A stretch of 64,000 nucleotides of DNA from Nostoc commune NIES-4072 (GTDB lineage Bacteria > Cyanobacteriota > Cyanobacteriia > Cyanobacteriales > Nostocaceae), in assembly GCF_003113895.1 (NCBI RefSeq), contig NZ_BDUD01000001.1:2944712-3008711 (forward strand), written 5' to 3'. The notes beneath the pieces are model-generated. The model saw only the letters and a list, made by a program, of their open reading frames with translations, did no database searches and had not been told where the DNA came from. The position numbers and the translations under genes are program-made. Shown in pieces: positions 1 to 64,000 of the stretch (position 1 is the first letter of the stretch; each line of letters starts with the position of its first letter).

Positions 1-1
1 G

Positions 2-466
2 CCCAGAGATTTCTTAAATGACATCACCGCTAGTTCAGAGTTTGGTGGCAATCCGGGAGTAGTAAACATCAATCAAGTGATTGATCCCAGCCAGAATTTA
101 GTGGAATTACCTGCAAATGTTATCGATCCCAATGACCAAATCGCCCAAAATCCTTGTAGTAAAGGTGTTGCGAGTGAATTCACGATCGCAGGACGCGGTG
201 GACTGCCTCCTAGTCCCAATGAAGACTTAAGCCAAGAAGCTACTCAGGTTGATTTAGTTGACCCAGTCTCAACCGTCAGTAATGTCAAACTACCACAGAA
301 AACCTCTTCCAGTCATAATTTAAAATCCCAAATCCCTAGCCCGATTGTGCCAGCTCAAGGATGGGTATTCAACAATAAAGGTGAAGTAGTTCTCACCGCC
401 TACAATTCCAATGTCATTGGAATCCATCGTCTACCGAAGAATTTAAATAGTTGTCCTGCACGATGA
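2..466 (+). CDS. C-terminal end of a filamentous-haemagglutinin-like (two-partner secretion) exoprotein, partial
   Basis: The frame is open from the left edge to a TGA at 464-466, so the start lies outside the window. The visible 154 residues match the tail that closes cyanobacterial haemagglutinin-like TpsA exoproteins: a TASSEFG-type end of the beta-helix, then DPSQNLVELPANVIDPNDQI, a single Cys, and the GRGGLPPSPNE motif, followed by a variable tail. Such proteins are secreted through a ShlB/FhaC-type outer-membrane pore and form a long beta-helix. A GTG at 77 could be mistaken for a start, but the family similarity continues upstream of it. The downstream CHAT, DUF928 and CHASE2 genes are common companions of this family in cyanobacteria. 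Family assignment is fairly sure; the ligand is unknown. Confidence 0.75.
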   Translation, partial: PRDFLNDITASSEFGGNPGVVNINQVIDPSQNLVELPANVIDPNDQIAQNPCSKGVASEFTIAGRGGLPPSPNEDLSQEATQVDLVDPVSTVSNVKLPQKTSSSHNLKSQIPSPIVPAQGWVFNNKGEVVLTAYNSNVIGIHRLPKNLNSCPAR

Positions 467-527
467 AACGGCAAAAAAAAGTTGAAAACAGGTATTTTTT
501 TGAATTACTTGACATAACAAATAAAAT

Positions 528-3497
528 ATGAATCAAAAAAAGCAGATAGGGCGATGTCTACGACGGGCTACGCCTACGCTCAAAGCCAGATTTTTCTCAC
601 AAATTAACCATTACAAATCTAGACTCTATAGTAGTCAAGTGCGATCGCTAATTTTAGCAATTCTGTTATTTTTCTTGTCTGTGGGAGGAGTACTGGTTAC
701 TACCCAAGTTTGGGCATCAACTGCGATCGGACAAACTCAACAAGAGCCTTTACAGTTGGTACAAGAAGCCAAATCGTTTTACAAAGATGGACAATTTGAG
801 TCAGCCCTAACCCTTTGGGAACAAGTTGCTGCGGCTTTTGCGGTGCGAGAGGATAAACTTAACCAGGCAATGGCGTTGAGCAATCTTGCCCTGACAGCTC
901 AACAACTTGGTAGGTGGGAGCAAGCTAAAAAAGCGATCGCTACCAGCTTAAATATCCTGCAAACACAGCCAAAAACACCAGAGCAAGCCTCCGCAGGAGG
1001 AGCTGCGCTAACGCAAATCCTCAGTTCCACATTGGATATCCAAGGACAGTTGCAACTAGCAGTAGGAGAATCAGAAGCAGCCTTAGCAACTTGGAAACAA
1101 GCGGCTGAAATTTATCAAAATCTCAGCAATCAAAATGGTGCAATTAGAAACCAGATTAACCAAACTCAAGCTATGCAAGACTTGGGTCTTTATCCAATGG
1201 CTTGTAAGACCTTACTAAAAATTTTAGAGTTCGATCATCAAAACTGCCAGATCACAAAAGAAGAACTGCAAATCTTAAAAAAGCGATTTGTCAACAAGGG
1301 AAATTCCTCTTCTTTAGATATTCTGGCTTTGCGTAGTCTCGGCAATGTTTTACGAGTTGTTAGTCAACTCGAACAATCGCAAATGGTGTTGCTCGCAGCT
1401 GGGCAATTAGCTCAACAATCAGGAGATTCGCAAAATCTCGCTGCTACTTACCTGAGTTTAGGCAATACAGCCCGGTCTTTGGGTAATAGAAAAATACAGT
1501 TGGGAAAACCAAGCCAAGAACAGTTACCCCTTACACACCCTATAAACTGTATTCAGGAAGCTACTATAACCGATGCTGCTGAATTGTATCAACAGGCTGC
1601 TACTTGCTATCGGCAAGCTGAATCATCAACCTCATCAGATATCAAAAGACAAGCTCAATTGAATCGATTCAGCCTTTTGGTACAAACTCAGCAATGGTCT
1701 GAAGTCCCAACCTTAGTATCTGAAATCACCTCGAACCTCAATAACTTACCTATTAATCATCCCACTGTTTATGCTCACATCAAATTTGTTCAAAGTTTGA
1801 TGTGTCTGCAATCAGGACTGAGTGAAAACTCATCTAATGCTTTATCCCCGATTCTGCAACTGTGTAACTTTGTCAAGAATACACCCACGGGCACTGGTGT
1901 TAAAACTCTTGAATCCTCAAAAATTCCCTCATGGGCAGAAATTGGACAAATTTTACAAACCGCCCTCAACCAAGCTCAACGATTGGGAGACAAGCAAGCC
2001 GAAGCCGATGTGCGTGGTTATCTAGGAGGAGTTTACCTGCAAATGGGGAAATTGGCAGAGGCCCGACAATTCACTGAACAAGCTTTACAGCAGAAATCTG
2101 CTTTTAATAATTCCAGTATTACCTATCTTTGGCAATGGCAACTAGGACGGATTTATCACACTCAACAAGACCCAAAAAGCGCACTTCAAGCCTACACCTT
2201 AGCCTATGAAACTCTTCAGTCTTTGCGTCAAGACTTAGTTGGCATTAACCCAGAAATTCAATTTACTTTTCGAGATAGTGTAGAACCAGTATATCGAGAA
2301 CTGGTCAATTTGCTTTTGCCACCCCTTGCTTCTCAACAGATAAAGCAAACGGAGATTAATCAGGAAAATCTCAAGCTTGCTCGTGATGTTATAGAAGCAC
2401 TCCAACTAGCAGAACTGACAAACTTTTTTCGGGAAGCTTGTATAACCAGCCAACCCCAACCAATCGACCGATTAGATCCAAATGCTGCGGTCATCTATTC
2501 AATTATTTTGCCCGATCGCCTTGTTGTCATCTTGTCTCGACCTCAAAAGGACTTAAAATACTACGCAACGCCTCTGAAGTCTAATTCTCAGCCAGGAGAA
2601 ATTGGAGAACTCGAACGTGTATACAATGATCTGTTTGCTGGCTTCACCCGTTATATTTACTTAGATTCACGTCGTCCACAAACAATTTTTTATGATTGGT
2701 TAATCCGTCCAATTGAGGCAGAACTGCAAAAGGATGAGATTAAAACTTTGGTGTTTGTACTAGATGGAGTTTTGCGTGCAGTACCCATGTCGGCACTTTA
2801 TGATAGTCAGCAGAAAAAGTATCTGATTGAAAAATATAACCTTGCTTTGAGTCCAGGGTTGCAGCTGTTGTATTCACGTTCGCTTTCCCCAAACAAATTG
2901 CAAACTTTAGTGGGAGGTTTGACTGAGGCTAGGCAAGGGTTTTCCAAACTGCCGGGAGTGAAAGAAGAAGTTCAGGAGATTACAAAAATAGTTCCCACAG
3001 AAGTTCTCTTAAACCAAGAATTTACCCGCAATCGCCTAAAAGTTCAAATCAACAATGTATCTTTTCCCATTGTTCACTTAGCAACCCACGGTCAGTTTTC
3101 TTCCCAGGCTGACAATACCTTTTTGTTGACTTGGGATAGTCGGATTAATGTTAAAGAATTAGACCAATTATTGCAATCACGCGATCGCCCTGGTCGAAGT
3201 CCTTTGGAATTGTTAATTTTGAGTGCTTGCCAAACTGCAGCAGGTGATAATCGAGCGGTTCTAGGACTAGCAGGGGTGGCGGTGCGTTCTGGGGCACGTA
3301 GTACATTAGCAACGCTTTGGTCAGTAGAAGATCAATCTACAGTTGAGCTGATGAACAAGTTCTATTCAGAATTGAACCAACCTGGAGTAACTAAAGCTGA
3401 GGCACTTCGTCAAGCTCAGTTGTTCCTGTTGCGATCGTCAAATTATTATCGTCCTTACTACTGGGCACCCTTTGTTTTAGTCGGTAATTGGTTGTAA
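528..3497 (+). CDS. TPR-repeat protein with C-terminal CHAT (caspase-like) protease domain
   Basis: A protein of 989 residues. A basic N-terminus is followed by a hydrophobic segment (about residues 39-60) that would be a signal anchor, so export or membrane anchoring is likely. Residues about 75-620 are helical TPR-like repeats. Residues about 660-989 are a CHAT domain with the caspase-type His in HLATHG (H854) and Cys in LSACQTAAG (C901), so the catalytic dyad is intact. CHAT proteins act as proteases or as structural parts of signalling assemblies. Two cyanobacterial short palindromic repeats lie in frame at the N-terminus (about 552-582, peptide RCLRRATPTL) and near 990-1016 (peptide ASAGGAALTQ). 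It follows the haemagglutinin-like gene by 61 bp, which suggests co-transcription. Substrate unknown. Confidence 0.88.
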   Translation: MNQKKQIGRCLRRATPTLKARFFSQINHYKSRLYSSQVRSLILAILLFFLSVGGVLVTTQVWASTAIGQTQQEPLQLVQEAKSFYKDGQFESALTLWEQVAAAFAVREDKLNQAMALSNLALTAQQLGRWEQAKKAIATSLNILQTQPKTPEQASAGGAALTQILSSTLDIQGQLQLAVGESEAALATWKQAAEIYQNLSNQNGAIRNQINQTQAMQDLGLYPMACKTLLKILEFDHQNCQITKEELQILKKRFVNKGNSSSLDILALRSLGNVLRVVSQLEQSQMVLLAAGQLAQQSGDSQNLAATYLSLGNTARSLGNRKIQLGKPSQEQLPLTHPINCIQEATITDAAELYQQAATCYRQAESSTSSDIKRQAQLNRFSLLVQTQQWSEVPTLVSEITSNLNNLPINHPTVYAHIKFVQSLMCLQSGLSENSSNALSPILQLCNFVKNTPTGTGVKTLESSKIPSWAEIGQILQTALNQAQRLGDKQAEADVRGYLGGVYLQMGKLAEARQFTEQALQQKSAFNNSSITYLWQWQLGRIYHTQQDPKSALQAYTLAYETLQSLRQDLVGINPEIQFTFRDSVEPVYRELVNLLLPPLASQQIKQTEINQENLKLARDVIEALQLAELTNFFREACITSQPQPIDRLDPNAAVIYSIILPDRLVVILSRPQKDLKYYATPLKSNSQPGEIGELERVYNDLFAGFTRYIYLDSRRPQTIFYDWLIRPIEAELQKDEIKTLVFVLDGVLRAVPMSALYDSQQKKYLIEKYNLALSPGLQLLYSRSLSPNKLQTLVGGLTEARQGFSKLPGVKEEVQEITKIVPTEVLLNQEFTRNRLKVQINNVSFPIVHLATHGQFSSQADNTFLLTWDSRINVKELDQLLQSRDRPGRSPLELLILSACQTAAGDNRAVLGLAGVAVRSGARSTLATLWSVEDQSTVELMNKFYSELNQPGVTKAEALRQAQLFLLRSSNYYRPYYWAPFVLVGNWL

Positions 3498-3586
3498 CCA
3501 GCAAGTAGTATACTATTTTTTCGGAATTGAGCATTAATAATAAGTATGACTTTAATTAGAGCTTAGACTTTACCAAAAGATAACCC

Positions 3587-4348
3587 ATGTTAAATAGTCA
3601 ACAATTGATTGGTCTAATGACGATCGGGTTGTTTCTGATAGGGATACAACCAACAATTGCCCAATCAAATGCAAATATTCCAACGCCGACTAATCGCTCA
3701 AAACCCCAACAGATAATATTCAAACCACCATCAAATCAGGGTAAACCAAAATTTACATCATCGGGTGGATCGCGTAGTAATTGGCAATGTCCTCAAGATA
3801 CAACATTAAACACTACCTCAGCCAATAAAACCCCTTTGATGCTTCTTGCTCCCACTGATAGTAACTATGGGTTGACCATAGCAGAGCATCCGACATTTTT
3901 AGTGTATCTGCCCCAAACATCTGCCAAGCAAGTAATCTTAAGTTTGATTACAGAAGATAATCAGCTTCATTCCCAAAGTTTCATTCCGATTAAAGGTGAA
4001 CCTGGTATTATTAGCATCAAGTCAGCAGATAGCTCACCCCCCCTGGAAGTAGGCAAAAATTATCAGTGGGCTTTAGTGCTGGTATGTGGGGAAAAACCTA
4101 GCCCTAACGATCCAGTAATTACTTCGTGGGTACGCCGTGTGGCTTTACCTCAACTTCAGAGTCACCAGAGGACAACTTTTGAGCAGGTAGATGCTTACAG
4201 TGAACAAGGAATTTGGTATGATGCCGTCATTGCTCTAGCTCAAATCAAAAAGACTCAACCTAAGAATCAAGCCATAGCAGATACCTGGACTGACTTTCTT
4301 AAGTCCGTAGGGCTAGACGCGATCGCTACTCAACCGCTTCGGTTGTAG
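3587..4348 (+). CDS. DUF928 domain secreted protein
   Basis: A protein of 253 residues with a Sec-type signal peptide (hydrophobic core around residues 8-24, cleavage after TIAQ). The mature part carries the DUF928 pattern: a Cys before the N-terminal strand (WQCPQ), LMLLAPTDS, NYGLTIAEHPTFLVYLP, GEPGIISI, a second Cys in LVLVCGE, and the C-terminal GIWYDAVIALAQ...DFLKSVGLD helix. Length is typical. The function of DUF928 is unknown; it is recurrently found beside CHAT/TPR proteins, CHASE2 proteins and haemagglutinin-like exoproteins in cyanobacteria, so a periplasmic role with that group is the likely inference. Its last 23 bp overlap the 3' end of the convergent CHASE2 gene. Confidence 0.85.
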   Translation: MLNSQQLIGLMTIGLFLIGIQPTIAQSNANIPTPTNRSKPQQIIFKPPSNQGKPKFTSSGGSRSNWQCPQDTTLNTTSANKTPLMLLAPTDSNYGLTIAEHPTFLVYLPQTSAKQVILSLITEDNQLHSQSFIPIKGEPGIISIKSADSSPPLEVGKNYQWALVLVCGEKPSPNDPVITSWVRRVALPQLQSHQRTTFEQVDAYSEQGIWYDAVIALAQIKKTQPKNQAIADTWTDFLKSVGLDAIATQPLRL

Positions 4349-7058
4349 AAGTGCCTAACTGTTTTTCTCGTAACTGCTGCTCGATAAAAGCCTGATTATC
4401 TTGGCTTTCTGACTGCTTGAGGTATTCAATGGCAATTGCAGAAGCCAGGGGATGGTCTTGGCACATTTCAAAAAGCAGTGCCAAAGTATGATGGAATTGG
4501 AGTCTTTCGAGTTGTTTGTGAGTAACCAACTCTAAGGCGACTGCTGAACCCAAAAATACTAACAGCGAGGGAATGATCGGTAACCACCAGCCCAAGCAAA
4601 AGGCTAAAAAGCCAATCCCCAAAAGCCCAGCACCAGCAAAGATTATACTGGCAGCGATCGCGATTGAAGACCTCAACTGTCGGCTAACTAATACTCCTAA
4701 TCCCGCCCAAACTAAAATCCACAGCCATTCTATGGGTTCTTGCCAAACATGAAGCAAAGGTCTGCCATCAACAACAGCACTAATTATTTGACTGATAATA
4801 TTGGCATGAACACTCACCCCAGTCATCGGCTGCGAAGAATTAAATAGGCCACTGTTATAGGGCGTATAAAATACATCTTTAATACTTGCAGCATTAGTGC
4901 CAATCAAAACTAGGCGATCGCGTAAACTATCAGGGGGAATGCGCTTTTCCAAGATATTCCTTAAAGGGAAAGTCGCAAAATTTTCCTGATTCCCTCTAAA
5001 ATTCAGCAAAATCTGATAACCTCCAGAATCTGCATGGACGTAGCCTCCATCATTACCCAAAAACCTTTCAAACACTGCTTTACCCCAACGTAACTTTTGA
5101 CGTTGGGGATCGTTATCAACTAATTTTATAGTTATCTTTTCATCATTTAAGTAGTGCTGCGCCAGTTTCATTGCCAAACTGTAACGTGTTTCATTTTGCC
5201 AGACGTCTACTGATAATAATGCACGACGCACCTTACCATCTGCATCCACCACCTGATCGGCAAAGCCCACTCTTTCTGGATTGAGAGTGGGAGGAGGTGC
5301 AATGACCTTAATCTCACTTCCCACAACTTTCTCAATTCCATATAAGTTAGGAGTTGACTTGAAGATGTTAACCAAGTCCTTATACCCAGGTTCTACAGGC
5401 AAATCTCGATAAATATCTAAACCAATTGCTCTAGGTTTTTGAGCTTTAATATTGGCAATTGCCTTAGCTAAAACTTGATCGGGGATAGGCCACTTTCCTG
5501 CTTTTTGTATATCTTCTTCATCAATAGTGACAATCGCTATCCGCTTCTCTGGTGATTCTAGCAACAGCCGCCAGCAAAAAAACTGGTCAAGCATATTCCA
5601 CTCGCCACCCTGCAACAGTCCACCAAAGCGCAGCAGCAGAATAGGTGCAGTCACAAATATAGCAATCCGTGGTATCCAAAATAAGCCAATTCGCCGTTGC
5701 AAAACTTCTAGCTTGGCTTTTTGTCTAGCTTGTGCCAAAAGTTTATTAGCTTGTGCTAGTGCTTGCAGTGAAATTTGGGCTTGGCGTTTGGCTAATTCTT
5801 GACTAGCGGCTAAAAATTGGTAATCTAAATCGCCAAGGCTTTTACCTAATGCCCAAGCTAAGGTATCTTGTAAAGCTTGTCCTCGCAATAGATAGGATTG
5901 ATCTTGGTAAGCTGATGCTGACCAGGCTGCGATCGCTTCTGCATAGGGTCGCAACTCTGTTAATTTACGCTCAACCCAACTCTGGTTGAATACAGCTTTG
6001 TAAATGCGATTATATACCTTGAGCTTACCTTGTTGCTCAACTACTAACCCTGACAATCGTAATTCGATTTGTTCAGGAGTACTATCAGCAGAAATTTCTC
6101 CTTGACGTAAAATTTGCTGGTATAACTCTAATAGTCTAGCTATACGTTTTTCATTTCTGTACAAGATGCGATCGCGAATCGTCTTCAAATGCTCAGGTTC
6201 ATCTTGAGATTCCCAATTCTCAACAATGTGCGACCTTACTAATTGCTCAACCGATGAAAATCTTTGAGCAGTTGACTCTAAAACTATCAATTGACATAGC
6301 TTTTGAGTCAAAAACGGTTGCCCCCCTGTCCATTCTAGTATCTCCATGATAACCTCTTCAGGGTTGCTCACTCTTTGTTTCAAACCATCTATTAACGGTT
6401 GTACTTCATCAGGCTGAAATCCTTGCAGTTCAATCGCCTTCCCAATATTGAAGGGTGTATGAGTCTTATCTTGAATCAGTTCGTTAGGATTTGCAACCCC
6501 CAATAGTGCAAAAGTCAAACGCCTATATTCATAATTAACTTCTCGTTGCTGAAAAAAGAATCTGATTAAAGCAAAAAAATCATCCAATGAAAAATTCTGG
6601 CTCAAAACGCGATCAATTTCATCGATAAAAATAACTATCTTTTGCTTGATTTCTACTAACAGTACTTCTTCAATAAATTTGCTCAAACACTGCACCGGTG
6701 AAAGCAAATCTCGCCGTTCACGCCACCAACTCCGCCATTGAATTTTTGAGTGCAGTTGGCAACTACTCACCAAAGATTGGACAATCCCTGCATACCACTT
6801 TTCTGGAGTTACATCTTGTGTTCCTATTCCTGTCAAGTCAATAAACGCACAGATGATTCCTTCTGCTTGTAGCCTTTGCATCATTTGCACTCGCAAGCTA
6901 GACTTACCCATCTGCCGCGAGTTCAGCACATAACAAAACTGACCCCACTTTAAGCGTTCATAAAATTCTGTATCAGCATATCGTTTCACATAGCTAGGAG
7001 CGTTACTCTCAAGACTCCCTCCAATTTGATATTCAAAGTTTGATTTTGCTGCTGTCAT
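4326..7058 (-). CDS. AAA-like domain protein fused to CHASE2 sensor domain
   Basis: A protein of 910 residues. Residues about 8-360 are an AAA-like domain of the PF14516 type: start IGGSLESNAPSYVKRYAD, P-loop-like RQMGKSSL near residue 50, Walker-B-like VIFIDEIDRVL near 145. A coiled-coil stretch and one hydrophobic segment (about 455-475) lead into a CHASE2 domain (about 485-745; IVTIDEEDI, LVLIGTNAASIKDVFYTPY, TGVSVHANII). Three transmembrane helices (about 755-850) and a short cytoplasmic tail follow. CHASE2 normally senses an extracytoplasmic signal for an attached kinase or cyclase; here the attached module is a STAND-like ATPase and no catalytic output domain is seen. ATG at 7058. It converges with the DUF928 gene. 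Domain calls are strong; the ligand is unknown. Confidence 0.87.
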   Translation of the reverse strand: MTAAKSNFEYQIGGSLESNAPSYVKRYADTEFYERLKWGQFCYVLNSRQMGKSSLRVQMMQRLQAEGIICAFIDLTGIGTQDVTPEKWYAGIVQSLVSSCQLHSKIQWRSWWRERRDLLSPVQCLSKFIEEVLLVEIKQKIVIFIDEIDRVLSQNFSLDDFFALIRFFFQQREVNYEYRRLTFALLGVANPNELIQDKTHTPFNIGKAIELQGFQPDEVQPLIDGLKQRVSNPEEVIMEILEWTGGQPFLTQKLCQLIVLESTAQRFSSVEQLVRSHIVENWESQDEPEHLKTIRDRILYRNEKRIARLLELYQQILRQGEISADSTPEQIELRLSGLVVEQQGKLKVYNRIYKAVFNQSWVERKLTELRPYAEAIAAWSASAYQDQSYLLRGQALQDTLAWALGKSLGDLDYQFLAASQELAKRQAQISLQALAQANKLLAQARQKAKLEVLQRRIGLFWIPRIAIFVTAPILLLRFGGLLQGGEWNMLDQFFCWRLLLESPEKRIAIVTIDEEDIQKAGKWPIPDQVLAKAIANIKAQKPRAIGLDIYRDLPVEPGYKDLVNIFKSTPNLYGIEKVVGSEIKVIAPPPTLNPERVGFADQVVDADGKVRRALLSVDVWQNETRYSLAMKLAQHYLNDEKITIKLVDNDPQRQKLRWGKAVFERFLGNDGGYVHADSGGYQILLNFRGNQENFATFPLRNILEKRIPPDSLRDRLVLIGTNAASIKDVFYTPYNSGLFNSSQPMTGVSVHANIISQIISAVVDGRPLLHVWQEPIEWLWILVWAGLGVLVSRQLRSSIAIAASIIFAGAGLLGIGFLAFCLGWWLPIIPSLLVFLGSAVALELVTHKQLERLQFHHTLALLFEMCQDHPLASAIAIEYLKQSESQDNQAFIEQQLREKQLGTSTTEAVE

Positions 7059-7333
7059 TAAGACTATCCTTTACATTTTTTAATATATTTAGCTTTAATT
7101 TCATATACAGTCATATAAATAATTTATTATCTAACAGTCCTAGAGAATAATTATACTATTTTCATTCATCAACTGACTTTACCTGACTTTTACCTATTTT
7201 TAGGTTGTGAGTATTCCTAATTAATTAATTAATATCTGACTTTTTCCTCTTGTATGATTCACAACATAGCATAAAGATACTGATATGGTTTAAAGAAACT
7301 TACAGATGCCATTAACTATTAAAGGAGTCTCAA

Positions 7334-8479
7334 ATGTCTTTTCCAAGCTTGAAAAAATTTCTTTTATTTGCTTCTGGTATCAATACTAACATCGTATCTG
7401 ATGAGTCGATGTCTCCTGAAAACCGTTTTTCAGAAGAGAATAAGTACGCATCTATTGGTGCATCTATTTTACTTACTTCCGTTGTAGCTTTTTTATCTGG
7501 AAGCTATGCATTATACACTGTATTTAACTCTGCCCTAGTCTCTAGTTCAATAGGTTTTATTTGGGGAATAAAGATTTTTAATTTAGATAGGTTTGTTATT
7601 TTAAGTAGTAGGAAGAAAAAAAATAATTTTCGGGCAGATATTATAGTAATTATTCCTCGTTTACTGCTGGCTTTCTCCTTAGGATTTGTTATTGCTAAAC
7701 CTGTGGAAATAAAAATTTTTGAAAATAAAATAAACCAAAAAATTGATGAGGTTAATACCCTAAAAAGCGCAGATTTGGAGAAAAATGAGAGGAATTTATT
7801 GGAGGAAATTCATAAAAAACAAGTGAATGAAATAGCTTTCTTACAACGAAAGTATTATTCAATTGAGCTTGTGAAAAAAAGTAATGAAAATTACGAGCAA
7901 CAAAAAGAGAAAGTGCAAAAGCAAACTAAACTGATGCTAGAAAAACTTAAAACGAAAGATGAAATAGGACTCATAGGAAAAATTCAAATATTAGAAGAAT
8001 TGAAAAAAGATAACCCAACAATTGAACATAGCAGTTTATTTATTACTATTTTATTTATTGCTATAGATAGTGTTCCCATAACACTTAAACTTCTATGTAA
8101 ATATAGCCCATACGACGCTTACATTGAAACACAAGAAGAAAATGCAATTTATTTAAAATCAAAAGAATTGTCAGATATAGAGAAAAACAATAATGAAATA
8201 ATAAATATGAAAAAAATCGATAACTTGTCTAATACTATATTATCAATTACAGTGAAAGCATCAAATGAGAAAGAATTAACAAAATTAGCTAAACATCAGC
8301 TTGATAAGCTGAATGAAGTTAATTTAATTTCTCCTAATATTAGAGATATTAGAAATGAAATTTTACAAAGAAGTTTACAAAATAATCAAAAGAAGGTATT
8401 AATAGCACTTACACCTAATGTAGGAAATCTACAAATACTAAGTAGTAATGAAAATGGTAAACCAAACACCAAAAACTAA
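7334..8479 (+). CDS. DUF4407 family membrane protein with long coiled coil
   Basis: A protein of 381 residues. A strong ribosome-binding site (AAGGAG, about 8 nt before the ATG) supports the start. The N-terminus (FLLFASGINTNIV, then IGASILLTSVVAFLSGSYAL) and the FNLDRFVI motif identify the DUF4407 family. About four membrane segments are visible: residues 44-62, 65-82, 105-122 and 228-248. A highly charged Lys/Glu-rich coiled coil lies between the third and fourth, and the C-terminal 120 residues are hydrophilic. No enzymatic motif is seen. Family function is unknown. The gene is much richer in A and T than its neighbours, which could reflect transfer or simply its Lys/Asn-rich composition. 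It appears monocistronic. Confidence 0.8.
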   Translation: MSFPSLKKFLLFASGINTNIVSDESMSPENRFSEENKYASIGASILLTSVVAFLSGSYALYTVFNSALVSSSIGFIWGIKIFNLDRFVILSSRKKKNNFRADIIVIIPRLLLAFSLGFVIAKPVEIKIFENKINQKIDEVNTLKSADLEKNERNLLEEIHKKQVNEIAFLQRKYYSIELVKKSNENYEQQKEKVQKQTKLMLEKLKTKDEIGLIGKIQILEELKKDNPTIEHSSLFITILFIAIDSVPITLKLLCKYSPYDAYIETQEENAIYLKSKELSDIEKNNNEIINMKKIDNLSNTILSITVKASNEKELTKLAKHQLDKLNEVNLISPNIRDIRNEILQRSLQNNQKKVLIALTPNVGNLQILSSNENGKPNTKN

Positions 8480-8844
8480 ACACTATCTCGGCATAAATAG
8501 GCAATTATCAATCACGGCTATAAAAACTAAGTCCGCCTTTGCAGATTTATGGTAAATCAAGGGTTTGAAACCCACTTAGGATAGGTTTTGTCTTTCTAGC
8601 TGTGGTTTTCAATACCTCAAATGAGTATCTCACACCAATTCACAATTTGCAATACTTCGGCTAGGCTCAGTACAAGTTTGCAATGGGCAACTCTTAAAGA
8701 CGCTAAAAGCGAACGCCCCGCTACGCTAACGCAATAAAAAACCTTAGAGATACTTGCCTTTCAGGCTCTACATCTGTTTGATAATTTTAGTGAATTGGTA
8801 TCACCTAGCGTAATTAATCAACTTTTAAATGGAGTATTATCACC
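8480..8844. other. Intergenic region with a MITE-like inverted-repeat element
   Basis: No gene is supported here. An inverted-repeat pair, ACACCAATTCAC (8632-8643) and GTGAATTGGTAT (8790-8801), brackets about 170 bp. Inside is a copy of the GCGAACG...GCTACGCTAACGCAA type short repeat common in Nostoc genomes (about 8698-8727). This resembles a non-autonomous MITE. The remainder is AT-rich and probably holds the promoter of the chitinase-like gene; the sequence AAATGGAGTATTATCACC just before its ATG contains a GGAG ribosome-binding site. Confidence 0.55.
8632..8801. repeat. MITE-like element with ACACCAATTCAC terminal inverted repeats
   Basis: Twelve-base terminal inverted repeats (11 of 12 positions complementary) enclose about 146 bp with no ORF. 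The ends resemble those of the element at about 12511-12842 (TACCAATTT / AAATTGGTG), which suggests one family. An internal short palindromic repeat lies near 8698-8727. Mobility would depend on a transposase elsewhere in the genome. Confidence 0.5.
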
Positions 8845-10638
8845 ATGTACGGAATAAAAAAGTTAGCTATTAAAAAGTTTAGCCTTTTGCAAAAATGGAC
8901 TAATTTTTGGAAATTTACACGCCAAGTTGCAGATGTCAATGGTGATGGACGAACTGATATTGTTGCTTTTGGCTGTGATGCTGTTTATGTATCTTTGGGT
9001 CAAAGTAATGGAACTTTTGGTCAAGCTTTTACAGGCATAACTGATAGTTTTACTATCAATCAAGGAGAATGGACTAGCTTTGATAAGTATCCGCGTCAAC
9101 TCGCTGATGTCAATGGTGATGGTCGCGCCGATATTGTTGGCTTTGGATACGATAATGTCTTTGTTTCTCTTGGTCAAAGCAATGGAACTTTTGGCCCAAC
9201 ATCTGTAGCAAAAAATGATGATTTTACTGTTAATAAAGGAGGATGGACTAGCTTTGATAAGTATCCGCGTCAACTCGCTGATGTCAATGGTGATGGTCGC
9301 GCCGATATTGTTGGCTTTGGATATGATAATGTCTTTGTTTCTCTTGGTCAAAGCAATGGAACTTTTGGCCCAACATCTGTAGCGAAAAATGATGATTTTA
9401 CTGTTAATAAAGGTGATAGGAATAACTTTGACCACAAGCCACGCCAGCTTGGTGATGTAAATGGTGATGGCAAAGCAGATATTATTGGTTTTGCTCAAGA
9501 TGGAACTTATGTAGCTTTAGCTAATAATCAGACAACACCACCTCCAATGAATAATCAGTATGTTGTAGCTGGTTACTTACCTTCCTGGGGTATTAGTAGT
9601 ACTACTAATCCTGCAACTATTCCGGTTAATAAGCTAACACATTTGTTTTATGCCTTTGCAGATGTCGATACAGAAGGTAACGTCAAACTGAGTCCAGATG
9701 GTCAGGATGGTGACATCAATGTACTAAAATCTCTCAAAGCTCAAAATCCCAAGCTAAAAATCCTTGTTTCTATCGGTGGTGCAGGAGAAAATGATTTTTC
9801 CTCAGCAGCTTCTACGGCACAATCTAGGATATTCTTTGCTCAGTCTGCCATCAATTTTATGAAAAATAATGGTTTTGATGGCATCGATATTGATTGGGAA
9901 TTTCCTAAGAAAGAAGAGAATAGTAATTACATTCAATTGCTGAGTGAGTTACGTCAAGAACTTAATAACGCATCTACTACAGATGGAAATAAATATCTGC
10001 TGACTACTGCCCTTTCTGGTTCTCCCTATCAATTGTCTCCATCAGATTACGCTGATGCTCCTTACGATTTAAACTCAACTGTTTTGAAAACTACTTCTGA
10101 ATATGTTGACTTTATCAACTTAATGACCTATGACTACCACGGTAGTTGGGAAAACACAACCAATCACCAAGCTGCTTTGTATAAAAGTAGCAGTGATCAA
10201 TCATATAACAGTGACAAACTCAATGCTGACTGGTCAGTTAAAAAGTATTTGAGTGCTGGTGTTGAAGCTAAGGATATTGTATTAGGAGTTCCTCTTTACA
10301 GTCCCACTTGGGCGGGAGTGAAAGCTGGTTCTAATAATGATGGATTGTTTCAAAGTGCTACCTCGGCAAATGATCCACTTTTGTATAAAGATATCCATGC
10401 TCAGGTGGGTACAGATGGATATCAATATAACTGGGATGATAGTGCCAAAGTTCCCTATATTTATAATTCTCAAAAACAAGAGTTTAGTACCTATGAAGAT
10501 AAACGTTCAGTCCTCGAAAAAGTTAATTATGTTGAACAACAAGGTCTAGGTGGAATATTTTTCTGGCAACTCATTGGTGACTTGCCAATCACTCATTCTG
10601 ATTCATTAGTTAATGTTGCTGCTGCTAATTTGTTGTAG
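8845..10638 (+). CDS. GH18 chitinase-like protein with N-terminal FG-GAP/VCBS repeats
   Basis: A protein of 597 residues. Residues about 25-230 are four FG-GAP/VCBS-type repeats, each with the calcium-loop motif DVNGDGRxDIVxF. Residues about 240-595 are a glycoside hydrolase family 18 barrel. The catalytic motif DGIDIDWE is complete, with E352 as the proton donor, and SIGG, MTYDYHG and FFWQLIGD strands are present. GH18 enzymes hydrolyse chitin or related N-acetylglucosamine polymers. Two adjacent 58-residue repeats are almost identical in DNA (period 174 bp, about 9068-9415). No clear signal peptide precedes the repeats, and the N-terminus MYGIKKLAIKKF enters the first repeat abruptly. The gene may therefore be 5'-truncated, or secreted by a leaderless route. 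GGAG ribosome-binding site before the ATG. Confidence 0.88.
   Translation: MYGIKKLAIKKFSLLQKWTNFWKFTRQVADVNGDGRTDIVAFGCDAVYVSLGQSNGTFGQAFTGITDSFTINQGEWTSFDKYPRQLADVNGDGRADIVGFGYDNVFVSLGQSNGTFGPTSVAKNDDFTVNKGGWTSFDKYPRQLADVNGDGRADIVGFGYDNVFVSLGQSNGTFGPTSVAKNDDFTVNKGDRNNFDHKPRQLGDVNGDGKADIIGFAQDGTYVALANNQTTPPPMNNQYVVAGYLPSWGISSTTNPATIPVNKLTHLFYAFADVDTEGNVKLSPDGQDGDINVLKSLKAQNPKLKILVSIGGAGENDFSSAASTAQSRIFFAQSAINFMKNNGFDGIDIDWEFPKKEENSNYIQLLSELRQELNNASTTDGNKYLLTTALSGSPYQLSPSDYADAPYDLNSTVLKTTSEYVDFINLMTYDYHGSWENTTNHQAALYKSSSDQSYNSDKLNADWSVKKYLSAGVEAKDIVLGVPLYSPTWAGVKAGSNNDGLFQSATSANDPLLYKDIHAQVGTDGYQYNWDDSAKVPYIYNSQKQEFSTYEDKRSVLEKVNYVEQQGLGGIFFWQLIGDLPITHSDSLVNVAAANLL
9068..9415 (+). repeat. Near-identical 174-bp tandem repeat inside the chitinase-like gene
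   Basis: Two copies of a 174-bp unit (58 codons, beginning at the WTSFDKYP codons) differ at only a few positions, for example GATACGAT versus GATATGAT. The flanking repeats are clearly diverged, so this pair points to a recent duplication or gene conversion. Confidence 0.8.
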
Positions 10639-11148
10639 AGCCTAACTTTAGCATGAATACGCTTGGTTTTGTAAAAAATTGTAGTTTGGATTAAGCAAAG
10701 TGCAACCCAACAAAGTCAACCTACGCATTTTAAGGTTTTTGGTCGTATTGAAGTATATGTAGGGTGGAATAGCACTTACTTAAGCTACGCTAGCCTGCGG
10801 GAAGCCGCTTTGCGTCTACTTTAAAATAATATTTCTGAAAAATTAGATAGGAGTTCTATATGGGAATCGTAATTGATTTTTGAAATTATCTAGGTAGGCG
10901 GGGAGACCCAAAGAGAAGAAAGAAGAAAGAGATATATAATTTTTAAAAATGATTAAGGACTGCTATATATATTCTATAGTAGTATATATGGGACTCCTAT
11001 TTGATTTGCTAAAAAAGTTTATAAAAGTCGAAATAACTGATTTCGTATTTTTGACTCTCTGCCTAGCCAAATAAGTTCATAAATCATATAGTATTCCGAT
11101 AGATAAACCTATAAATAAACAACAAAAATAGCTATTTCCTCAGCATCC
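10639..11148. other. Intergenic region, repeat-like, no gene
   Basis: No ORF is supported. At about 10785-10818 lies a copy of the Nostoc short palindromic repeat (CTACGCTAGCCTGCGGGAAGCCGCTTTGCGTC). Between about 10850 and 11010 two related motifs occur in opposite sense, AGGAGTTCTATATGGGA and ATATATGGGACTCCTAT, as in the ends of a small MITE. The DNA between them is AT-rich and contains a purine run. The promoter of the HTH/AAA-like gene probably lies in the last 100 bp. Confidence 0.4.
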
Positions 11149-12504
11149 ATGAACTCAAAATTAGCCTTTACTTGGGAGAAAGCTAAACAGCTTGCCGAAC
11201 AAATTGTCTTCAATAATCTTCAAGAACACCTCAAAGATATTGAAATAGATGTGCTTCGAGGCTCGTGGGAGGGTCTGACTTATGAAAAGATGGCAGAGCA
11301 GTACCATATGTCTGTAAGCTACCTCAGAGGAGATGTGGGTTATTATCTGTGGCGAAAGCTCTCAGAGGCGTTAGGGGAAGAGGTAACAAAGAGTAATTTT
11401 AAAGGAGCGCTGGAAAGAGCCGGGGAAAGGCAACTACCTCCACATATTGATAGCAATGTCAAGGAGCCAAAATCACCGTTAGCAGAGTTAGCGTTTCCAG
11501 ATGGTTCAGTTCCTCTGGGTTCTCCTTTTTATGTGAACCGAGATGCCCTAGAGTCTGTTTGTTACGAGACAGTTCTTAAACCAGCTTCTTTAATTCGGAT
11601 TAAAGCACCGAAACTGATGGGCAAAACTTCATTGCTTACCAGAATTCTGGCTCATGCTGAATCCCAGAATTATCAAACCGTATATTTGGATTTAAGTAGT
11701 GTAGAGCGAGCAATTTTAACGAATTTGGACAAGTTCGTGCTTTGGTTGTGTTTTATGGTTGGTCGGAAGTTAAAGTTAGAAAATCGGTTAAAAGATTATT
11801 GGGAAACAGAAATTTTAGGTAGCAATGATAACTGCACAGTGTACTTTGAAGAGTATTTATTGCCACAAATAAATTGTCCTTTGGTATTAGGCTTAGATGA
11901 AGTAGATCGGATTTTTCCCTATAACCAAGTGGTTGAAGACTTTTTTGGGATGCTGCGAAGTTGGCATGAGAAAGGGAAAATTTCTGAGCAATGGAAACAA
12001 CTAAGACTGGTGATTGCACATTCTACCGAAGTTTATATCCCCTTAGACATGAACCAATCTCCTTTTAATGCGGGGCTACCAGTAACATTGTTGGAATTTG
12101 ACCACAAGCAGGTACTAAATTTGGCTCACCTTCATGGACTGAATTGGAATGACATTCAGGTAAAGGAATTAATGAATATAGTGGGAGGACATCCTTATCT
12201 ACTGCGATTAGCAATGTATAAAGTTTACACTACAAAGGCAACGCTAAAGCAACTATTACAAGATGCTTCCACAGAAGCGGGAATTTATAGCAGCCATCTG
12301 CGGTGGTACTTAGAAATGCTGCACTCGGAAGAGGCTCAAGGTTTAAAAGAAGCGTTAAAAAAGGTGGTCATTTCACTTGAGCCAGTGGAATTAGATTCAA
12401 TGCAGATTTATAAGTTGCACAGTATGGGATTAGTGCAGCAACAAGACAATCAGGTAATGCCTAGATGCAATTTGTACCGTGAGTATTTCCGCAGAGTCTT
12501 GTAA
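11149..12504 (+). CDS. HTH (vMAP-type N-terminal domain) plus AAA-like ATPase
   Basis: A protein of 451 residues. Residues about 8-75 form a helix-turn-helix-like region (VLRGSWEGLTYEKMAEQYHMSVSYL) of the kind found at the N-terminus of vWA-MoxR-associated proteins in cyanobacteria. Residues about 115-440 are an AAA-like domain of the PF14516 type with P-loop-like APKLMGKTSLL (near 155-165), Walker-B-like LGLDEVDRIF (near 250), and the GGHPYLLRLAMYKV sensor helix. Related proteins often carry C-terminal effector domains (WD40, CHASE2, peptidase); this one stops after the ATPase module. It is likely a STAND-type signalling or switch protein. No partner gene sits next to it, so its role is unknown. 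Confidence 0.75.
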   Translation: MNSKLAFTWEKAKQLAEQIVFNNLQEHLKDIEIDVLRGSWEGLTYEKMAEQYHMSVSYLRGDVGYYLWRKLSEALGEEVTKSNFKGALERAGERQLPPHIDSNVKEPKSPLAELAFPDGSVPLGSPFYVNRDALESVCYETVLKPASLIRIKAPKLMGKTSLLTRILAHAESQNYQTVYLDLSSVERAILTNLDKFVLWLCFMVGRKLKLENRLKDYWETEILGSNDNCTVYFEEYLLPQINCPLVLGLDEVDRIFPYNQVVEDFFGMLRSWHEKGKISEQWKQLRLVIAHSTEVYIPLDMNQSPFNAGLPVTLLEFDHKQVLNLAHLHGLNWNDIQVKELMNIVGGHPYLLRLAMYKVYTTKATLKQLLQDASTEAGIYSSHLRWYLEMLHSEEAQGLKEALKKVVISLEPVELDSMQIYKLHSMGLVQQQDNQVMPRCNLYREYFRRVL

Positions 12505-12964
12505 TACCAATTTAATGTGAAGTTGCACATATCTTGATCCCTCTAAATCCACACCACTTGCTACAAGTCGGGGAACCCGCCCAACGCAGTGGCTCCTCTT
12601 AAAAAGCATGGCTGTTTCATTCGCTAGTTTGTGAGATTTGTCAAGAGGGTAATCTCACGCAAAGGCGCAAAGAAAAATGACATTATTTGGGCTTCAAGAC
12701 GCAAATTTTTTTGCCCTAATTGTGACCTTGCTCTCAATTTTAATCTCTTCGACCCTTGCAATTTTAACCATTTTAGGGAACGAAACAGCCCTGAGGGCTA
12801 GGGGGGATCGAATTCTATGCGGCCTCATAAGAAATTGGTGTAAGTAGCTATCAGTGCCGTAGAAATACAGCAGAATTCACTCAAAGATTGCTGAATTCTG
12901 AATTCTGGCTTTTGAATTGTTCAATCATGATTTTGGTCTATATAATAACAATTTAGTTTGCACT
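12505..12964. other. Intergenic region with a MITE-like element
   Basis: No gene supported. The sequence TACCAATTT at about 12512 and AAATTGGTG near 12833 form terminal inverted repeats around roughly 330 bp. A nested pair, GGCTGTTTCATTC (about 12609-12621) and GAACGAAACAGCC (about 12779-12791), is complementary at 12 of 13 positions. The last 100 bp before the DevA stop codon are AT-rich and may include a terminator for the minus-strand operon, but no clear hairpin was found. Confidence 0.45.
12512..12841. repeat. MITE-like element with nested inverted repeats
   Basis: Outer ends TACCAATTT / AAATTGGTG and inner arms GGCTGTTTCATTC / GAACGAAACAGCC are arranged symmetrically around non-coding DNA, as in folded miniature elements. 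Outer ends resemble those of the element at 8632-8801. No transposase fragment is readable inside. Confidence 0.45.
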
Positions 12965-13666
12965 TCATGAGTGCTGCGTCAAATCTACACCAACTATGCG
13001 TCCATCTTCTATTTGAATAATGCGGTCGGCAATATCAAGAATGCGATTATCATGAGTTACCATTAAAATAGTACAAGATTGTTCCTTAGCTAGTCGCTGC
13101 ATCAGTTCTACAACATCCCGGCCTGATTTACTATCTAAAGCAGCAGTAGGTTCATCAGCTAAGACCAATTTGGGATGACTTACTAAAGCACGAGCGACTG
13201 CAACTCTTTGTTTTTGTCCACCGGAGAGATTATCAGGGTAGTAATTTAATCTATGACTCAATCCCACTGCTTCTAGCATAGCTTTAGCTCTAGTGTCAGC
13301 TTCTTGTTTAGAAAAGCCTCTGTGCAGTTCAACTGACATTTGGACATTTTGGAATACAGTTAAAAATCGTAGCAAGTTATGAGCCTGAAAAATATATCCA
13401 GTATTTCGTCGGACATCGAGAATTTGCTTGTTATTTGCCTTATAAAGTTCTCTGTCAAAAACTTTCAAACTTCCATTTTGAACAGACCGTAAGCCACCAA
13501 TCAAAGTTAACAACGTTGTTTTACCTGAGCCTGATTGACCCATCAAAATAATTATTTCACCTGGTTGAATTTGGAGGTTGACGTTAAATAAAATTTGTTT
13601 ACGTAATTCTCCTTGACCAAAAAAGTAGTTGAGATTTTGAATATTGATAATGGCAGATTGTTTCAT
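12965..13666 (-). CDS. devA: DevA-family ABC transporter ATP-binding protein
   Basis: A protein of 233 residues, a single ABC ATPase domain. Walker A GQSGSGKTT near residue 43, Q-loop YIFQAHNLL, signature LSGGQKQR near 143, Walker B LVLADEPTAALD near 163-173, and H-loop MVTHD are all intact. It is the last gene of a devB-devC-devA order operon on the minus strand, with 50 bp to devC. DevBCA-type systems pair a MacB/LolD-like ATPase with a DevC permease and a DevB membrane-fusion subunit and work with TolC to export lipids or lipopeptides. Next to a FAAL/NRPS/PKS cluster, export of that product is the natural inference. The original DevBCA exports heterocyst glycolipids, and paralogues are numerous. 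Confidence 0.88.
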   Translation of the reverse strand: MKQSAIINIQNLNYFFGQGELRKQILFNVNLQIQPGEIIILMGQSGSGKTTLLTLIGGLRSVQNGSLKVFDRELYKANNKQILDVRRNTGYIFQAHNLLRFLTVFQNVQMSVELHRGFSKQEADTRAKAMLEAVGLSHRLNYYPDNLSGGQKQRVAVARALVSHPKLVLADEPTAALDSKSGRDVVELMQRLAKEQSCTILMVTHDNRILDIADRIIQIEDGRIVGVDLTQHS

Positions 13667-13716
13667 AGTTATATAAACTTTTAAGTTGTTCAGGTTGTCA
13701 TAAGTTCACAATCTCA

Positions 13717-14874
13717 TTAAAAGATATCAGCTGGATCTGCCGATTGCACTTTACGTATTGCGATCGCTCCCGATATCGCACACATCAAAATTGTTAAAAT
13801 TACAACAGTTGCGGCTCGACTAAAAGTCATATAAATGGGCAGCAAAGTAGCATTACGTGTCATATCATACAATCCCAGGCACAATGAAAAACCGGGAATA
13901 TATCCTAAAACTGATAGGATGATAGCTTCTTGAAATACAAGACTAAATAAGAATGAACTTTTATAACCCATTGCTTTTAGAGTGGCATATTCTGCCAAGT
14001 GTTCTGATACATCTGAATATAAAATTTGATAGACAATTACGGCTCCAACCATAAATCCCATAATCGTACCTACTGTAAAAATAAATCCAATGGCTGTACT
14101 ACTCTTCCAATAATCTTTTTCTAGCTGAATAAATTCTTGTTTAGATAACACTCTGACATCTTGAGGTAACTCTTTCTGCATCGCTTCTACTAAATTTTTA
14201 ACATTCACATTTGGTTTTAAGCGAATTAGTCCGATATCAATCAGTCCTCTTTGGCGTTTATTGTCAAATATTCGGAGAAAATTTAAATCACTTGTAATTA
14301 AAGTGCCATTTGCTGCAAAAGATGTTCCTAACTCAAATAAAGCTCCGATAGTAATTTGCCGATTATTTACTTCTGTAGAGATTGCTATTCCTTGATCAAA
14401 CTCAGTAGCTATTGTCCCAAATTCTGGTCGAGAATTCCGATCAAATAAAGCAACATCTGGAATCTTTATTTTGTCTATATTTTCTTGTACTTCTGGTAAG
14501 TCTAAAACATCTTCATCAGGATTAATTCCTATAATTAAAATTTGCCGACTAGTATAGTTCTGTGGATTAGTCCAAAAACCAAAATCTAGATATACAGAAC
14601 TTATCGATTCTACACCATCAAAGCTTTGTACTTGGTATAAATGTCTTTGGGAAAATGTTTTTAAAGTATTCAAAGCAATGCTTCTAGAGCTAATTAAAAA
14701 AATGTCACTCTTCAACTTGGTATGTAGACGGATATTACTATCATATAGACCATCGCTAAACCCTAACTGCATAAACATCAGAATTATAGCAAAAGCAATA
14801 CCGGCTAGCGCAATTAATAAGCGAGTTCTTTTATGAGTCAGTTGTAGCCAAGCTACAATTAATGAAAACTTCAT
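13717..14874 (-). CDS. devC: DevC-family ABC transporter permease
   Basis: A protein of 385 residues with the MacB/FtsX-like layout: one N-terminal transmembrane helix (about residues 17-37), a periplasmic domain of about 220 residues, and three C-terminal helices (about 265-290, 310-335, 350-375). The motifs YATLKAMGY and the C-terminal RKVQSADPADIF are characteristic of DevC proteins. Start ATG at 14874, only 6 bp from the devB stop, so translation is probably coupled. It would form the membrane part of the tripartite exporter with the flanking DevB and DevA genes. Confidence 0.88.
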   Translation of the reverse strand: MKFSLIVAWLQLTHKRTRLLIALAGIAFAIILMFMQLGFSDGLYDSNIRLHTKLKSDIFLISSRSIALNTLKTFSQRHLYQVQSFDGVESISSVYLDFGFWTNPQNYTSRQILIIGINPDEDVLDLPEVQENIDKIKIPDVALFDRNSRPEFGTIATEFDQGIAISTEVNNRQITIGALFELGTSFAANGTLITSDLNFLRIFDNKRQRGLIDIGLIRLKPNVNVKNLVEAMQKELPQDVRVLSKQEFIQLEKDYWKSSTAIGFIFTVGTIMGFMVGAVIVYQILYSDVSEHLAEYATLKAMGYKSSFLFSLVFQEAIILSVLGYIPGFSLCLGLYDMTRNATLLPIYMTFSRAATVVILTILMCAISGAIAIRKVQSADPADIF

Positions 14875-14880
14875 AGTGAG

Positions 14881-16041
14881 TTAAGGTTTAATGAGTACAT
14901 TAACTGCTAAATTAGTTAGTCTCGTAACAAGTTTACTATCTGTTAAACGGATTTTGACTTCGATTACTCTAGCGTCAATCTTAGCTGCTGGGTCAGTATT
15001 CAAAACATCCTTTTTTCCAACTTGTAAACCCATTTGTTCAACTACACCTGGAATAGATTTAGAGAAAGCACTACTAGAAATTATGGCTGTTTGACCAACT
15101 TTTACCCTATGAATATCTGTTTCATAAACTTCTGCAACGACATACATTTGTTGAGTGTTACCAATTTGCAGAATACCTTGGTCAGAAATTGCTTCTCCTG
15201 AATGAGCAAAAATTTTGAGAATTTGGCCAGACTGAGGGGCACGAATTATTGTAAGTTCTAAGCGAGCGATCGCTAGTTTCAAATTACTATTCGCTGATTC
15301 TACTTGAACTTTACTTTCTGCTAGCTGTAAACTAGCTTGTGCTGACCGAACTTGTGCCTGTGCATAGAGGAGATCGGTACTTCGTCCTTGTTCTAACTTA
15401 GCAAGTATAGCTTTGGCATTATTTAGCTCATTTTCTGTGCTACTAACCTCTAATAATTTATCATCCAAAGATTGTTGGGAAATAGCTCCTTGCATTTGTA
15501 AATAAGAGAAGCGTTCTAAGTCTTTTTGTTTAGCTTGTAGAGCTATCTCTATTTTTTGTACTGTTGCTTTTTGAGCCTCAATTTCTGACATTTGAGGCAT
15601 TTTTATCTGCCTAATTCGAGATTCTGCTTCTTCAATTTGAGCTTTGCCAAACATACTCTCAGCTTTGAAGCGATTACGAGCTTCTTGCAACTGAGTGGCC
15701 GCAGCATTTTTTTCTGCTAATCGTTCTTGATAACTATCTAAATAGGCTAAGACATCGCCTACTTTTACTTGCTGACCTTCTTGGACTAACAACTTATCAA
15801 TGCGTTCTTCACGACTACCTCCAATTGTAATTACTTCTCCTTGAGGTTCCACCCGACCTAGCGATGTAACCGACCTCACCCGATTTTTTTGCTCTTGAAC
15901 CTTTGCGATCGCCATCTGAGAATCGGGTGCTTGGGTGTGATAAAATTGGTAAATTTTTATCATACTAATTCCTAAAACACCAACGATTGGTATTAGAATT
16001 AGCCTTTTACTTGAAGGTTTTAAAACTAAATTTAGATTCAA
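14881..16041 (-). CDS. devB: DevB-family membrane-fusion (HlyD-like) subunit
   Basis: A protein of 386 residues: N-terminal anchor (about 15-32), a biotinyl-lipoyl-like half (SLGRVEPQGEVITIGG, VQEGQQVKVGDVLAYLD), a long coiled coil (about 95-255), and the second lipoyl half plus beta-barrel (IIRAPQSGQILKI, MYVVAEVYETDIHRV). The start is a TTG with a GAGG ribosome-binding site 8 nt upstream; the next ATG is 25 codons in and would remove most of the anchor, so TTG is preferred. It is the first gene of the devBCA operon and about 100 bp downstream of the MFS gene, so it may be read from the same transcript as the biosynthesis genes. Confidence 0.86.
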   Translation of the reverse strand: MNLNLVLKPSSKRLILIPIVGVLGISMIKIYQFYHTQAPDSQMAIAKVQEQKNRVRSVTSLGRVEPQGEVITIGGSREERIDKLLVQEGQQVKVGDVLAYLDSYQERLAEKNAAATQLQEARNRFKAESMFGKAQIEEAESRIRQIKMPQMSEIEAQKATVQKIEIALQAKQKDLERFSYLQMQGAISQQSLDDKLLEVSSTENELNNAKAILAKLEQGRSTDLLYAQAQVRSAQASLQLAESKVQVESANSNLKLAIARLELTIIRAPQSGQILKIFAHSGEAISDQGILQIGNTQQMYVVAEVYETDIHRVKVGQTAIISSSAFSKSIPGVVEQMGLQVGKKDVLNTDPAAKIDARVIEVKIRLTDSKLVTRLTNLAVNVLIKP

Positions 16042-16144
16042 CTTTACAACCTCAATAATTTAACTGATGTTTTTATCGAAAATTCAGAATTAATTTGGAA
16101 CGAAAAAGTGTCTGAATCAAGACCCTGCTGAATTGCTTGCCATG

Positions 16145-17467
16145 TTATTCCTGTAGCTGATAAATGGGATCAATATTTTCTTTCTCTATCATTCGCAAAG
16201 GTTGATATAGATAACTAAAAATTGCTACCCAGAAATTGAGTGTTCCCAAAACTATAAATAACAGCCCGATGCCTCGCCCTGCTCCAATGCCGATAATTTT
16301 ACCGACACTACTAGCCAGTAGACCACCACTAGCCAAAAGTGGCTCGAATACATAATCGGCTAAAGGCCCAGCTAGGAGATAAGCGAGTGGAAAGGAAGAC
16401 CAGGCAATCATTAGCCGCACTGCAAAGACTCGTCCTTGCACATCCGGTGGTACTTTGATTTGCCAGATAGCTTGATTGGAACCATCCATAAATGGCACGC
16501 AGAAAAAAACGCCAAAGGCTGCTGCTGTAATTAATGGTATGGAAGGGTATAGTCCAATGAGGAGCAAACACATTGCTTGCAGCAAACCGAAACCGAAAAC
16601 ACCGTACACGCGAGGCTTTGGGCCTCCCCAAACGCTCATGATAATACCACCCACTAACATACCACTACCTGCAATAGACATCACGTTGCCAAGGATTGCA
16701 GGTGAAGTAAAAGCTAGAAGCATAGGTGTAATTAAGACACTGGCAATTCCCAATCCAAAATTGCTCCCAGCAAAAAACAATAACAGTCCCAATAAACCTG
16801 GACGTTTGATAATGTAAGTCCAGCCATAAACTGCTTCTTTTAATAGCGAGGCTTTTTCTTGATTGCCTGCGGTAGTTTTTTCGGGTTTGGGGAACTGGAC
16901 AATCAAGAGAGTAACGACGGCGCAGATATAGCTGGCGAAGTCAATCAAAAGCACACCCTTAACTCCAATTGTCAAAACCATCACCCCTGCCAAAGCTGGG
17001 GCGAAAAGCCTTGCGGATGCTTCCCCGATGTTTGTCATCCCACTGGCACGACCAAGATGCTGTTTGGAGACAAGCAATGTGATAGTTGCAGAATAAGCTG
17101 GAAACTGAAAGGCAGTGCAAACTGAGATGACAGACATACCAGTATAAATATGCCAAACCTGAAGTTGATTAATTAAAAGTAGTAATACAAGAACCAGGGT
17201 AGTTAGACCCGCTATAGTATTACAGAGTAACATGGTTGTGCGTCGCTCCCAGCGATCCACAAGCGCACCAGTAATAGGTGATAGTACAATCCCAGGCAAC
17301 GTAGTAAACAAAGAAATGAGCGCAAATTGAGTAACTGATCCTGTTCGTTGGTAAACCCACAAACCAAGAGCAAAGCCAGTTAGTCCTGAGCCGATGAGCG
17401 AGATGAGTTGCCCAAACCAGGTAATCATAAATACCTGTAATTTATTGGTTATGGTAGGTTTGTCCAT
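16145..17467 (-). CDS. MFS transporter, EntS/macrolide-efflux type
   Basis: A protein of 440 residues from the ATG at 17467 (a TTG seven codons upstream is possible). Twelve hydrophobic segments are readable. The loop between helices 2 and 3 has the MFS motif GALVDRWERRTTML. The family is the MFS_3 type that includes enterobactin and macrolide exporters. It lies between the alpha-oxoamine synthase and the devBCA operon in a biosynthetic cluster, so it is a second candidate exporter or self-resistance gene. The substrate cannot be read from sequence. Confidence 0.8.
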   Translation of the reverse strand: MDKPTITNKLQVFMITWFGQLISLIGSGLTGFALGLWVYQRTGSVTQFALISLFTTLPGIVLSPITGALVDRWERRTTMLLCNTIAGLTTLVLVLLLLINQLQVWHIYTGMSVISVCTAFQFPAYSATITLLVSKQHLGRASGMTNIGEASARLFAPALAGVMVLTIGVKGVLLIDFASYICAVVTLLIVQFPKPEKTTAGNQEKASLLKEAVYGWTYIIKRPGLLGLLLFFAGSNFGLGIASVLITPMLLAFTSPAILGNVMSIAGSGMLVGGIIMSVWGGPKPRVYGVFGFGLLQAMCLLLIGLYPSIPLITAAAFGVFFCVPFMDGSNQAIWQIKVPPDVQGRVFAVRLMIAWSSFPLAYLLAGPLADYVFEPLLASGGLLASSVGKIIGIGAGRGIGLLFIVLGTLNFWVAIFSYLYQPLRMIEKENIDPIYQLQE

Positions 17468-17681
17468 GTCTTTTGTTAATAGTTGCAATGTTTATAGCAG
17501 TTAGCACAATTCGCAATTCGCAATTAATGCCCACGGATAAATCTGGGGGCTAGAACCAAGCAAAGTTTAAAATTTATCTATCCATAAATGAATTTAGGGG
17601 CTTGTACCATCAAGGAATAATTGGTCATATTTGTATTAGTAGATATCTAGTAAAATTAAATATGCGTTACCCAGAACCCTT

Positions 17682-17705
17682 GTAGAGACGTAGCTACGTC
17701 TCTAC
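17682..17705. repeat. 24-bp perfect palindrome (GTAGAGACGTAGCTACGTCTCTAC)
   Basis: A perfect 12+12 palindrome between the MFS gene and the synthase gene. Shorter relatives (TGTAGAGACG) occur near 54697 and 58111, so this is a dispersed cyanobacterial repeat. It could also act as a transcript-end hairpin for the synthase gene, but no T-run follows it on the minus strand. Confidence 0.6.
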
Positions 17706-17743
17706 GTTTTCCTATGTCTAGTGTGCCAATTGCGTAAATCTTA

Positions 17744-22242
<4,499 letters not shown>

Positions 22243-22266
22243 AGAAATTTCCTCAATATTTATTAA

Positions 22267-23508
22267 TTATTTGCTCAATGAACTGTTTTGAAACCTTAAC
22301 TGCCTTCGTTGGTTCATAGAAGTTCTGCGAACCTGACGATTATGAGATTGTTCGTAGCTTGGCAAAGAAACAAATTTATCATTTACATCCTGGCTTAAGT
22401 ATTTAGCTAAAGAGTGGATAGTTGGATATTTAAACATTTCAACCATTGAGAACTCTTGGGCAAAAATCTTTTGGAGTTTGTTATAAATCTGCACCATGAG
22501 TAATGAATGACCACCCAAATCGAAGAAGTTGTCATTAATACCCACCTTTTCTAGTTGAAGTATTTCTTGCCAGATGGCTGCAATCAAGACTTCAGCTTCG
22601 GTTTGAGGCATTTCATAATTAGCAGCCATCTCTGGGCGTAAACCTTGAGGAGCTGGTAAAGCACGGCGGTCTAGTTTGCCATTAGGTGTAAGTGGTAGGG
22701 CTTCCACCATGACGAAAGCCGAAGGAATCATGTAATCAGGCAGTTTTTCCTTGAGGACGCGACGCAAATCAGTAGTTGTCGGTGTTAGTTCCTGATTTGG
22801 CACTACGTAAGCGACTAAGCGCTGATCCCCAGGAACGTCTTCGCGGGCAATAACTACTGCCTGGAGTACAGATGGGTCTTGGCTCAATACAGCTTCTATC
22901 TCTCCTAACTCAATGCGGAAACCACGTATTTTTACTAAAAAATCGATACGTCCCAGATACTCAATACGGCGATCGCTCAAATAACGTACTAAGTCTCCAG
23001 TTTTGTAAAGCCGTGCGCCTTCTTCGTCGCTAAAGGGATTGCGGATAAATTTCTCTGCTGTCAACTCAGGACGGTTAAGGTAGCCTCGCGCTAAACCTGC
23101 ACCACCGATATGCAGTTCCCCAGGTACGCCAATGGGAACTGGTTGCAGATGGCGGTCTAAGATATAAACTTCAGTGTTGGCAATAGGACTACCGATGGAA
23201 ATTAATTCTGCCTCAGACTCAACTTGAGAAATTAGTGACCAGATGGTAGTCTCTGTTGGGCCATAAACGTTCCACAGGGAAGTACTTCTTTCTAGTAATT
23301 GATTGGCTAACTTCTTGGGTAAAGCTTCACCCCCACAAAGTATTTTTAATTTATGGGAATTTTGCCATCCAGCTTCTAGCAATAATCTCCAAGTAGCTGG
23401 GGTAGCTTGCATAACTGTAGCACCAGAGTTGACTAGCAAATCCAACAACTGTTTACCATCAACAGTGACTTCACGCTTTGCCATCACTAAGCAAGCACCT
23501 ACAATCAT
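22267..23508 (-). pseudogene. 3' fragment of the split NRPS: C-terminal adenylation domain plus PCP
   Basis: The frame gives 413 residues from an internal ATG, but the homologous frame starts a little further up at about 23557 (VTTFTFDIAILEIFLPM). Readable A-domain cores are the GGEALP strand, NVYGPTETTIW, GELHIGGAGLARGY, YKTGDLVRY, LGRIDFLVKIRGFRIE and NGKLDRRALP. The PCP has its carrier serine in LGGHSLLMV. The specificity-pocket residues read approximately D-I-L-Q-L-G-V-I-W, close to the glycine-type code known from cyanobacteria; this is an inference. It belongs with the ORF at 23537-28663 but is separated from it by a frameshifting deletion. It may be translated separately, yet the A domain would be incomplete. 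Confidence 0.8.
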
Positions 23509-23536
23509 TGGCAGAAAAATTTCTAAGATAGCAATG

Positions 23537-26500
23537 TCAAAGGTAAAAGTCGTTACTCGTAGATCCAGAAGTGTAGATAGTGTAAGCCAGGTTGTGAGAT
23601 GTCACCTCAGTGATCGGGTTTTTCTGACAATGCTTAGTGATATGATACCAGTCGGTGTCTAGGCATACAACCGCTTCATGGTTGGGTAAACCTGCGACAA
23701 GCTGCTGTTGTGTCAACAATACTGACACTTGAGCATCTGATAGCATAAAACTCAGACGTTCATCAGGATAAGCTGGGTCTAGAGGTACATAAGCTCCACC
23801 AGCCTTCAGAATTCCTAACAGTCCCACCACCATCTCTAAAGAGCGTTCTACACAGATGCCTACCAGGACTTCCGGTTTCACACCCAAAGTCCGCAGGTAA
23901 TTTGCTAATTGATTCGCACGTTCGTTTAATTGCCGATAGGTGAGTTGTTGTGAATCAAATACTAAAGCTACTGCATCTGGAGTCCGCTCTACCTGTTCTT
24001 CAAACAACTGATGAATACACCGATCTTGAGTATATTCTATTTGAGTATGATTAAATTCCAGGAGCAATTGTTGTTCAGCTTTTGTTAGCAGAGGTAATTG
24101 GGAAATGGGCTGCTCTGGTTGAGCAAGAATTCCCTCAAGCATTGTCTGGAAATGCCCCGCCATCCGCTCGATAGTACTAGCATCAAATAGGTCAGTGTTG
24201 TATTTAAAGGCAGCAAACAGAGATTTGCTTGCTTCTACCACTTCCAAAGTTAAATCAAATTGTCCTTCTTCTTGGGGAATCACAAAAGGTTTCAACTGCA
24301 AATCGTGACAATCAATTTCTAGGTCTGTTTCTTCAGGCAGGAAAAACTCTAAAATATTGCCAAATCGCTCGATTTGTTGTAAATATACGAAGTTTACCTG
24401 AAACAGAGGAGTGTGGGACAGATCCCGGTTTGGTTGCAAGCGTTCGACCAATAACCCAAAAGGATAATCTTGATGAGCGATCGCTTCCAATACTGTTTGT
24501 CTAACTTGAGCCAAAAACGCCTTGAAGCTGGGATTCCCAGCAAGATTTGCTCTTAAAACTACAGAGTTAACAAAATGACCAACCGTGCGGGCAAATTTAG
24601 TGTGTTGTCTACCTGCAAAGGGAGAACCCACAAGAATATCTTCAGCGCCTGTGTAGCGATGCAAAAGTGCCTGGAAGCTTGCTAACAAGAGTGTAAACAA
24701 TGTCGCTTTCTCGGCTTTTGCCATCCTCTTGAGGCGTACAGTCATCTCTTCACTCAGCTTAAAGACATGGGAAGCTCCCTGATATGTTTGTACTGGTGGG
24801 CGCGGGCGATGCCTACGGCGAGCTTCGCTAACGCTAGGTAACTCTAGAACAGTTAAGTTACCAGAAAGTTTCTGTTGCCAATAGTGCCATAGACGCTCCC
24901 CAACATCACCTGCCAACATTTGCGTTTGCCATTGCACATAATCGCTGTAGTGATATTTGATTGGCGCTAAGGAGGCTTTTGTACCCGCTTTTGCAGCCGA
25001 GTAGAGCTTTTGCAATTCATCAAGCAGAATTAATACTGACCAGCCATCACGGACAATATGATGTATTGCAAGTAAGAAAATATGCTCCTGCTCAGAACGA
25101 GTGAACAAACTTACCCTTAATACTGAATCTCGCTCCAAATCGAAGGGAAGTTGATATGCTGCGATTACTTCCTCTTTTAGTCTTTCTTCAGTCCAATCTC
25201 TAGCATCAATTTCTGCACAAGATATTTCTTGAGATAACCGAATTTCTTGTACATATTCACTTTCATGTTCTGTAAAAGTGGTTCGCAAAATTGGATGGCG
25301 CTCTACCAGTTTTTGCAAAGCATTTTGCCAAGCTTGCTTATCTAAATTACCGCATATACGCATTGTTAATGCAGTGTTGTAAGCTGGGCTTTTTGGTGCA
25401 AGTTTGTACAAAAACCATAGTGCTTGCTGATTGCGAGAAAGAGGAAAAATCTTTGTATTAGCTGTATCTGAAATTTCGACTTGATGAGCAAGTTCTTTGA
25501 GTTTTTTCAAAGAATCAAGACCAGTTATTACTGAATCGCCATCAATGCCGAAATCAATGAGACTGGCAATTTCGTTAACACCAATTTCTTCAAGGCGATT
25601 AACCATTTGCAAACAGGTTTCTGGTGTACCAAATAGCGCACTAGTTTGAAAGTAGCGCTCGAAGGCATAAGTTAATAAGTCTGAGCGCTGTTGCTCGTTT
25701 AAATCATCTAGACTTTTAGCTCCCTGTCGCCATAAATTAACAGATGTTTTCAGATATTCAATAAATGGCTCTCTAACCTTTTGACGAACATTGTTGATGT
25801 CATCACCGATAAATGTATGCAGCATCAAGGTAACACGGCCTGTATTTGGGTCGTGGCCGTGTGCGGCTCGTGACTGCCGATAAAGGGCGATTTTTTCGGC
25901 TAATTCTTCCGTGGATTGGAAAAGAAGGGCTGTTAAGATGTTAAATCCAGAGGCTCCAGCTTCAATAAATCTTTCTTTGCTGCCACTACAAGTTAACCAA
26001 ATAGCCAATTCTTGCTGCTTGGGTAAAGGATAAATTTGAATTTCCGTTTCGTTACCAACACCATTTGGTAACGAGATTGACTTACTTTGCCAGAGCTTTT
26101 GCACTTTTTCAATGCCTGAGTACAAAACTTCTGTACTATTGGCATAGGTGTTTGGTGAAAGCACAAAATCATTTGGGTTCCAACCTTTAGCAAAGGCTAG
26201 GTCTACCCTTCCTTGCGATAAATTATCGACAACCGACCATTCTTCAGCGACTCGGATCGGGTTTTGTAGGGGTAAGACAACACTACCAGCACGAATGCGA
26301 ACCCGCTTAGTTACCATTGCCAAAGCAGCAGCTAATACAGAAGGATTAGGGTAAAGTCCACCAAAGGCGTGAAAATGTCGTTCTGGTATCCAAACCGCAG
26401 TAAAATCATTTTGGTCTGCAAACTTGGCTCCTTCTATCAAAAGTTTATATTTGTTGTCTGTAAATTCGGCTTCGTTACTTGAGAAGTAAAACAAGCTAAA

Positions 26501-28663
26501 TTGCAAACCTTGTTCAACAACTCGATTGTGAGTTATTGCGGAACTTTGTTGTATTTGCGGTTTAGTTTGGATTTGAAGCGCAGATTCTAATTTAGCTGAG
26601 ACGTTTTGAGAAGGTAATCTGTTCTGACGAATACGGGCAGCTAGTTCAGAAATGCTAATATTTTCTAAGAACACTTCTATCGGTAAAACTAGACCGAAGT
26701 TAGATTCGATTTCGTCTTTAATAGCGATCGCTTGTAGGGAATCAATACCTAAGCTATGAAGAGGCTGTTCTAGTTGGAGTTGAGTTGCAGCAATCTTCAA
26801 AATTGGGGCGATTTTGTCGCGCAAGATTAATTCTAATGAGGATTGTGTTGACGATGAAATTGATGATAGCTCTGGATTTGTGTTGATGTCTGCGATTGAG
26901 TTATCCGTCTGCTCTAAGATACTCGAACCTACAACAGCTAGATTACCTGCAATAAAACCACTGCGGCAGACATGACGTTGAATTTTACCACTCGAAGTCT
27001 TCGGAAGATTCCCAGTTTTTAACAGTACTACCCCATAAACTTGTAACTCGTGCTGTTGCGATACTGCCCTACGGATGTCTGCGGACACCTGATTCATATC
27101 GAATTTTCGTAGATAACTACGCTCAACTTCCTGAACAACAATCAGTCGTTCTTCACCGTTGATTTCCACTGTAAACGCCGCACCACAACCTGGGTTAAGT
27201 CCAGGATGGCTTTGTTCTACAGTTAGTTCAATATCTTGAGGATAATAGTTGCGACCCCGAATGATAATTACATCCTTGAGGCGACCCGTAACGAACAATT
27301 CACCATCTCGGATAAATCCCAAGTCTCCGGTGCGAAGAAACGGTCCTTGACCACTATCCGTCAGAAAAGCGTTGAAAACTTTTTCAGTCTCAGTAGGTCG
27401 GTTCCAATAACCCTGAGCAATGTTTGCACCTGACACCCAAATTTCTCCCACTTCATCAGATGAGCATTCTCGTAAAGATTTGGGATTAGCGATGACGATT
27501 TTTCCATCTAGCCAAGCATGACCGCAACCGACAATTTTTTTAGAATTGTCTTCCTCATAGTTTACAACCAAGTTTTGCTCAAGAGCGATCGCTTCGACCT
27601 GAGAAACTACAGGTGGTGATTTTTTCTCACCCCCACAGACAAATAAAGTGGTTTCAGCCATTCCATAACAGGGATAAAATGCTTCCCGACGGAAACCGTA
27701 AGGTGCGAAAGTAGCTGCAAATTTGTCTAACGTTTCCGCACGAATATATTCAGCACCATTGAAAGCTAAACTCCAACTGCTCAAATCTAGACCTTCTCGC
27801 TGTTTTGGCGTAATCTTATGAACACACAAGTCATAAGCAAAATTTGGGCCGCCACTGGTAGTTGCTTTGTAGCGAGAAATTGCTTTGAGCCAACGCAAAG
27901 GTTGCTGAAGAAATTCTACAGGTGACATGAGAATGCTTGGTATCCCTAAGTACAGAGGCTGTAGCACATTACCAATTAATCCCATGTCATGGAATAGAGG
28001 TAGCCAACCAACAACTATGCTTTCTTCTGTATGTTGGAATGACCTACGGATCATTTCTTCGTTGTGTAGTATATTGCCATGAGTTAGCATTACTCCCTTC
28101 GGTGTACCCGTAGAGCCAGAAGTGTACTGAAGAAAAGCTAAGGTATCGCCATTCACTTCTGGTTGTTGCCAGTTTGATGAAAAGTCATTATTGACATTAT
28201 CAGTAGCCAACCATTGCAGAGATGCCAATTCTGGACTTTCAGTTAACCGACCTTGAAAATTAGTCAAAACTGAGGTTGTGGTCAGTGCTACCTTAGCATT
28301 GGCATCTGATACGATCGCTTGCAACCTTGATAAATTTTGATTGCGCCGTGGCGGATAAGCGGGAACAGCTACCGTTCGAGAATACAAACATCCAAAGAAG
28401 GCACTAATAAATTCTAGTCCTGGTGGGTAGATTAACAAAGCACGAGAGCCTGCAACTCCAAGGGTTTGTAATTGTACTGCGATCGCTCTAGCCTGACGAT
28501 CTAATTCTTCATAAGTCAAGCTTGCTCTCTCTATTTCTCCATCCTCTAAAAAGGTAAAAGCTACTTTATTTGGTTGAGCAACTGATCTATAGCGCAGAAT
28601 ATCTACTAGAGTGGCAATGTCTTGGGAAAATTCTAAGTTCAAGTTCTCAGATGTAATAATCAT
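23537..28663 (-). pseudogene. 5' part of the split megasynthase: FAAL-ACP-luciferase-like monooxygenase-C-A(N-terminal)
   Basis: An ORF of 1708 residues. FAAL (about 10-590; TSGSTGTPKGVM, YGMAET, LRTGDLG, GKIQRH) activates a fatty acid and loads the ACP (about 605-690; LGIDSLQ). Residues about 720-1060 are an FMN-dependent luciferase-like monooxygenase of the MupA/Atu3671 type (VWIPERHFHAFGG), expected to hydroxylate the tethered chain. C domain about 1073-1520 has HHIVRDGWS. The A domain starts near 1530 and stops at YTSGST followed by five out-of-frame residues and TGA. The next codons in another frame resume at VTTFTF, so about 100 nt (the A3 GKPKG loop through LLA) are missing. FAAL, ACP, oxygenase and C look intact. 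An in-frame palindromic repeat lies near 24808-24838. Confidence 0.85.
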
Positions 28664-28841
28664 GGGTGATGACTCTAAAATTTGAATACAAGGCTACTGT
28701 GGACTCTTTATTTCAGAAATTAGTTCAGATGAATAGTATTTGAAACGAAAATGAGATGACTACGAGTGCTAAATCAGATTAATTTTGACAGCTAAAATTT
28801 ACTATTTATTTTTAGATGCAAAACAGTCAGTCTGTTAACAC

Positions 28842-29318
28842 CTACCATAGCAAATAATTACTATCATTTTTTTGAGATACAATCTCTTTTTTATGGATAT
28901 CAACGGATTTTGCTGTCAAGATAAACTGAGATTTACTTATAATAACAGTAGGAATAAAGATGGTTGAATCAGCAATTTTCCAGATATTAATAGGCATGGA
29001 ATGAGGTATTGTCGATTTCTCCTCGTTAGGTAGTTTAAAAAGTGGAGAATTTTGGATAGTCTGATAGAGATGATTAACTTCAACAGCAGTTACTTGGAAA
29101 TTAAAGATTTCGTTTTCAATACTATTAGCTAAAACATTGATATTATTAGCTATGGTTGCTAATTTGTGAATACCTGCGCTTAATTGATGCTGTATAACTT
29201 CTTGCTTTTTTTGACGTAGTTCTAACAACGTATTCTCAACTTTTTCTACCTCATATTGTAACTGCTCTAACGCAGGTATCACGTTTTCGGGAATAGATAA
29301 GTTTGTGCATTGAGACAT
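28842..29318 (-). CDS. Hypothetical coiled-coil protein
   Basis: A protein of 158 residues that I do not recognise. Residues about 12-95 form a heptad-rich helix (LEQLQYEVEKVENTLLELRQ), followed by a hydrophobic C-terminal half with ITVI-like strands (IFIPTVIISKSQFIL) and no catalytic motif. It sits between the carbamoyltransferase and the megasynthase, same strand, with a 178-bp gap to the NRPS start. It may be part of the cluster, or an unrelated small gene. ATG at 29318. Codon pattern resembles the neighbours. Confidence 0.5.
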   Translation of the reverse strand: MSQCTNLSIPENVIPALEQLQYEVEKVENTLLELRQKKQEVIQHQLSAGIHKLATIANNINVLANSIENEIFNFQVTAVEVNHLYQTIQNSPLFKLPNEEKSTIPHSMPINIWKIADSTIFIPTVIISKSQFILTAKSVDIHKKEIVSQKNDSNYLLW

Positions 29319-29651
29319 AATCTTGATAATTGGGAAAAAAGTAAATAGTTTGGTTTTGCAAAACCAAGGCTATTGGGTGTAGGCTTAATTAACGTGAAGT
29401 CCGAGTGTAAAATAAAGCTTAAGTAAGACGATGAGAAGAATTCAACCTATATTAATTAATGTAAAAAAGATTGAAATTAGTTTGTAGTAAACGCGAGTAC
29501 GTCTCGTAGAGAGGGCTGTTCGCAAAACATTCCCGTTGGGTAGCCCTCACTACAAACTTTTAATTATTTACGCCGTCCTACTTACTACTTCTTAATTCCC
29601 CACACCTCAAATCCAGTAACATCAAAGGTTAATGCTTAACAAGAGTGCCAT
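29319..29651. other. Intergenic region containing an 80-bp hairpin element
   Basis: No gene supported. Positions 29479-29558 form a fold-back element with arms AGTTTGTAGT / ACTACAAACT and an inner pair GAGGGCT / AGCCCTC, of the dispersed Nostoc palindromic type. The rest may hold the promoter of the coiled-coil gene and the end of the carbamoyltransferase transcript. Confidence 0.5.
29479..29558. repeat. 80-bp dispersed palindromic element
   Basis: Ten-base terminal inverted repeats with a second inverted pair inside. It is non-coding and could form a cruciform or a hairpin in RNA, possibly ending transcription of the carbamoyltransferase gene. Confidence 0.55.
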
Positions 29652-31394
29652 TCACTTCTCAATCAGATAGTCTTCGATAACCAGTGCATCAAGACCAGTT
29701 GTATAAAATACGCTAATAGCATCTTCAACGGTGTGAATAATTGGTTTACCCATGACGTTAAGACTGGTATTGAGAATAATTGGAACAGATGTGATTTCGT
29801 AGAAGGCTTCAATCAGTTTGTAATATTTTTCGTTCCATTCCCGCTTGACTGTTTGCAAACGTCCGGTATTGTTGACGTGAACTACTGCTGGTACTTGTTC
29901 CCTAACTTCTGGCAGCCAGGAGAGGGTGCGTTCCATGTAGGGTGATTCCTGATAGTTTTCAAAGTACTTGTGTCCAAACTCATGCAAGATAGATGGAGCA
30001 AAAGGTCGGTATTCTTCACGGAATTTGACACGCTTGTTAATTTCCTCTTTCATCTTTGGAGAACGAGGATCTGCCAGAATAGAGCGATTTCCTAGTGCGC
30101 GGGGGCCAAACTCAGCGCGTCCTTGAACCCATGCCAACAATTTACCTTGAGATAGCAACTTTGCGGCCTCTAAGTGTACTGTTCCTGGCAAGTGGCGTAC
30201 TCGCTCAATTTTACCGAACTGGAGTAGATTATGCAGCGATTTCTCATTGATGGTGGAGCCAAGGTAGGGTGATTGAAGACTTGGCTGATGTAATTCACTG
30301 GGATGCTCCTCATAATATGCTAGTAAAGCTGCGCCAATTGCATTACCGTCGTCTGCTGGCGCAGAGGGAACGTGCAAGGCTTTGAAGGGGACTTTTTCGA
30401 GCAGCTTACCGTTAAATGCTGAGTTCAACGCACATCCTCCACCTAAAACTAGATTGTCGGAAATGCCTAACTTATAGAAGTTATTTAGAAGTTCTTCCAT
30501 CACATCACTAAATACCTTTTGCCCACTAGCGGCTAGATTTACTGCTTCCCAATAAGAGGAGCTAGAAGGTATTGCTCTACGCTTGAGGTCGGCGAAGATA
30601 CTAGCCATCTGATCAGCAGAGGCAAATTTCAAGCTGTAGTCTTTAACTTCAATCATCGAACGGATTAAGCTGTATACTTCGGGATCGACTTTACCGTAAG
30701 GTGCTAAACCCATTACTTTCCACTCCTCACCTTTGCGCCAATCAAAACCGCAAAGTTCAGTAATTTGTGCGTACAGAACTCCTAAACTACCAGTACCTGT
30801 AGACTCCTGCACAAGCTTTAAATGCCCGTTTCTGTAGCTGTAGCAACTGACTGAGCCTTTTTCACCTTCGCCATCTACAATGATGCAAGCAGCATCGGTG
30901 AAAGGACTGCTATAACAAGCAGTGGCTGCATGAGTCAGGTGGTGTCGGTATTGCTTGAAGATCACGCGATCGTTGTTGAATCGAGAGCGCATTTGAAAGG
31001 CTAAATTTCTACCCGTCTTGAGTAACGCTGTAAATTGGAGAACTGCCAACCAGTCAAAGTTTTGCCGATAGGGCAATAGCTTTTTCCAAGATGGTTGCAT
31101 AATACTTTTAGTTCCTTTGATACCCAAATAGAAGTAAAAGTACAGTTGATGTAAATAAACTTGCCATGTATCAAAGCTCCAAGTCGTGGACACAACAAAC
31201 TCTGCTTTGGGGTCGCAATAAGTCTCAATCAGTTGCACAATTTGATTGAAGTTATCTGGTTGAACATCCCAAGCTCTTTTGTTCTGTAGGTAACGTTCTA
31301 ATGCTTCTGCAAACACCACTTTACCTGTAGAATCAACAATGGCGATCGCTGGATCGTGGCAAGTATTTGCTAAACCTATATAGTAACGATTCAT
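29652..31394 (-). CDS. Carbamoyltransferase (NodU/CmcH/TobZ family)
   Basis: A protein of 580 residues, the usual family length. The N-terminal Kae1/HypF-like domain (YYIGLANTCHDPAIAIV, metal-binding HHLTHAATAC near residue 150, DGEGEKGS, LGGGCALNSAFNGKL) is followed by the YrdC-like C-terminal domain (GRAEFGPRALGNRSILADPR, FREEYRPFAPSI). The family makes carbamoyl-adenylate from carbamoyl phosphate and ATP and transfers the carbamoyl group to a hydroxyl of a secondary metabolite. In this cluster the hydroxyl installed by the luciferase-like monooxygenase is an attractive acceptor; that is inference. It is minus strand, co-directional with and upstream of the biosynthesis genes, but separated by 333 bp, so it may have its own promoter. 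Confidence 0.9.
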   Translation of the reverse strand: MNRYYIGLANTCHDPAIAIVDSTGKVVFAEALERYLQNKRAWDVQPDNFNQIVQLIETYCDPKAEFVVSTTWSFDTWQVYLHQLYFYFYLGIKGTKSIMQPSWKKLLPYRQNFDWLAVLQFTALLKTGRNLAFQMRSRFNNDRVIFKQYRHHLTHAATACYSSPFTDAACIIVDGEGEKGSVSCYSYRNGHLKLVQESTGTGSLGVLYAQITELCGFDWRKGEEWKVMGLAPYGKVDPEVYSLIRSMIEVKDYSLKFASADQMASIFADLKRRAIPSSSSYWEAVNLAASGQKVFSDVMEELLNNFYKLGISDNLVLGGGCALNSAFNGKLLEKVPFKALHVPSAPADDGNAIGAALLAYYEEHPSELHQPSLQSPYLGSTINEKSLHNLLQFGKIERVRHLPGTVHLEAAKLLSQGKLLAWVQGRAEFGPRALGNRSILADPRSPKMKEEINKRVKFREEYRPFAPSILHEFGHKYFENYQESPYMERTLSWLPEVREQVPAVVHVNNTGRLQTVKREWNEKYYKLIEAFYEITSVPIILNTSLNVMGKPIIHTVEDAISVFYTTGLDALVIEDYLIEK

Positions 31395-31481
31395 AACATT
31401 TATCCCTAAATTTGTAAAATCTCTAATTCTATCTCACTAACATTTAATCAGGCGTTATTGCACCTTTTATGCAAATTTTGT

Positions 31482-32444
31482 CTAGCTATTTTCTGGTTTT
31501 TTTGAAAAATAAATTGCATTGAAAATTCCAAACATTAATAAGCCCAATGCAAGAGAAGGTTCGGGTACTGATCTAGTGCTTACCACCTGGATAGAAGCTC
31601 CAAATCGAAGATTTATTCCACCAAATCCATTTCCGAGAATAAAATTAGTTTCGTCAGGTTGGTATTCCTCGTGAACTAGCTGGACTTTACCACCGCCAGC
31701 AACAACATCTTGTAAGAAAGCATTAGCTAAAGCGTCCTCAATTGGATCTAACCCAATCACTTTTTTGACTGTCATTGGATCGGTAAAAGCAACGTCACTA
31801 TCATCAGAAACGGATGTTGTGGCACCGTAATTTATAGCTCCGTAAATATCTGAATACCCAAAATCAACTATCTTTTGCCTGTCAAAAGAGAGAAATGCTT
31901 CAACATCATCTGGATTAGCTTTATAAATTCTTTCTTCAATAGTTGAATCAGAACTAGCAAACCAATCTTTGCCGAGACGATCATCTCCTAAGTTCCATGT
32001 TTTGGTAAAATCACGGTCACTCTTTTGACCAAAGGCAAAGCCAACATTATCCAGCGTAATTCCATTATTTTTTATGTATTTACTAAACATAGGAAATCCA
32101 GCAATTTCATTCAAACTTGTTGCCCTAGTAGCATAGCTTGGAGGAACTTCTGGACTTCCTTGGCGACCAGTCACGTAATAAGGAGCATTACCTACTCCAT
32201 TTAGATTAATAACTTGATGACCAGAGTCTAGAGAGATGGGATTTAGATTGGAGAAAACTGTATATCCTTGATTCTGAAATGGCTCTCCAGAAAAAGTTAG
32301 GCGGTTCTCAGAGTTGATTGGTCGTGATGAAATATTTTTCAGTTGGTCGTAATTAAAAGTTGCAGCCTGAACTGGTAGAGACATGCATACGGAAACTGTG
32401 GTTAAGCCAATCAGTGTTGAAAAAATATGAGTACGCATAGCCAT
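31482..32444 (-). CDS. PEP-CTERM sorting-domain secreted protein
   Basis: A protein of 320 residues. Sec signal peptide (hydrophobic core about residues 8-26, cleavage after VQA). The C-terminus has the PEP-CTERM signature: VPEPS, a hydrophobic stretch LALGLLMFGIFNAIYF, then basic SKKPENS. Such proteins are processed by an exosortase and exported to the surface or sheath. The middle region (about 35-290) matches no family that I can name; it is acidic and strand-rich. ATG at 32444 or the second ATG two codons later. It is 87 bp downstream of the carbamoyltransferase start on the same strand but upstream of it in transcription order; a link to the cluster is uncertain. Confidence 0.78.
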   Translation of the reverse strand: MAMRTHIFSTLIGLTTVSVCMSLPVQAATFNYDQLKNISSRPINSENRLTFSGEPFQNQGYTVFSNLNPISLDSGHQVINLNGVGNAPYYVTGRQGSPEVPPSYATRATSLNEIAGFPMFSKYIKNNGITLDNVGFAFGQKSDRDFTKTWNLGDDRLGKDWFASSDSTIEERIYKANPDDVEAFLSFDRQKIVDFGYSDIYGAINYGATTSVSDDSDVAFTDPMTVKKVIGLDPIEDALANAFLQDVVAGGGKVQLVHEEYQPDETNFILGNGFGGINLRFGASIQVVSTRSVPEPSLALGLLMFGIFNAIYFSKKPENS

Positions 32445-33584
32445 AAAAATCCTAAATTAATTGAAGAAAATAAGTAAGTGCGAAAAAAGTCACCTATATT
32501 GAAGATAAGTAAATATGCTGCCTGAGTTGAGTTGGATCAGAACCAATTACATAACGATTAGCCTCATACACTATTCAGAAATACTCTTTACATTCACTAT
32601 ATTTATCAAAATTAAACTAGAATACAAGAGGAAAAAGTCAGGTAAATATTCTATATAAGATTAGGTATACAATTAATCAAAGAATAAAAAATCAGGATTG
32701 ATAGGTGAAAAATTAAAAAATAGGAATAAATCAGGTTCAAAACGTAAACGATGAGAAAACGCTCCTCAAAGCAGCAATTCTCATTGGAGGTTGTTTGAAA
32801 AGTCCTCAGCTTCTAAAAAGCTCTCTCAGTGTAAGAGGGTGTTTGAAAAGTGTCAGGTTGAGCCTTAAATGCAACTCACAGAAGCGAACGCGAGTTATAG
32901 AACCCCAATTATCTCGTTCAACTTCTAGGATAGCCAGAGTAGTCAAACATACGTTAGATGACTAGAGATTATTTGCTCCAAACTGGGAAACTGCTCGCAT
33001 AACCGACGAAAAGTAACGGTTTTGATGGAACAGTGTACTACTCTGACCTACGCCGCCACCAACTAGTCGCAACTTAACTGTTAACACTTCTTGGCATTTG
33101 TCGGGAAAATGAAGAGGGGAAAAGGGTAAGGGGGAAGAGGGAAAAGGTTTAAATACTACCCAATACTTGTCGGGTTTTGGGGAAAAGGGAAAGAAAAAAC
33201 CTTTAACCCAAACCCAGTAACCTTTTCCTCAAACCTGATTCTGAGTTAAAAATCCAAAACCCGAGCAGTATTGAAATACTACCCTTTAACGTTTCCCCTT
33301 TCCATTGTCCCCTTCCCCTTTAACCTTTAACCTTTACCCTTTAACCTTTTCCCAAAAACCCGAAAAGTATAGATTAGAGTGCGTTATAGACACGCCAAAG
33401 TAACAAATGCGTTCGCCGAAGTAACAAATGCGTTCGCCGAAATAACAAATGCGTTCGCATCGTCCAATACAGTTCGGATAAGCATTTTTCACTTTCCTTG
33501 TAGTCTGGTGAAAGGGAAAGGGGTAAAGGATGTATTCAAAACCTTTCCCCTTTCCCTTTTAACCGAACCGTATTGCTTGCGCCC
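32445..33584. other. 1.1-kb repeat-rich region without a gene
   Basis: I see no credible coding sequence. The first 300 bp are AT-rich and should contain the PEP-CTERM promoter. Two direct copies of TGTTTGAAAAGT (about 32794 and 32840), a sequence like IS ends in Nostoc, mark possible insertion scars. From about 33110 to 33360 the DNA is built from degenerate CCTTTAACC/CCCTTTTCC-type low-complexity runs on both strands. A 21-bp tandem repeat lies at 33394-33456. A second low-complexity patch is at about 33505-33560. Confidence 0.6.
33394..33456. repeat. Three tandem copies of a 21-bp unit
   Basis: Units GCCAAAGTAACAAATGCGTTC, GCCGAAGTAACAAATGCGTTC and GCCGAAATAACAAATGCGTTC follow without gaps. 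Because 21 is divisible by three, an 85-residue frame stays open here, but it has no support as a gene. It looks like slippage or a short-repeat array. Confidence 0.8.
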
Positions 33585-35055
33585 CTACTCCCCTTCTAAT
33601 TGTTGGGCTACCAGTCTGGCAAATAACCCTGATTGAGCAATCAATTCCGAAAAATTACCTACCTGGACGACATGACCATCGTCGATAACATAGATGCGAT
33701 CGGCATTACGAATGGTGCTGAGGCGATGGGCAATCACCACTCTGGTAGCATTTAACTTAGCTAAACTTTCAGTTACAATTGCCTGGGTGCGGTTATCTAG
33801 GGCGCTGGTTGCTTCATCCATCAAGATAATTTTAGGCTTGGAAACAAGCGATCGCGCAATCAATAATCTTTGCCGTTGTCCACCGGAAAGATTACTACCA
33901 CCCTCGGCAACAATCGTATGCATCCCCATTGGCATTTGCTTGATATCATCAGCAAAGCCTGCCATCTGTGCTGCTGACCAAGCTTCTTCTAAGGAAACTA
34001 AAGCCCCGGCGGTGATGTTATCAAAAACCGAGCCTGTACCGATTTTACCATTTTGCAGTACCACTCCTAACTGTCTTCGCACAGCCTGGAGTTCATGCTT
34101 GCGCGATCGCGGCTACAGGGTCTTTAATAGAATTCAAATCCTCTGCTGGTGGACGAATTTCTATTCCCAGCGATCGCCCAACTGCACCAAATGCTACCAA
34201 TAAGGGCGGCCCTTCCTGAGAAAAAATCGCCTCTTGCTGCGGCTGCAATACTGTTGCTAAATCAGAGAGTGCCCCCTCTATTACTTGTTGATTAAATTGT
34301 TCGCGTTCCTGAAACTGCCGAAATTCTGCTTCTGTTTCTTTATTTGTCAGCAAACTGAAGTAGCGAAAGAAACAAGTATGCAAACTGGCTAAACCTGCCA
34401 GAAGTTCCTCGAAATTTTCTAAATCTGCCGTTGGCAACATTTCTCCGATAACTGCATCTTCTGCCTCCAGCCACATATCCCTCGTGAGTGGAAACGCTGG
34501 TGAGGTAGAATTCAAGGTTAATTCCTCGACTCCCATCCAGTGAGTATTGCTTTGCTGCAACTTCATCCATAAAAGTGTTTGTTGCCTCCACTGTAGCGTT
34601 TCACCAGGCGATAATGAAAAATCCCGCCCTAATGTCTGCACAAGGTTTAATGGTGTTGTCAAAACTGTTTGCTGGGCGCTAAGAGATTGTCCTAAATGAT
34701 TTACCCAACCTTCTAAAAATTCTATGGCTTGAGAGTCAGCCGCCGCGATTCCCTTAACCAAATCAACCATTGACATCTGGCATAATTGGGTGGGTTCAAT
34801 TGCGATCGCTACAAAACTCCATTGGCTTTGTGCTATTAATTCCGGTAACAATGCTTCACCAGCGTTGACATGAAACAAATAGCGGCGATGCTCCTTTGGT
34901 AAACTGTTTTTAACTCTAGTTGCAAACACCGCCAATGTTCCAGACTGCACTATCCACAATGTTTCTGAGTCATTCAACAGTACTGGTTGATTTGCTTGAA
35001 GGGAGTAGATTTTTGAAGAAGGATTCACTTGCGGACTACTCTTATTTGCAACCAA
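33585..35055 (-). pseudogene. Decayed NHLM-type ABC transporter (ATPase/permease), internal deletion
   Basis: Two ORFs cover the ends of one ancestral gene. The ORF at 34093-35055 (320 residues, TTG start) matches residues about 1-325 of the intact paralogue at 36982-39897, including PVLLNDSETLWIVQSG. The ORF at 33585-34082 (165 residues) matches its last 163 residues: VRRQLGVVLQNG, signature NLSGGQRQR, Walker B IILMDEATSALD, H-loop IVIAHRLST. About 485 codons (the membrane domain and Walker A) are absent at the junction near 34083-34092, and the frame shifts by one there. The product cannot be a working transporter. It is a degenerate second copy of the exporter used by the RiPP locus downstream. 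Confidence 0.85.
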
Positions 35056-35327
35056 AATTTTTCACCATTACTCGTAGTTTTAACCAAATCCCATCCTGAT
35101 TTATTAGGAGCTTTTTCAACGGTATCAGAACTAGTAAGTAACAGGTCTTCTATAAAAAATCCCATAGATGTAACGATTGAGCGAGTAGCCGCCATATAAA
35201 CATTTAATCTGACAACTGCATCGGGAGTATCTAAATTCAGTAGACCGAAAAGTTTTCCAGAAGCCTTACCAGCCTTGAATTTGAACTGGGGAATGCAATC
35301 CGCCGAAATCAGCTTCTGATCTGCCTT
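35025..35327 (-). pseudogene. Unrecognised gene fragment, 100 open codons without a start
   Basis: A frame between two stops reads like real protein (segments KLFGLLNLDTPDAVVRLNVY, SIVTSMGFFIEDLLLTSS, SGWDLVKTTSNGEKFWLQIR) but has no start codon at its beginning. It overlaps the first 31 bp of the decayed NHLM ATPase ORF. I do not recognise the family. It is most likely a foreign fragment captured in this decaying region, or the C-terminus of a lost gene. Confidence 0.4.
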
Positions 35328-35439
35328 TCAAGTACCTCTGTTCTGGATGGACTTAAGAGCGATCGCAAGTAATTGTGATTGCCAGCCCCAGAAACGTCGC
35401 CTGAAACCCTTATGATTTCGTCAACTTTCAAAAGTTTTC

Positions 35440-36285
35440 GATCTACTGAATTTAGCAACTGTGGATTTACCAGAACCACTTCCCCCACAAGAGCTATTCT
35501 TTGCCCTGACTTGACAGTCTAGCTCAAATTCTCAATCAACGGAGGTTCTACACGACTGTACCCAAAATTCAGTAGTGCTGAGTACTGAGTGCTGAGTGCT
35601 GAGTATAACCCCATAGTTAAAACTAGGGGATTGAAAACAAGGACGTATTTTTTCTTGCACTACGTGTCTCAAAAAAAATATTTTTATTTTTTTCATAAAT
35701 AAATTGTAAGGATTCAGACCCTATATGCTGAGTGCAATTAATTTTACTTTTTACTCAGCACTCGTTACTCGGCACTCAGCACTGTTTTGGTGACATTCCG
35801 TAACTCAACTCAACATTACCCTGTAATTGCCAGAGAGATAAGGGAGAATCACTAATAGCTAGTGCCTCCTGCCCTCTTCCCCCTGCCCCCTGCCCTCTTA
35901 CTCCCCTCCACTTCCAAATCAACAGGGTTTTGCAATACATCATCAAGCCGATTTAAATCAGCTTCTAAATTTTGGAGTGCACTGCCGAAGTTAACGAGGC
36001 TATTAACTGGCTCTAAAAAACTTAGTGTTAAACTTTGGTAGGCAACCAGCATTCCAATACTGAGATTGCCCTTAATTACCTGTAAACCACCAACCAGCAA
36101 AATAGAAGCTGTGGCTAGGGCTGTCAAAATTGTGGGTAATGTAGTGAGAATTTGAGTTTGTAAGCCTAAATGTTGTTGGGCGTTGAGTGCTTTAGCATAA
36201 TAACCCGCAAACCGAGCAAATAAATCTGACTCCAGCCCAGAAGCTTTGATGGTTTCTATCGTTTGGATGCCAATTTGAGCATTTC
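35440..36285 (-). pseudogene. Decayed NHLP-type C39 peptidase/permease/ATPase fragment, split by a MITE
   Basis: Piecewise identity with the intact gene at 39900-42191 is readable on the minus strand. From about 36284 down to 35852 the frame gives QTIETIKASGLESDLF, ...ASILLVGGLQVIKGNLSIGML..., ending in a Gly/Arg-rich tract like the intact linker. A frameshift then leads to LSLWQLQGNVEL, a TTGAG duplication, and RNVT, where the MITE (35568-35787) is inserted. Beyond it FGYSRVEPPLIENLS resumes, followed by an in-frame TAG and a frameshift in the Walker A region (35440-35520). The N-terminal peptidase part is missing, replaced at 36286 by the inverted-repeat element. Clearly non-functional. Confidence 0.8.
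35568..35787. mobile_element. MITE with heptamer-repeat terminal inverted repeats
   Basis: About 220 bp bounded by CAGTAGTGCTGAGTACTGAGTGCTGAGTGCTGAGTA on the left and, in inverted order, TACTCAGCACTCGTTACTCGGCACTCAGCACTG on the right. The arms are built from the CTGAGTG/CTGAGTA heptamers known as short tandem repeats in Nostoc. The centre is AT-rich and non-coding. It interrupts the decayed permease gene between the codons for RNVT and FGYSR, so its borders can be placed by comparison with the intact copy. Confidence 0.75.
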
Positions 36286-36343
36286 CCGTGTATTACATGG
36301 TTAGGCTGGCTATTCTAAGTTAAACTTACGATGTAATACACGG
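36286..36343. promoter_or_regulatory. Inverted repeat CCGTGTATTACAT...ATGTAATACACGG upstream of the small inserted gene
   Basis: Perfect 13-bp arms at 36286-36298 and 36331-36343 flank a 32-bp spacer directly before the gene at 36352. Two more near-copies, GTATTACACGG, lie inside that gene at 36527-36537 and 36590-36600. The arrangement fits an operator or a recombinase/replication site recognised by the encoded protein; this is inference. Confidence 0.5.
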
Positions 36344-36351
36344 TGAAATTG

Positions 36352-36729
36352 ATGTTAAAACGGGATATTCAGGGAAAGTTTGCGCTCAAGAATGATGATT
36401 ATCGTGAAGTACGTTCTTTGCGACTGACTGATGACACCTGGAAAAGCTTAGGGATAGCCTCTGAATGTTTGGGTTTAACTAGGGCTGACTATTTAGAACA
36501 CATTGTTAGACATAACATTCTACCAAGTATTACACGGGAAGACTCAGAATTTTTAGCTCCTGATCAGGGGCAAAACGAACCCCAACCGAGTATTACACGG
36601 CAGAGCGAGTTTTCTCTAACATCTGATACGGAGCGCGAAAGACAGTCTGTTGGTTTACCAACTATAAGAGAACTTGAAATTTTACGCGATGGCGTACCCG
36701 CCCGCTGGAAGCGATCGCATTATGTCTGA
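36352..36729 (+). CDS. Small putative DNA-binding protein of an inserted element
   Basis: A protein of 125 residues from ATG 36352 (a GTG at 36343 adds three). Residues about 15-50 (EVRSLRLTDDTWKSLGIASECLGLTRADYLEHIV) resemble a ribbon-helix-helix or short HTH unit: strand, helix, turn, helix. The C-terminal half is polar with two copies of PSITR, each encoded over a GTATTACACGG motif that also appears in the upstream inverted repeat. I do not recognise the family. It is the only plus-strand gene in a long minus-strand region and lies exactly where the decayed permease gene is cut, so it probably arrived on an inserted element. Autoregulation is plausible. Confidence 0.55.
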   Translation: MLKRDIQGKFALKNDDYREVRSLRLTDDTWKSLGIASECLGLTRADYLEHIVRHNILPSITREDSEFLAPDQGQNEPQPSITRQSEFSLTSDTERERQSVGLPTIRELEILRDGVPARWKRSHYV

Positions 36730-36817
36730 ACTGAAATTAGGTAAGCAAGCTACTGGGTATAAAAATGTTCAGAAGGTTCTCAATCGTTTCATTTCTGAAC
36801 TAATCGGTTCAGTTTAG
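36722..36817 (+). CDS. Small ORF overlapping the previous gene, possibly a truncated gene start
   Basis: ATG at 36722 overlaps the preceding stop by 8 bp and encodes 31 residues (MSELKLGKQATGYKNVQKVL...) before a TAG at 36815-36817. Beyond that TAG the same frame stays open for about 38 further codons (LFWEFANGIRYVGTRK...) to a TAA near 36932. It may be a gene broken by an amber codon. Not recognised. Confidence 0.3.
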   Translation: MSELKLGKQATGYKNVQKVLNRFISELIGSV

Positions 36818-36981
36818 CTGTTTTGGGAATTCGCCAACGGTATCCGTTACGTTGGAACTCGCAAAAACTTATTTGACCTCCGCCGTACCGCCGTTGTTCA
36901 TAATCTTCATGTCAAGAGCCAAAATTTTTACTAACACTACCGAGCAGTCTGCTACTTTATCCTGATTACTGAATCGGTGTT

Positions 36982-39897
36982 CTAGCCCATTTGCCGAGCC
37001 ATTAACTGGGCAAATAGCCCTTCAACAGCAGCAAGTTCTTGGAAAGTTCCTTGTTGAACAACTCTACCTGTTTGCAGTACATAAATACGGTTAGCATTAC
37101 GGATAGTACTAAGCCGATGAGCAATAACTATCCTAGTAACTTGCAATTTATCTAGACTTTCACTAACAATCGCTTGAGTTTTGTTATCGAGCGCACTGGT
37201 AGCTTCATCAAATAACAAAATGCGGGGTTTTAAGGCCAAAGCACGAGCAATTAGTAACCGTTGTCGTTGTCCTCCAGAGAGATTGCCACCTCCTTCACTA
37301 ATCACAGTATGCATAGACATTGGCATGGCTGCAACATCGTCAGCAAACCCAGACATTCGCGCTGCCTCCCAAGCTTCATCAAGTGTAATCTGGGCGCCGC
37401 TAGCAATATTATCGAAAATAGAAGCTGACATAATCCGGCCATTTTGCAGAACTACACCTAACTGTCGGCGCACTGCCTCAACATCCAACCCAGACAAATC
37501 TTGACCATCATAATAGACAGTGCCATCTTCAGGAGTCTCAAACCCCAATAGCAATCTAAATATAGTAGATTTACCGCTCCCAGAACCGCCTACAAGCGCA
37601 ATAAACTCCCCAGGCTCGGCATACAGACTCAGATCATCCAAAGTCAAAGGGCCATCTTGTCGGTAGCGGAATGTGACATGAACTACAGCAATTCTACCCA
37701 TGAGCTGACCAGGATCGCCTTTGCTCAGATCCACTTCTGGTATAGTTTCTAAAATTGGTTGAGCGCGTTTCCACTGAGGGACAACTTGCAAAGCGCCAGT
37801 AACTGTATTGCTAACGTCTGTGGCACCTTTAATAAAAGTACCAAACGCACTGTTAAAAGCGAGGAAAGTCCCAATTGTTAGTCCAAGCGCACCTGTCGTC
37901 TGAGCCTCCTGAAGCTGTTGGATGGTAAACCAAAACAGGATACCAGAAGTTAGCGTGGGCATGACTGTATTGAAAAGAACCACAGCGTCTTCAACGTTTT
38001 GGGTGCTAAGTTCCAGTTTTATTTGCCGACTGTAGTTTTTACTCCAAGAAGCGAAACCCCGCTCCTCGGCCCCAGCAACACGCAGTTTAGAAATACCATT
38101 GATCAACTGCACCGTCTGCCCGAAGATATTTCCCTTGATTTCCAACAATGGACGAACTTTGCGGACGAGGAGCATCCCCGACAAAACCGTCACAATTATA
38201 ACAACTACTGCTACAGCCACAGCAACTAAAGCTAATTTCCAGCTGTAGTAAAACAAAAGTCCTAAGTTTAATAATGAGAACAGACCAGTGATTAGAGTAA
38301 TCAGGGTTGTACCACTTAATTGACGACGGATTGTACTAATCGATGTCACACGGGACTGAAGATCCCCTGTGGTGTACTGGCGAAAAAACGATACTGGCAG
38401 ATTTAGCAGCCGATCCCAGACAGCAGCTTGAGTAGAGGCATCGGAAATCGTTTCTATCCGCAAGAGCGCAAACCCTTGAGACAGCCGAAATACTGCCGTC
38501 ACAAAAGCTGCAACCAGCAACCCCAAACCAACTTGTAGTAACAATCCGCGATCGCTATCTGGAATCGCGTTATCAATTAAAATAGCAGTAGCGTGGGGTG
38601 TAAGCATCCCCAGCAGAGTAGCGGCAATGCCAGTCAAAAAAACGATCAGCACATCCCTGCCACGATTCTTCAGGGCGAACCGAAATAAATCGCTAGCGTT
38701 AAGAACTTTATCAGGCAAAGACCGGTAAAACATATAAGCAATCGGCGCTAGTGTTGAGGCAACATGAGCATCTACAGGATGACGAGTGCGATCGCTTGGG
38801 TCAAATATTTCGTAGCCAGTGGCAGAAACCGGCAGCAGTGCCATCGGTCGGTTGTCCTCTTGGGTGTAGGCAACCAAAGGGCCACAGTCCTTCTCCCACC
38901 AGTTGTCCCGTAGCAGAATCTGCCGCATTCGTAACCGCGAAGCCCGGACAATTGCCTCCAATGGCTCCTTCATCCGCTTCAGGTCTTGTGAACGAGCAGG
39001 AGGACGAATTTTCACACCCAAAGACCTACCTACAGCACCGGCAACAACTAACAATGGTGTGCCTTCCAGGAAAAAGGTTGCTTCTTTAGTTCCCAAGGAA
39101 GATGCTAGTTCGCCTAGAGCTTCTGCTGTCACCTGACGATTGAGACGTTCCCGCTCAGTCAACCGTTGCACTTCTTCATCAGCTTCTTGCTGTTCTAGGA
39201 AGTTAATACATTGCAGCAGTTGAGTATGAAGCTGGGATAGCCCCCCAAGCAGGGTATCTGGGTTGCGGATGCCGTTTGTGGAAGCCGTGGTAAGCTGAAC
39301 CTCCCCTACGGCTTCCAACCACATCCCGTCGCCTAGAGGAAAAATTTCTGCTGACACATCTAGAATCAGTTCCTCAAGCCCCATCCATCGAGCATTTCCT
39401 TGCTGAATTTGTACCCAAGCGATCGCCTGGGGTTCCGGCTGGAGAGTCTGACCATCAATTAGAGAAAATCGCGCTTCTCCCACTGTTCGGACTTGAATTG
39501 CTGGGGTGGCGATATGGGAAAGTGTAGTGTTAATTTGCTCGACCCAACCCTCCACCAAAGCAACTATTCTAGTATCCCCATCAACAACTAACTCCTCAAA
39601 GTATTCTCGGTCTACCTTCAGCAATTCTGTTTCTCCCATCGGCACTGCTAAAAGTTGGCGGTGCTGATCAATAGAGTCGGGAGCAGTTCCAAAAAGTGCC
39701 TCTTCAGGATCAAGAGTGAACAAATAACGGCGAGTTCCTTCCGTGATGCCATTTTTAATAGTGACAGCAAACAACGCTATAGAGCCGGACTGCACCACCC
39801 AAATGGTCTGCGGGTCGTCTAGCAGTATTGGCTCATTGCCTTTAAGGGTGTACAGTTGCCCCTGTAAGTCTTTGCCTCTGATTTGGTTGATGACCAT
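36982..39897 (-). CDS. NHLM bacteriocin-system ABC transporter, ATPase/permease subunit
   Basis: A protein of 971 residues. The N-terminal 330 residues are the NHLM-specific region (cNMP-binding-like fold, start GKDLQGQLYTLKGNEPILLDD, IWVVQSGSIALF). Six membrane helices follow at about 415-710, then an ABC ATPase with Walker A VGGSGSGKST (near 765-775), signature NLSGGQRQRLL, Walker B ILLFDEATSALD and H-loop IAHRLST. It lacks the C39 peptidase and would pair with the next gene as a heterodimeric exporter for RiPP peptides with GG-type leaders (NHLP/Nif11). It is the last gene of the operon that starts with the lanthipeptide synthetase; only 2 bp separate it from its partner. Confidence 0.92.
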   Translation of the reverse strand: MVINQIRGKDLQGQLYTLKGNEPILLDDPQTIWVVQSGSIALFAVTIKNGITEGTRRYLFTLDPEEALFGTAPDSIDQHRQLLAVPMGETELLKVDREYFEELVVDGDTRIVALVEGWVEQINTTLSHIATPAIQVRTVGEARFSLIDGQTLQPEPQAIAWVQIQQGNARWMGLEELILDVSAEIFPLGDGMWLEAVGEVQLTTASTNGIRNPDTLLGGLSQLHTQLLQCINFLEQQEADEEVQRLTERERLNRQVTAEALGELASSLGTKEATFFLEGTPLLVVAGAVGRSLGVKIRPPARSQDLKRMKEPLEAIVRASRLRMRQILLRDNWWEKDCGPLVAYTQEDNRPMALLPVSATGYEIFDPSDRTRHPVDAHVASTLAPIAYMFYRSLPDKVLNASDLFRFALKNRGRDVLIVFLTGIAATLLGMLTPHATAILIDNAIPDSDRGLLLQVGLGLLVAAFVTAVFRLSQGFALLRIETISDASTQAAVWDRLLNLPVSFFRQYTTGDLQSRVTSISTIRRQLSGTTLITLITGLFSLLNLGLLFYYSWKLALVAVAVAVVVIIVTVLSGMLLVRKVRPLLEIKGNIFGQTVQLINGISKLRVAGAEERGFASWSKNYSRQIKLELSTQNVEDAVVLFNTVMPTLTSGILFWFTIQQLQEAQTTGALGLTIGTFLAFNSAFGTFIKGATDVSNTVTGALQVVPQWKRAQPILETIPEVDLSKGDPGQLMGRIAVVHVTFRYRQDGPLTLDDLSLYAEPGEFIALVGGSGSGKSTIFRLLLGFETPEDGTVYYDGQDLSGLDVEAVRRQLGVVLQNGRIMSASIFDNIASGAQITLDEAWEAARMSGFADDVAAMPMSMHTVISEGGGNLSGGQRQRLLIARALALKPRILLFDEATSALDNKTQAIVSESLDKLQVTRIVIAHRLSTIRNANRIYVLQTGRVVQQGTFQELAAVEGLFAQLMARQMG

Positions 39898-39899
39898 AA

Positions 39900-42191
39900 T
39901 TAAGCTCCCTCTTCACTACTAATTAACCGTGAGTACACCCCCTCTACTTGCCACAATTCCTCGTGAGTACCTCGTTGCACCACCTTTCCCCGTTCAAGGA
40001 CGATGATTTCATCACAGTCGCGAATCGTGCTTAATCGGTGTGCAACAATTAGGCAGGTACACCCACGTCGCCGCAGATTTTGGTCAATAATTTTTTCCGT
40101 CTCGGAATCTAGGGCGCTGGTAGCTTCATCCATAATCAGGATTGAAGGATTGTTAACTAAGGCGCGGGCTATTTCTAATCGCTGTCGTTGACCTCCACTT
40201 AAATTGGCGGCTCCTTCAATTAGTTGGGCATCAAATCCGCCAGACATGGAGAAAATTACATCATCAATGGCAGCATCTTTACTAGCCCGCACTAGATTTT
40301 TATCTGGTACCGTAGTATCCCATAAAGTCAAATTTTCCCTGACAGTTCCGCCAAACATCAAAATATCTTGCTCCACCAAAGCGACAGAATTAGTTAATAT
40401 CGATTGCGGAATCTGCTTTCTAGGTTGACCATCAAAGCAAATTTCTCCCGACCAAGGTTCGTAGAGTCCGCTTACCAGTTTGGCAACAGTAGACTTGCCA
40501 GAGCCACTCCCGCCTACTAGAGCTACTCGTTGTCCAGGCTTGACTGAGAGGCTAAAGTTTTCAATCAGAGGCGGATCTAAACGGCTATAGCCAAATGTGA
40601 CATTCTCTAATTCGACGTACCCCTGTAATCTAGGCAGAGGAGATGAGGAAGACAAAGAGATTTTTTCTTCCCCTGCTTCCCCTGCTTCCCCTGCTTCCCC
40701 TGCTCCCCTGCTCCCCTGCTCCCCTGCTCCCTCTGCTCCATCAATCGGGTTATCCAACACATCATCTAGGCGAATCAAATTGCCCTCCATTTCCTGGAGG
40801 GTGCTACCGAAGTTCACAAGATTATTAACAGGTAGCAAAAAGCTCTGCATCAGTCCTTGAAATGCTATAAGCATTCCGATGCTGAGGTGTCCATCCATCA
40901 CTCGTAAACCACCTACAACCAATAAAGCCATTGATGAGAGTGAAGACAAAAGTGTAGGCAATATTGAGAAAGTTTGGTTTGTCACCTCCAGTTCTTGCTG
41001 AGAATTAATCGCCTTGGTGTAGTACCCTGACCACCGCGAAAAGAAATCTGATTCTAACCCTGATGCTTTGAGAGTTTCTATACTTTGGAGAGCCGCTATC
41101 GATGCACCCGCAGCTTTACCATACTCTTGGATTAATCGCTGATTAGCATCGACGCGCTGACGGGATATCCACTGCAAAGTTAAGACATTTACAGCAGCAA
41201 AACTAGCTACAACCAAAGTCAGTACCCAGTCATATTGAAGCATGACTAAGGCGTAAAAAATCACCATTACTGCATCGATAACTGTAGTCGCCAATCGCCC
41301 TGAAAGCACATCAGCCACTTGGTCGTTGAGACTGGTACGGTTACTAATTTCACCCGCGAACCGTTGAGCATAAAAACTAACGGGTAATCGCAGGATGTGC
41401 CAGAGAAAACGGCTGGACATTCCCACAGACAGCTTGACTTTCAAGCGGCGTAGATAGCGCAACCGCAGCAGTGTTAATACTCCTTGGAGGACTACTGCGA
41501 TCGCCATTGCTAATAACAACGGACGCAACCAGTGCTGCCGTCTTTGCACCAGGATTTCGTCTACAAACACTTGACTAAATACTGGTACTGCCAGCCCGAT
41601 AAGTGTTAACAAAAATCCTGCTATCAGACAGTAAATTAAGACACCAGTAGCACCCCGTAGCCGTGACCATAGTGATAAAATTAGGCTGGGTTTACGGCCC
41701 CCTTTGGTGAACTCCGGCCCTGGTTCCATGACCAGCACCACTCCGGTATACCCCTCGTCAAACTCCTGCCGGGATACCTTTCGTGGTCCCGTACCTGGGT
41801 CATTAATATAGACCCAACTAGAACTAAATCCTTCTACTACCAAAAAGTGGTTGAAGTTCCAGAACACAATATAGGGAGGGCTTAACTCTGGAAGTTGATC
41901 CAGTTCCTTTTTAAAGCCTTTTGCAAGGAGTCCATAGCTTTTGGCAGCTTTGAGGACGTTAGAAGCTTTGCTACCATCGCGGGAGACTCCACACTCTCGA
42001 CGCAGTTCTGGCAGAGGCACAATCCGACCATAGTAACCCAAAATAATTCCTAAAGCTGCGGCACCGCATTCCACTGCCTCCATTTGCAAAAGCGTGGGTG
42101 TCTTTACCCGCTTAAGAGGATTTTTCAGCAGGTTTTGCAGGTACTGCAAAAGATTAATCGGTGTCACTAATGAAAAATTAGTAGATACCAC
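39900..42191 (-). CDS. NHLP-family peptide exporter with C39 peptidase (peptidase/permease/ATPase)
   Basis: A protein of 763 residues from a GTG. The C39 peptidase domain (about 30-160) has catalytic Cys42 (VECGAA), His115 (NFNHFLV) and Asp131 (INDPGTG), so it should cleave leaders after the double-glycine motif. Six membrane helices (about 185-470) and an ABC ATPase follow (GGSGSGKST near 555, NLSGGQRQR, ILIMDEATSALD). The linker between them carries a 9-bp tandem repeat in DNA (about 40672-40735) coding Gly-Glu-Ala triplets. All four precursor genes in this locus carry a GG motif, so this is the likely maturation and export enzyme. The 5' end overlaps the HlyD gene by 14 bp. Confidence 0.93.
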   Translation of the reverse strand: MVSTNFSLVTPINLLQYLQNLLKNPLKRVKTPTLLQMEAVECGAAALGIILGYYGRIVPLPELRRECGVSRDGSKASNVLKAAKSYGLLAKGFKKELDQLPELSPPYIVFWNFNHFLVVEGFSSSWVYINDPGTGPRKVSRQEFDEGYTGVVLVMEPGPEFTKGGRKPSLILSLWSRLRGATGVLIYCLIAGFLLTLIGLAVPVFSQVFVDEILVQRRQHWLRPLLLAMAIAVVLQGVLTLLRLRYLRRLKVKLSVGMSSRFLWHILRLPVSFYAQRFAGEISNRTSLNDQVADVLSGRLATTVIDAVMVIFYALVMLQYDWVLTLVVASFAAVNVLTLQWISRQRVDANQRLIQEYGKAAGASIAALQSIETLKASGLESDFFSRWSGYYTKAINSQQELEVTNQTFSILPTLLSSLSSMALLVVGGLRVMDGHLSIGMLIAFQGLMQSFLLPVNNLVNFGSTLQEMEGNLIRLDDVLDNPIDGAEGAGEQGSRGAGEAGEAGEAGEEKISLSSSSPLPRLQGYVELENVTFGYSRLDPPLIENFSLSVKPGQRVALVGGSGSGKSTVAKLVSGLYEPWSGEICFDGQPRKQIPQSILTNSVALVEQDILMFGGTVRENLTLWDTTVPDKNLVRASKDAAIDDVIFSMSGGFDAQLIEGAANLSGGQRQRLEIARALVNNPSILIMDEATSALDSETEKIIDQNLRRRGCTCLIVAHRLSTIRDCDEIIVLERGKVVQRGTHEELWQVEGVYSRLISSEEGA
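40672..40735. repeat. Low-complexity tandem repeat (CCCCTGCTT / CCCCTGCT units) within the exporter gene
   Basis: About four CTTCCCCTG 9-mers are followed by CTCCCCTG 8-mers. In frame they encode the flexible linker before the ATPase domain. The decayed paralogue has a different low-complexity tract at the same place (about 35865-35915), so this linker is a slippage hot spot. Confidence 0.75.
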
Positions 42192-43623
42192 TGACAGACC
42201 TCAGAATAGGTAAAACGAATGTGATTGGCGCTCGCTCTTCTACCTTGACTCGCACAGATGTAGTCGTTCCAGAAGAGATTTTTAGCTGCGGCCCATTGGA
42301 TGAAGACCATTTGTAACCGCTAAAAGTGGTAGAATCTGGCTGCAAGTCAGCAAAGACTTGAATAAGTGCCTCTTGCTTCTCACCCACTAGACCTGTCACT
42401 ACTTCGGGATTACCCACTACACTAGCGGCTGCTTCTCTGGTAATGGGAAATGGTGAGACAGTGGTAATCTTACCGACAATACCGCCAAAGCGTTCCCGCT
42501 TCACGGTTTGGGGTGTAATTTGCAGCGTCATACCTGGTTGAATTTTCTTGCCTTCTCCAACCGGGAAATAGGTGATACCAACCATTTTGCTAGATGGATT
42601 TTCTGCATCTATACTGCCTAAACGGGTTCCGGCATCAATCACTTGCCCTGTTGTCACAGTGATTTCGAGAATACGTCCTGAGTGTTGAGAGATAATCTGG
42701 CTGTTATTGCCTAATTGTTGTTCTAGTCTGGCAATCTCTCGCTTGACTTCTTGAATCTCATTTTTGCGGGTAGTTGCAGTTTGTAGGTCTTCTTGAGCCA
42801 GAGTTGCTACTTTACTGTTTTGTTCTTGCAATTGGGCTTGAATGTTTTTGATTTCGTTCAGATTTGAAAGATATTGCTGTTGTGCGTCTGCTTCCTTAAG
42901 GTCTAATTGTTTCAACTGAGATTGTGCTTCATCAATACTTGCACGCGCATCGTCGTATTGTTGCCGTGCTTCTAAGACCACATCATCAGGAATCGCCCCT
43001 TCTTTTAAAAGCTTCTGGCGGTTTTCTAATCTCTTTTTGTGAGTAGGAAGTAGCCCTTGGAGTGTTTGTAAACGTCGTTGTAAGTTGAGGCGATCGCGCC
43101 CAATAGACACTAGCCCTTTCTCCCTCAACACGGGTGTCAAATCCTGCACAATCTTGAGTCTTTGCTCAAGAGTTGAGCGTTGCTCTTGGATTGCTTTTGT
43201 ATCAAGCTGCTGACGCTGCCCTTGTAACAAACTAGCGTTGCGATCCTGATCCTCTAGTTGGACTAGTTTAGCTCGCGCTAGTTGTAATTGCTTACGCAGA
43301 TCAACTTGGTCAACTGTTGCTAGTACATCTCCCTTTTTGACCACATCTCCAACATTGACATTTAGAGCAAGTAACTGCCCTGCACCTTTCGATTGCAACG
43401 GCAAAACGTTGCGTGGATAAATTAGTACCCCTTGACCTTCTACAGTGATGGGAATCCGTCCATAGATACTCCAGACCACGGCAACTGCTACCAAGGAACC
43501 CAAAGCTGTTAAAGGCAGCCAGCTTTTAGGACTGACTACTTGCATTAGTTGGTCTAGCCTTTCAGGTGAAGATAAACGCTCTAATGACTCTTTTCGGAAT
43601 AAATTTTGATTTTGTTCGACCAT
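42178..43623 (-). CDS. NHLM-system HlyD-family secretion protein
   Basis: A protein of 481 residues. One membrane anchor (about 36-55), a lipoyl half (VNVGDVVKKGDVLATVD), a long coiled coil (about 110-310), a second lipoyl half (SGRILEITVTTGQVIDAGTRLG) and a beta-barrel. It is a membrane-fusion partner for the two ABC subunits downstream; the TIGR03794-type family is tied to NHLM bacteriocin clusters. It would bridge the ABC exporter to a TolC-like outer-membrane pore. ATG at 43623 with 158 bp to the upstream cNMP-domain gene. Confidence 0.9.
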   Translation of the reverse strand: MVEQNQNLFRKESLERLSSPERLDQLMQVVSPKSWLPLTALGSLVAVAVVWSIYGRIPITVEGQGVLIYPRNVLPLQSKGAGQLLALNVNVGDVVKKGDVLATVDQVDLRKQLQLARAKLVQLEDQDRNASLLQGQRQQLDTKAIQEQRSTLEQRLKIVQDLTPVLREKGLVSIGRDRLNLQRRLQTLQGLLPTHKKRLENRQKLLKEGAIPDDVVLEARQQYDDARASIDEAQSQLKQLDLKEADAQQQYLSNLNEIKNIQAQLQEQNSKVATLAQEDLQTATTRKNEIQEVKREIARLEQQLGNNSQIISQHSGRILEITVTTGQVIDAGTRLGSIDAENPSSKMVGITYFPVGEGKKIQPGMTLQITPQTVKRERFGGIVGKITTVSPFPITREAAASVVGNPEVVTGLVGEKQEALIQVFADLQPDSTTFSGYKWSSSNGPQLKISSGTTTSVRVKVEERAPITFVLPILRSVSGIY

Positions 43624-43781
43624 TTAAAATGCCTCGACAATCACTTCTGCTTGAACTGAAGACTGAAAAAATTACCTGTTCTATTTAAAAGTTGAAAAAG
43701 TAAAATCTCCGAAAACAATACACTTTTTTCTTTAGATGTTAAAGTCAAAACCTAAAAGCTTAAACTTTCTTGGCAATAAAG

Positions 43782-44864
43782 TTAATTTTTTCTCAAACGA
43801 CTCAACATCCAATCAAATCTGGTTCCAGCCAATGCCATGTTATCTAAAATATTGGCATCCAGTTCATCTTCATATTCAACATTTTCATCCAGTGATTGAC
43901 CTTTGCTATAAATGCGCCTACCATAACCAAGCCGACTAAACATTTCCTGTAATCGATTTGCAAGCAGGGTAGCAATCACCCGATAAAATCGAGAAGCAAA
44001 ACCTATATCTTGTTGTAATTTTGCTGCTAATTGTTGTCGAGGAATTGACAATACAAGCGAGTCTCCAGTAGCCCTAACAGTTGCTCCCGGCAAACGGGTA
44101 TCAATGAAAGCTGTTTCTCCGACGATTTCGCCCTTGGATAATCTTGCTATCTCTCTGCTTGTGGTTTCTTCACCCTCTAAAGCTGCAAAGGCGCGAGTTA
44201 AAGGATTGCGTTCATCCTCAGAAATAGAAAGTGTCATTGTTCCATCTAGCAGGATATACAACGCATCTACAGCCCCTCCCTCACGGATAACTACTGTGTT
44301 AGCAGCAATTTTTTGGCTAGTACCTGTAGCAATCAGCCAATCGATGTCACTATCATGCAATTCTTCCAAAACAAACAGCATATCTCTGAGTGTCTTGTTC
44401 TTAACAAGTTTGCTATGACCAAGTTGAGTAATTCTGTTTGCAAGTAGAATAGCGATCGCTCGATAAAACCGGCAAGCAAAACCAACATCCTGCTGCAATT
44501 TTGCCCTCAATTGCTGCTGGGAAATAGATATTACCACTGACTTTTGGGCAGCTTCAACAGTAGTAACGGCTGGGCGAACATTAAGAAATGGGATTTCTCC
44601 TACTATCTCACCGCTTGATAACCTACCAATCTCTCGTCCTAATGTTTCGCTATCCTCCATCGCTGCAAAAGCTTGATCTAGAGGATTGTTTGTAGCTTGT
44701 GACACAGAGATTGTGAATGTTCCATCTAGTATGATATGTAGGGTATCGAGGGCTTTTCCTTGCTGTACAAGGATAGTGCCAGCAGGGATCTCCTTTTTCC
44801 GACCCGTAGCGATCATCCAATTGATGTCGCTATTACTTAACTCTTTAAGTAGAACTTCTGTCAT
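43782..44864 (-). CDS. Protein with two cyclic-nucleotide-binding-like domains
   Basis: A protein of 360 residues made of two similar halves (about 1-155 and 165-315). Each half begins LxELxxSDIxWxIATG, continues with a cNMP-fold core (GTILVQQGKALDTLHIILDGT; NTVVIREGGAVDALYILLDGT) and closes with FACRFYRAIAILLANR / FASRFYRVIATLLANR helices. The segment GEIVGETAF resembles the phosphate-binding cassette, but the canonical Arg-Ala/Ser pair is replaced (RLPGATV), so nucleotide binding is uncertain. There is no DNA-binding domain. Its position in the operon between the HExxH protein and HlyD suggests a regulatory or assembly role; the NHLM ATPase also carries a cNMP-like N-terminus. Confidence 0.8.
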   Translation of the reverse strand: MTEVLLKELSNSDINWMIATGRKKEIPAGTILVQQGKALDTLHIILDGTFTISVSQATNNPLDQAFAAMEDSETLGREIGRLSSGEIVGEIPFLNVRPAVTTVEAAQKSVVISISQQQLRAKLQQDVGFACRFYRAIAILLANRITQLGHSKLVKNKTLRDMLFVLEELHDSDIDWLIATGTSQKIAANTVVIREGGAVDALYILLDGTMTLSISEDERNPLTRAFAALEGEETTSREIARLSKGEIVGETAFIDTRLPGATVRATGDSLVLSIPRQQLAAKLQQDIGFASRFYRVIATLLANRLQEMFSRLGYGRRIYSKGQSLDENVEYEDELDANILDNMALAGTRFDWMLSRLRKN

Positions 44865-44867
44865 AAC

Positions 44868-46073
44868 TCATATAAATTTAAGTTTAGTTTCTGGATACTC
44901 GACTTGCCCCTCTGTGAGAGTTGTCGGCAATTGGTCTAGAATTTTTTGGATATACGAATGCGCCTTAGAGTCAGCTAATTCTTCTAATGTCAAGTAAGTC
45001 AAAGCTATTAACATAATCGGTTGACTATTGAGAGTTCTTAACTCGCCTCCATGTTCAGCATCAAAGCGTTCCAAATTCTCAGCAGCAGACTTCACCAATG
45101 CTTGCAGAATCTTAAATGCGCCCTCTGAAAGCGGCGGTTGACCCCGGTAATTTTGCAATCTACCTCCTTCTCGGTAATCTGGAAATGACTCCAGCCCCAG
45201 AAAACGCAAAAACCAATCAGCCCGATAATGTCCTATAGCTGCCACAATACCTCTGTAGTCGGCAATCAGTTCGTCGAGTAGATTATTCCGCATGGAGCCA
45301 AATAAGCGGTGTGTGAAATAGTGCGTACATTCATGTTCCAGCCGAATGGTCATGGAAATACACCACCATTCTGGTTCTAAAAGTCCGATGTCGCTGGCTG
45401 AAACATTGCTATAAAAACCGTCACTCAAAATAATCAACCGATCTTGATAAAGCTGCTTTTGCGGGATTAGTCGCCCAAATTCTTCTAACCAACTACTTTC
45501 GGAGCAGTTACCAAAATTTTTAGCTGACCATTGTTGACGATACTGGCGAACCCGATCCCAGTTGTTTAAACCAGTAACCATACAAGCTCCCATAGAAGCA
45601 GGGACTGGTTTGGGTTCATTCCGCATTGTTAACGCCTGTACCAAAGAAACAAAATCTTCTCGGTTTCTGGTGAGCAAAACCGGGATAACTCCAGCCAAGC
45701 TTTGATGTAGTATCAACTGGAGTTGTTCGGGTTGCTGCAAAATCAAACCAGTTGCCTCAATCATGCCATCCACTGTCATACCCTTACGAGTAGCAAAGCG
45801 GTATACTTGGGTTTGGCTGATGCCTTGGAGTATGGGGAACTTTAACTGTACCAACTTGCTTGATAAAGCTTGAAAGACTCCTATCTCTTGAGCAATAACA
45901 GCGTACTCTTCCCAGGCGGCTACATGGGGTTCGGGTGGAAGCGGAAACTTGGCTCTTAGTGTTGAAAAGCTGTGATCAAAGGTGTTTTGATTGTAGGCAA
46001 GCAATTCTTGTGTCTGTTGGGCAGTAGCACCATAGTCGGCAAGTACATTAGCACGAAGTTGGTGTTGGTTCAA
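44868..46073 (-). CDS. Putative HExxH metalloprotein of the RiPP operon
   Basis: A protein of 401 residues. It contains an HExxH zinc-site motif in RLEHECTHYFTH (His near residue 246) and, about 20 residues on, a conserved-looking NLLDELIADYRG whose Glu could be the third ligand as in gluzincins. No signal peptide, so it is cytoplasmic. The rest is helical. I think it belongs to a family annotated only as a DUF (possibly DUF7005), but I am not sure. The start is a TTG that overlaps the ParA-like gene stop as TTGA. Within this operon it could be a peptidase or a structural zincin acting on the precursor peptides; this is inference. Confidence 0.72.
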   Translation of the reverse strand: MNQHQLRANVLADYGATAQQTQELLAYNQNTFDHSFSTLRAKFPLPPEPHVAAWEEYAVIAQEIGVFQALSSKLVQLKFPILQGISQTQVYRFATRKGMTVDGMIEATGLILQQPEQLQLILHQSLAGVIPVLLTRNREDFVSLVQALTMRNEPKPVPASMGACMVTGLNNWDRVRQYRQQWSAKNFGNCSESSWLEEFGRLIPQKQLYQDRLIILSDGFYSNVSASDIGLLEPEWWCISMTIRLEHECTHYFTHRLFGSMRNNLLDELIADYRGIVAAIGHYRADWFLRFLGLESFPDYREGGRLQNYRGQPPLSEGAFKILQALVKSAAENLERFDAEHGGELRTLNSQPIMLIALTYLTLEELADSKAHSYIQKILDQLPTTLTEGQVEYPETKLKFI

Positions 46074-46882
46074 GTGCGATCGCCTCCCACCAATACTTTA
46101 TTTAACTCAACTTTATCCACAATCTGCCGAGCAATTTCTTGCACCGTCTGGCTAAACGGATGGTCAGCGTAACGCAGGCAAAATAAATCACTACTGGCTA
46201 GCTGAATTATCTCTTCAGAAAGAGGCACAATACCAGCCACTGGGGTGTCATAGGTCGTCTCCATCTGTTCTTGTAAAGTTTTGAAATCCATTGCGGGTAG
46301 CACCTTATTAACTACTAGCAGCATTTTATCCACGTTTAATTTTTTCGCCACCTCCACTGTTACCGCAGTACCTTGGAAGTCTTGACGGTCTGGACGCAGG
46401 ATGACGACTAAGATATCAGAGATAGCGATCGCTAGTAAGGTTTCTTCATTCAAACCAGGGTGAGTATCAATCAACAAATAGTCGAGGTTGAGATGGCGGA
46501 TTAAATCCTCAAAGCCATCGTTGAGTTTGCCTACGTCATAACCCTCGCGCAAGATACGGGAAATTTCACCTGCTTTGATACTGGAAGGAATCAGGTAGAG
46601 GCTGCCATTTGCTCTAGATGTCTCCCCTTCCACGTTTAAAGTATGACTGACATCGTAGGCAGCATCTTTAATTACACAGCGTCCCCATAAGTAATCATTA
46701 AGGGAGCGGTTCATCTTTTCTTCGTCTAGACCGAAAATAATATGAATCCCTGGTGATTGAATATCGGTGTCAATAATACCTACACGTTTTCCAAGACGCG
46801 CAATAGTAGCGGCTAAGTTTGCAGTTAAATTTGATTTGCCCGTACCACCACGAAACGAGTGAATAGATACAATTTTGGACAT
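46070..46882 (-). CDS. ParA/MinD-like ATPase
   Basis: A protein of 270 residues with a deviant Walker A, RGGTGKSN (residues about 11-18). The usual first signature Lys is Arg here and the Ser/Thr after GKS is Asn. Switch I (DTDIQSPG), Walker B-like YLLIDTHPGL and NKVLPAMD nucleotide-base motif are intact. It is not next to a ParB gene, so it is more likely a positioning or assembly ATPase than a plasmid partition protein. It is embedded in the RiPP operon between the Nif11-Cache protein and the HExxH protein, with a 4-bp overlap to the latter. It could organise an export or modification complex at the membrane. Confidence 0.85.
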   Translation of the reverse strand: MSKIVSIHSFRGGTGKSNLTANLAATIARLGKRVGIIDTDIQSPGIHIIFGLDEEKMNRSLNDYLWGRCVIKDAAYDVSHTLNVEGETSRANGSLYLIPSSIKAGEISRILREGYDVGKLNDGFEDLIRHLNLDYLLIDTHPGLNEETLLAIAISDILVVILRPDRQDFQGTAVTVEVAKKLNVDKMLLVVNKVLPAMDFKTLQEQMETTYDTPVAGIVPLSEEIIQLASSDLFCLRYADHPFSQTVQEIARQIVDKVELNKVLVGGDRT

Positions 46883-47012
46883 AATGTCATACCCCAGTTA
46901 TGTGAATTTGATATAGTTGCTATCTGCGGATTTCTTCAACCCTCTTACCTTCTGCCTTCTGCCTTTCTTCAATCAGCTACTTTTATAGATAGAACTTACA
47001 AAAAATACCTCT

Positions 47013-48869
47013 CTAACTTTCATTTTTCCCGTTTGCCTTTGGCGTTTCCCCTTCTCCCAAAGGGAGAGGTTCTGATTGCTGGCTTTTGCCGCTCAGACTT
47101 CTCTGTGTGTCCTCTGTGCCTTTGTGGTTTGATTCTTCCGTAACTTGTGCATAAGTCCTAATAGATTTACCCTTAAGATTTTGCACTTTTTGCTGTAGCT
47201 GCTGGAAGTAATCTGTCTCTGGCGCATCATTTTTGGACAATCGCCCCTTGATTGTTTGCGCTTTTTGTTGCAGTTGCTGGAAATAATCTGTTTGTGTGAT
47301 ATCAGCTACCTGACGTGCCTTTTTCGCTTCGTCAATTTCAACGTTTAATTCCAGTACTTGCTGTTTGAGCTTTTGTTCTCGTGCTTTCACCTCTTGAGCC
47401 ATTTGCAGGAAAACGTGTACCAGTTGACCAATATCATCATTTGCGTAAGATGCCTTAGCTAACTGATGGTCATCAAAATCATCCTGCTCTACCAAGGATT
47501 GGGCTGCTTTTGTCAGGGTACGAATCGGTTGGGCAATACTTCGCGCTAAAATCAAGGCGATGATTGTTGCGATCGCTCCTACTGCTAGTAAGCTGCGACT
47601 GTTCTGCCAAATGAGTTGATTTAAAGGAGCATCAAACTGTGCGTGGGCTTTGTTCACGCCCAACACCCAAGGTTGCTCTTGTAAAGGAGCAAAGCCGATC
47701 ATTTGGCGTGTCCGCTCAACAGAGGAATAGTAGCTAGTGTGAGCCGTTTGTTTGGCTCCTACCATCGCTGCTAACTCTGGAATGTTCAAGCTTTTGATCT
47801 GATCAATGCCATAGAGCGTCCCACTCTGCTTTTGTTTTTCTGGCGGCAAGGGGGCTAGGCTATGATAAAGCAGTGATTTATCAGGGTGGCTGATGATCAC
47901 CCCACGCTCGTCAATCAAGAAGGCATAGCTTTTAGAGCCAGCCTGCAACGCATTCACGATCGCCCAGATGTCTTCTCCCTTGATTTTTAAGACCGCTACA
48001 CCAACAATTTTGCCGCCTTCAGACCGCACAGGGTTGGAGAAGTAGATGCCTGGTCGTCCACTCGTTGTACCGACAAGAACGCTAGAGACGTAAGGGCGTC
48101 CCTGGATGCTAAAGCGGAAGTATTCGCGGAAAGCGTAGTTTTGAGCAATGAATGTAGGATTGGTGGCAGCGACGCAGCGTCCCTTTGTGTCTATGATGTA
48201 AACAACATCATAGTCGGGATTAGAGCGAAAGACGTTATCAAGCGTTCGTTGCATCGAGGTGCGGAAAGCTATTTGCTTCTGAGGGATGGTAGCAGCGAGA
48301 AAACCCACCACATCCTTATCAGTACTGACTTGAACAGCAACACGCTGGATGTCAATAATTAGCTGGTCAAGGCGACTAGCATTACTGGTGGCTAAGAGTT
48401 CCAGTTTGCGGTATTCGCTGTCTTCTGCACTCTTGAGACTTTCTTGGAGGTTGTGATAGGTGGTGAAGCTCATCGGTATAAGGGCAACTGAGAGTAGTGC
48501 TACCGAGAGTTTCGTCCTAATAGACCAGGCAGAGGGGTTAAACAACCGACGCAAGAGTTTAATTGAGCCGATTTGCTCTAAACCCGACCATACACTGCTG
48601 GGTGGCTGGTAAGGGACAGCACTTACTCCGCCTGCGTTCACGAAGTGTCTCCTTTGGAGAATCGCATCTAGAGAAGCATCACTGATACTATCACCTGACT
48701 TTGAGATTTTAGCTAAAGCAACTTCCCATTCTGGCAGTGTAAAACTATAGCCAGCAGCTAGTGTAATCTCTAAGCGTTGCTCATCACTGGCAGCGTTTTG
48801 CAGTTGCTTTTGCAACAGTTCATCCGTGGCTATCCGCTCGTAAAAGGCTTGTGCGCTTTCAACAGACAT
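47013..48869 (-). CDS. Nif11 leader-like domain fused to a Cache-HAMP membrane sensor
   Basis: A protein of 618 residues. Residues 1-60 (SVESAQAFYERIATDELLQKQL, ITLAAGYSFTLPEWEVAL) are a Nif11-type domain like those used as RiPP leaders. A linker partly encoded by a palindromic repeat (48633-48665) follows. A membrane helix (about 120-140), a periplasmic dCache-like region (about 145-415; VVYIIDTKGRCVAATNP, GVAVLKIKGEDIW) and a second helix (about 425-445) lead to HAMP (about 446-500) and coiled coils with a repeated TDYFQQLQQKxQ(T/N)(I/L)KG. There is no kinase, cyclase or chemotaxis output domain. The last 45 codons derive from a dispersed repeat that begins at TAGGACTTATGCACAA. A Nif11 leader on a sensor is unusual. 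Confidence 0.85.
   Translation of the reverse strand: MSVESAQAFYERIATDELLQKQLQNAASDEQRLEITLAAGYSFTLPEWEVALAKISKSGDSISDASLDAILQRRHFVNAGGVSAVPYQPPSSVWSGLEQIGSIKLLRRLFNPSAWSIRTKLSVALLSVALIPMSFTTYHNLQESLKSAEDSEYRKLELLATSNASRLDQLIIDIQRVAVQVSTDKDVVGFLAATIPQKQIAFRTSMQRTLDNVFRSNPDYDVVYIIDTKGRCVAATNPTFIAQNYAFREYFRFSIQGRPYVSSVLVGTTSGRPGIYFSNPVRSEGGKIVGVAVLKIKGEDIWAIVNALQAGSKSYAFLIDERGVIISHPDKSLLYHSLAPLPPEKQKQSGTLYGIDQIKSLNIPELAAMVGAKQTAHTSYYSSVERTRQMIGFAPLQEQPWVLGVNKAHAQFDAPLNQLIWQNSRSLLAVGAIATIIALILARSIAQPIRTLTKAAQSLVEQDDFDDHQLAKASYANDDIGQLVHVFLQMAQEVKAREQKLKQQVLELNVEIDEAKKARQVADITQTDYFQQLQQKAQTIKGRLSKNDAPETDYFQQLQQKVQNLKGKSIRTYAQVTEESNHKGTEDTQRSLSGKSQQSEPLPLGEGETPKANGKNES
48633..48665. repeat. In-frame palindromic repeat between Nif11 and Cache parts
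   Basis: The sequence GCGTTCACGAAGTGTCTCCTTTGGAGAATCGC matches the type of dispersed repeat common in Nostoc intergenic DNA. Here it is translated as part of the linker (QRRHFVNA). Confidence 0.6.
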
Positions 48870-48900
48870 AATATTTTAAGAGGCTATTAAATAAGTTGCC

Positions 48901-49038
48901 TCAATCCCAAAGAGTTGCAGTAATCTCTGCCATATCCAAGGACTGCTTTGCTTTAACAAGAACTTTTAAAAAGGCTCGTCGGTTTTGCCAACCAGAACGC
49001 GGTAGGATCGGAGACTGAGCATCCGAAACACTATTCAA
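48901..49038 (-). CDS. Candidate small protein, 45 aa, translationally coupled to LanM1
   Basis: This ORF fills the gap between LanM1 and the Nif11-Cache gene. It starts at a TTG that overlaps the LanM1 stop as TTGA, the same arrangement as the ParA/HExxH and YcaO/SagB junctions in this locus. The peptide (MNSVSDAQSPILPRSGWQNR, then a basic helix and MAEITATLWD) has no match that I recognise. Support is positional only: operon, coupling, and fit to the gap. It could equally be chance. Confidence 0.35.
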   Translation of the reverse strand: MNSVSDAQSPILPRSGWQNRRAFLKVLVKAKQSLDMAEITATLWD

Positions 49039-52000
49039 AGTGCCAACAGTAGTACTGAAGGTAAAATCTCTGGGTATGCTAACCGTAACAGTCCGTAGCC
49101 AATCCCAGCAGTTCCTTGGAAAAAACTGGGGCTAAACACAGAAGCAGGTAAGTTGGCAAACAGTTGATATCCCCCTATTTGTTCTGCTCGTGCTACCGCC
49201 AGAGAAGCTTGGAGGTGTGCAGTTTTGAACAATTCTTCTCGTCGCAAAGTTTTCGCAGCTACTAACAGCACGTCAATCCGACCAAAGTTACCGCAGCATA
49301 GATGGTCTATCCCCTGCAAGCCATACTTGTGAGTAGTCTGCAATGCCGCTTCGATATCTTGACGAATTTCCTCAGTGTCTAAAAACTCCAGACTGCCTAA
49401 GCGGGCCAAGCCAATCCCAGGAGCGCCATGACACCAGCTGACCATAAACCCAGGTTGACCGTTTTGTTGAGTAAAAGAACGAAAGTCGGGCCAGTTGGCA
49501 GCAGAGGTCTTAAAGACGCTACGTTCATAGGTAATTCCCTCAACAGATGCTTCTTTGTAAGCGCATAAGTGCGTCGCCCAATAAAGTCGCAGCAGGGCAT
49601 AGGCAATGCCAGCTGCCCCGTGAGAAAAACCTGTTAACGGTTTCTCCTTAAAATTTTTCCAAGCTCTTGGGGAACCATCAACACTAATTTGATGCGCTAG
49701 CAAATGCTGGCCGCAGGCGATCGCTTTTTCTAAAACTGCTGGCTCTCCTGTCTCGTCATAAAGTGCCAATAACCCTAAAATAGCTCCCCCTGCCCCCGCC
49801 ATCACGTCAAATTGTCGATCCGCAGCAATGACTTCCGGAGCAATCAGGTTCGCGGCACGCCGAGCATCTTCTAGGAGCGCCGATTCCTTAAGGAATTGGC
49901 TCATTTTGACCAGGCAATAGATGATAGAACCAAGTCCTGAAGCGCCCCCAATCCCGATTGCCCTTACAAATTTTTGGGCAGAATCCGCATCGGCTGTTTG
50001 GATAAATTTCCGTAAAGACTGTATTGCCCCCAAAGCTAAATCACGGAACTGGCGATCGCCCTTAATACGTTCTAAAGCTGCTAGAAACAAAGCGATGCCG
50101 CAATTACCATCATAGAGACTATGACCCAATATCTGGAGTTGAAACCGTTCAGCGTTGGGAACAAAGCCAAAGCCTATCCAACTGACGCTGCCATCGGCTT
50201 CCCTAATGGCTCGTTCCTGGATTGACTGAGCAATTGCTTGCGCTGAGTAGAGCAACTGTTCGGCACTCAAAAGTCTAATGTCTGAGAAATCAACACTAGT
50301 AGCAGAGGATGTGTTGGCTGCTTTAGCCTGCTTAGTTGATCTATTGTGCGCCATCTTAGCATAAAAAGCGCCCTGAATAATCCCCACTTGCTGCACTAAA
50401 TCTGTCTCATTAAGCACTCGCAGCCGCTTCAGGACCTGGCTGTGACTTGATTCTTTAAAATACCGTTCAATCGGTTGTTCTAGCCCAACGGTCAAGTCAT
50501 CACTGTTGGATTTGGCTCCAAAGTAGGGAATATCTAGCTGCTCCATTGCCCTCAGTTCTGATCGCAAAATCGGCCAAGCTTTGGGCTTATCCTCACCTGT
50601 GAGAAAAGCTCGACTGAGGATATCTAGTTCAATGCTGCGGTCTACCCCATTTTGCAGGAATTCGGGGGCAAGACTGTTTTCTAAAACTACGCTATAAACC
50701 CGAGTGGCGCGGAAAACAAACCGCACTTGCTGTGCTTGCAGCTTTGCCAAAGGGCCATTAGCCAAAAGTAGTGTTGAGCGCTGCGCTATTAGGAAGTGAT
50801 ACATCTGCTCAAACCCTTCGACTAACTCATTGATGTAGTTGTTAGGTGATAGGGCAACTCCATTTAAAATGGCTTCATTTGCCTTGCTTGGGAATGTAGT
50901 CTTCTCAAACCTCTTGTGCATATCATCCGTATTGACAGACTTCCATCGCTCCATCAAAGCGGTGGCTTGTGGGCTAACACTGCCCAAGCCGCTGCCATCA
51001 TAGACCATGAGGTTATCTTTGATAAATTTCCAGCGCGGCAGTAGCCCACTGCGGAGGACCGAGTCAAACAGCTGTTGAGCAGCAGTAATAGCCCCTGTCG
51101 CTTCGAGTGAGTCGGCGAACTCACTCGCCTCATGGTGCATTAGGGTTTCCATGTCAACCAGCACTAGATGTTCACCGCAGGCAATTAAATTCTCGTGGTG
51201 GCAGTCAGTCCCTTGCAGGAGATACAGAACGTACAGCAGCATTCCTGCCCGTTGATAGAAGCGCTGCGCTGCAAGTGCATCCTCAATCGGCAGTTGCTCG
51301 ACATATTCCACCCAGCCATAAGTTTGGCGATCGCTCACTTTAAGCACTTTAAAAGGTAAAGGCACGCCATGCTGATTGCACCAGTCTAGAAACTGGTTAT
51401 GGGCCACTTCTAAGCCTAAGTTTTTGGGTTTGTAGACTAGCTTTAGCCCAGACTCAAACTCGATCACAATCACAGAGCGTCCCCGATTGTGAGGGTCAGA
51501 TAGATTTGGGCGGATTTCAATAACTTTTCCTAACTGGGAATCAGGGTATGGAGAAGACAAGGAAGAGCGAAATTCCTCCCGATCAGCCTCTGCCCCTTTA
51601 CTCCCTTGCTTTGGTAGGAACAGTTGCTGAATTTCAGCTTTATCAGTTTTGAGGCGTTGCACAAACTCTACCATCGCTTCCACCCACAAATCAATTGCAG
51701 TTGCAACTAACCTGCCAAGCACTGGATATTTCTGGAAAAAAGCCAGCAGCCCATCTTGCAGGAGTTTCTGCACGAAGGCGTTGTAATGAGCCTTGCTCTG
51801 GCTGCCTGTTGGCTCTTTTACCAGCAAGTTAAACAAGTTGTGTCCTAGAGGACGAAAACAGGAAAATTCCAATTCCAAGGTTTTCGTACACAGATTCACC
51901 AATTGTTGGAGCAAGCTGCGTTCTAAACTCAGGTAAGCTGCAAAAGAGAGCAGTTCCAGGAGAAGATGGTTTGAGTATAATGAAGCACAACCAAGACTTG

Positions 52001-52424
52001 TGAGTAATTTCTGCCGCGCTACCAAGATGGCAGGCAGCAGTACGTCTTCAAAGGGTAGCGGATTTTTCGGCTCTATGGGGAGTTTGTCGGGGTTAGTAGC
52101 GTCTGGGTGCAAGCTAAAGTCTGTGCCAGTTTGAATAATCTCACTCAAAATTTCTGCCCAGCTTGGCAATGGGTAGACTTCAGCCAGATGCACCGAGCCT
52201 AAGGCATGACGCACTTCATCAATATCCAACCCATCCCACAAGAGCCGCTTCTGGAATTTTTCCCAGTTCCCTTGGGCAACCACCTGACACCAGTGCGCTA
52301 TGCGCTCATCAATCGCCTGCTGTTCGCTCATTTGGTCTGCGTCAACCCCGAACAATCCATTGCTGAGACGTTCATATAGAGAGCTGGCGAAGGCAACAAT
52401 CTGTGCTATGTCGGATTTCGTCAT
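49035..52424 (-). CDS. Type 2 lanthipeptide synthetase LanM (complete dehydratase and cyclase), LanM1
   Basis: A protein of 1129 residues from the ATG at 52424; a longer frame to 52562 lacks family similarity. The N-terminal DUF4135 dehydratase/kinase-like half has LVYKPKNLGLE, GTDCHHEN (near 405) and LVDMETLMHH. The C-terminal LanC-like cyclase (about 780-1129) has FSHGAAG (His near 934), SWCHGAPG (Cys near 998) and HLCCGNFGR (near 1043). The second site is Cys-Cys-Gly rather than Cys-His-Gly, the ProcM-like variant with a third Cys as zinc ligand, which in known enzymes goes with broad substrate range. It would phosphorylate and eliminate Ser/Thr and close lanthionines in precursors such as 53066-53449. 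It heads the exporter operon. A small palindrome, CGAGTGAGT...ACTCACTCG, sits in frame at 51098-51121. Confidence 0.93.
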   Translation of the reverse strand: MTKSDIAQIVAFASSLYERLSNGLFGVDADQMSEQQAIDERIAHWCQVVAQGNWEKFQKRLLWDGLDIDEVRHALGSVHLAEVYPLPSWAEILSEIIQTGTDFSLHPDATNPDKLPIEPKNPLPFEDVLLPAILVARQKLLTSLGCASLYSNHLLLELLSFAAYLSLERSLLQQLVNLCTKTLELEFSCFRPLGHNLFNLLVKEPTGSQSKAHYNAFVQKLLQDGLLAFFQKYPVLGRLVATAIDLWVEAMVEFVQRLKTDKAEIQQLFLPKQGSKGAEADREEFRSSLSSPYPDSQLGKVIEIRPNLSDPHNRGRSVIVIEFESGLKLVYKPKNLGLEVAHNQFLDWCNQHGVPLPFKVLKVSDRQTYGWVEYVEQLPIEDALAAQRFYQRAGMLLYVLYLLQGTDCHHENLIACGEHLVLVDMETLMHHEASEFADSLEATGAITAAQQLFDSVLRSGLLPRWKFIKDNLMVYDGSGLGSVSPQATALMERWKSVNTDDMHKRFEKTTFPSKANEAILNGVALSPNNYINELVEGFEQMYHFLIAQRSTLLLANGPLAKLQAQQVRFVFRATRVYSVVLENSLAPEFLQNGVDRSIELDILSRAFLTGEDKPKAWPILRSELRAMEQLDIPYFGAKSNSDDLTVGLEQPIERYFKESSHSQVLKRLRVLNETDLVQQVGIIQGAFYAKMAHNRSTKQAKAANTSSATSVDFSDIRLLSAEQLLYSAQAIAQSIQERAIREADGSVSWIGFGFVPNAERFQLQILGHSLYDGNCGIALFLAALERIKGDRQFRDLALGAIQSLRKFIQTADADSAQKFVRAIGIGGASGLGSIIYCLVKMSQFLKESALLEDARRAANLIAPEVIAADRQFDVMAGAGGAILGLLALYDETGEPAVLEKAIACGQHLLAHQISVDGSPRAWKNFKEKPLTGFSHGAAGIAYALLRLYWATHLCAYKEASVEGITYERSVFKTSAANWPDFRSFTQQNGQPGFMVSWCHGAPGIGLARLGSLEFLDTEEIRQDIEAALQTTHKYGLQGIDHLCCGNFGRIDVLLVAAKTLRREELFKTAHLQASLAVARAEQIGGYQLFANLPASVFSPSFFQGTAGIGYGLLRLAYPEILPSVLLLAL

Positions 52425-53065
52425 TGTAATATGGATGATGGTTTGAAAAGAAGGCAGAAAGTAGCTATGCTGAAGGGAAGAATTTGGTAGGGAATTCAGA
52501 CTAAGGTGTTGACTCTCTCGGGTTTTGAGGTAATAATTTTTCAGGCAAAATTTATGTCTCAAAGTATAAGGATGAAAGCCTTATTAAATGCGGTTTTTGT
52601 CCACAAATTAACGACACAAAACCTGTATGAAAAACTTCCAGCTACTTTCTTAGAAAGTCAACACCGTAGATTCAGACTATTAGCATTTAGGTATCATGGA
52701 AATGTTTGGTTTCAGTAGGGGAATCAAACCCTTGGGCACTAAGGGCTCCCAGAAGGATTGTGCATCGGACAGAAGGCTTATCTCCTGCCCGATAGCCTCA
52801 GCATAGCTGCCTTTCTTGTTGACCAGTTAGTTACAACTCTCGTAGGCGTGCCAGGTATCAGAACGCCCGGAAGTTATGCATGTGATGCCAAAATTTATCC
52901 AGGCGCAATTGGGCCTGAGAACTCGTTTGAAATGGTGTATGATGCAGCTATTGTAGTTAGTTGTCAATCATCAATAGGACTTATGCAAAACTACAGGCGC
53001 TCTGGGGCAATTTATGAATTGACCCTACCTGAAAATCAGGGTTTTGGCAATTGTTTGCGTAAGTC
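52425..53065. other. Intergenic region upstream of LanM1 with a MITE at its right end
   Basis: No supported gene. The frame extending LanM1 upstream to 52562 is probably 5' untranslated. A 103-residue plus-strand frame (52758-53069) has no family look and ends inside the MITE. On the minus strand a short protein-like stretch (VNKKGSYAEAIGQEISLL, about 52700-52830) may be a relic. The MITE occupies 52974-53070. Promoter elements for the LanM1 operon should lie between 52430 and 52700. Confidence 0.45.
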
Positions 53066-53070
53066 CTAAT
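52974..53070. mobile_element. 97-bp MITE with TAGGACTTA(C/T)GCAAA ends
   Basis: Terminal inverted repeats ATAGGACTTATGCAAAAC and GTTTGCGTAAGTCCTAAT enclose a non-coding core. The right end supplies the TAG stop codon of the precursor gene 53066-53449. A related half-element forms the 3' end of the Nif11-Cache gene at about 47150. Confidence 0.75.
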
Positions 53071-53449
53071 CGAATATATCATCGACTACGTTTACGATGC
53101 AGCAAATTGCCATGGTATTACCACCTGTGCCTGCCGGAGGTGTAGGTGGCGGCGTCGGCGGATTCGGCGGAGGCGGATTGTTAGTGCCCCCGGCCACAGC
53201 ATCTAACTCCTCCTCTAATAGCTGTGAAGCTTCCTCACCATTTTCCACTGCTTCTTTAGCTGCGGTGTCAAGTGCGCTCCCTACTTGAGCGCTGGTGAAA
53301 CTGTAGCCTTTCTCTTTACCCAGCTCCACAACCAAGCTTATATAAGCTTCACGGTTCGGCGCTGCTTTCAGCTTTGATTGCAACTCTTGGTCTTGAGATG
53401 CCATTTGGAAAAACTGCTGTATACTTTCTTGCATCATTTTTTCAGCCAT
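53066..53449 (-). CDS. RiPP precursor A: Nif11-type leader, proline-rich spacer and di-Cys core
   Basis: A protein of 127 residues from the ATG at 53449, which has an AAGGAG ribosome-binding site about 8 nt upstream; a longer frame to 53518 lacks this. Residues 1-88 are a Nif11-like leader (IQQFFQMASQDQELQSKL, GYSFTSAQVGSAL) ending in LLEEELDAVAGG. The 39-residue core is TNNPPPP...TPPPTPPAG followed by TGGNTMAICCIVNVVDDIFD. One Thr three residues before Ile-Cys-Cys could form a methyllanthionine; the proline run is unusual. The stop codon TAG is the end of a MITE, so the ancestral core may have been longer. It lies upstream of LanM1 on the same strand and is probably its substrate. Confidence 0.85.
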   Translation of the reverse strand: MAEKMMQESIQQFFQMASQDQELQSKLKAAPNREAYISLVVELGKEKGYSFTSAQVGSALDTAAKEAVENGEEASQLLEEELDAVAGGTNNPPPPNPPTPPPTPPAGTGGNTMAICCIVNVVDDIFD

Positions 53450-53957
53450 GATGAATACTCCTTGTTGTCGTAGTTTTTTTTGGAAAACTACGGTTGACAA
53501 CATCGTTTTGTTTGTCAACTGTTATCAATATAGACGGCATTACTAATTAGAACAATATAGAAATATTTAGAAAAATTCAGTAATTAATTGGTGGCAGTTT
53601 AAAGCTGTATCAACAGTTTGAAAATACCTGTTAAAACAGGTAGACCACAAAATCCGATATAACACCGATTTAGTAATCTGAATTATGACAAAAAAACCTG
53701 TTTTATTAGGTTTCAGCAAGGAACATTTTGTTGTAAAAGACATTAAAACAGAGTTTATCAGTCTTGTGTTTTATTAATGAATTAGTGTTCTATAAGCAAA
53801 CATTTGTAAAGCGAGTAAACTCCCACAACTCTGACAAGTAAATAGCAAAGTTGTGGGAGTTTGTCGAGGTAAGATCGGCGATCGCTACTTAAAGGGCATT
53901 ACCTTGGTCGCAGTGTCAAGTATCAGAACGCCTCAAGTCATAGAAGTAGCTTAAGTG
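53450..53957. other. Regulatory interval between precursors A and B
   Basis: AT-rich, no convincing gene. It holds the palindrome TACCTGTT-AA-AACAGGTA (53625-53642) and a second inverted pair AAACCT...AGGTTT (about 53694-53713). A 30-codon plus-strand ORF, 53685-53777 (MTKKPVLLGFSKEHFVV...), exists but has no ribosome-binding site that I trust. The 3' region of precursor B (GCGATCGC at about 53879) is also here. The promoter of precursor A should be at the low-coordinate end. Confidence 0.45.
53625..53642. promoter_or_regulatory. Palindrome TACCTGTT-AA-AACAGGTA upstream of precursor A
   Basis: Perfect 8-bp arms with a 2-bp centre lie about 175 bp upstream of the precursor A start. The size and symmetry fit a dimeric regulator site, or a weak terminator for precursor B. 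No regulator gene is identified in the window. Confidence 0.35.
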
Positions 53958-54233
53958 TCATCCAAAGACATTATCGACCATGTTGCCTACTGCATCCGGT
54001 AGTTCCACTATATCTCCGGCCGGCCCAGGTATGTTCTCAATAGGAGGGGGTGCTTGGTTTAGTTCCTCTATCGTGCTAAGTCCTTGTGTTAGCATCGAAA
54101 GAGGGGTTCCCCCAGAGACAGCATCCAAGTTTTGCTCCGATAGTTCTTCCCCTGGCAGGTTGGCTAATGCACTGTCATCGGGCATTGTGCTAGGACGCAT
54201 GTCTTGGTTTTCAATTTCATGATTGTTGTCCAT
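53958..54233 (-). CDS. RiPP precursor B: short acidic leader with GG motif, Cys-free core
   Basis: A protein of 91 residues with a GAGGAAC ribosome-binding site before the ATG. Residues 1-42 are an acidic leader ending in LSEQNLDAVSGG, the same C39-type cleavage motif as the other precursors, but not a Nif11 domain. The 49-residue core TPLSMLTQGLSTIEELNQ...PPPIENIPGPAG...NVFG contains Ser and Thr near its N-terminus but no cysteine, so lanthionine or thiazole formation is impossible within it. The possible fates are dehydration only, or export unmodified. It lies between the two LanM genes, on the same strand as both. Confidence 0.7.
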   Translation of the reverse strand: MDNNHEIENQDMRPSTMPDDSALANLPGEELSEQNLDAVSGGTPLSMLTQGLSTIEELNQAPPPIENIPGPAGDIVELPDAVGNMVDNVFG

Positions 54234-54767
54234 AATGTTCCTCTTTGTTGAGATTTAACGAATTGAACAATGTTCAAAGAACAACTTGCTTTGATTTCAT
54301 CGTTTTATTGCAGCTGTTCTAAGGGTTGTACTCCTTAAATCAAACTATCGAACTGCCGTGTTTGTTTCAAGAGTACTAACTCAAGTCTATCGAGTATTTC
54401 CAGCTAAAAAACTCAGAATAATTCATGATTCATAGCTAAAAAACTTAGAATAATTCATGATTTAAAAGTAAGAGTTAAAGTCTAGGAGTTGACCTGATTT
54501 TTCCCGCTAAATCTTCACAGTCCTGCTGAATTTGCCGCTCTTTTTAGAAGGCTCAAAAAGCTTGGTTAAAGCTGACGCTCAAAACGAAGAAAGCTATAGA
54601 CGAAGCGAAGAAGAAAGTTTCGCAACCAGCAGATTTAGATTAGGGATTCCCAAGAGACATTTGCAAAAATTAATTCTGCGTTGCCTGAATTATTTTGTAG
54701 AGACGCGAATTTTCACATCTCTAGATGTTTTTCAAAGATAAATCATCCCACCGTCACAACCACCTTT
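54234..54767. other. Intergenic region between LanM2 and precursor B
   Basis: No gene supported. A 32-bp direct repeat, AGCTAAAAAACTCAGAATAATTCATGATT, starts at 54402 and again at 54434. A TGTAGAGACG repeat element lies near 54697. A 69-codon plus-strand frame (54532-54741) lacks any family look. The promoter of precursor B should be in the first 150 bp. Confidence 0.5.
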
Positions 54768-57700
54768 TCATTCACATAATAAAACAGAGGGCAACAAAGT
54801 AGGATAGGCAATTCGTAAGAGTTGATAACCAATGCCAGTAGTGCCATGAAAAAAGCCTGGGTTGTAAACTTTTGGCGGTAAATCGGGGAAAAGAGTAAAT
54901 GTACCTTGAGCTTGGGCTTGGGTTACTATGTGGGTAACTACTTGATGAACAAACTCTAAAAGGTCTGGTCGGTTTAGCTTTTGGGCGGCTACCAGCAAAG
55001 TCTCTATCCGACCTAAATTACCCCAGCAGAGATTATCCACATTTGAGATCGCAAATTTTATAGTGGTTTCTAAGGCAATAGCAATCTCCTGACGAATTTC
55101 TACAGTATCCAAAACGGATAATCCTCCCAATCGCCCTAATCCAATTCCAGCAGCGCCATTTGCCCAACTTACTCTCAAACAAGGTTCTTCATATCTCAAG
55201 TCAGGCCAATTTTGAGCTTCAGTACAGAAAACACTTTGTTCATAAGCGATCGCTTCATTCGCCGCATCAAGAAACCGGGAATCTTGCGTCACTGCATATA
55301 ACCGCACAAGAGCATAGGCGATTCCTGCTGCGCCTTGGGAAAAACCAGTCAGTTGTTTGCCTGCTGAGTTTTTCCAAGCCTTAGGGCGTTTGTCAATATT
55401 AGTTTGATGCTTAAGCAGATGCTCACCGCAGGCGATCGCCATTTCCAAGTAAGTTGATGCTGGCAGTGCTAAAAGACTAAGAATTGTTCCTGCTGCACCT
55501 GCCATAATGTCGAAAGATTTGTCAGCAGCAATCAGATCTGGAGTAATTAGGGCAGCAGCTTTAAGGGCATCTTGCAGTAGTGCTGGTTCTTGCAGAAGTT
55601 GGCTAATCTGTGCGAGGGCGTAGGCGATCGAACCTAGCCCAGTAGTTCCACTCATCCCTACTTGCCTTGTCAATCTCGCTGCATTTTCAGGGTTTGAATC
55701 TTGAAGAACTTTGCATAGAGGCTGTAAAGTTCTTAAAGCTAACTCATGCCACTCTGAGTTACCTGTAACTTTTGCCAAAGCTGCGAGGAATAGAGCGACA
55801 CCAGAACTACCATCGTATAAACTAACACCCAGACTTTGAAGCTGGAAACCTTGGGTATTAGCTCTATATTTCAAGCTTATCCAGCTAACGCTATCATCAA
55901 CGGCGCAAATAGCACGTTGTCGCAGATCTACAGCTATAGTAATTGCCTGTTGCACTAACTGTTCTTTTGTCAAAGGCATTACTTCTTTTGCAGGAGTGCT
56001 AACTACCTGAAAAGAAACCAGATTCGGTTCCCTCACAAACCGTGAGTAGAAAGAACCCCTGATGATTTCTATTTGTTGAGCCAAGTCAGCTTCACTTAAA
56101 GTTGAAAGCTGCCTCAACACTCGGCTGAAGCTTGGTTCTTCAAACAGTTCTGGGATGATTAGACCTTTCGGTAGCTCAAGGCTATCGCTTGAGGATAAAA
56201 CAGTAAATATGGGGATGTCTAATTGTTCCACAGCTTGTAATTCAGCTGCCAGTATCGACCAGAAAACAGGCTTTTGTTCCCACGTTAAAAAAGCTCGACT
56301 CAAAACATCAAGGGTAATACTGCGATCAATACCAAATCGCAACAAACTTGGAGCATAAGAGTTTTGTAGAATACGATGATAAATTCTGGTAGAGCGAAAC
56401 ACATACCGGACTTTCTGATGTGCCAGAATCATCAAGGGACTTGTTGGGGCTAAGAGAACTGCTTGATGGGAAAACAGCAGGCGGTACATCTGCTCGAATC
56501 CCGCTACCAAATCTTCTAAGTAATCGTCTGGGGAAAGAGAAATCCCTCTGATTGTCGGCACATTGGCTTCCTTGAGGACAACTGTTTCATAACCCAAATT
56601 CATCGCATCTGTGTTGATGTTTTGTATACGAGTAGCCAACACCTTCTGCTCCTCAACTCCTCCCAAGCCACTAAGATCGACTGTTAACTGGTCATTTTGG
56701 GATATGCCCCACTGGGGTAGAATCCAGGTACGTAATACTGATTCCGCTAGCTGCTTTTCTACCAACATTGTCGCATCAGACTCGCTCGAACCCATACTTT
56801 TATTTCGATGATGCAATAGGGTTTCTAGATCCACTAATACTGGCTGTTCTCCATTGGCAATTAAGTTTCCAGAGTGGCAGTCTGTCCCTTCTAAGGTGTG
56901 GATTAGGCACAGCAACATTCCTGAGCGTTCGTAGAAGCGTCGAACAGCGCTTTCATCTTCACAAGGCTGCGATTCCACATATTCCACCCAACCGTAGGTA
57001 GAACGGTTCAGGACTTGGATAACTTTGAAGGGTAAAAGGGTAGTGTGGCTGTTGCACCATTCCAGAAAATTATAATAGGCAACATCTAAGCCAAAATCTT
57101 TGGGTTTGTAAACTAATTGCATTCCCGTGTCAAAAGTGAGAGCAATCACAGATCTTCCCCGATTGTGGGGATCTGACAAGCCTGGTTTTACCGCCACAAC
57201 TTGCTTTAATGGTGTGTCTCCCCCGAAGCATTGCTCTATATCAGACCAGTCTGTTGCTAATGAGTTGAGGAATTCGGTGGTGGCTTCTACCCAGAAATCA
57301 ATTGCAGTGGCTACTAGTCGTCCCAAGACACTATATTCCTGAAATAAGGACAGTAAGCCATCTTGAAATAATTGATCGATAAAGGCATAGTACTTTTCCT
57401 TGCTGTTAGGACTCTTGACGCAGAGTAATAAGAAGTCGCGCACGGCGTTTCCCGATGAGCGAAATGTTGAGAATTCCTCCATCAGAGTCGAAGAACACAA
57501 AACGCTAAGTTGTAACACAAGCTCTCGCTCTAACGCTGCCATTGCACTGTCTGTCAGTAATTTTAAGCGATCGCCTACTTGTGCCAAAAGTAGTTGTGTT
57601 GCTACTTGCAAGCAGGGAACATAGATTGGCTCAAAGGGAATCGGCTTTTCTGGGTTCAAGTAACGGTAAGGATACCAATGCTTGTTTGCAAAGTTCTGTG

Positions 57701-58004
57701 CAGTCTGGATTACCTGTTCGAGAGTAGTTGCCCATGAGGGTAGGGGTTGCTGCTCATTAGAGTAAGCATTAACCAACAGAGGGCGAATAGTGTCAATGTC
57801 TAATCCAAGACACGCTAAACGCCTCTGGAATTTGGCTAATTTGCCCTGAGCCACAACCTGACACCATCGCTCTAAGCGTTCTGAAATCTGTGTTTCATCT
57901 TTGTCAGTGACTTGAGGAAGAGAAGAATTATTTAAACGTTCTGTTAGAGTACTAGCTTTAGCAACAAGTGATGTCAGATTTAAGGTGTAATTATGTGGTG
58001 ACAT
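54768..58004 (-). CDS. LanM-type synthetase with degenerate cyclase domain, LanM2
   Basis: A protein of 1078 residues from the ATG at 58004 (MSPHNY); a longer frame to 58085 is unsupported. The dehydratase half keeps LVYKPKDFGLD, GTDCHSGN and LVDLETLLHH. In the LanC-like half, all three zinc/active-site motifs differ from LanM1: GFSQGAAG instead of GFSHGAAG, SWANGAAG instead of SWCHGAPG, and NLCWGNLGR instead of HLCCGNFGR. I read these codons directly (CAA, GCA-AAT, TGC-TGG). The fold looks otherwise preserved and the gene has no stops, so it is not simply decaying. It is expected to dehydrate Ser/Thr but not to cyclise. It diverges from precursor C across a 391-bp spacer. Confidence 0.9.
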   Translation of the reverse strand: MSPHNYTLNLTSLVAKASTLTERLNNSSLPQVTDKDETQISERLERWCQVVAQGKLAKFQRRLACLGLDIDTIRPLLVNAYSNEQQPLPSWATTLEQVIQTAQNFANKHWYPYRYLNPEKPIPFEPIYVPCLQVATQLLLAQVGDRLKLLTDSAMAALERELVLQLSVLCSSTLMEEFSTFRSSGNAVRDFLLLCVKSPNSKEKYYAFIDQLFQDGLLSLFQEYSVLGRLVATAIDFWVEATTEFLNSLATDWSDIEQCFGGDTPLKQVVAVKPGLSDPHNRGRSVIALTFDTGMQLVYKPKDFGLDVAYYNFLEWCNSHTTLLPFKVIQVLNRSTYGWVEYVESQPCEDESAVRRFYERSGMLLCLIHTLEGTDCHSGNLIANGEQPVLVDLETLLHHRNKSMGSSESDATMLVEKQLAESVLRTWILPQWGISQNDQLTVDLSGLGGVEEQKVLATRIQNINTDAMNLGYETVVLKEANVPTIRGISLSPDDYLEDLVAGFEQMYRLLFSHQAVLLAPTSPLMILAHQKVRYVFRSTRIYHRILQNSYAPSLLRFGIDRSITLDVLSRAFLTWEQKPVFWSILAAELQAVEQLDIPIFTVLSSSDSLELPKGLIIPELFEEPSFSRVLRQLSTLSEADLAQQIEIIRGSFYSRFVREPNLVSFQVVSTPAKEVMPLTKEQLVQQAITIAVDLRQRAICAVDDSVSWISLKYRANTQGFQLQSLGVSLYDGSSGVALFLAALAKVTGNSEWHELALRTLQPLCKVLQDSNPENAARLTRQVGMSGTTGLGSIAYALAQISQLLQEPALLQDALKAAALITPDLIAADKSFDIMAGAAGTILSLLALPASTYLEMAIACGEHLLKHQTNIDKRPKAWKNSAGKQLTGFSQGAAGIAYALVRLYAVTQDSRFLDAANEAIAYEQSVFCTEAQNWPDLRYEEPCLRVSWANGAAGIGLGRLGGLSVLDTVEIRQEIAIALETTIKFAISNVDNLCWGNLGRIETLLVAAQKLNRPDLLEFVHQVVTHIVTQAQAQGTFTLFPDLPPKVYNPGFFHGTTGIGYQLLRIAYPTLLPSVLLCE

Positions 58005-58395
58005 AAGCGATTGTTTACACAATACTATTAAATACAAATGCAACTTTACAAAGGGAAATTGACTATTTTCATCTTTTAATACCAAACCTACACCTGAAAA
58101 CCACCTTTTTTGTAGAGACGTAATTTCGGCAGGACTCTAAATTATATGTTGTTTTTAAATAAGGTTGCAAAAATCAGATTTAGTCTATTCCTTTATAATA
58201 TTGTAATTAATGTATTGTTGTTTATTTAGGTTAGTTATTATTTTTATGAAAATTTACTGGAAAAAACTAAATTTTTCTGAATAATTTACCAAGTTAAGTA
58301 TTAAAAATACTCCTGAATTAATCTGAGTTTTATGAATTGACTTCTTGAATATTTTTTAATAGATTAGAAATGTCAAAGTTAAGGAGATTTCTGTT
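58005..58395. promoter_or_regulatory. Divergent promoter region between LanM2 and precursor C
   Basis: AT-rich DNA without a gene. It contains a TGTAGAGACG repeat (about 58111). Its right-hand 140 bp closely resemble the DNA before precursor D (shared ATTAATCTGAGTTTTA(T/C)(G/A)AATTGA and GTTAAGGAGATTTCTGTT), so the promoter and leader were duplicated with the gene. No defined -35/-10 pair can be assigned with confidence. Confidence 0.5.
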
Positions 58396-58722
58396 ATGAG
58401 TACACAAGCTGTTAATCAATTCTTGCAAAAAGTCACTGAAGAACCACAACTTCAACAGGAGTTCGCTAAAGCCCTAGAAGCAGGAAATAACCTACAAGCT
58501 GCTACCAATTTGGCTGCCAAACACGGTTATCAATTTACTCCCGATGAACTTCAGGCAGAAATTCAGAACCGCCAGAGCGAATTTCAACAAAGACAAGATG
58601 CAGGACAACTGAATGAGGAGGAACTAGAAGCTGTCGCAGGCGGATTGTGTACTCCTGTCATAGGAATAGTTGGTGCAACCATAGGAGGAGCCAATTTAGT
58701 AACTAAGCTCACTGAAAATTAA
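58396..58722 (+). CDS. RiPP precursor C: Nif11-type leader, single-Cys hydrophobic core
   Basis: A protein of 108 residues; AAGGAG lies 9 nt before the ATG. Residues 1-83 are a Nif11 leader (VNQFLQKVTEEPQLQQEF, AAKHGYQFTPDELQAEI) ending in NEEELEAVAGG. The core LCTPVIGIVGATIGGANLVTKLTEN has one Cys right after the cleavage site in a Cys-Thr-Pro motif, several Thr, and glycine-spaced hydrophobics (GIVGATIGG). The leader is nearly identical to that of precursor D. With YcaO/SagB genes close by, a thiazole or methyloxazole at Cys-Thr is plausible; LanM2 dehydration of the Thr residues is another option. Target enzyme not proven. Confidence 0.85.
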   Translation: MSTQAVNQFLQKVTEEPQLQQEFAKALEAGNNLQAATNLAAKHGYQFTPDELQAEIQNRQSEFQQRQDAGQLNEEELEAVAGGLCTPVIGIVGATIGGANLVTKLTEN

Positions 58723-59134
58723 AAAGGATACACCTTAAAGTTTGCTAAATTTAGCCGAACAATACTTTCTTCCCTTTCCTTAACTTGCGTTATGAAAGGG
58801 ATTTTCTACATTCAATCTTGTGGCACTCAACTTACACATTGACTTACTACCCAAGATAAATTTTCCCACTGACGACACGTCACTAAATTAAATGTTGTTT
58901 TCCAAGAAAATTGTAAAAATAGGATTTAGTCTAATTTTAGCATTGTAATAATATTTTTTTATCTGCTATCTCTAATTATTAAAATATTAAATTAATGCTG
59001 AAAAAACCTGATTTTTTTGAAAAACTTACCAAAATAATTGTTGAAATATTACTAAATTAATCTGAGTTTTACAAATTGATTTTTTGAATATTTCCTAATA
59101 AATTAGAAGAGTACAAGTTAAGGAGATTTCTGTT
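58723..59134. other. Spacer between tandem precursors, with a relic of the sagB 3' end
   Basis: The first 110 bp hold a hairpin (about 58771-58801) and the sequence shared with the region after precursor D. At about 58850-58895 the minus strand reads SSVGKFILGSKSM, the C-terminus of the SagB protein (SSVGEFMLGSKSM), so a scrap of sagB was copied here. The last 200 bp repeat the promoter/leader region of precursor C. Confidence 0.65.
58771..58801 (+). terminator. Hairpin after precursor C
   Basis: TCCCTTTCCTTAAC...GTTATGAAAGGGA folds into a stem with one mismatched stretch, followed by TTTTCTA. It corresponds to the cleaner hairpin after precursor D. Confidence 0.5.
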
Positions 59135-59476
59135 ATGACCACAGAAGCTGTTAATCAATTCTTGCAAAAAGTCACTGAAGAACCACAACTTCAACAGGAG
59201 TTCGCTAAAGCCTTAGAAGCAGGAAATGACCTACAAGCTGCTACCAATTTGGCTGCCAAACACGGTTATCAATTTACTCCCGATGAACTTCAGGCAGAAA
59301 TTCAGAACCGCCAGAGCGAATTTCAACAAAGACAAAATGCAGGAGAACTGAATGAAGAGGAACTAGAAGCTGTTGCGGGTGGATTCTGTACTCCTGCTCT
59401 GATTGGAACACTTATTGGTCCTGTAGTCGGAGGAGCAACCAAAGTAGCAACCCACATCGCTGAACAAAATAGTTAA
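59135..59476 (+). CDS. RiPP precursor D: Nif11-type leader, single-Cys hydrophobic core
   Basis: A protein of 113 residues, a tandem duplicate of precursor C with the same AAGGAGATTTCTGTT leader. The leader (1-83) differs at only a few positions and ends NEEELEAVAGG. The core is FCTPALIGTLIGPVVGGATKVATHIAEQNS: again a Cys-Thr-Pro right after GG, then glycine-spaced hydrophobics. The core has diverged much more than the leader, the usual pattern for RiPP families. It is convergent with the YcaO/SagB operon, whose 3' end is 117 bp away across a shared hairpin. Confidence 0.85.
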   Translation: MTTEAVNQFLQKVTEEPQLQQEFAKALEAGNDLQAATNLAAKHGYQFTPDELQAEIQNRQSEFQQRQNAGELNEEELEAVAGGFCTPALIGTLIGPVVGGATKVATHIAEQNS

Positions 59477-59526
59477 ATGAAAAGGATATACCTTAAAGTT
59501 TGCTAAATTTAGCCAAACAATACTTT

Positions 59527-59560
59527 TTTCCCTTTCCTAACGTAAGTTAAGGAAAGGGAT
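59527..59560. terminator. Bidirectional hairpin between precursor D and sagB
   Basis: TCCCTTTCCTAAC-GTAA-GTTAAGGAAAGGGA forms a near-perfect stem with one bulged base. It is followed on the plus strand by TTTTCTA and preceded by a T/A-run, so it can serve precursor D and the converging sagB gene. Confidence 0.7.
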
Positions 59561-59592
59561 TTTCTACATTCAATCTTGTGGCACTCAACTTA

Positions 59593-60978
59593 CTACATTG
59601 ACTTACTACCCAACATAAATTCTCCCACCGATGATTCAGCGTAGTAATCAGTGAGTGCTGCTTTGGCAAATAAATCGGCATTACCTGAACCTAGAGCGCA
59701 AGGAGCAAGATTCATGGCAGTTGCTACCAGGTACATAGTTTGGTACAAAACGCCAACGTGCTTGAGGATCAGTGAATAGGCGATCGCTTCATATTTCCAT
59801 GACAACCGTTGAAATCGGGCAGTGAAAACAATCAAAACCTGTGGCATATCCTGCTGCCCACTGGCTCCCCAAGCATCCTTGAACAGTGCTTCTACATCCT
59901 TGGTTCTCTCACAAAGCCGTTCTAGTTGATGTGCTAGGGGATTGTAGTAATACAGTCCTGAACTAATCCCATCACATGTATTGATAACAGGATAAAGTTC
60001 CAGTTCGTACAACCCACCCCCAGATGGATAAGGACGGCTGCTGTATTCTCCATTGAGGTTTTTGACTCTGGCACTGCGATAGAGAAACTCTCCTAACTGT
60101 TGCGCAGTAATAGGAGAAGAGTGATAATTTCTGATTGAACGTCTTTCTTCCAAAACATCTGTCAAGGGAATATCAGTAGTTTTAAGGCGTTCAATATTGG
60201 GTTGATACAGTTGAATCACAGTTTTTGACATTGGGGGTTTTACAACTGGTTGCGGCTCTATTTTTCCTAAGAAACGATAAGTACCCCCGGTAGGATTGGT
60301 ATGTCTTCCCTGACGGCTACGGGTATGGAAGAGTAAATCATGAAAATCCCATTGAGCGAGAGTAGTATTTTGAACCTCTTTGTATGTTTCTTGTGATAAC
60401 ATTTGGCTAGCCAAAAGTAAGTAGAGAAATTGTTGAGCAATCTCTAGTGTGATGCCAGGAATTTCTGATACTAAATTACTACAAGATTGAGGTTGAGATA
60501 GCTTTGCAACTATTGCTACACCACGCCAATCTGGTAAAATGACTTTGGCTTTGGACAAGGGTGATTCTAATACCATTTGCCCTTCTACTTGGTGGAGATA
60601 GGCAAAGCGAGACAAGGTGAAATGTTCTTGCCAATTTACAACTGGGGCAGAAAACTCGTACTCGCATTGAGGGACAGCAGTGGCAAAAGGTAAGACTGAA
60701 TGACAAATCCAGCCTAAACTGATGAATTTTTGCAAATAGGAATGAAACTTGAGCATTCCATAAATTCCATCAGCTTGCTGCACCAGTTGTTTGAGTTCAA
60801 CCGCAGTGCCTCCAATACCGTAGAGAGTTTTCAAAGTTACTCGCAAGCCAGAGGCAGGTTGAGAAAATGTCAATTTGCGCGTACTGCTTTGGAGAATAAT
60901 TTCCTTATTTTGCGGTAATTCGACTAGAGAAATGTCCTTTCTGAAGGAGAGGGTAAAAGCTTCGGACATATCTATCAA
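59593..60978 (-). CDS. SagB-type azoline dehydrogenase (nitroreductase-fold)
   Basis: A protein of 461 residues from a TTG that overlaps the YcaO stop as TTGA; an ATG three codons later is an alternative. The N-terminal 200 residues are the winged-helix-like peptide-binding part found in long SagB proteins. The C-terminal 210 residues are the flavin-dependent nitroreductase fold (LEERRSIRNYHSSPIT, YPSGGGLYELELYPV, GLYYYNPLAHQLE, KHVGVLYQTMYLVATAMNL, LGSGN). SagB oxidises thiazolines/oxazolines made by YcaO to azoles using FMN. Gene order YcaO then SagB, overlapping, gives a complete azole-forming pair. Lys/Tyr catalytic residues of SagB were not individually verified. Confidence 0.88.
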   Translation of the reverse strand: MIDMSEAFTLSFRKDISLVELPQNKEIILQSSTRKLTFSQPASGLRVTLKTLYGIGGTAVELKQLVQQADGIYGMLKFHSYLQKFISLGWICHSVLPFATAVPQCEYEFSAPVVNWQEHFTLSRFAYLHQVEGQMVLESPLSKAKVILPDWRGVAIVAKLSQPQSCSNLVSEIPGITLEIAQQFLYLLLASQMLSQETYKEVQNTTLAQWDFHDLLFHTRSRQGRHTNPTGGTYRFLGKIEPQPVVKPPMSKTVIQLYQPNIERLKTTDIPLTDVLEERRSIRNYHSSPITAQQLGEFLYRSARVKNLNGEYSSRPYPSGGGLYELELYPVINTCDGISSGLYYYNPLAHQLERLCERTKDVEALFKDAWGASGQQDMPQVLIVFTARFQRLSWKYEAIAYSLILKHVGVLYQTMYLVATAMNLAPCALGSGNADLFAKAALTDYYAESSVGEFMLGSKSM

Positions 60979-63218
60979 AAAGGCATTGGGATTTTATTCA
61001 TTTGTTCCTCTACTAAAGGTGCTGGTAGCCAGCCCATTTTTACTGGTACGTCGTAAAGTCTTCCAGAACCAAACCGAGGCAAAAAATGTCTTAATTCTGG
61101 AACAATTACCTTCACCACATTCAGTCCAATGTCTGGGCGAGTTTGATCCAGCACCAAAGTTTCTAAATTATGCTGCTTGGCTATTGCTACACAACTGAGT
61201 ACATCTTCTTGAAGATCGTCACTACAATGTTGTGGATAATCTGTGTAAACTTTTGGCGCAAGGTGATTTGGTGTTAGGTAAGGTTGATTTGCGATCGCCG
61301 CAAATGTTAGCCATTCGTGGAGTTCCCCCTCAGTCTTTCTTGGGTATTGTGTCTCAACTCTTGTCAAGAATTGGTTCATTTCCGTCACAGCCCGCAATAA
61401 GGCTATTTTGGCATCAAAATGACATCCGTAGCCTGCGACAATTTTCTCAGCTTCATCTGTGCAACGAGAAACTGCTGCAAAGACAGGAATTTCCAAATCA
61501 GATGTCAAGTCAAGTACCCAAAATTCCCGTTTTAGGCTTTTGTAATAAGCTTGCAATTCTAGCAGATAGGGGTCTTGAAAACTAGCTAGGTCTACAGCAG
61601 GACGATTCAGGCGATTGTACCACCAAATACTGACACTATCCCGCTCGACCAATTCCATAAAGCCTTGAAGAATGGCTTCTTCCAAGGTATTGCCAGCAGC
61701 GTTGCCGTTAGAGTTGGCAAAACCAAACAAATGATCTGGGGGTAAAGGATAATTGTAATAGCATAAAGCTGTGGGCAAATATCTAAAGGTTTGTTGCGTT
61801 AAAGACCAGACTGAAGTCCACTCAATTTCCTTAGTTTCGTCAAAGGGTTCTGGGATAAAATCTACCCCAAATTTCTGATTCAAGACTGCGCGGTTTTGGT
61901 ACTGGATTGGACTAAATTGCAGACATACAGAAGGATGAATCGCGGATACCAACTGAGCATAAGTACTTTTGACCCGGATTTCGTCACCTTGATAAACTCC
62001 ACAATAGCGTTCGATCGCCTCACAAAAGCCACTAGCTCTAGCTTGTTGATCGGTCTTTCCCTTTCCGGCTGCTTTATTGTGTAGTAAATGGCGCAAGCTT
62101 TGTAGATCGTTTGCAGTACCAAAGTTGTGGACTGCTAAATAGCTATGAAGCAAGTTACTATTAGACTCAGAAGTACGTACCAAAGCACTGACGACACCTG
62201 TAATTGGGCTAATGTGATGCTCGTAATGCTTGAGAGTTTGCTCTGGGGAGAAAATTCGATGACCACCATCAGTAGTAAACTGCTTTTTACGACTTGTAAG
62301 AATAATCGGTTTGGGTTTATCTTGTCGATAAATATCTCCACAAACAGCGCATTGAGGACGTTTGGTAAGGATATGGGTTTGTAGTTCCAGCTTGGCTGAG
62401 TTAAAAGTAATAACTTTGCCTTCCAAAGTAGGGATTGAGTTTTTTTGTGTATCTTCTAGAACAATCCACTTGAGAATTTCTGTCGCTGCAAGGTTTAGCC
62501 CAATTTGGAGTGTGGAGGGCAAAATGGCACGGGAGGTGGGAATACTCTCAAGAGAGCCGAGTTGATGTCGGATTGCGGTTTCAACTTCCCGATTACCATA
62601 AAGACGTTGGGCTAAACATTGCCAACAACCTGTTCTACCTGGGTAAAAAATCGGGCCTATCCATAGTTCAACCCCAATAGGCTTGACCAGTACCCACGGT
62701 TGGTTGGCATCAATGGCTGCTTGATTGAAATCACGCAAATCTGGCTGTAGGTAATCATTGGTTAACACAACTGCTAGGGATTTTAAACCTTGATGCGATC
62801 GCGAAGAACGTACTTGAATACCTAGAGATTCCAAAGCAACAATCAAAGGCTCAGTTGGTACATTGCCAAAGGAAATTACAGATACAAAAGTTTCCTGCAA
62901 GCGGTTGAAGGACACTTGAGGGTCTATGTTGAGTAGGCTCCAGAATGCTGCAACTTCTGGGGTAAGAGAATCGACAGCTTCTGTAGTATAACCTTTGCTT
63001 TTAAGCTGGTTAAGAGCGTAGTAAATGCTAGTAAAAGGAATTGCCTTCTTCAACTTACTGATTATTTCTTCAATACTATGATTACCATCCAGCATAGGAG
63101 CTAGTTGACAGTAAAGACTTCCCTTAAGGGCAATAGAAGACTGTTCACTTAATAGATAAACAGTGTTAGGTGGAACAATTTCAACGTGAAAATGAGGCTT
63201 AAATCGTGGTTTTTTCAT
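60975..63218 (-). CDS. YcaO cyclodehydratase fused to leader-binding (E1-like) domain
   Basis: A protein of 747 residues. The N-terminal 90 residues resemble a RiPP recognition element. The E1-like partner region (about 95-330) has zinc Cys pairs GCWQC and CAVC. The YcaO domain (about 345-747) has the ATP-site motifs GKGKTDQQARASGFCEAIERY and AAGNTLEEAILQGFMELVERDS. This is the fused SagC/SagD type that makes azolines at Cys/Ser/Thr using ATP. The C-terminus is IPMPF, so the PxPxP end typical of azoline YcaOs is one residue short. Its start codon overlaps the last stop of the truncated NB-ARC frame upstream as ATGA. Likely substrates are precursors C and D (Cys-Thr-Pro). Confidence 0.9.
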   Translation of the reverse strand: MKKPRFKPHFHVEIVPPNTVYLLSEQSSIALKGSLYCQLAPMLDGNHSIEEIISKLKKAIPFTSIYYALNQLKSKGYTTEAVDSLTPEVAAFWSLLNIDPQVSFNRLQETFVSVISFGNVPTEPLIVALESLGIQVRSSRSHQGLKSLAVVLTNDYLQPDLRDFNQAAIDANQPWVLVKPIGVELWIGPIFYPGRTGCWQCLAQRLYGNREVETAIRHQLGSLESIPTSRAILPSTLQIGLNLAATEILKWIVLEDTQKNSIPTLEGKVITFNSAKLELQTHILTKRPQCAVCGDIYRQDKPKPIILTSRKKQFTTDGGHRIFSPEQTLKHYEHHISPITGVVSALVRTSESNSNLLHSYLAVHNFGTANDLQSLRHLLHNKAAGKGKTDQQARASGFCEAIERYCGVYQGDEIRVKSTYAQLVSAIHPSVCLQFSPIQYQNRAVLNQKFGVDFIPEPFDETKEIEWTSVWSLTQQTFRYLPTALCYYNYPLPPDHLFGFANSNGNAAGNTLEEAILQGFMELVERDSVSIWWYNRLNRPAVDLASFQDPYLLELQAYYKSLKREFWVLDLTSDLEIPVFAAVSRCTDEAEKIVAGYGCHFDAKIALLRAVTEMNQFLTRVETQYPRKTEGELHEWLTFAAIANQPYLTPNHLAPKVYTDYPQHCSDDLQEDVLSCVAIAKQHNLETLVLDQTRPDIGLNVVKVIVPELRHFLPRFGSGRLYDVPVKMGWLPAPLVEEQMNKIPMPF

Positions 63219-64000
63219 AATTTAGTAGTAGAATGAGCGAAAATTGACTTAGCGATCGCAGCACTCGTAAAGTTGACATTGTGTAAATTCACATCTTGTA
63301 AATACGCTTGCCAAACATTTAAATCATAATAATCATCGCCATTTAAATTTGTTTAAAGTTTACAAAGGAGATTCAGAATATTTTCGGCAGCATAGCTAGA
63401 TTCTTGGGGAGAGTAAACTTGCAGTTCTGAGATAATTTCCTTGAACCGAATTTCCAAATTACTCTGATTTTTAAAAACAACTAGCAGCCTATCTATAATA
63501 GGTTGAATTATGAAACTCGTTTGAGATTTTTTAATATAATCTTTAGCGTCAGCTTTAAGCAAAATATGGCTTTTTAGCAAAATAAGTTCGCCTGTCTCAA
63601 TTTCTTTACAAACCTGTTCAATCAACAAGCTACTTGCATATTCCATTAGTAATGGCTGCAAATAAAAAGAATTTGCAGTGGTTTCAATTAATAAACGTTG
63701 AACTAAAGATTTAAGATTTTTTATTAATGTTTGTTGAGAAACACAGGGATAAATATCTGATTGTAATTCCTCAATAGACACTGGTTCGCGATTAATTGCT
63801 AACCAGTATAAAACTGTGTTTTCTAACTCTGATAATCGATTTAAGTGCTGCTGTAGGAGAGCGCGAATTTCATCAATAACTAAGGTATTATATTTAAGAA
63901 ATTCCCCTACGTTTCCCTCAAATAATTCTTGAATCACTTCTGCCACCATCTTTAATGCCAATGGATTACCTAAATATTGTTCAATTAGAATTGTGCATTC
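63215..64000 (-). pseudogene. NB-ARC (STAND) protein fragment with premature stop, partial
   Basis: The frame is open from the right edge (LIEQYLGNPLALKMVA, then VIQELFEGNVGEFL) to a TAA at 63353-63355. This is the helical end of the NB-ARC module that in cyanobacteria usually precedes WD40 repeats. After the TAA the same frame continues with family sequence (TNLNGDDYDLNVWQAYLQDVNLHNVNF) for 45 codons to a TGA at 63215-63217. So the TAA is a nonsense mutation and the C-terminal repeats are missing. Intact relatives act as STAND-type switches, often in defence or signalling. The N-terminal NTPase lies outside the window. The terminal TGA overlaps the YcaO ATG, so the RiPP operon abuts the relic. 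Confidence 0.8.

Follow-up and report, generated by a model that had tools for sequence, protein, structure and literature searches.

LanM2, a class II synthetase encoded in the window (the whole 64,000-nucleotide stretch of Nostoc commune NIES-4072 analysed here), belongs to a clade, conserved among cyanobacteria, that lacks the zinc site of the lanthionine cyclase. It is probably a dedicated Ser/Thr dehydratase that forms no lanthionine, with the YcaO and SagB proteins making a thiazole, and with LanM1 and precursor A constituting a separate pathway that has the exporter in common (Table 1).

Table 1. Features of the LanM2 region, in window coordinates, with the support for each assignment.
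Feature	Positions	Strand	Support
Export set: two NHLP-type ABC transporters and HlyD	36982..43623	-	TIGR03797, TIGR03796, TIGR03794 above cut-offs
LanM1: neighbouring LanM with complete H/C/C/C site	49035..52424	-	TIGR03897 999.7 bits (longer ORF from 52562); codons
Precursor A: Nif11 leader, core ending AICCIVNVVDDIFD; start codon uncertain	53066..53518	-	PF07862 42 bits; TIGR03798 27.9, below cut-off 32.3
Peptide B: putative, precursor-like GG peptide, Cys-free	53958..54233	-	no Pfam/NCBIfam family at E 0.01
LanM2: class II synthetase, DUF4135 dehydratase and LanC-like domain without zinc site	54768..58004	-	PF13575 440.9 bits, PF05147 202.1 bits
H1053: His typical of the zinc-less clade, mostly Q in zinc LanMs	54846..54848	-	row counts
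C993 (TGC)-W994 (TGG): sites of zinc ligands 2 and 3, with Cys retained and C/H changed to W	55023..55028	-	codons and LicM2 alignment
A948 (GCA)-N949 (AAT): place of first zinc Cys and next residue	55158..55163	-	codons and LicM2 alignment
Q890 (CAA): place of active-site acid His (HG motif)	55335..55337	-	codons and alignment to LicM2
Precursor 1: Nif11 leader, GG, core LCTPVIGIVGATIGGANLVTKLTEN, one Cys	58396..58722	+	TIGR03798 40.7 bits, cut-off 32.3; homologues by LanM2 relatives
Precursor 2: Nif11 leader, GG, core FCTPALIGTLIGPVVGGATKVATHIAEQNS, one Cys	59135..59476	+	TIGR03798 41.3 bits, cut-off 32.3
SagB/ThcOx-like peptide dehydrogenase	59593..60978	-	TIGR03605 184.8 bits, cut-off 78.4; PF22767
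YcaO cyclodehydratase with leader-binding region	60975..63218	-	TIGR03604 266.9 bits, cut-off 219.25; TIGR03882 159.8 bits, cut-off 36.9

The first-pass annotation had described LanM2 as a stop-free frame of 1078 codons with intact dehydratase motifs, and both statements are borne out. The frame reads as 1078 codons plus a stop with no internal stops, and its 1078-residue product matches the class II LanM profile TIGR03897 over positions 2-932 of 932 (964.9 bits, cut-off 304), that is, as a full-length LanM; the class III LanKC architecture was not found, the score against NF038151 being 77.1 bits with a cut-off of 575 and the domain being DUF4135. The catalytic residues of a LanM dehydratase that were checked are all present (D278, H280, K300, D375, H377, N380, D392, R533 and T539, matched by motif and spacing to the CylM residues named in the part of PMC4550811 used here) and are identical in all 57 zinc-less rows of an alignment of 122 (the 120 matches listed plus LanM1 and LanM2). 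The counterpart of CylM R506, judged by its spacing to T512, is R533; both it and R537 are Arg throughout the 57 rows. In the survey alignment, with 33 zinc-less rows (duplicates included), these residues differ in three rows only, which have Ser for T539.

The cyclase half was claimed to have lost its motifs, and the codons indeed give HG, CHG and CCG in LanM1 against QG, ANG and CWG in LanM2; HG, WCHG and CHG of LicM2 (6st5) align to the same places. The triad Cys-Cys-His/Cys with an active-site His, expected of a LanM, is not found in LanM2: at the places of H935, C998, C1043 and C1044 of LanM1 (counted from its ATG at 52424) it has Q890, A948, C993 and W994. Since C993 is retained, the loss comprises two of the three ligands and the active-site acid (a role assigned to the HG-motif His in PMC9934072), not everything. 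Trp occupies the W994 place in 57/57 zinc-less rows, Cys has been lost from the C993 place in 17 of them, and the H1053 place holds His in 42 of the 57 while holding Gln in 57 of the 65 zinc rows; the Q890/H1053 pair occurs in 37/57. C993 and H1053 could form another metal site. C859 and H862 were considered as substitute ligands and set aside, being frequent in both groups. Nor is structure prediction informative here: the LanM2 model (mean pLDDT 80.6) falls below 50 at 943-946, 950-954 and 988-994, but the LanM1 control, obtained by the same procedure (mean 62.9), does so at 976-1004 and 1038-1043, around an intact site, so the low values in LanM2 say nothing of a lost one.

The zinc site is absent in 57 of the 122 aligned rows, which form one side of a branch with SH-aLRT 100, and such clade-wide conservation of the zinc-less state excludes chance. 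Across the tree of the 160 surveyed LanMs the state of the site has changed at least six times. The dN/dS values (Nei-Gojobori) of the dehydratase and cyclase halves were 0.20/0.25, 0.28/0.15, 0.25/0.17, 0.19/0.21 and 0.21/0.26 in five overlapping zinc-less pairs, and 0.12-0.26/0.09-0.24 in ten zinc pairs, the means being somewhat higher in the zinc-less pairs for both halves (0.226/0.206 vs 0.183/0.145). Purifying selection acts on both halves of LanM2.

Precursors 1 and 2 are encoded divergently from LanM2 and match precursors beside its relatives at 41-93%. Their cores begin with LCTP and FCTP and hold a single Cys with no Ser ahead of it. Among filtered cores, each given to the nearest of 158 LanMs (leaving out L169|82, which duplicates L170|95, and L178|22, since its contig also appears as L013), two or more Cys are present in 0/43 for zinc-less and 34/41 for zinc LanMs (Fisher p = 6e-17, descriptive only, as related cores are treated as independent). 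Filtered precursors were found for 15/16 LanMs of the W clade, 3/10 other zinc-less LanMs and 27/132 zinc LanMs, so that the zinc side of this comparison rests on few loci. We preferred this filter to a looser one (160 LanMs, distinct cores), because the latter takes in spurious ORFs and counts three window cores in both groups; it gave 42, 12 and 2 of 56 zinc-less cores with no, one and at least two Cys, and 10, 12 and 88 of 110 zinc cores. Four independent pairs could be formed on the tree for zinc loss and Cys-poor cores, of which three agree and one disagrees, far from significance.

Since zinc is dispensable for cyclisation by class III enzymes (PMC10604976), the loss of ligands is no proof of a lost cyclase, and LanM2 might close thioethers in the manner of LanKC through residues that have been remodelled, C993 and H1053 among them. 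Besides this precedent, the prevalence of H1053 in the zinc-less rows and the purifying selection on the cyclase half speak for such closure. We nevertheless consider it unlikely: the active-site acid is replaced, C993 is often missing in the clade, and 25 of the 37 filtered W-clade cores have no Cys, so that adding a thiol cannot be what the clade does in general. The same cores are rich in Lys, which occurs in 35/37 of them (27/41 for zinc LanMs), within the last five residues in 31/37 (6/41) and in a terminal KW in 24/37 (1/41). Taken with the Q890/H1053 pair, this would suit a LanC-like domain catalysing some other addition, for example of a Lys amine onto Dhb/Dha as in lysinoalanine; however, neither core of the window ends in KW, a motif that may serve in export or recognition, and we hold this to be quite unlikely.

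YcaO and SagB are intact at three zinc-less loci (the window, N. flagelliforme and HT-58-2), and each of the six divergent precursors there carries a single Cys in its core, at position 2. At the corresponding place two other genomes keep relics, of SagB (residues 412-461) in G167 and of YcaO (1-179) and SagB (391-458) in G396, and the cores there are Cys-free. Near zinc LanMs, YcaO was found in 3 of 132 cases, one being LanM1 of the window and the other two lying on one shared contig (L065/L205), and SagB in one, again LanM1. Single-Cys cores also turned up with no YcaO found in reach: one each in L173 and L013, and two that are short and doubtful in L187; a further two come from short contigs (L174, L116).

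From these data we infer the following chemistry and order of steps. LanM2 would phosphorylate Thr and Ser in the cores of precursors 1 and 2 and then eliminate the phosphate to leave Dhb and Dha, with no lanthionine, and the neighbouring YcaO and SagB enzymes would convert the Cys at core position 2 to a thiazole. Judging from sequence, the products are most likely linear Dhb/Dha peptides whose Cys is a thiazole. The LanC-like domain may be a retained folded part, serving substrate handling or dehydratase activity rather than acting as a zinc cyclase: CcaM dehydrates only while its zinc-less cyclase domain is attached (PMC10676384), and zinc-ligand mutants of a LanM still dehydrate (Paul 2007, as cited in PMC11356792).

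The first-pass annotation also read LanM2 as a dehydratase only, which remains the best reading in view of the intact dehydratase, purifying selection and precursors with at most one Cys; its pairing with LanM1, as a division of labour in which LanM1 closes rings in trans on the same substrates, is not supported. Both genes lie in one cluster, LanM1 has a full zinc site, precursors 1 and 2 each offer one Cys, and in G803, one of the seven long-flanked regions from relatives, a zinc LanM accompanied by a precursor of its own lies 11.5 kb from the zinc-less one. Yet the other six regions have no second LanM, the zinc-less LanM is the only DUF4135 protein in 5 of the 11 genomes searched, and in G167 the downstream genes known from the window come directly after LanM2, with LanM1 absent. 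The core of precursor A contains Cys-Cys and its leader shares about 30% identity with the leaders of precursors 1 and 2; on sequence grounds it is probably LanM1's own substrate. The single Cys residues of the six divergent precursors occur at loci with YcaO/SagB. We regard cyclisation in trans as very unlikely; LanM1 and precursor A probably form a separate lanthipeptide pathway, which would use the same exporter. Peptide B is not proposed as a Cys-free substrate of LanM2, since P0122, the one other protein recovered (52% identical), carries a single Ser and lacks Thr downstream of the GR standing in for GG. That LanM2 is decaying, non-catalytic or a kinase only, as the loss of two ligands might suggest, is highly improbable given the open frame, selection on both halves, the kept elimination residues and the conserved clade.

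Zinc-less LanMs and Cys-free cyanotins are already published, and dehydrazoles and nostatin A are close, so the claim of novelty made at first was too high. In Pseudanabaena galeata CCNP1313, OA858_24670 is a LanM with Ala, Met and Trp in place of the zinc ligands, adjoining a Cys-free Nif11 precursor, from which its authors infer absence of cyclisation; LanM2 differs in keeping one Cys ligand and in precursors with one Cys, and OA858_24670 is a single locus in whose description, in the part of the paper used here, YcaO/SagB are unmentioned (PMC11356792). Cyanotins are Nif11-leader precursors by cyanobacterial LanMs, with varied and sometimes Cys-free cores, a type to which precursors 1 and 2 conform by their TIGR03798 scores; they were named from precursors, and the portion of their description considered does not mention zinc-site loss (PMC7268733). 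The dehydrazole enzymes CcaM/LanMbC likewise combine a zinc-less DUF4135 dehydratase with YcaO and a dehydrogenase, an arrangement found at the LanM2 locus, and yield dehydroamino acids without lanthionine. However, CcaM is described as fused to a cyclase of class III and as acting on Ser before azoles, and its precursor has a nitrile-hydratase-like leader (PMC10676384), whereas LanM2 fits the class II profile to its end, with no class III cyclase domain found by NF038151, and acts beside precursors that combine a Nif11 leader with a one-Cys core, without the Ser/Thr/Cys-rich core and Ser before azole residues. Nostatin A of Nostoc carries azoles and Dhb/Dha, with LanM-like NstG as proposed dehydratase by a cyclodehydratase and an oxidase, but has a nitrile-hydratase-like leader, a Ser/Thr/Cys-rich core and radical SAM enzymes (PMC11583998). 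The LanM-related LanC-like protein of Synechococcus UW179A, beside YcaO and also a proposed dehydratase, has Trp at CylM H349, where LanM2 keeps His (H377) (PMC10783134). A survey of DUF4135 proteins, including 'D' with undefined ('Unk') cyclase triad, describes clusters for all nine dehydratase-triad combinations, hence D-Unk too, the cyanobacterial cases in the part used being Leptolyngbya and Oscillatoria (PMC11251773). CA_C0082 of Clostridium acetobutylicum is LanM-like without the zinc site but also lacks dehydratase residues and is linked to Agr signalling (PMC10301443).

Annotation commonly assigns LanM genes to lanthipeptide synthesis. The state of the zinc site, together with the Cys count, flags a set of cyanobacterial clusters whose probable products are linear dehydrated peptides, in some cases bearing one thiazole. 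That the metal site has been lost repeatedly where substrates are poor in Cys offers a natural experiment in enzyme-substrate coevolution. A 'dead' cyclase domain under purifying selection makes a second role testable. There is a small chance that the LanC-like domain of the W clade has been repurposed, with a His gained in the last repeat (H1053), the HG-motif His lost (Q890) and Trp at the metal site, and that it recognises azole-bearing cores or closes Lys-to-Dhb amine rings on cores that mostly have a Lys close to the C terminus; if so, the W clade would represent widespread relatives of the lanthipeptide cyclases that need no metal and form links through nitrogen.

The loss of the cyclase zinc site in LanM2, claimed in the first-pass annotation, is real and is shared with numerous relatives. 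A protein search with LanM2 found at least 818 relatives; when the best 120 were taken together with LanM2 and its neighbour LanM1, which has the full site, 57 of the 122 rows lacked the site and made up one side of a single branch (SH-aLRT 100). The most frequent zinc-less state at places 890, 948, 993 and 994 was that of LanM2, Q-A-C-W (38 rows), and W994 was present in all 57. In a wider survey of 160 LanMs, nearly all cyanobacterial and picked by similarity to LanM2 (hence not a random sample), at least one zinc ligand was missing from 28. The survey tree (159 rows, motif columns left out) requires at least six changes of the zinc-site state, most simply explained by six putative losses, one of the changes depending on locus L080 with its doubtful motif alignment. 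In this tree support is 89 for the zinc-less clade of LanM2 (W clade), which comprises 16 rows, and 13 for a mixed group of four rows. A third LanM of the window's genome (loci L002 and L176), situated outside the window and clustering with L231 and L084, is also zinc-less: its first Cys region is absent and the second Cys is replaced by Glu, the His of the HG motif being retained. At L178/L179 (genome G030, contig 40) and L229, two or three LanMs with differently damaged sites (QSCW, HSDC, ECSC; QYCC, YSSC) stand side by side among many Cys-free Nif11-type cores.

The residues responsible for phosphorylation and elimination in CylM, taken from the accessible part of PMC4550811, were transferred to LanM2 by motif and spacing. 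All nine counterparts (D278, H280, K300, D375, H377, N380, D392, R533 and T539) are unchanged in all 57 zinc-less rows of the search set. The survey alignment contains 33 zinc-less rows (duplicates included), and three of them, the H-EC rows, have Ser in place of T539. Judging from these residues, the dehydratase half is intact. In five overlapping zinc-less pairs, dN/dS was 0.19-0.28 for the dehydratase half and 0.15-0.26 for the cyclase half (means 0.226 and 0.206), somewhat higher in both halves than in ten pairs of zinc LanMs (0.12-0.26 and 0.09-0.24; means 0.183 and 0.145). Purifying selection thus acts on both halves, with no relaxation over the whole gene. The conserved catalytic residues and this selection make it likely, as had been proposed, that LanM2 functions as a dehydratase only. 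Since dehydration by CcaM requires a zinc-less cyclase domain, which must be fused (PMC10676384, as far as its accessible text goes), we infer by analogy that the LanC-like domain of LanM2 may be retained for a similar role. H1053, a candidate alternative ligand, is shared by 42 of the 57 zinc-less rows, where it takes the place of Gln; 37 of the 57 have the Q890/H1053 pair, versus H890/Q1053 in 57 of 65 zinc rows, position 1053 being variable among zinc rows of the wider survey. Between LanM2 and L161, identity is 80% in the cyclase half (dS 0.44) and 63% in the dehydratase half (dS 1.17), a difference suggestive of recombination between halves.

The further proposal of the first-pass annotation, a division of labour with LanM1, is unlikely. 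No second LanM was found in the 36.6 kb region of Nostocales HT-58-2 (the N. flagelliforme region reaches 1.4 kb beyond LanM2), nor in six of the seven relatives' regions with long flanks (genomes G167, G396, G623, G713, G796 and G647); in the seventh, G803, a zinc LanM lies 11.5 kb away and has its own Cys-containing precursor. In G167, LanM2 is directly succeeded by the genes located behind LanM1 in the window (identities: Nif11-Cache-HAMP 92%, MinD-like 94%, DUF7005 86%, cNMP 97%, HlyD 93%, ABC1 92%, ABC2 91%), and that region has neither LanM1 nor peptide B. Among 11 genomes selected for holding a zinc-less LanM, this enzyme was the single DUF4135 protein in five (G167, G796, G647, G368 and G119; completeness 99-100%). 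The zinc-less LanM would therefore work without need of LanM1.

Features of the LanM2 neighbourhood and related loci
Feature	Coordinates	Strand	Description
Peptidase-bearing exporter	39900-42191		TIGR03796
Nif11-Cache-HAMP protein	47013-48869		Adjoins export genes
Peptide B	53958-54233	-	Orphan GG peptide
LanM2	54768-58004	-	LanM without zinc site
Precursor 1	58396-58722	+	Nif11 leader, divergent from LanM2
Precursor 2	59135-59476	+	Nif11 leader, divergent from LanM2
Metallo-beta-lactamase-fold protein	L006:13758-15221		HT-58-2 locus
Orphan protein	L006:19057-20892		HT-58-2 locus, 611 aa
Third LanM	G000:C1:922477-925602		Window's genome, zinc-less

Beside LanM2 lie the divergently oriented precursors 1 and 2 and, beyond them, the SagB and YcaO genes; the same set is present in N. 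flagelliforme (L005, LanM2 96% identical) and HT-58-2 (L006, 87%). Precursors 1 and 2 are 41-93% identical to those beside LanM2 relatives; precursor A, the probable LanM1 substrate, shows about 30% identity to precursors 1 and 2 and 28-39% to the relatives' precursors. The Nif11-Cache-HAMP protein is sensor-like and carries a RiPP leader-like domain. Peptide B shares its C-terminal IENIPGPAGDI.ELP with the sole other protein found. The metallo-beta-lactamase-fold and 611-aa proteins of the L006 type occur at five of ten W-clade loci with enough flank versus none of 109 zinc loci; a search of the window's genome revealed no match to the former.

Distinct cores were counted after strict precursor filtering, each being assigned to the nearest LanM. 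Precursors passing the filter were obtained for 18 of the 26 zinc-less LanMs and for 27 of the 132 LanMs with zinc site, and for none of the others. Among 43 zinc-less cores, 31 have no Cys, 12 have one and none has two or more, versus 4, 3 and 34, respectively, of 41 zinc cores. On the tree, zinc loss and low Cys content allow four independent comparisons only, one of which disagrees. YcaO and SagB are both intact at the three zinc-less loci of the window, N. flagelliforme and HT-58-2, and all six divergent precursors there have one core Cys, at position 2. The cores are Cys-free in G167 (L161), with a SagB relic at the corresponding place, and in G396 (L163/L164), with relics of both genes. 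Both observations are as expected if this Cys is the azole substrate. However, four single-Cys cores (two doubtful) belong to loci where no YcaO was found, and two more lie on short contigs. A Lys-Trp ending occurs in 24 of 37 filtered W-clade cores (e.g., L006, L218, L235) versus one of 41 zinc cores and is absent from the window's own two.

According to the accessible parts of the sources, cyanotins, named in 2020, comprise cyanobacterial Nif11 precursors beside LanMs, part of them Cys-free (PMC7268733), and a report of 2024 describes a LanM whose zinc site has Ala/Met/Trp and which adjoins a Cys-free Nif11 precursor (PMC11356792). As far as the same kind of text shows, dehydrazoles resemble the LanM2 locus in combining a zinc-less DUF4135 enzyme with YcaO (PMC10676384), nostatin A from Nostoc unites azoles and Dhb/Dha in one product (PMC11583998), and the UW179A LanM-like protein adjoins YcaO (PMC10783134). 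In the accessible open-licence literature (subscription papers being outside its scope) we found no description of the W clade and how it arose repeatedly, of the Cys loss that goes with it, or of the relics of YcaO and SagB. Judging from the enzyme families, which also suggest the order of steps, LanM2 would dehydrate Thr and Ser in precursors 1 and 2, YcaO and SagB would convert their Cys2 to thiazole, and the peptidase-bearing exporter would, as the last step, cut off the leader at GG.
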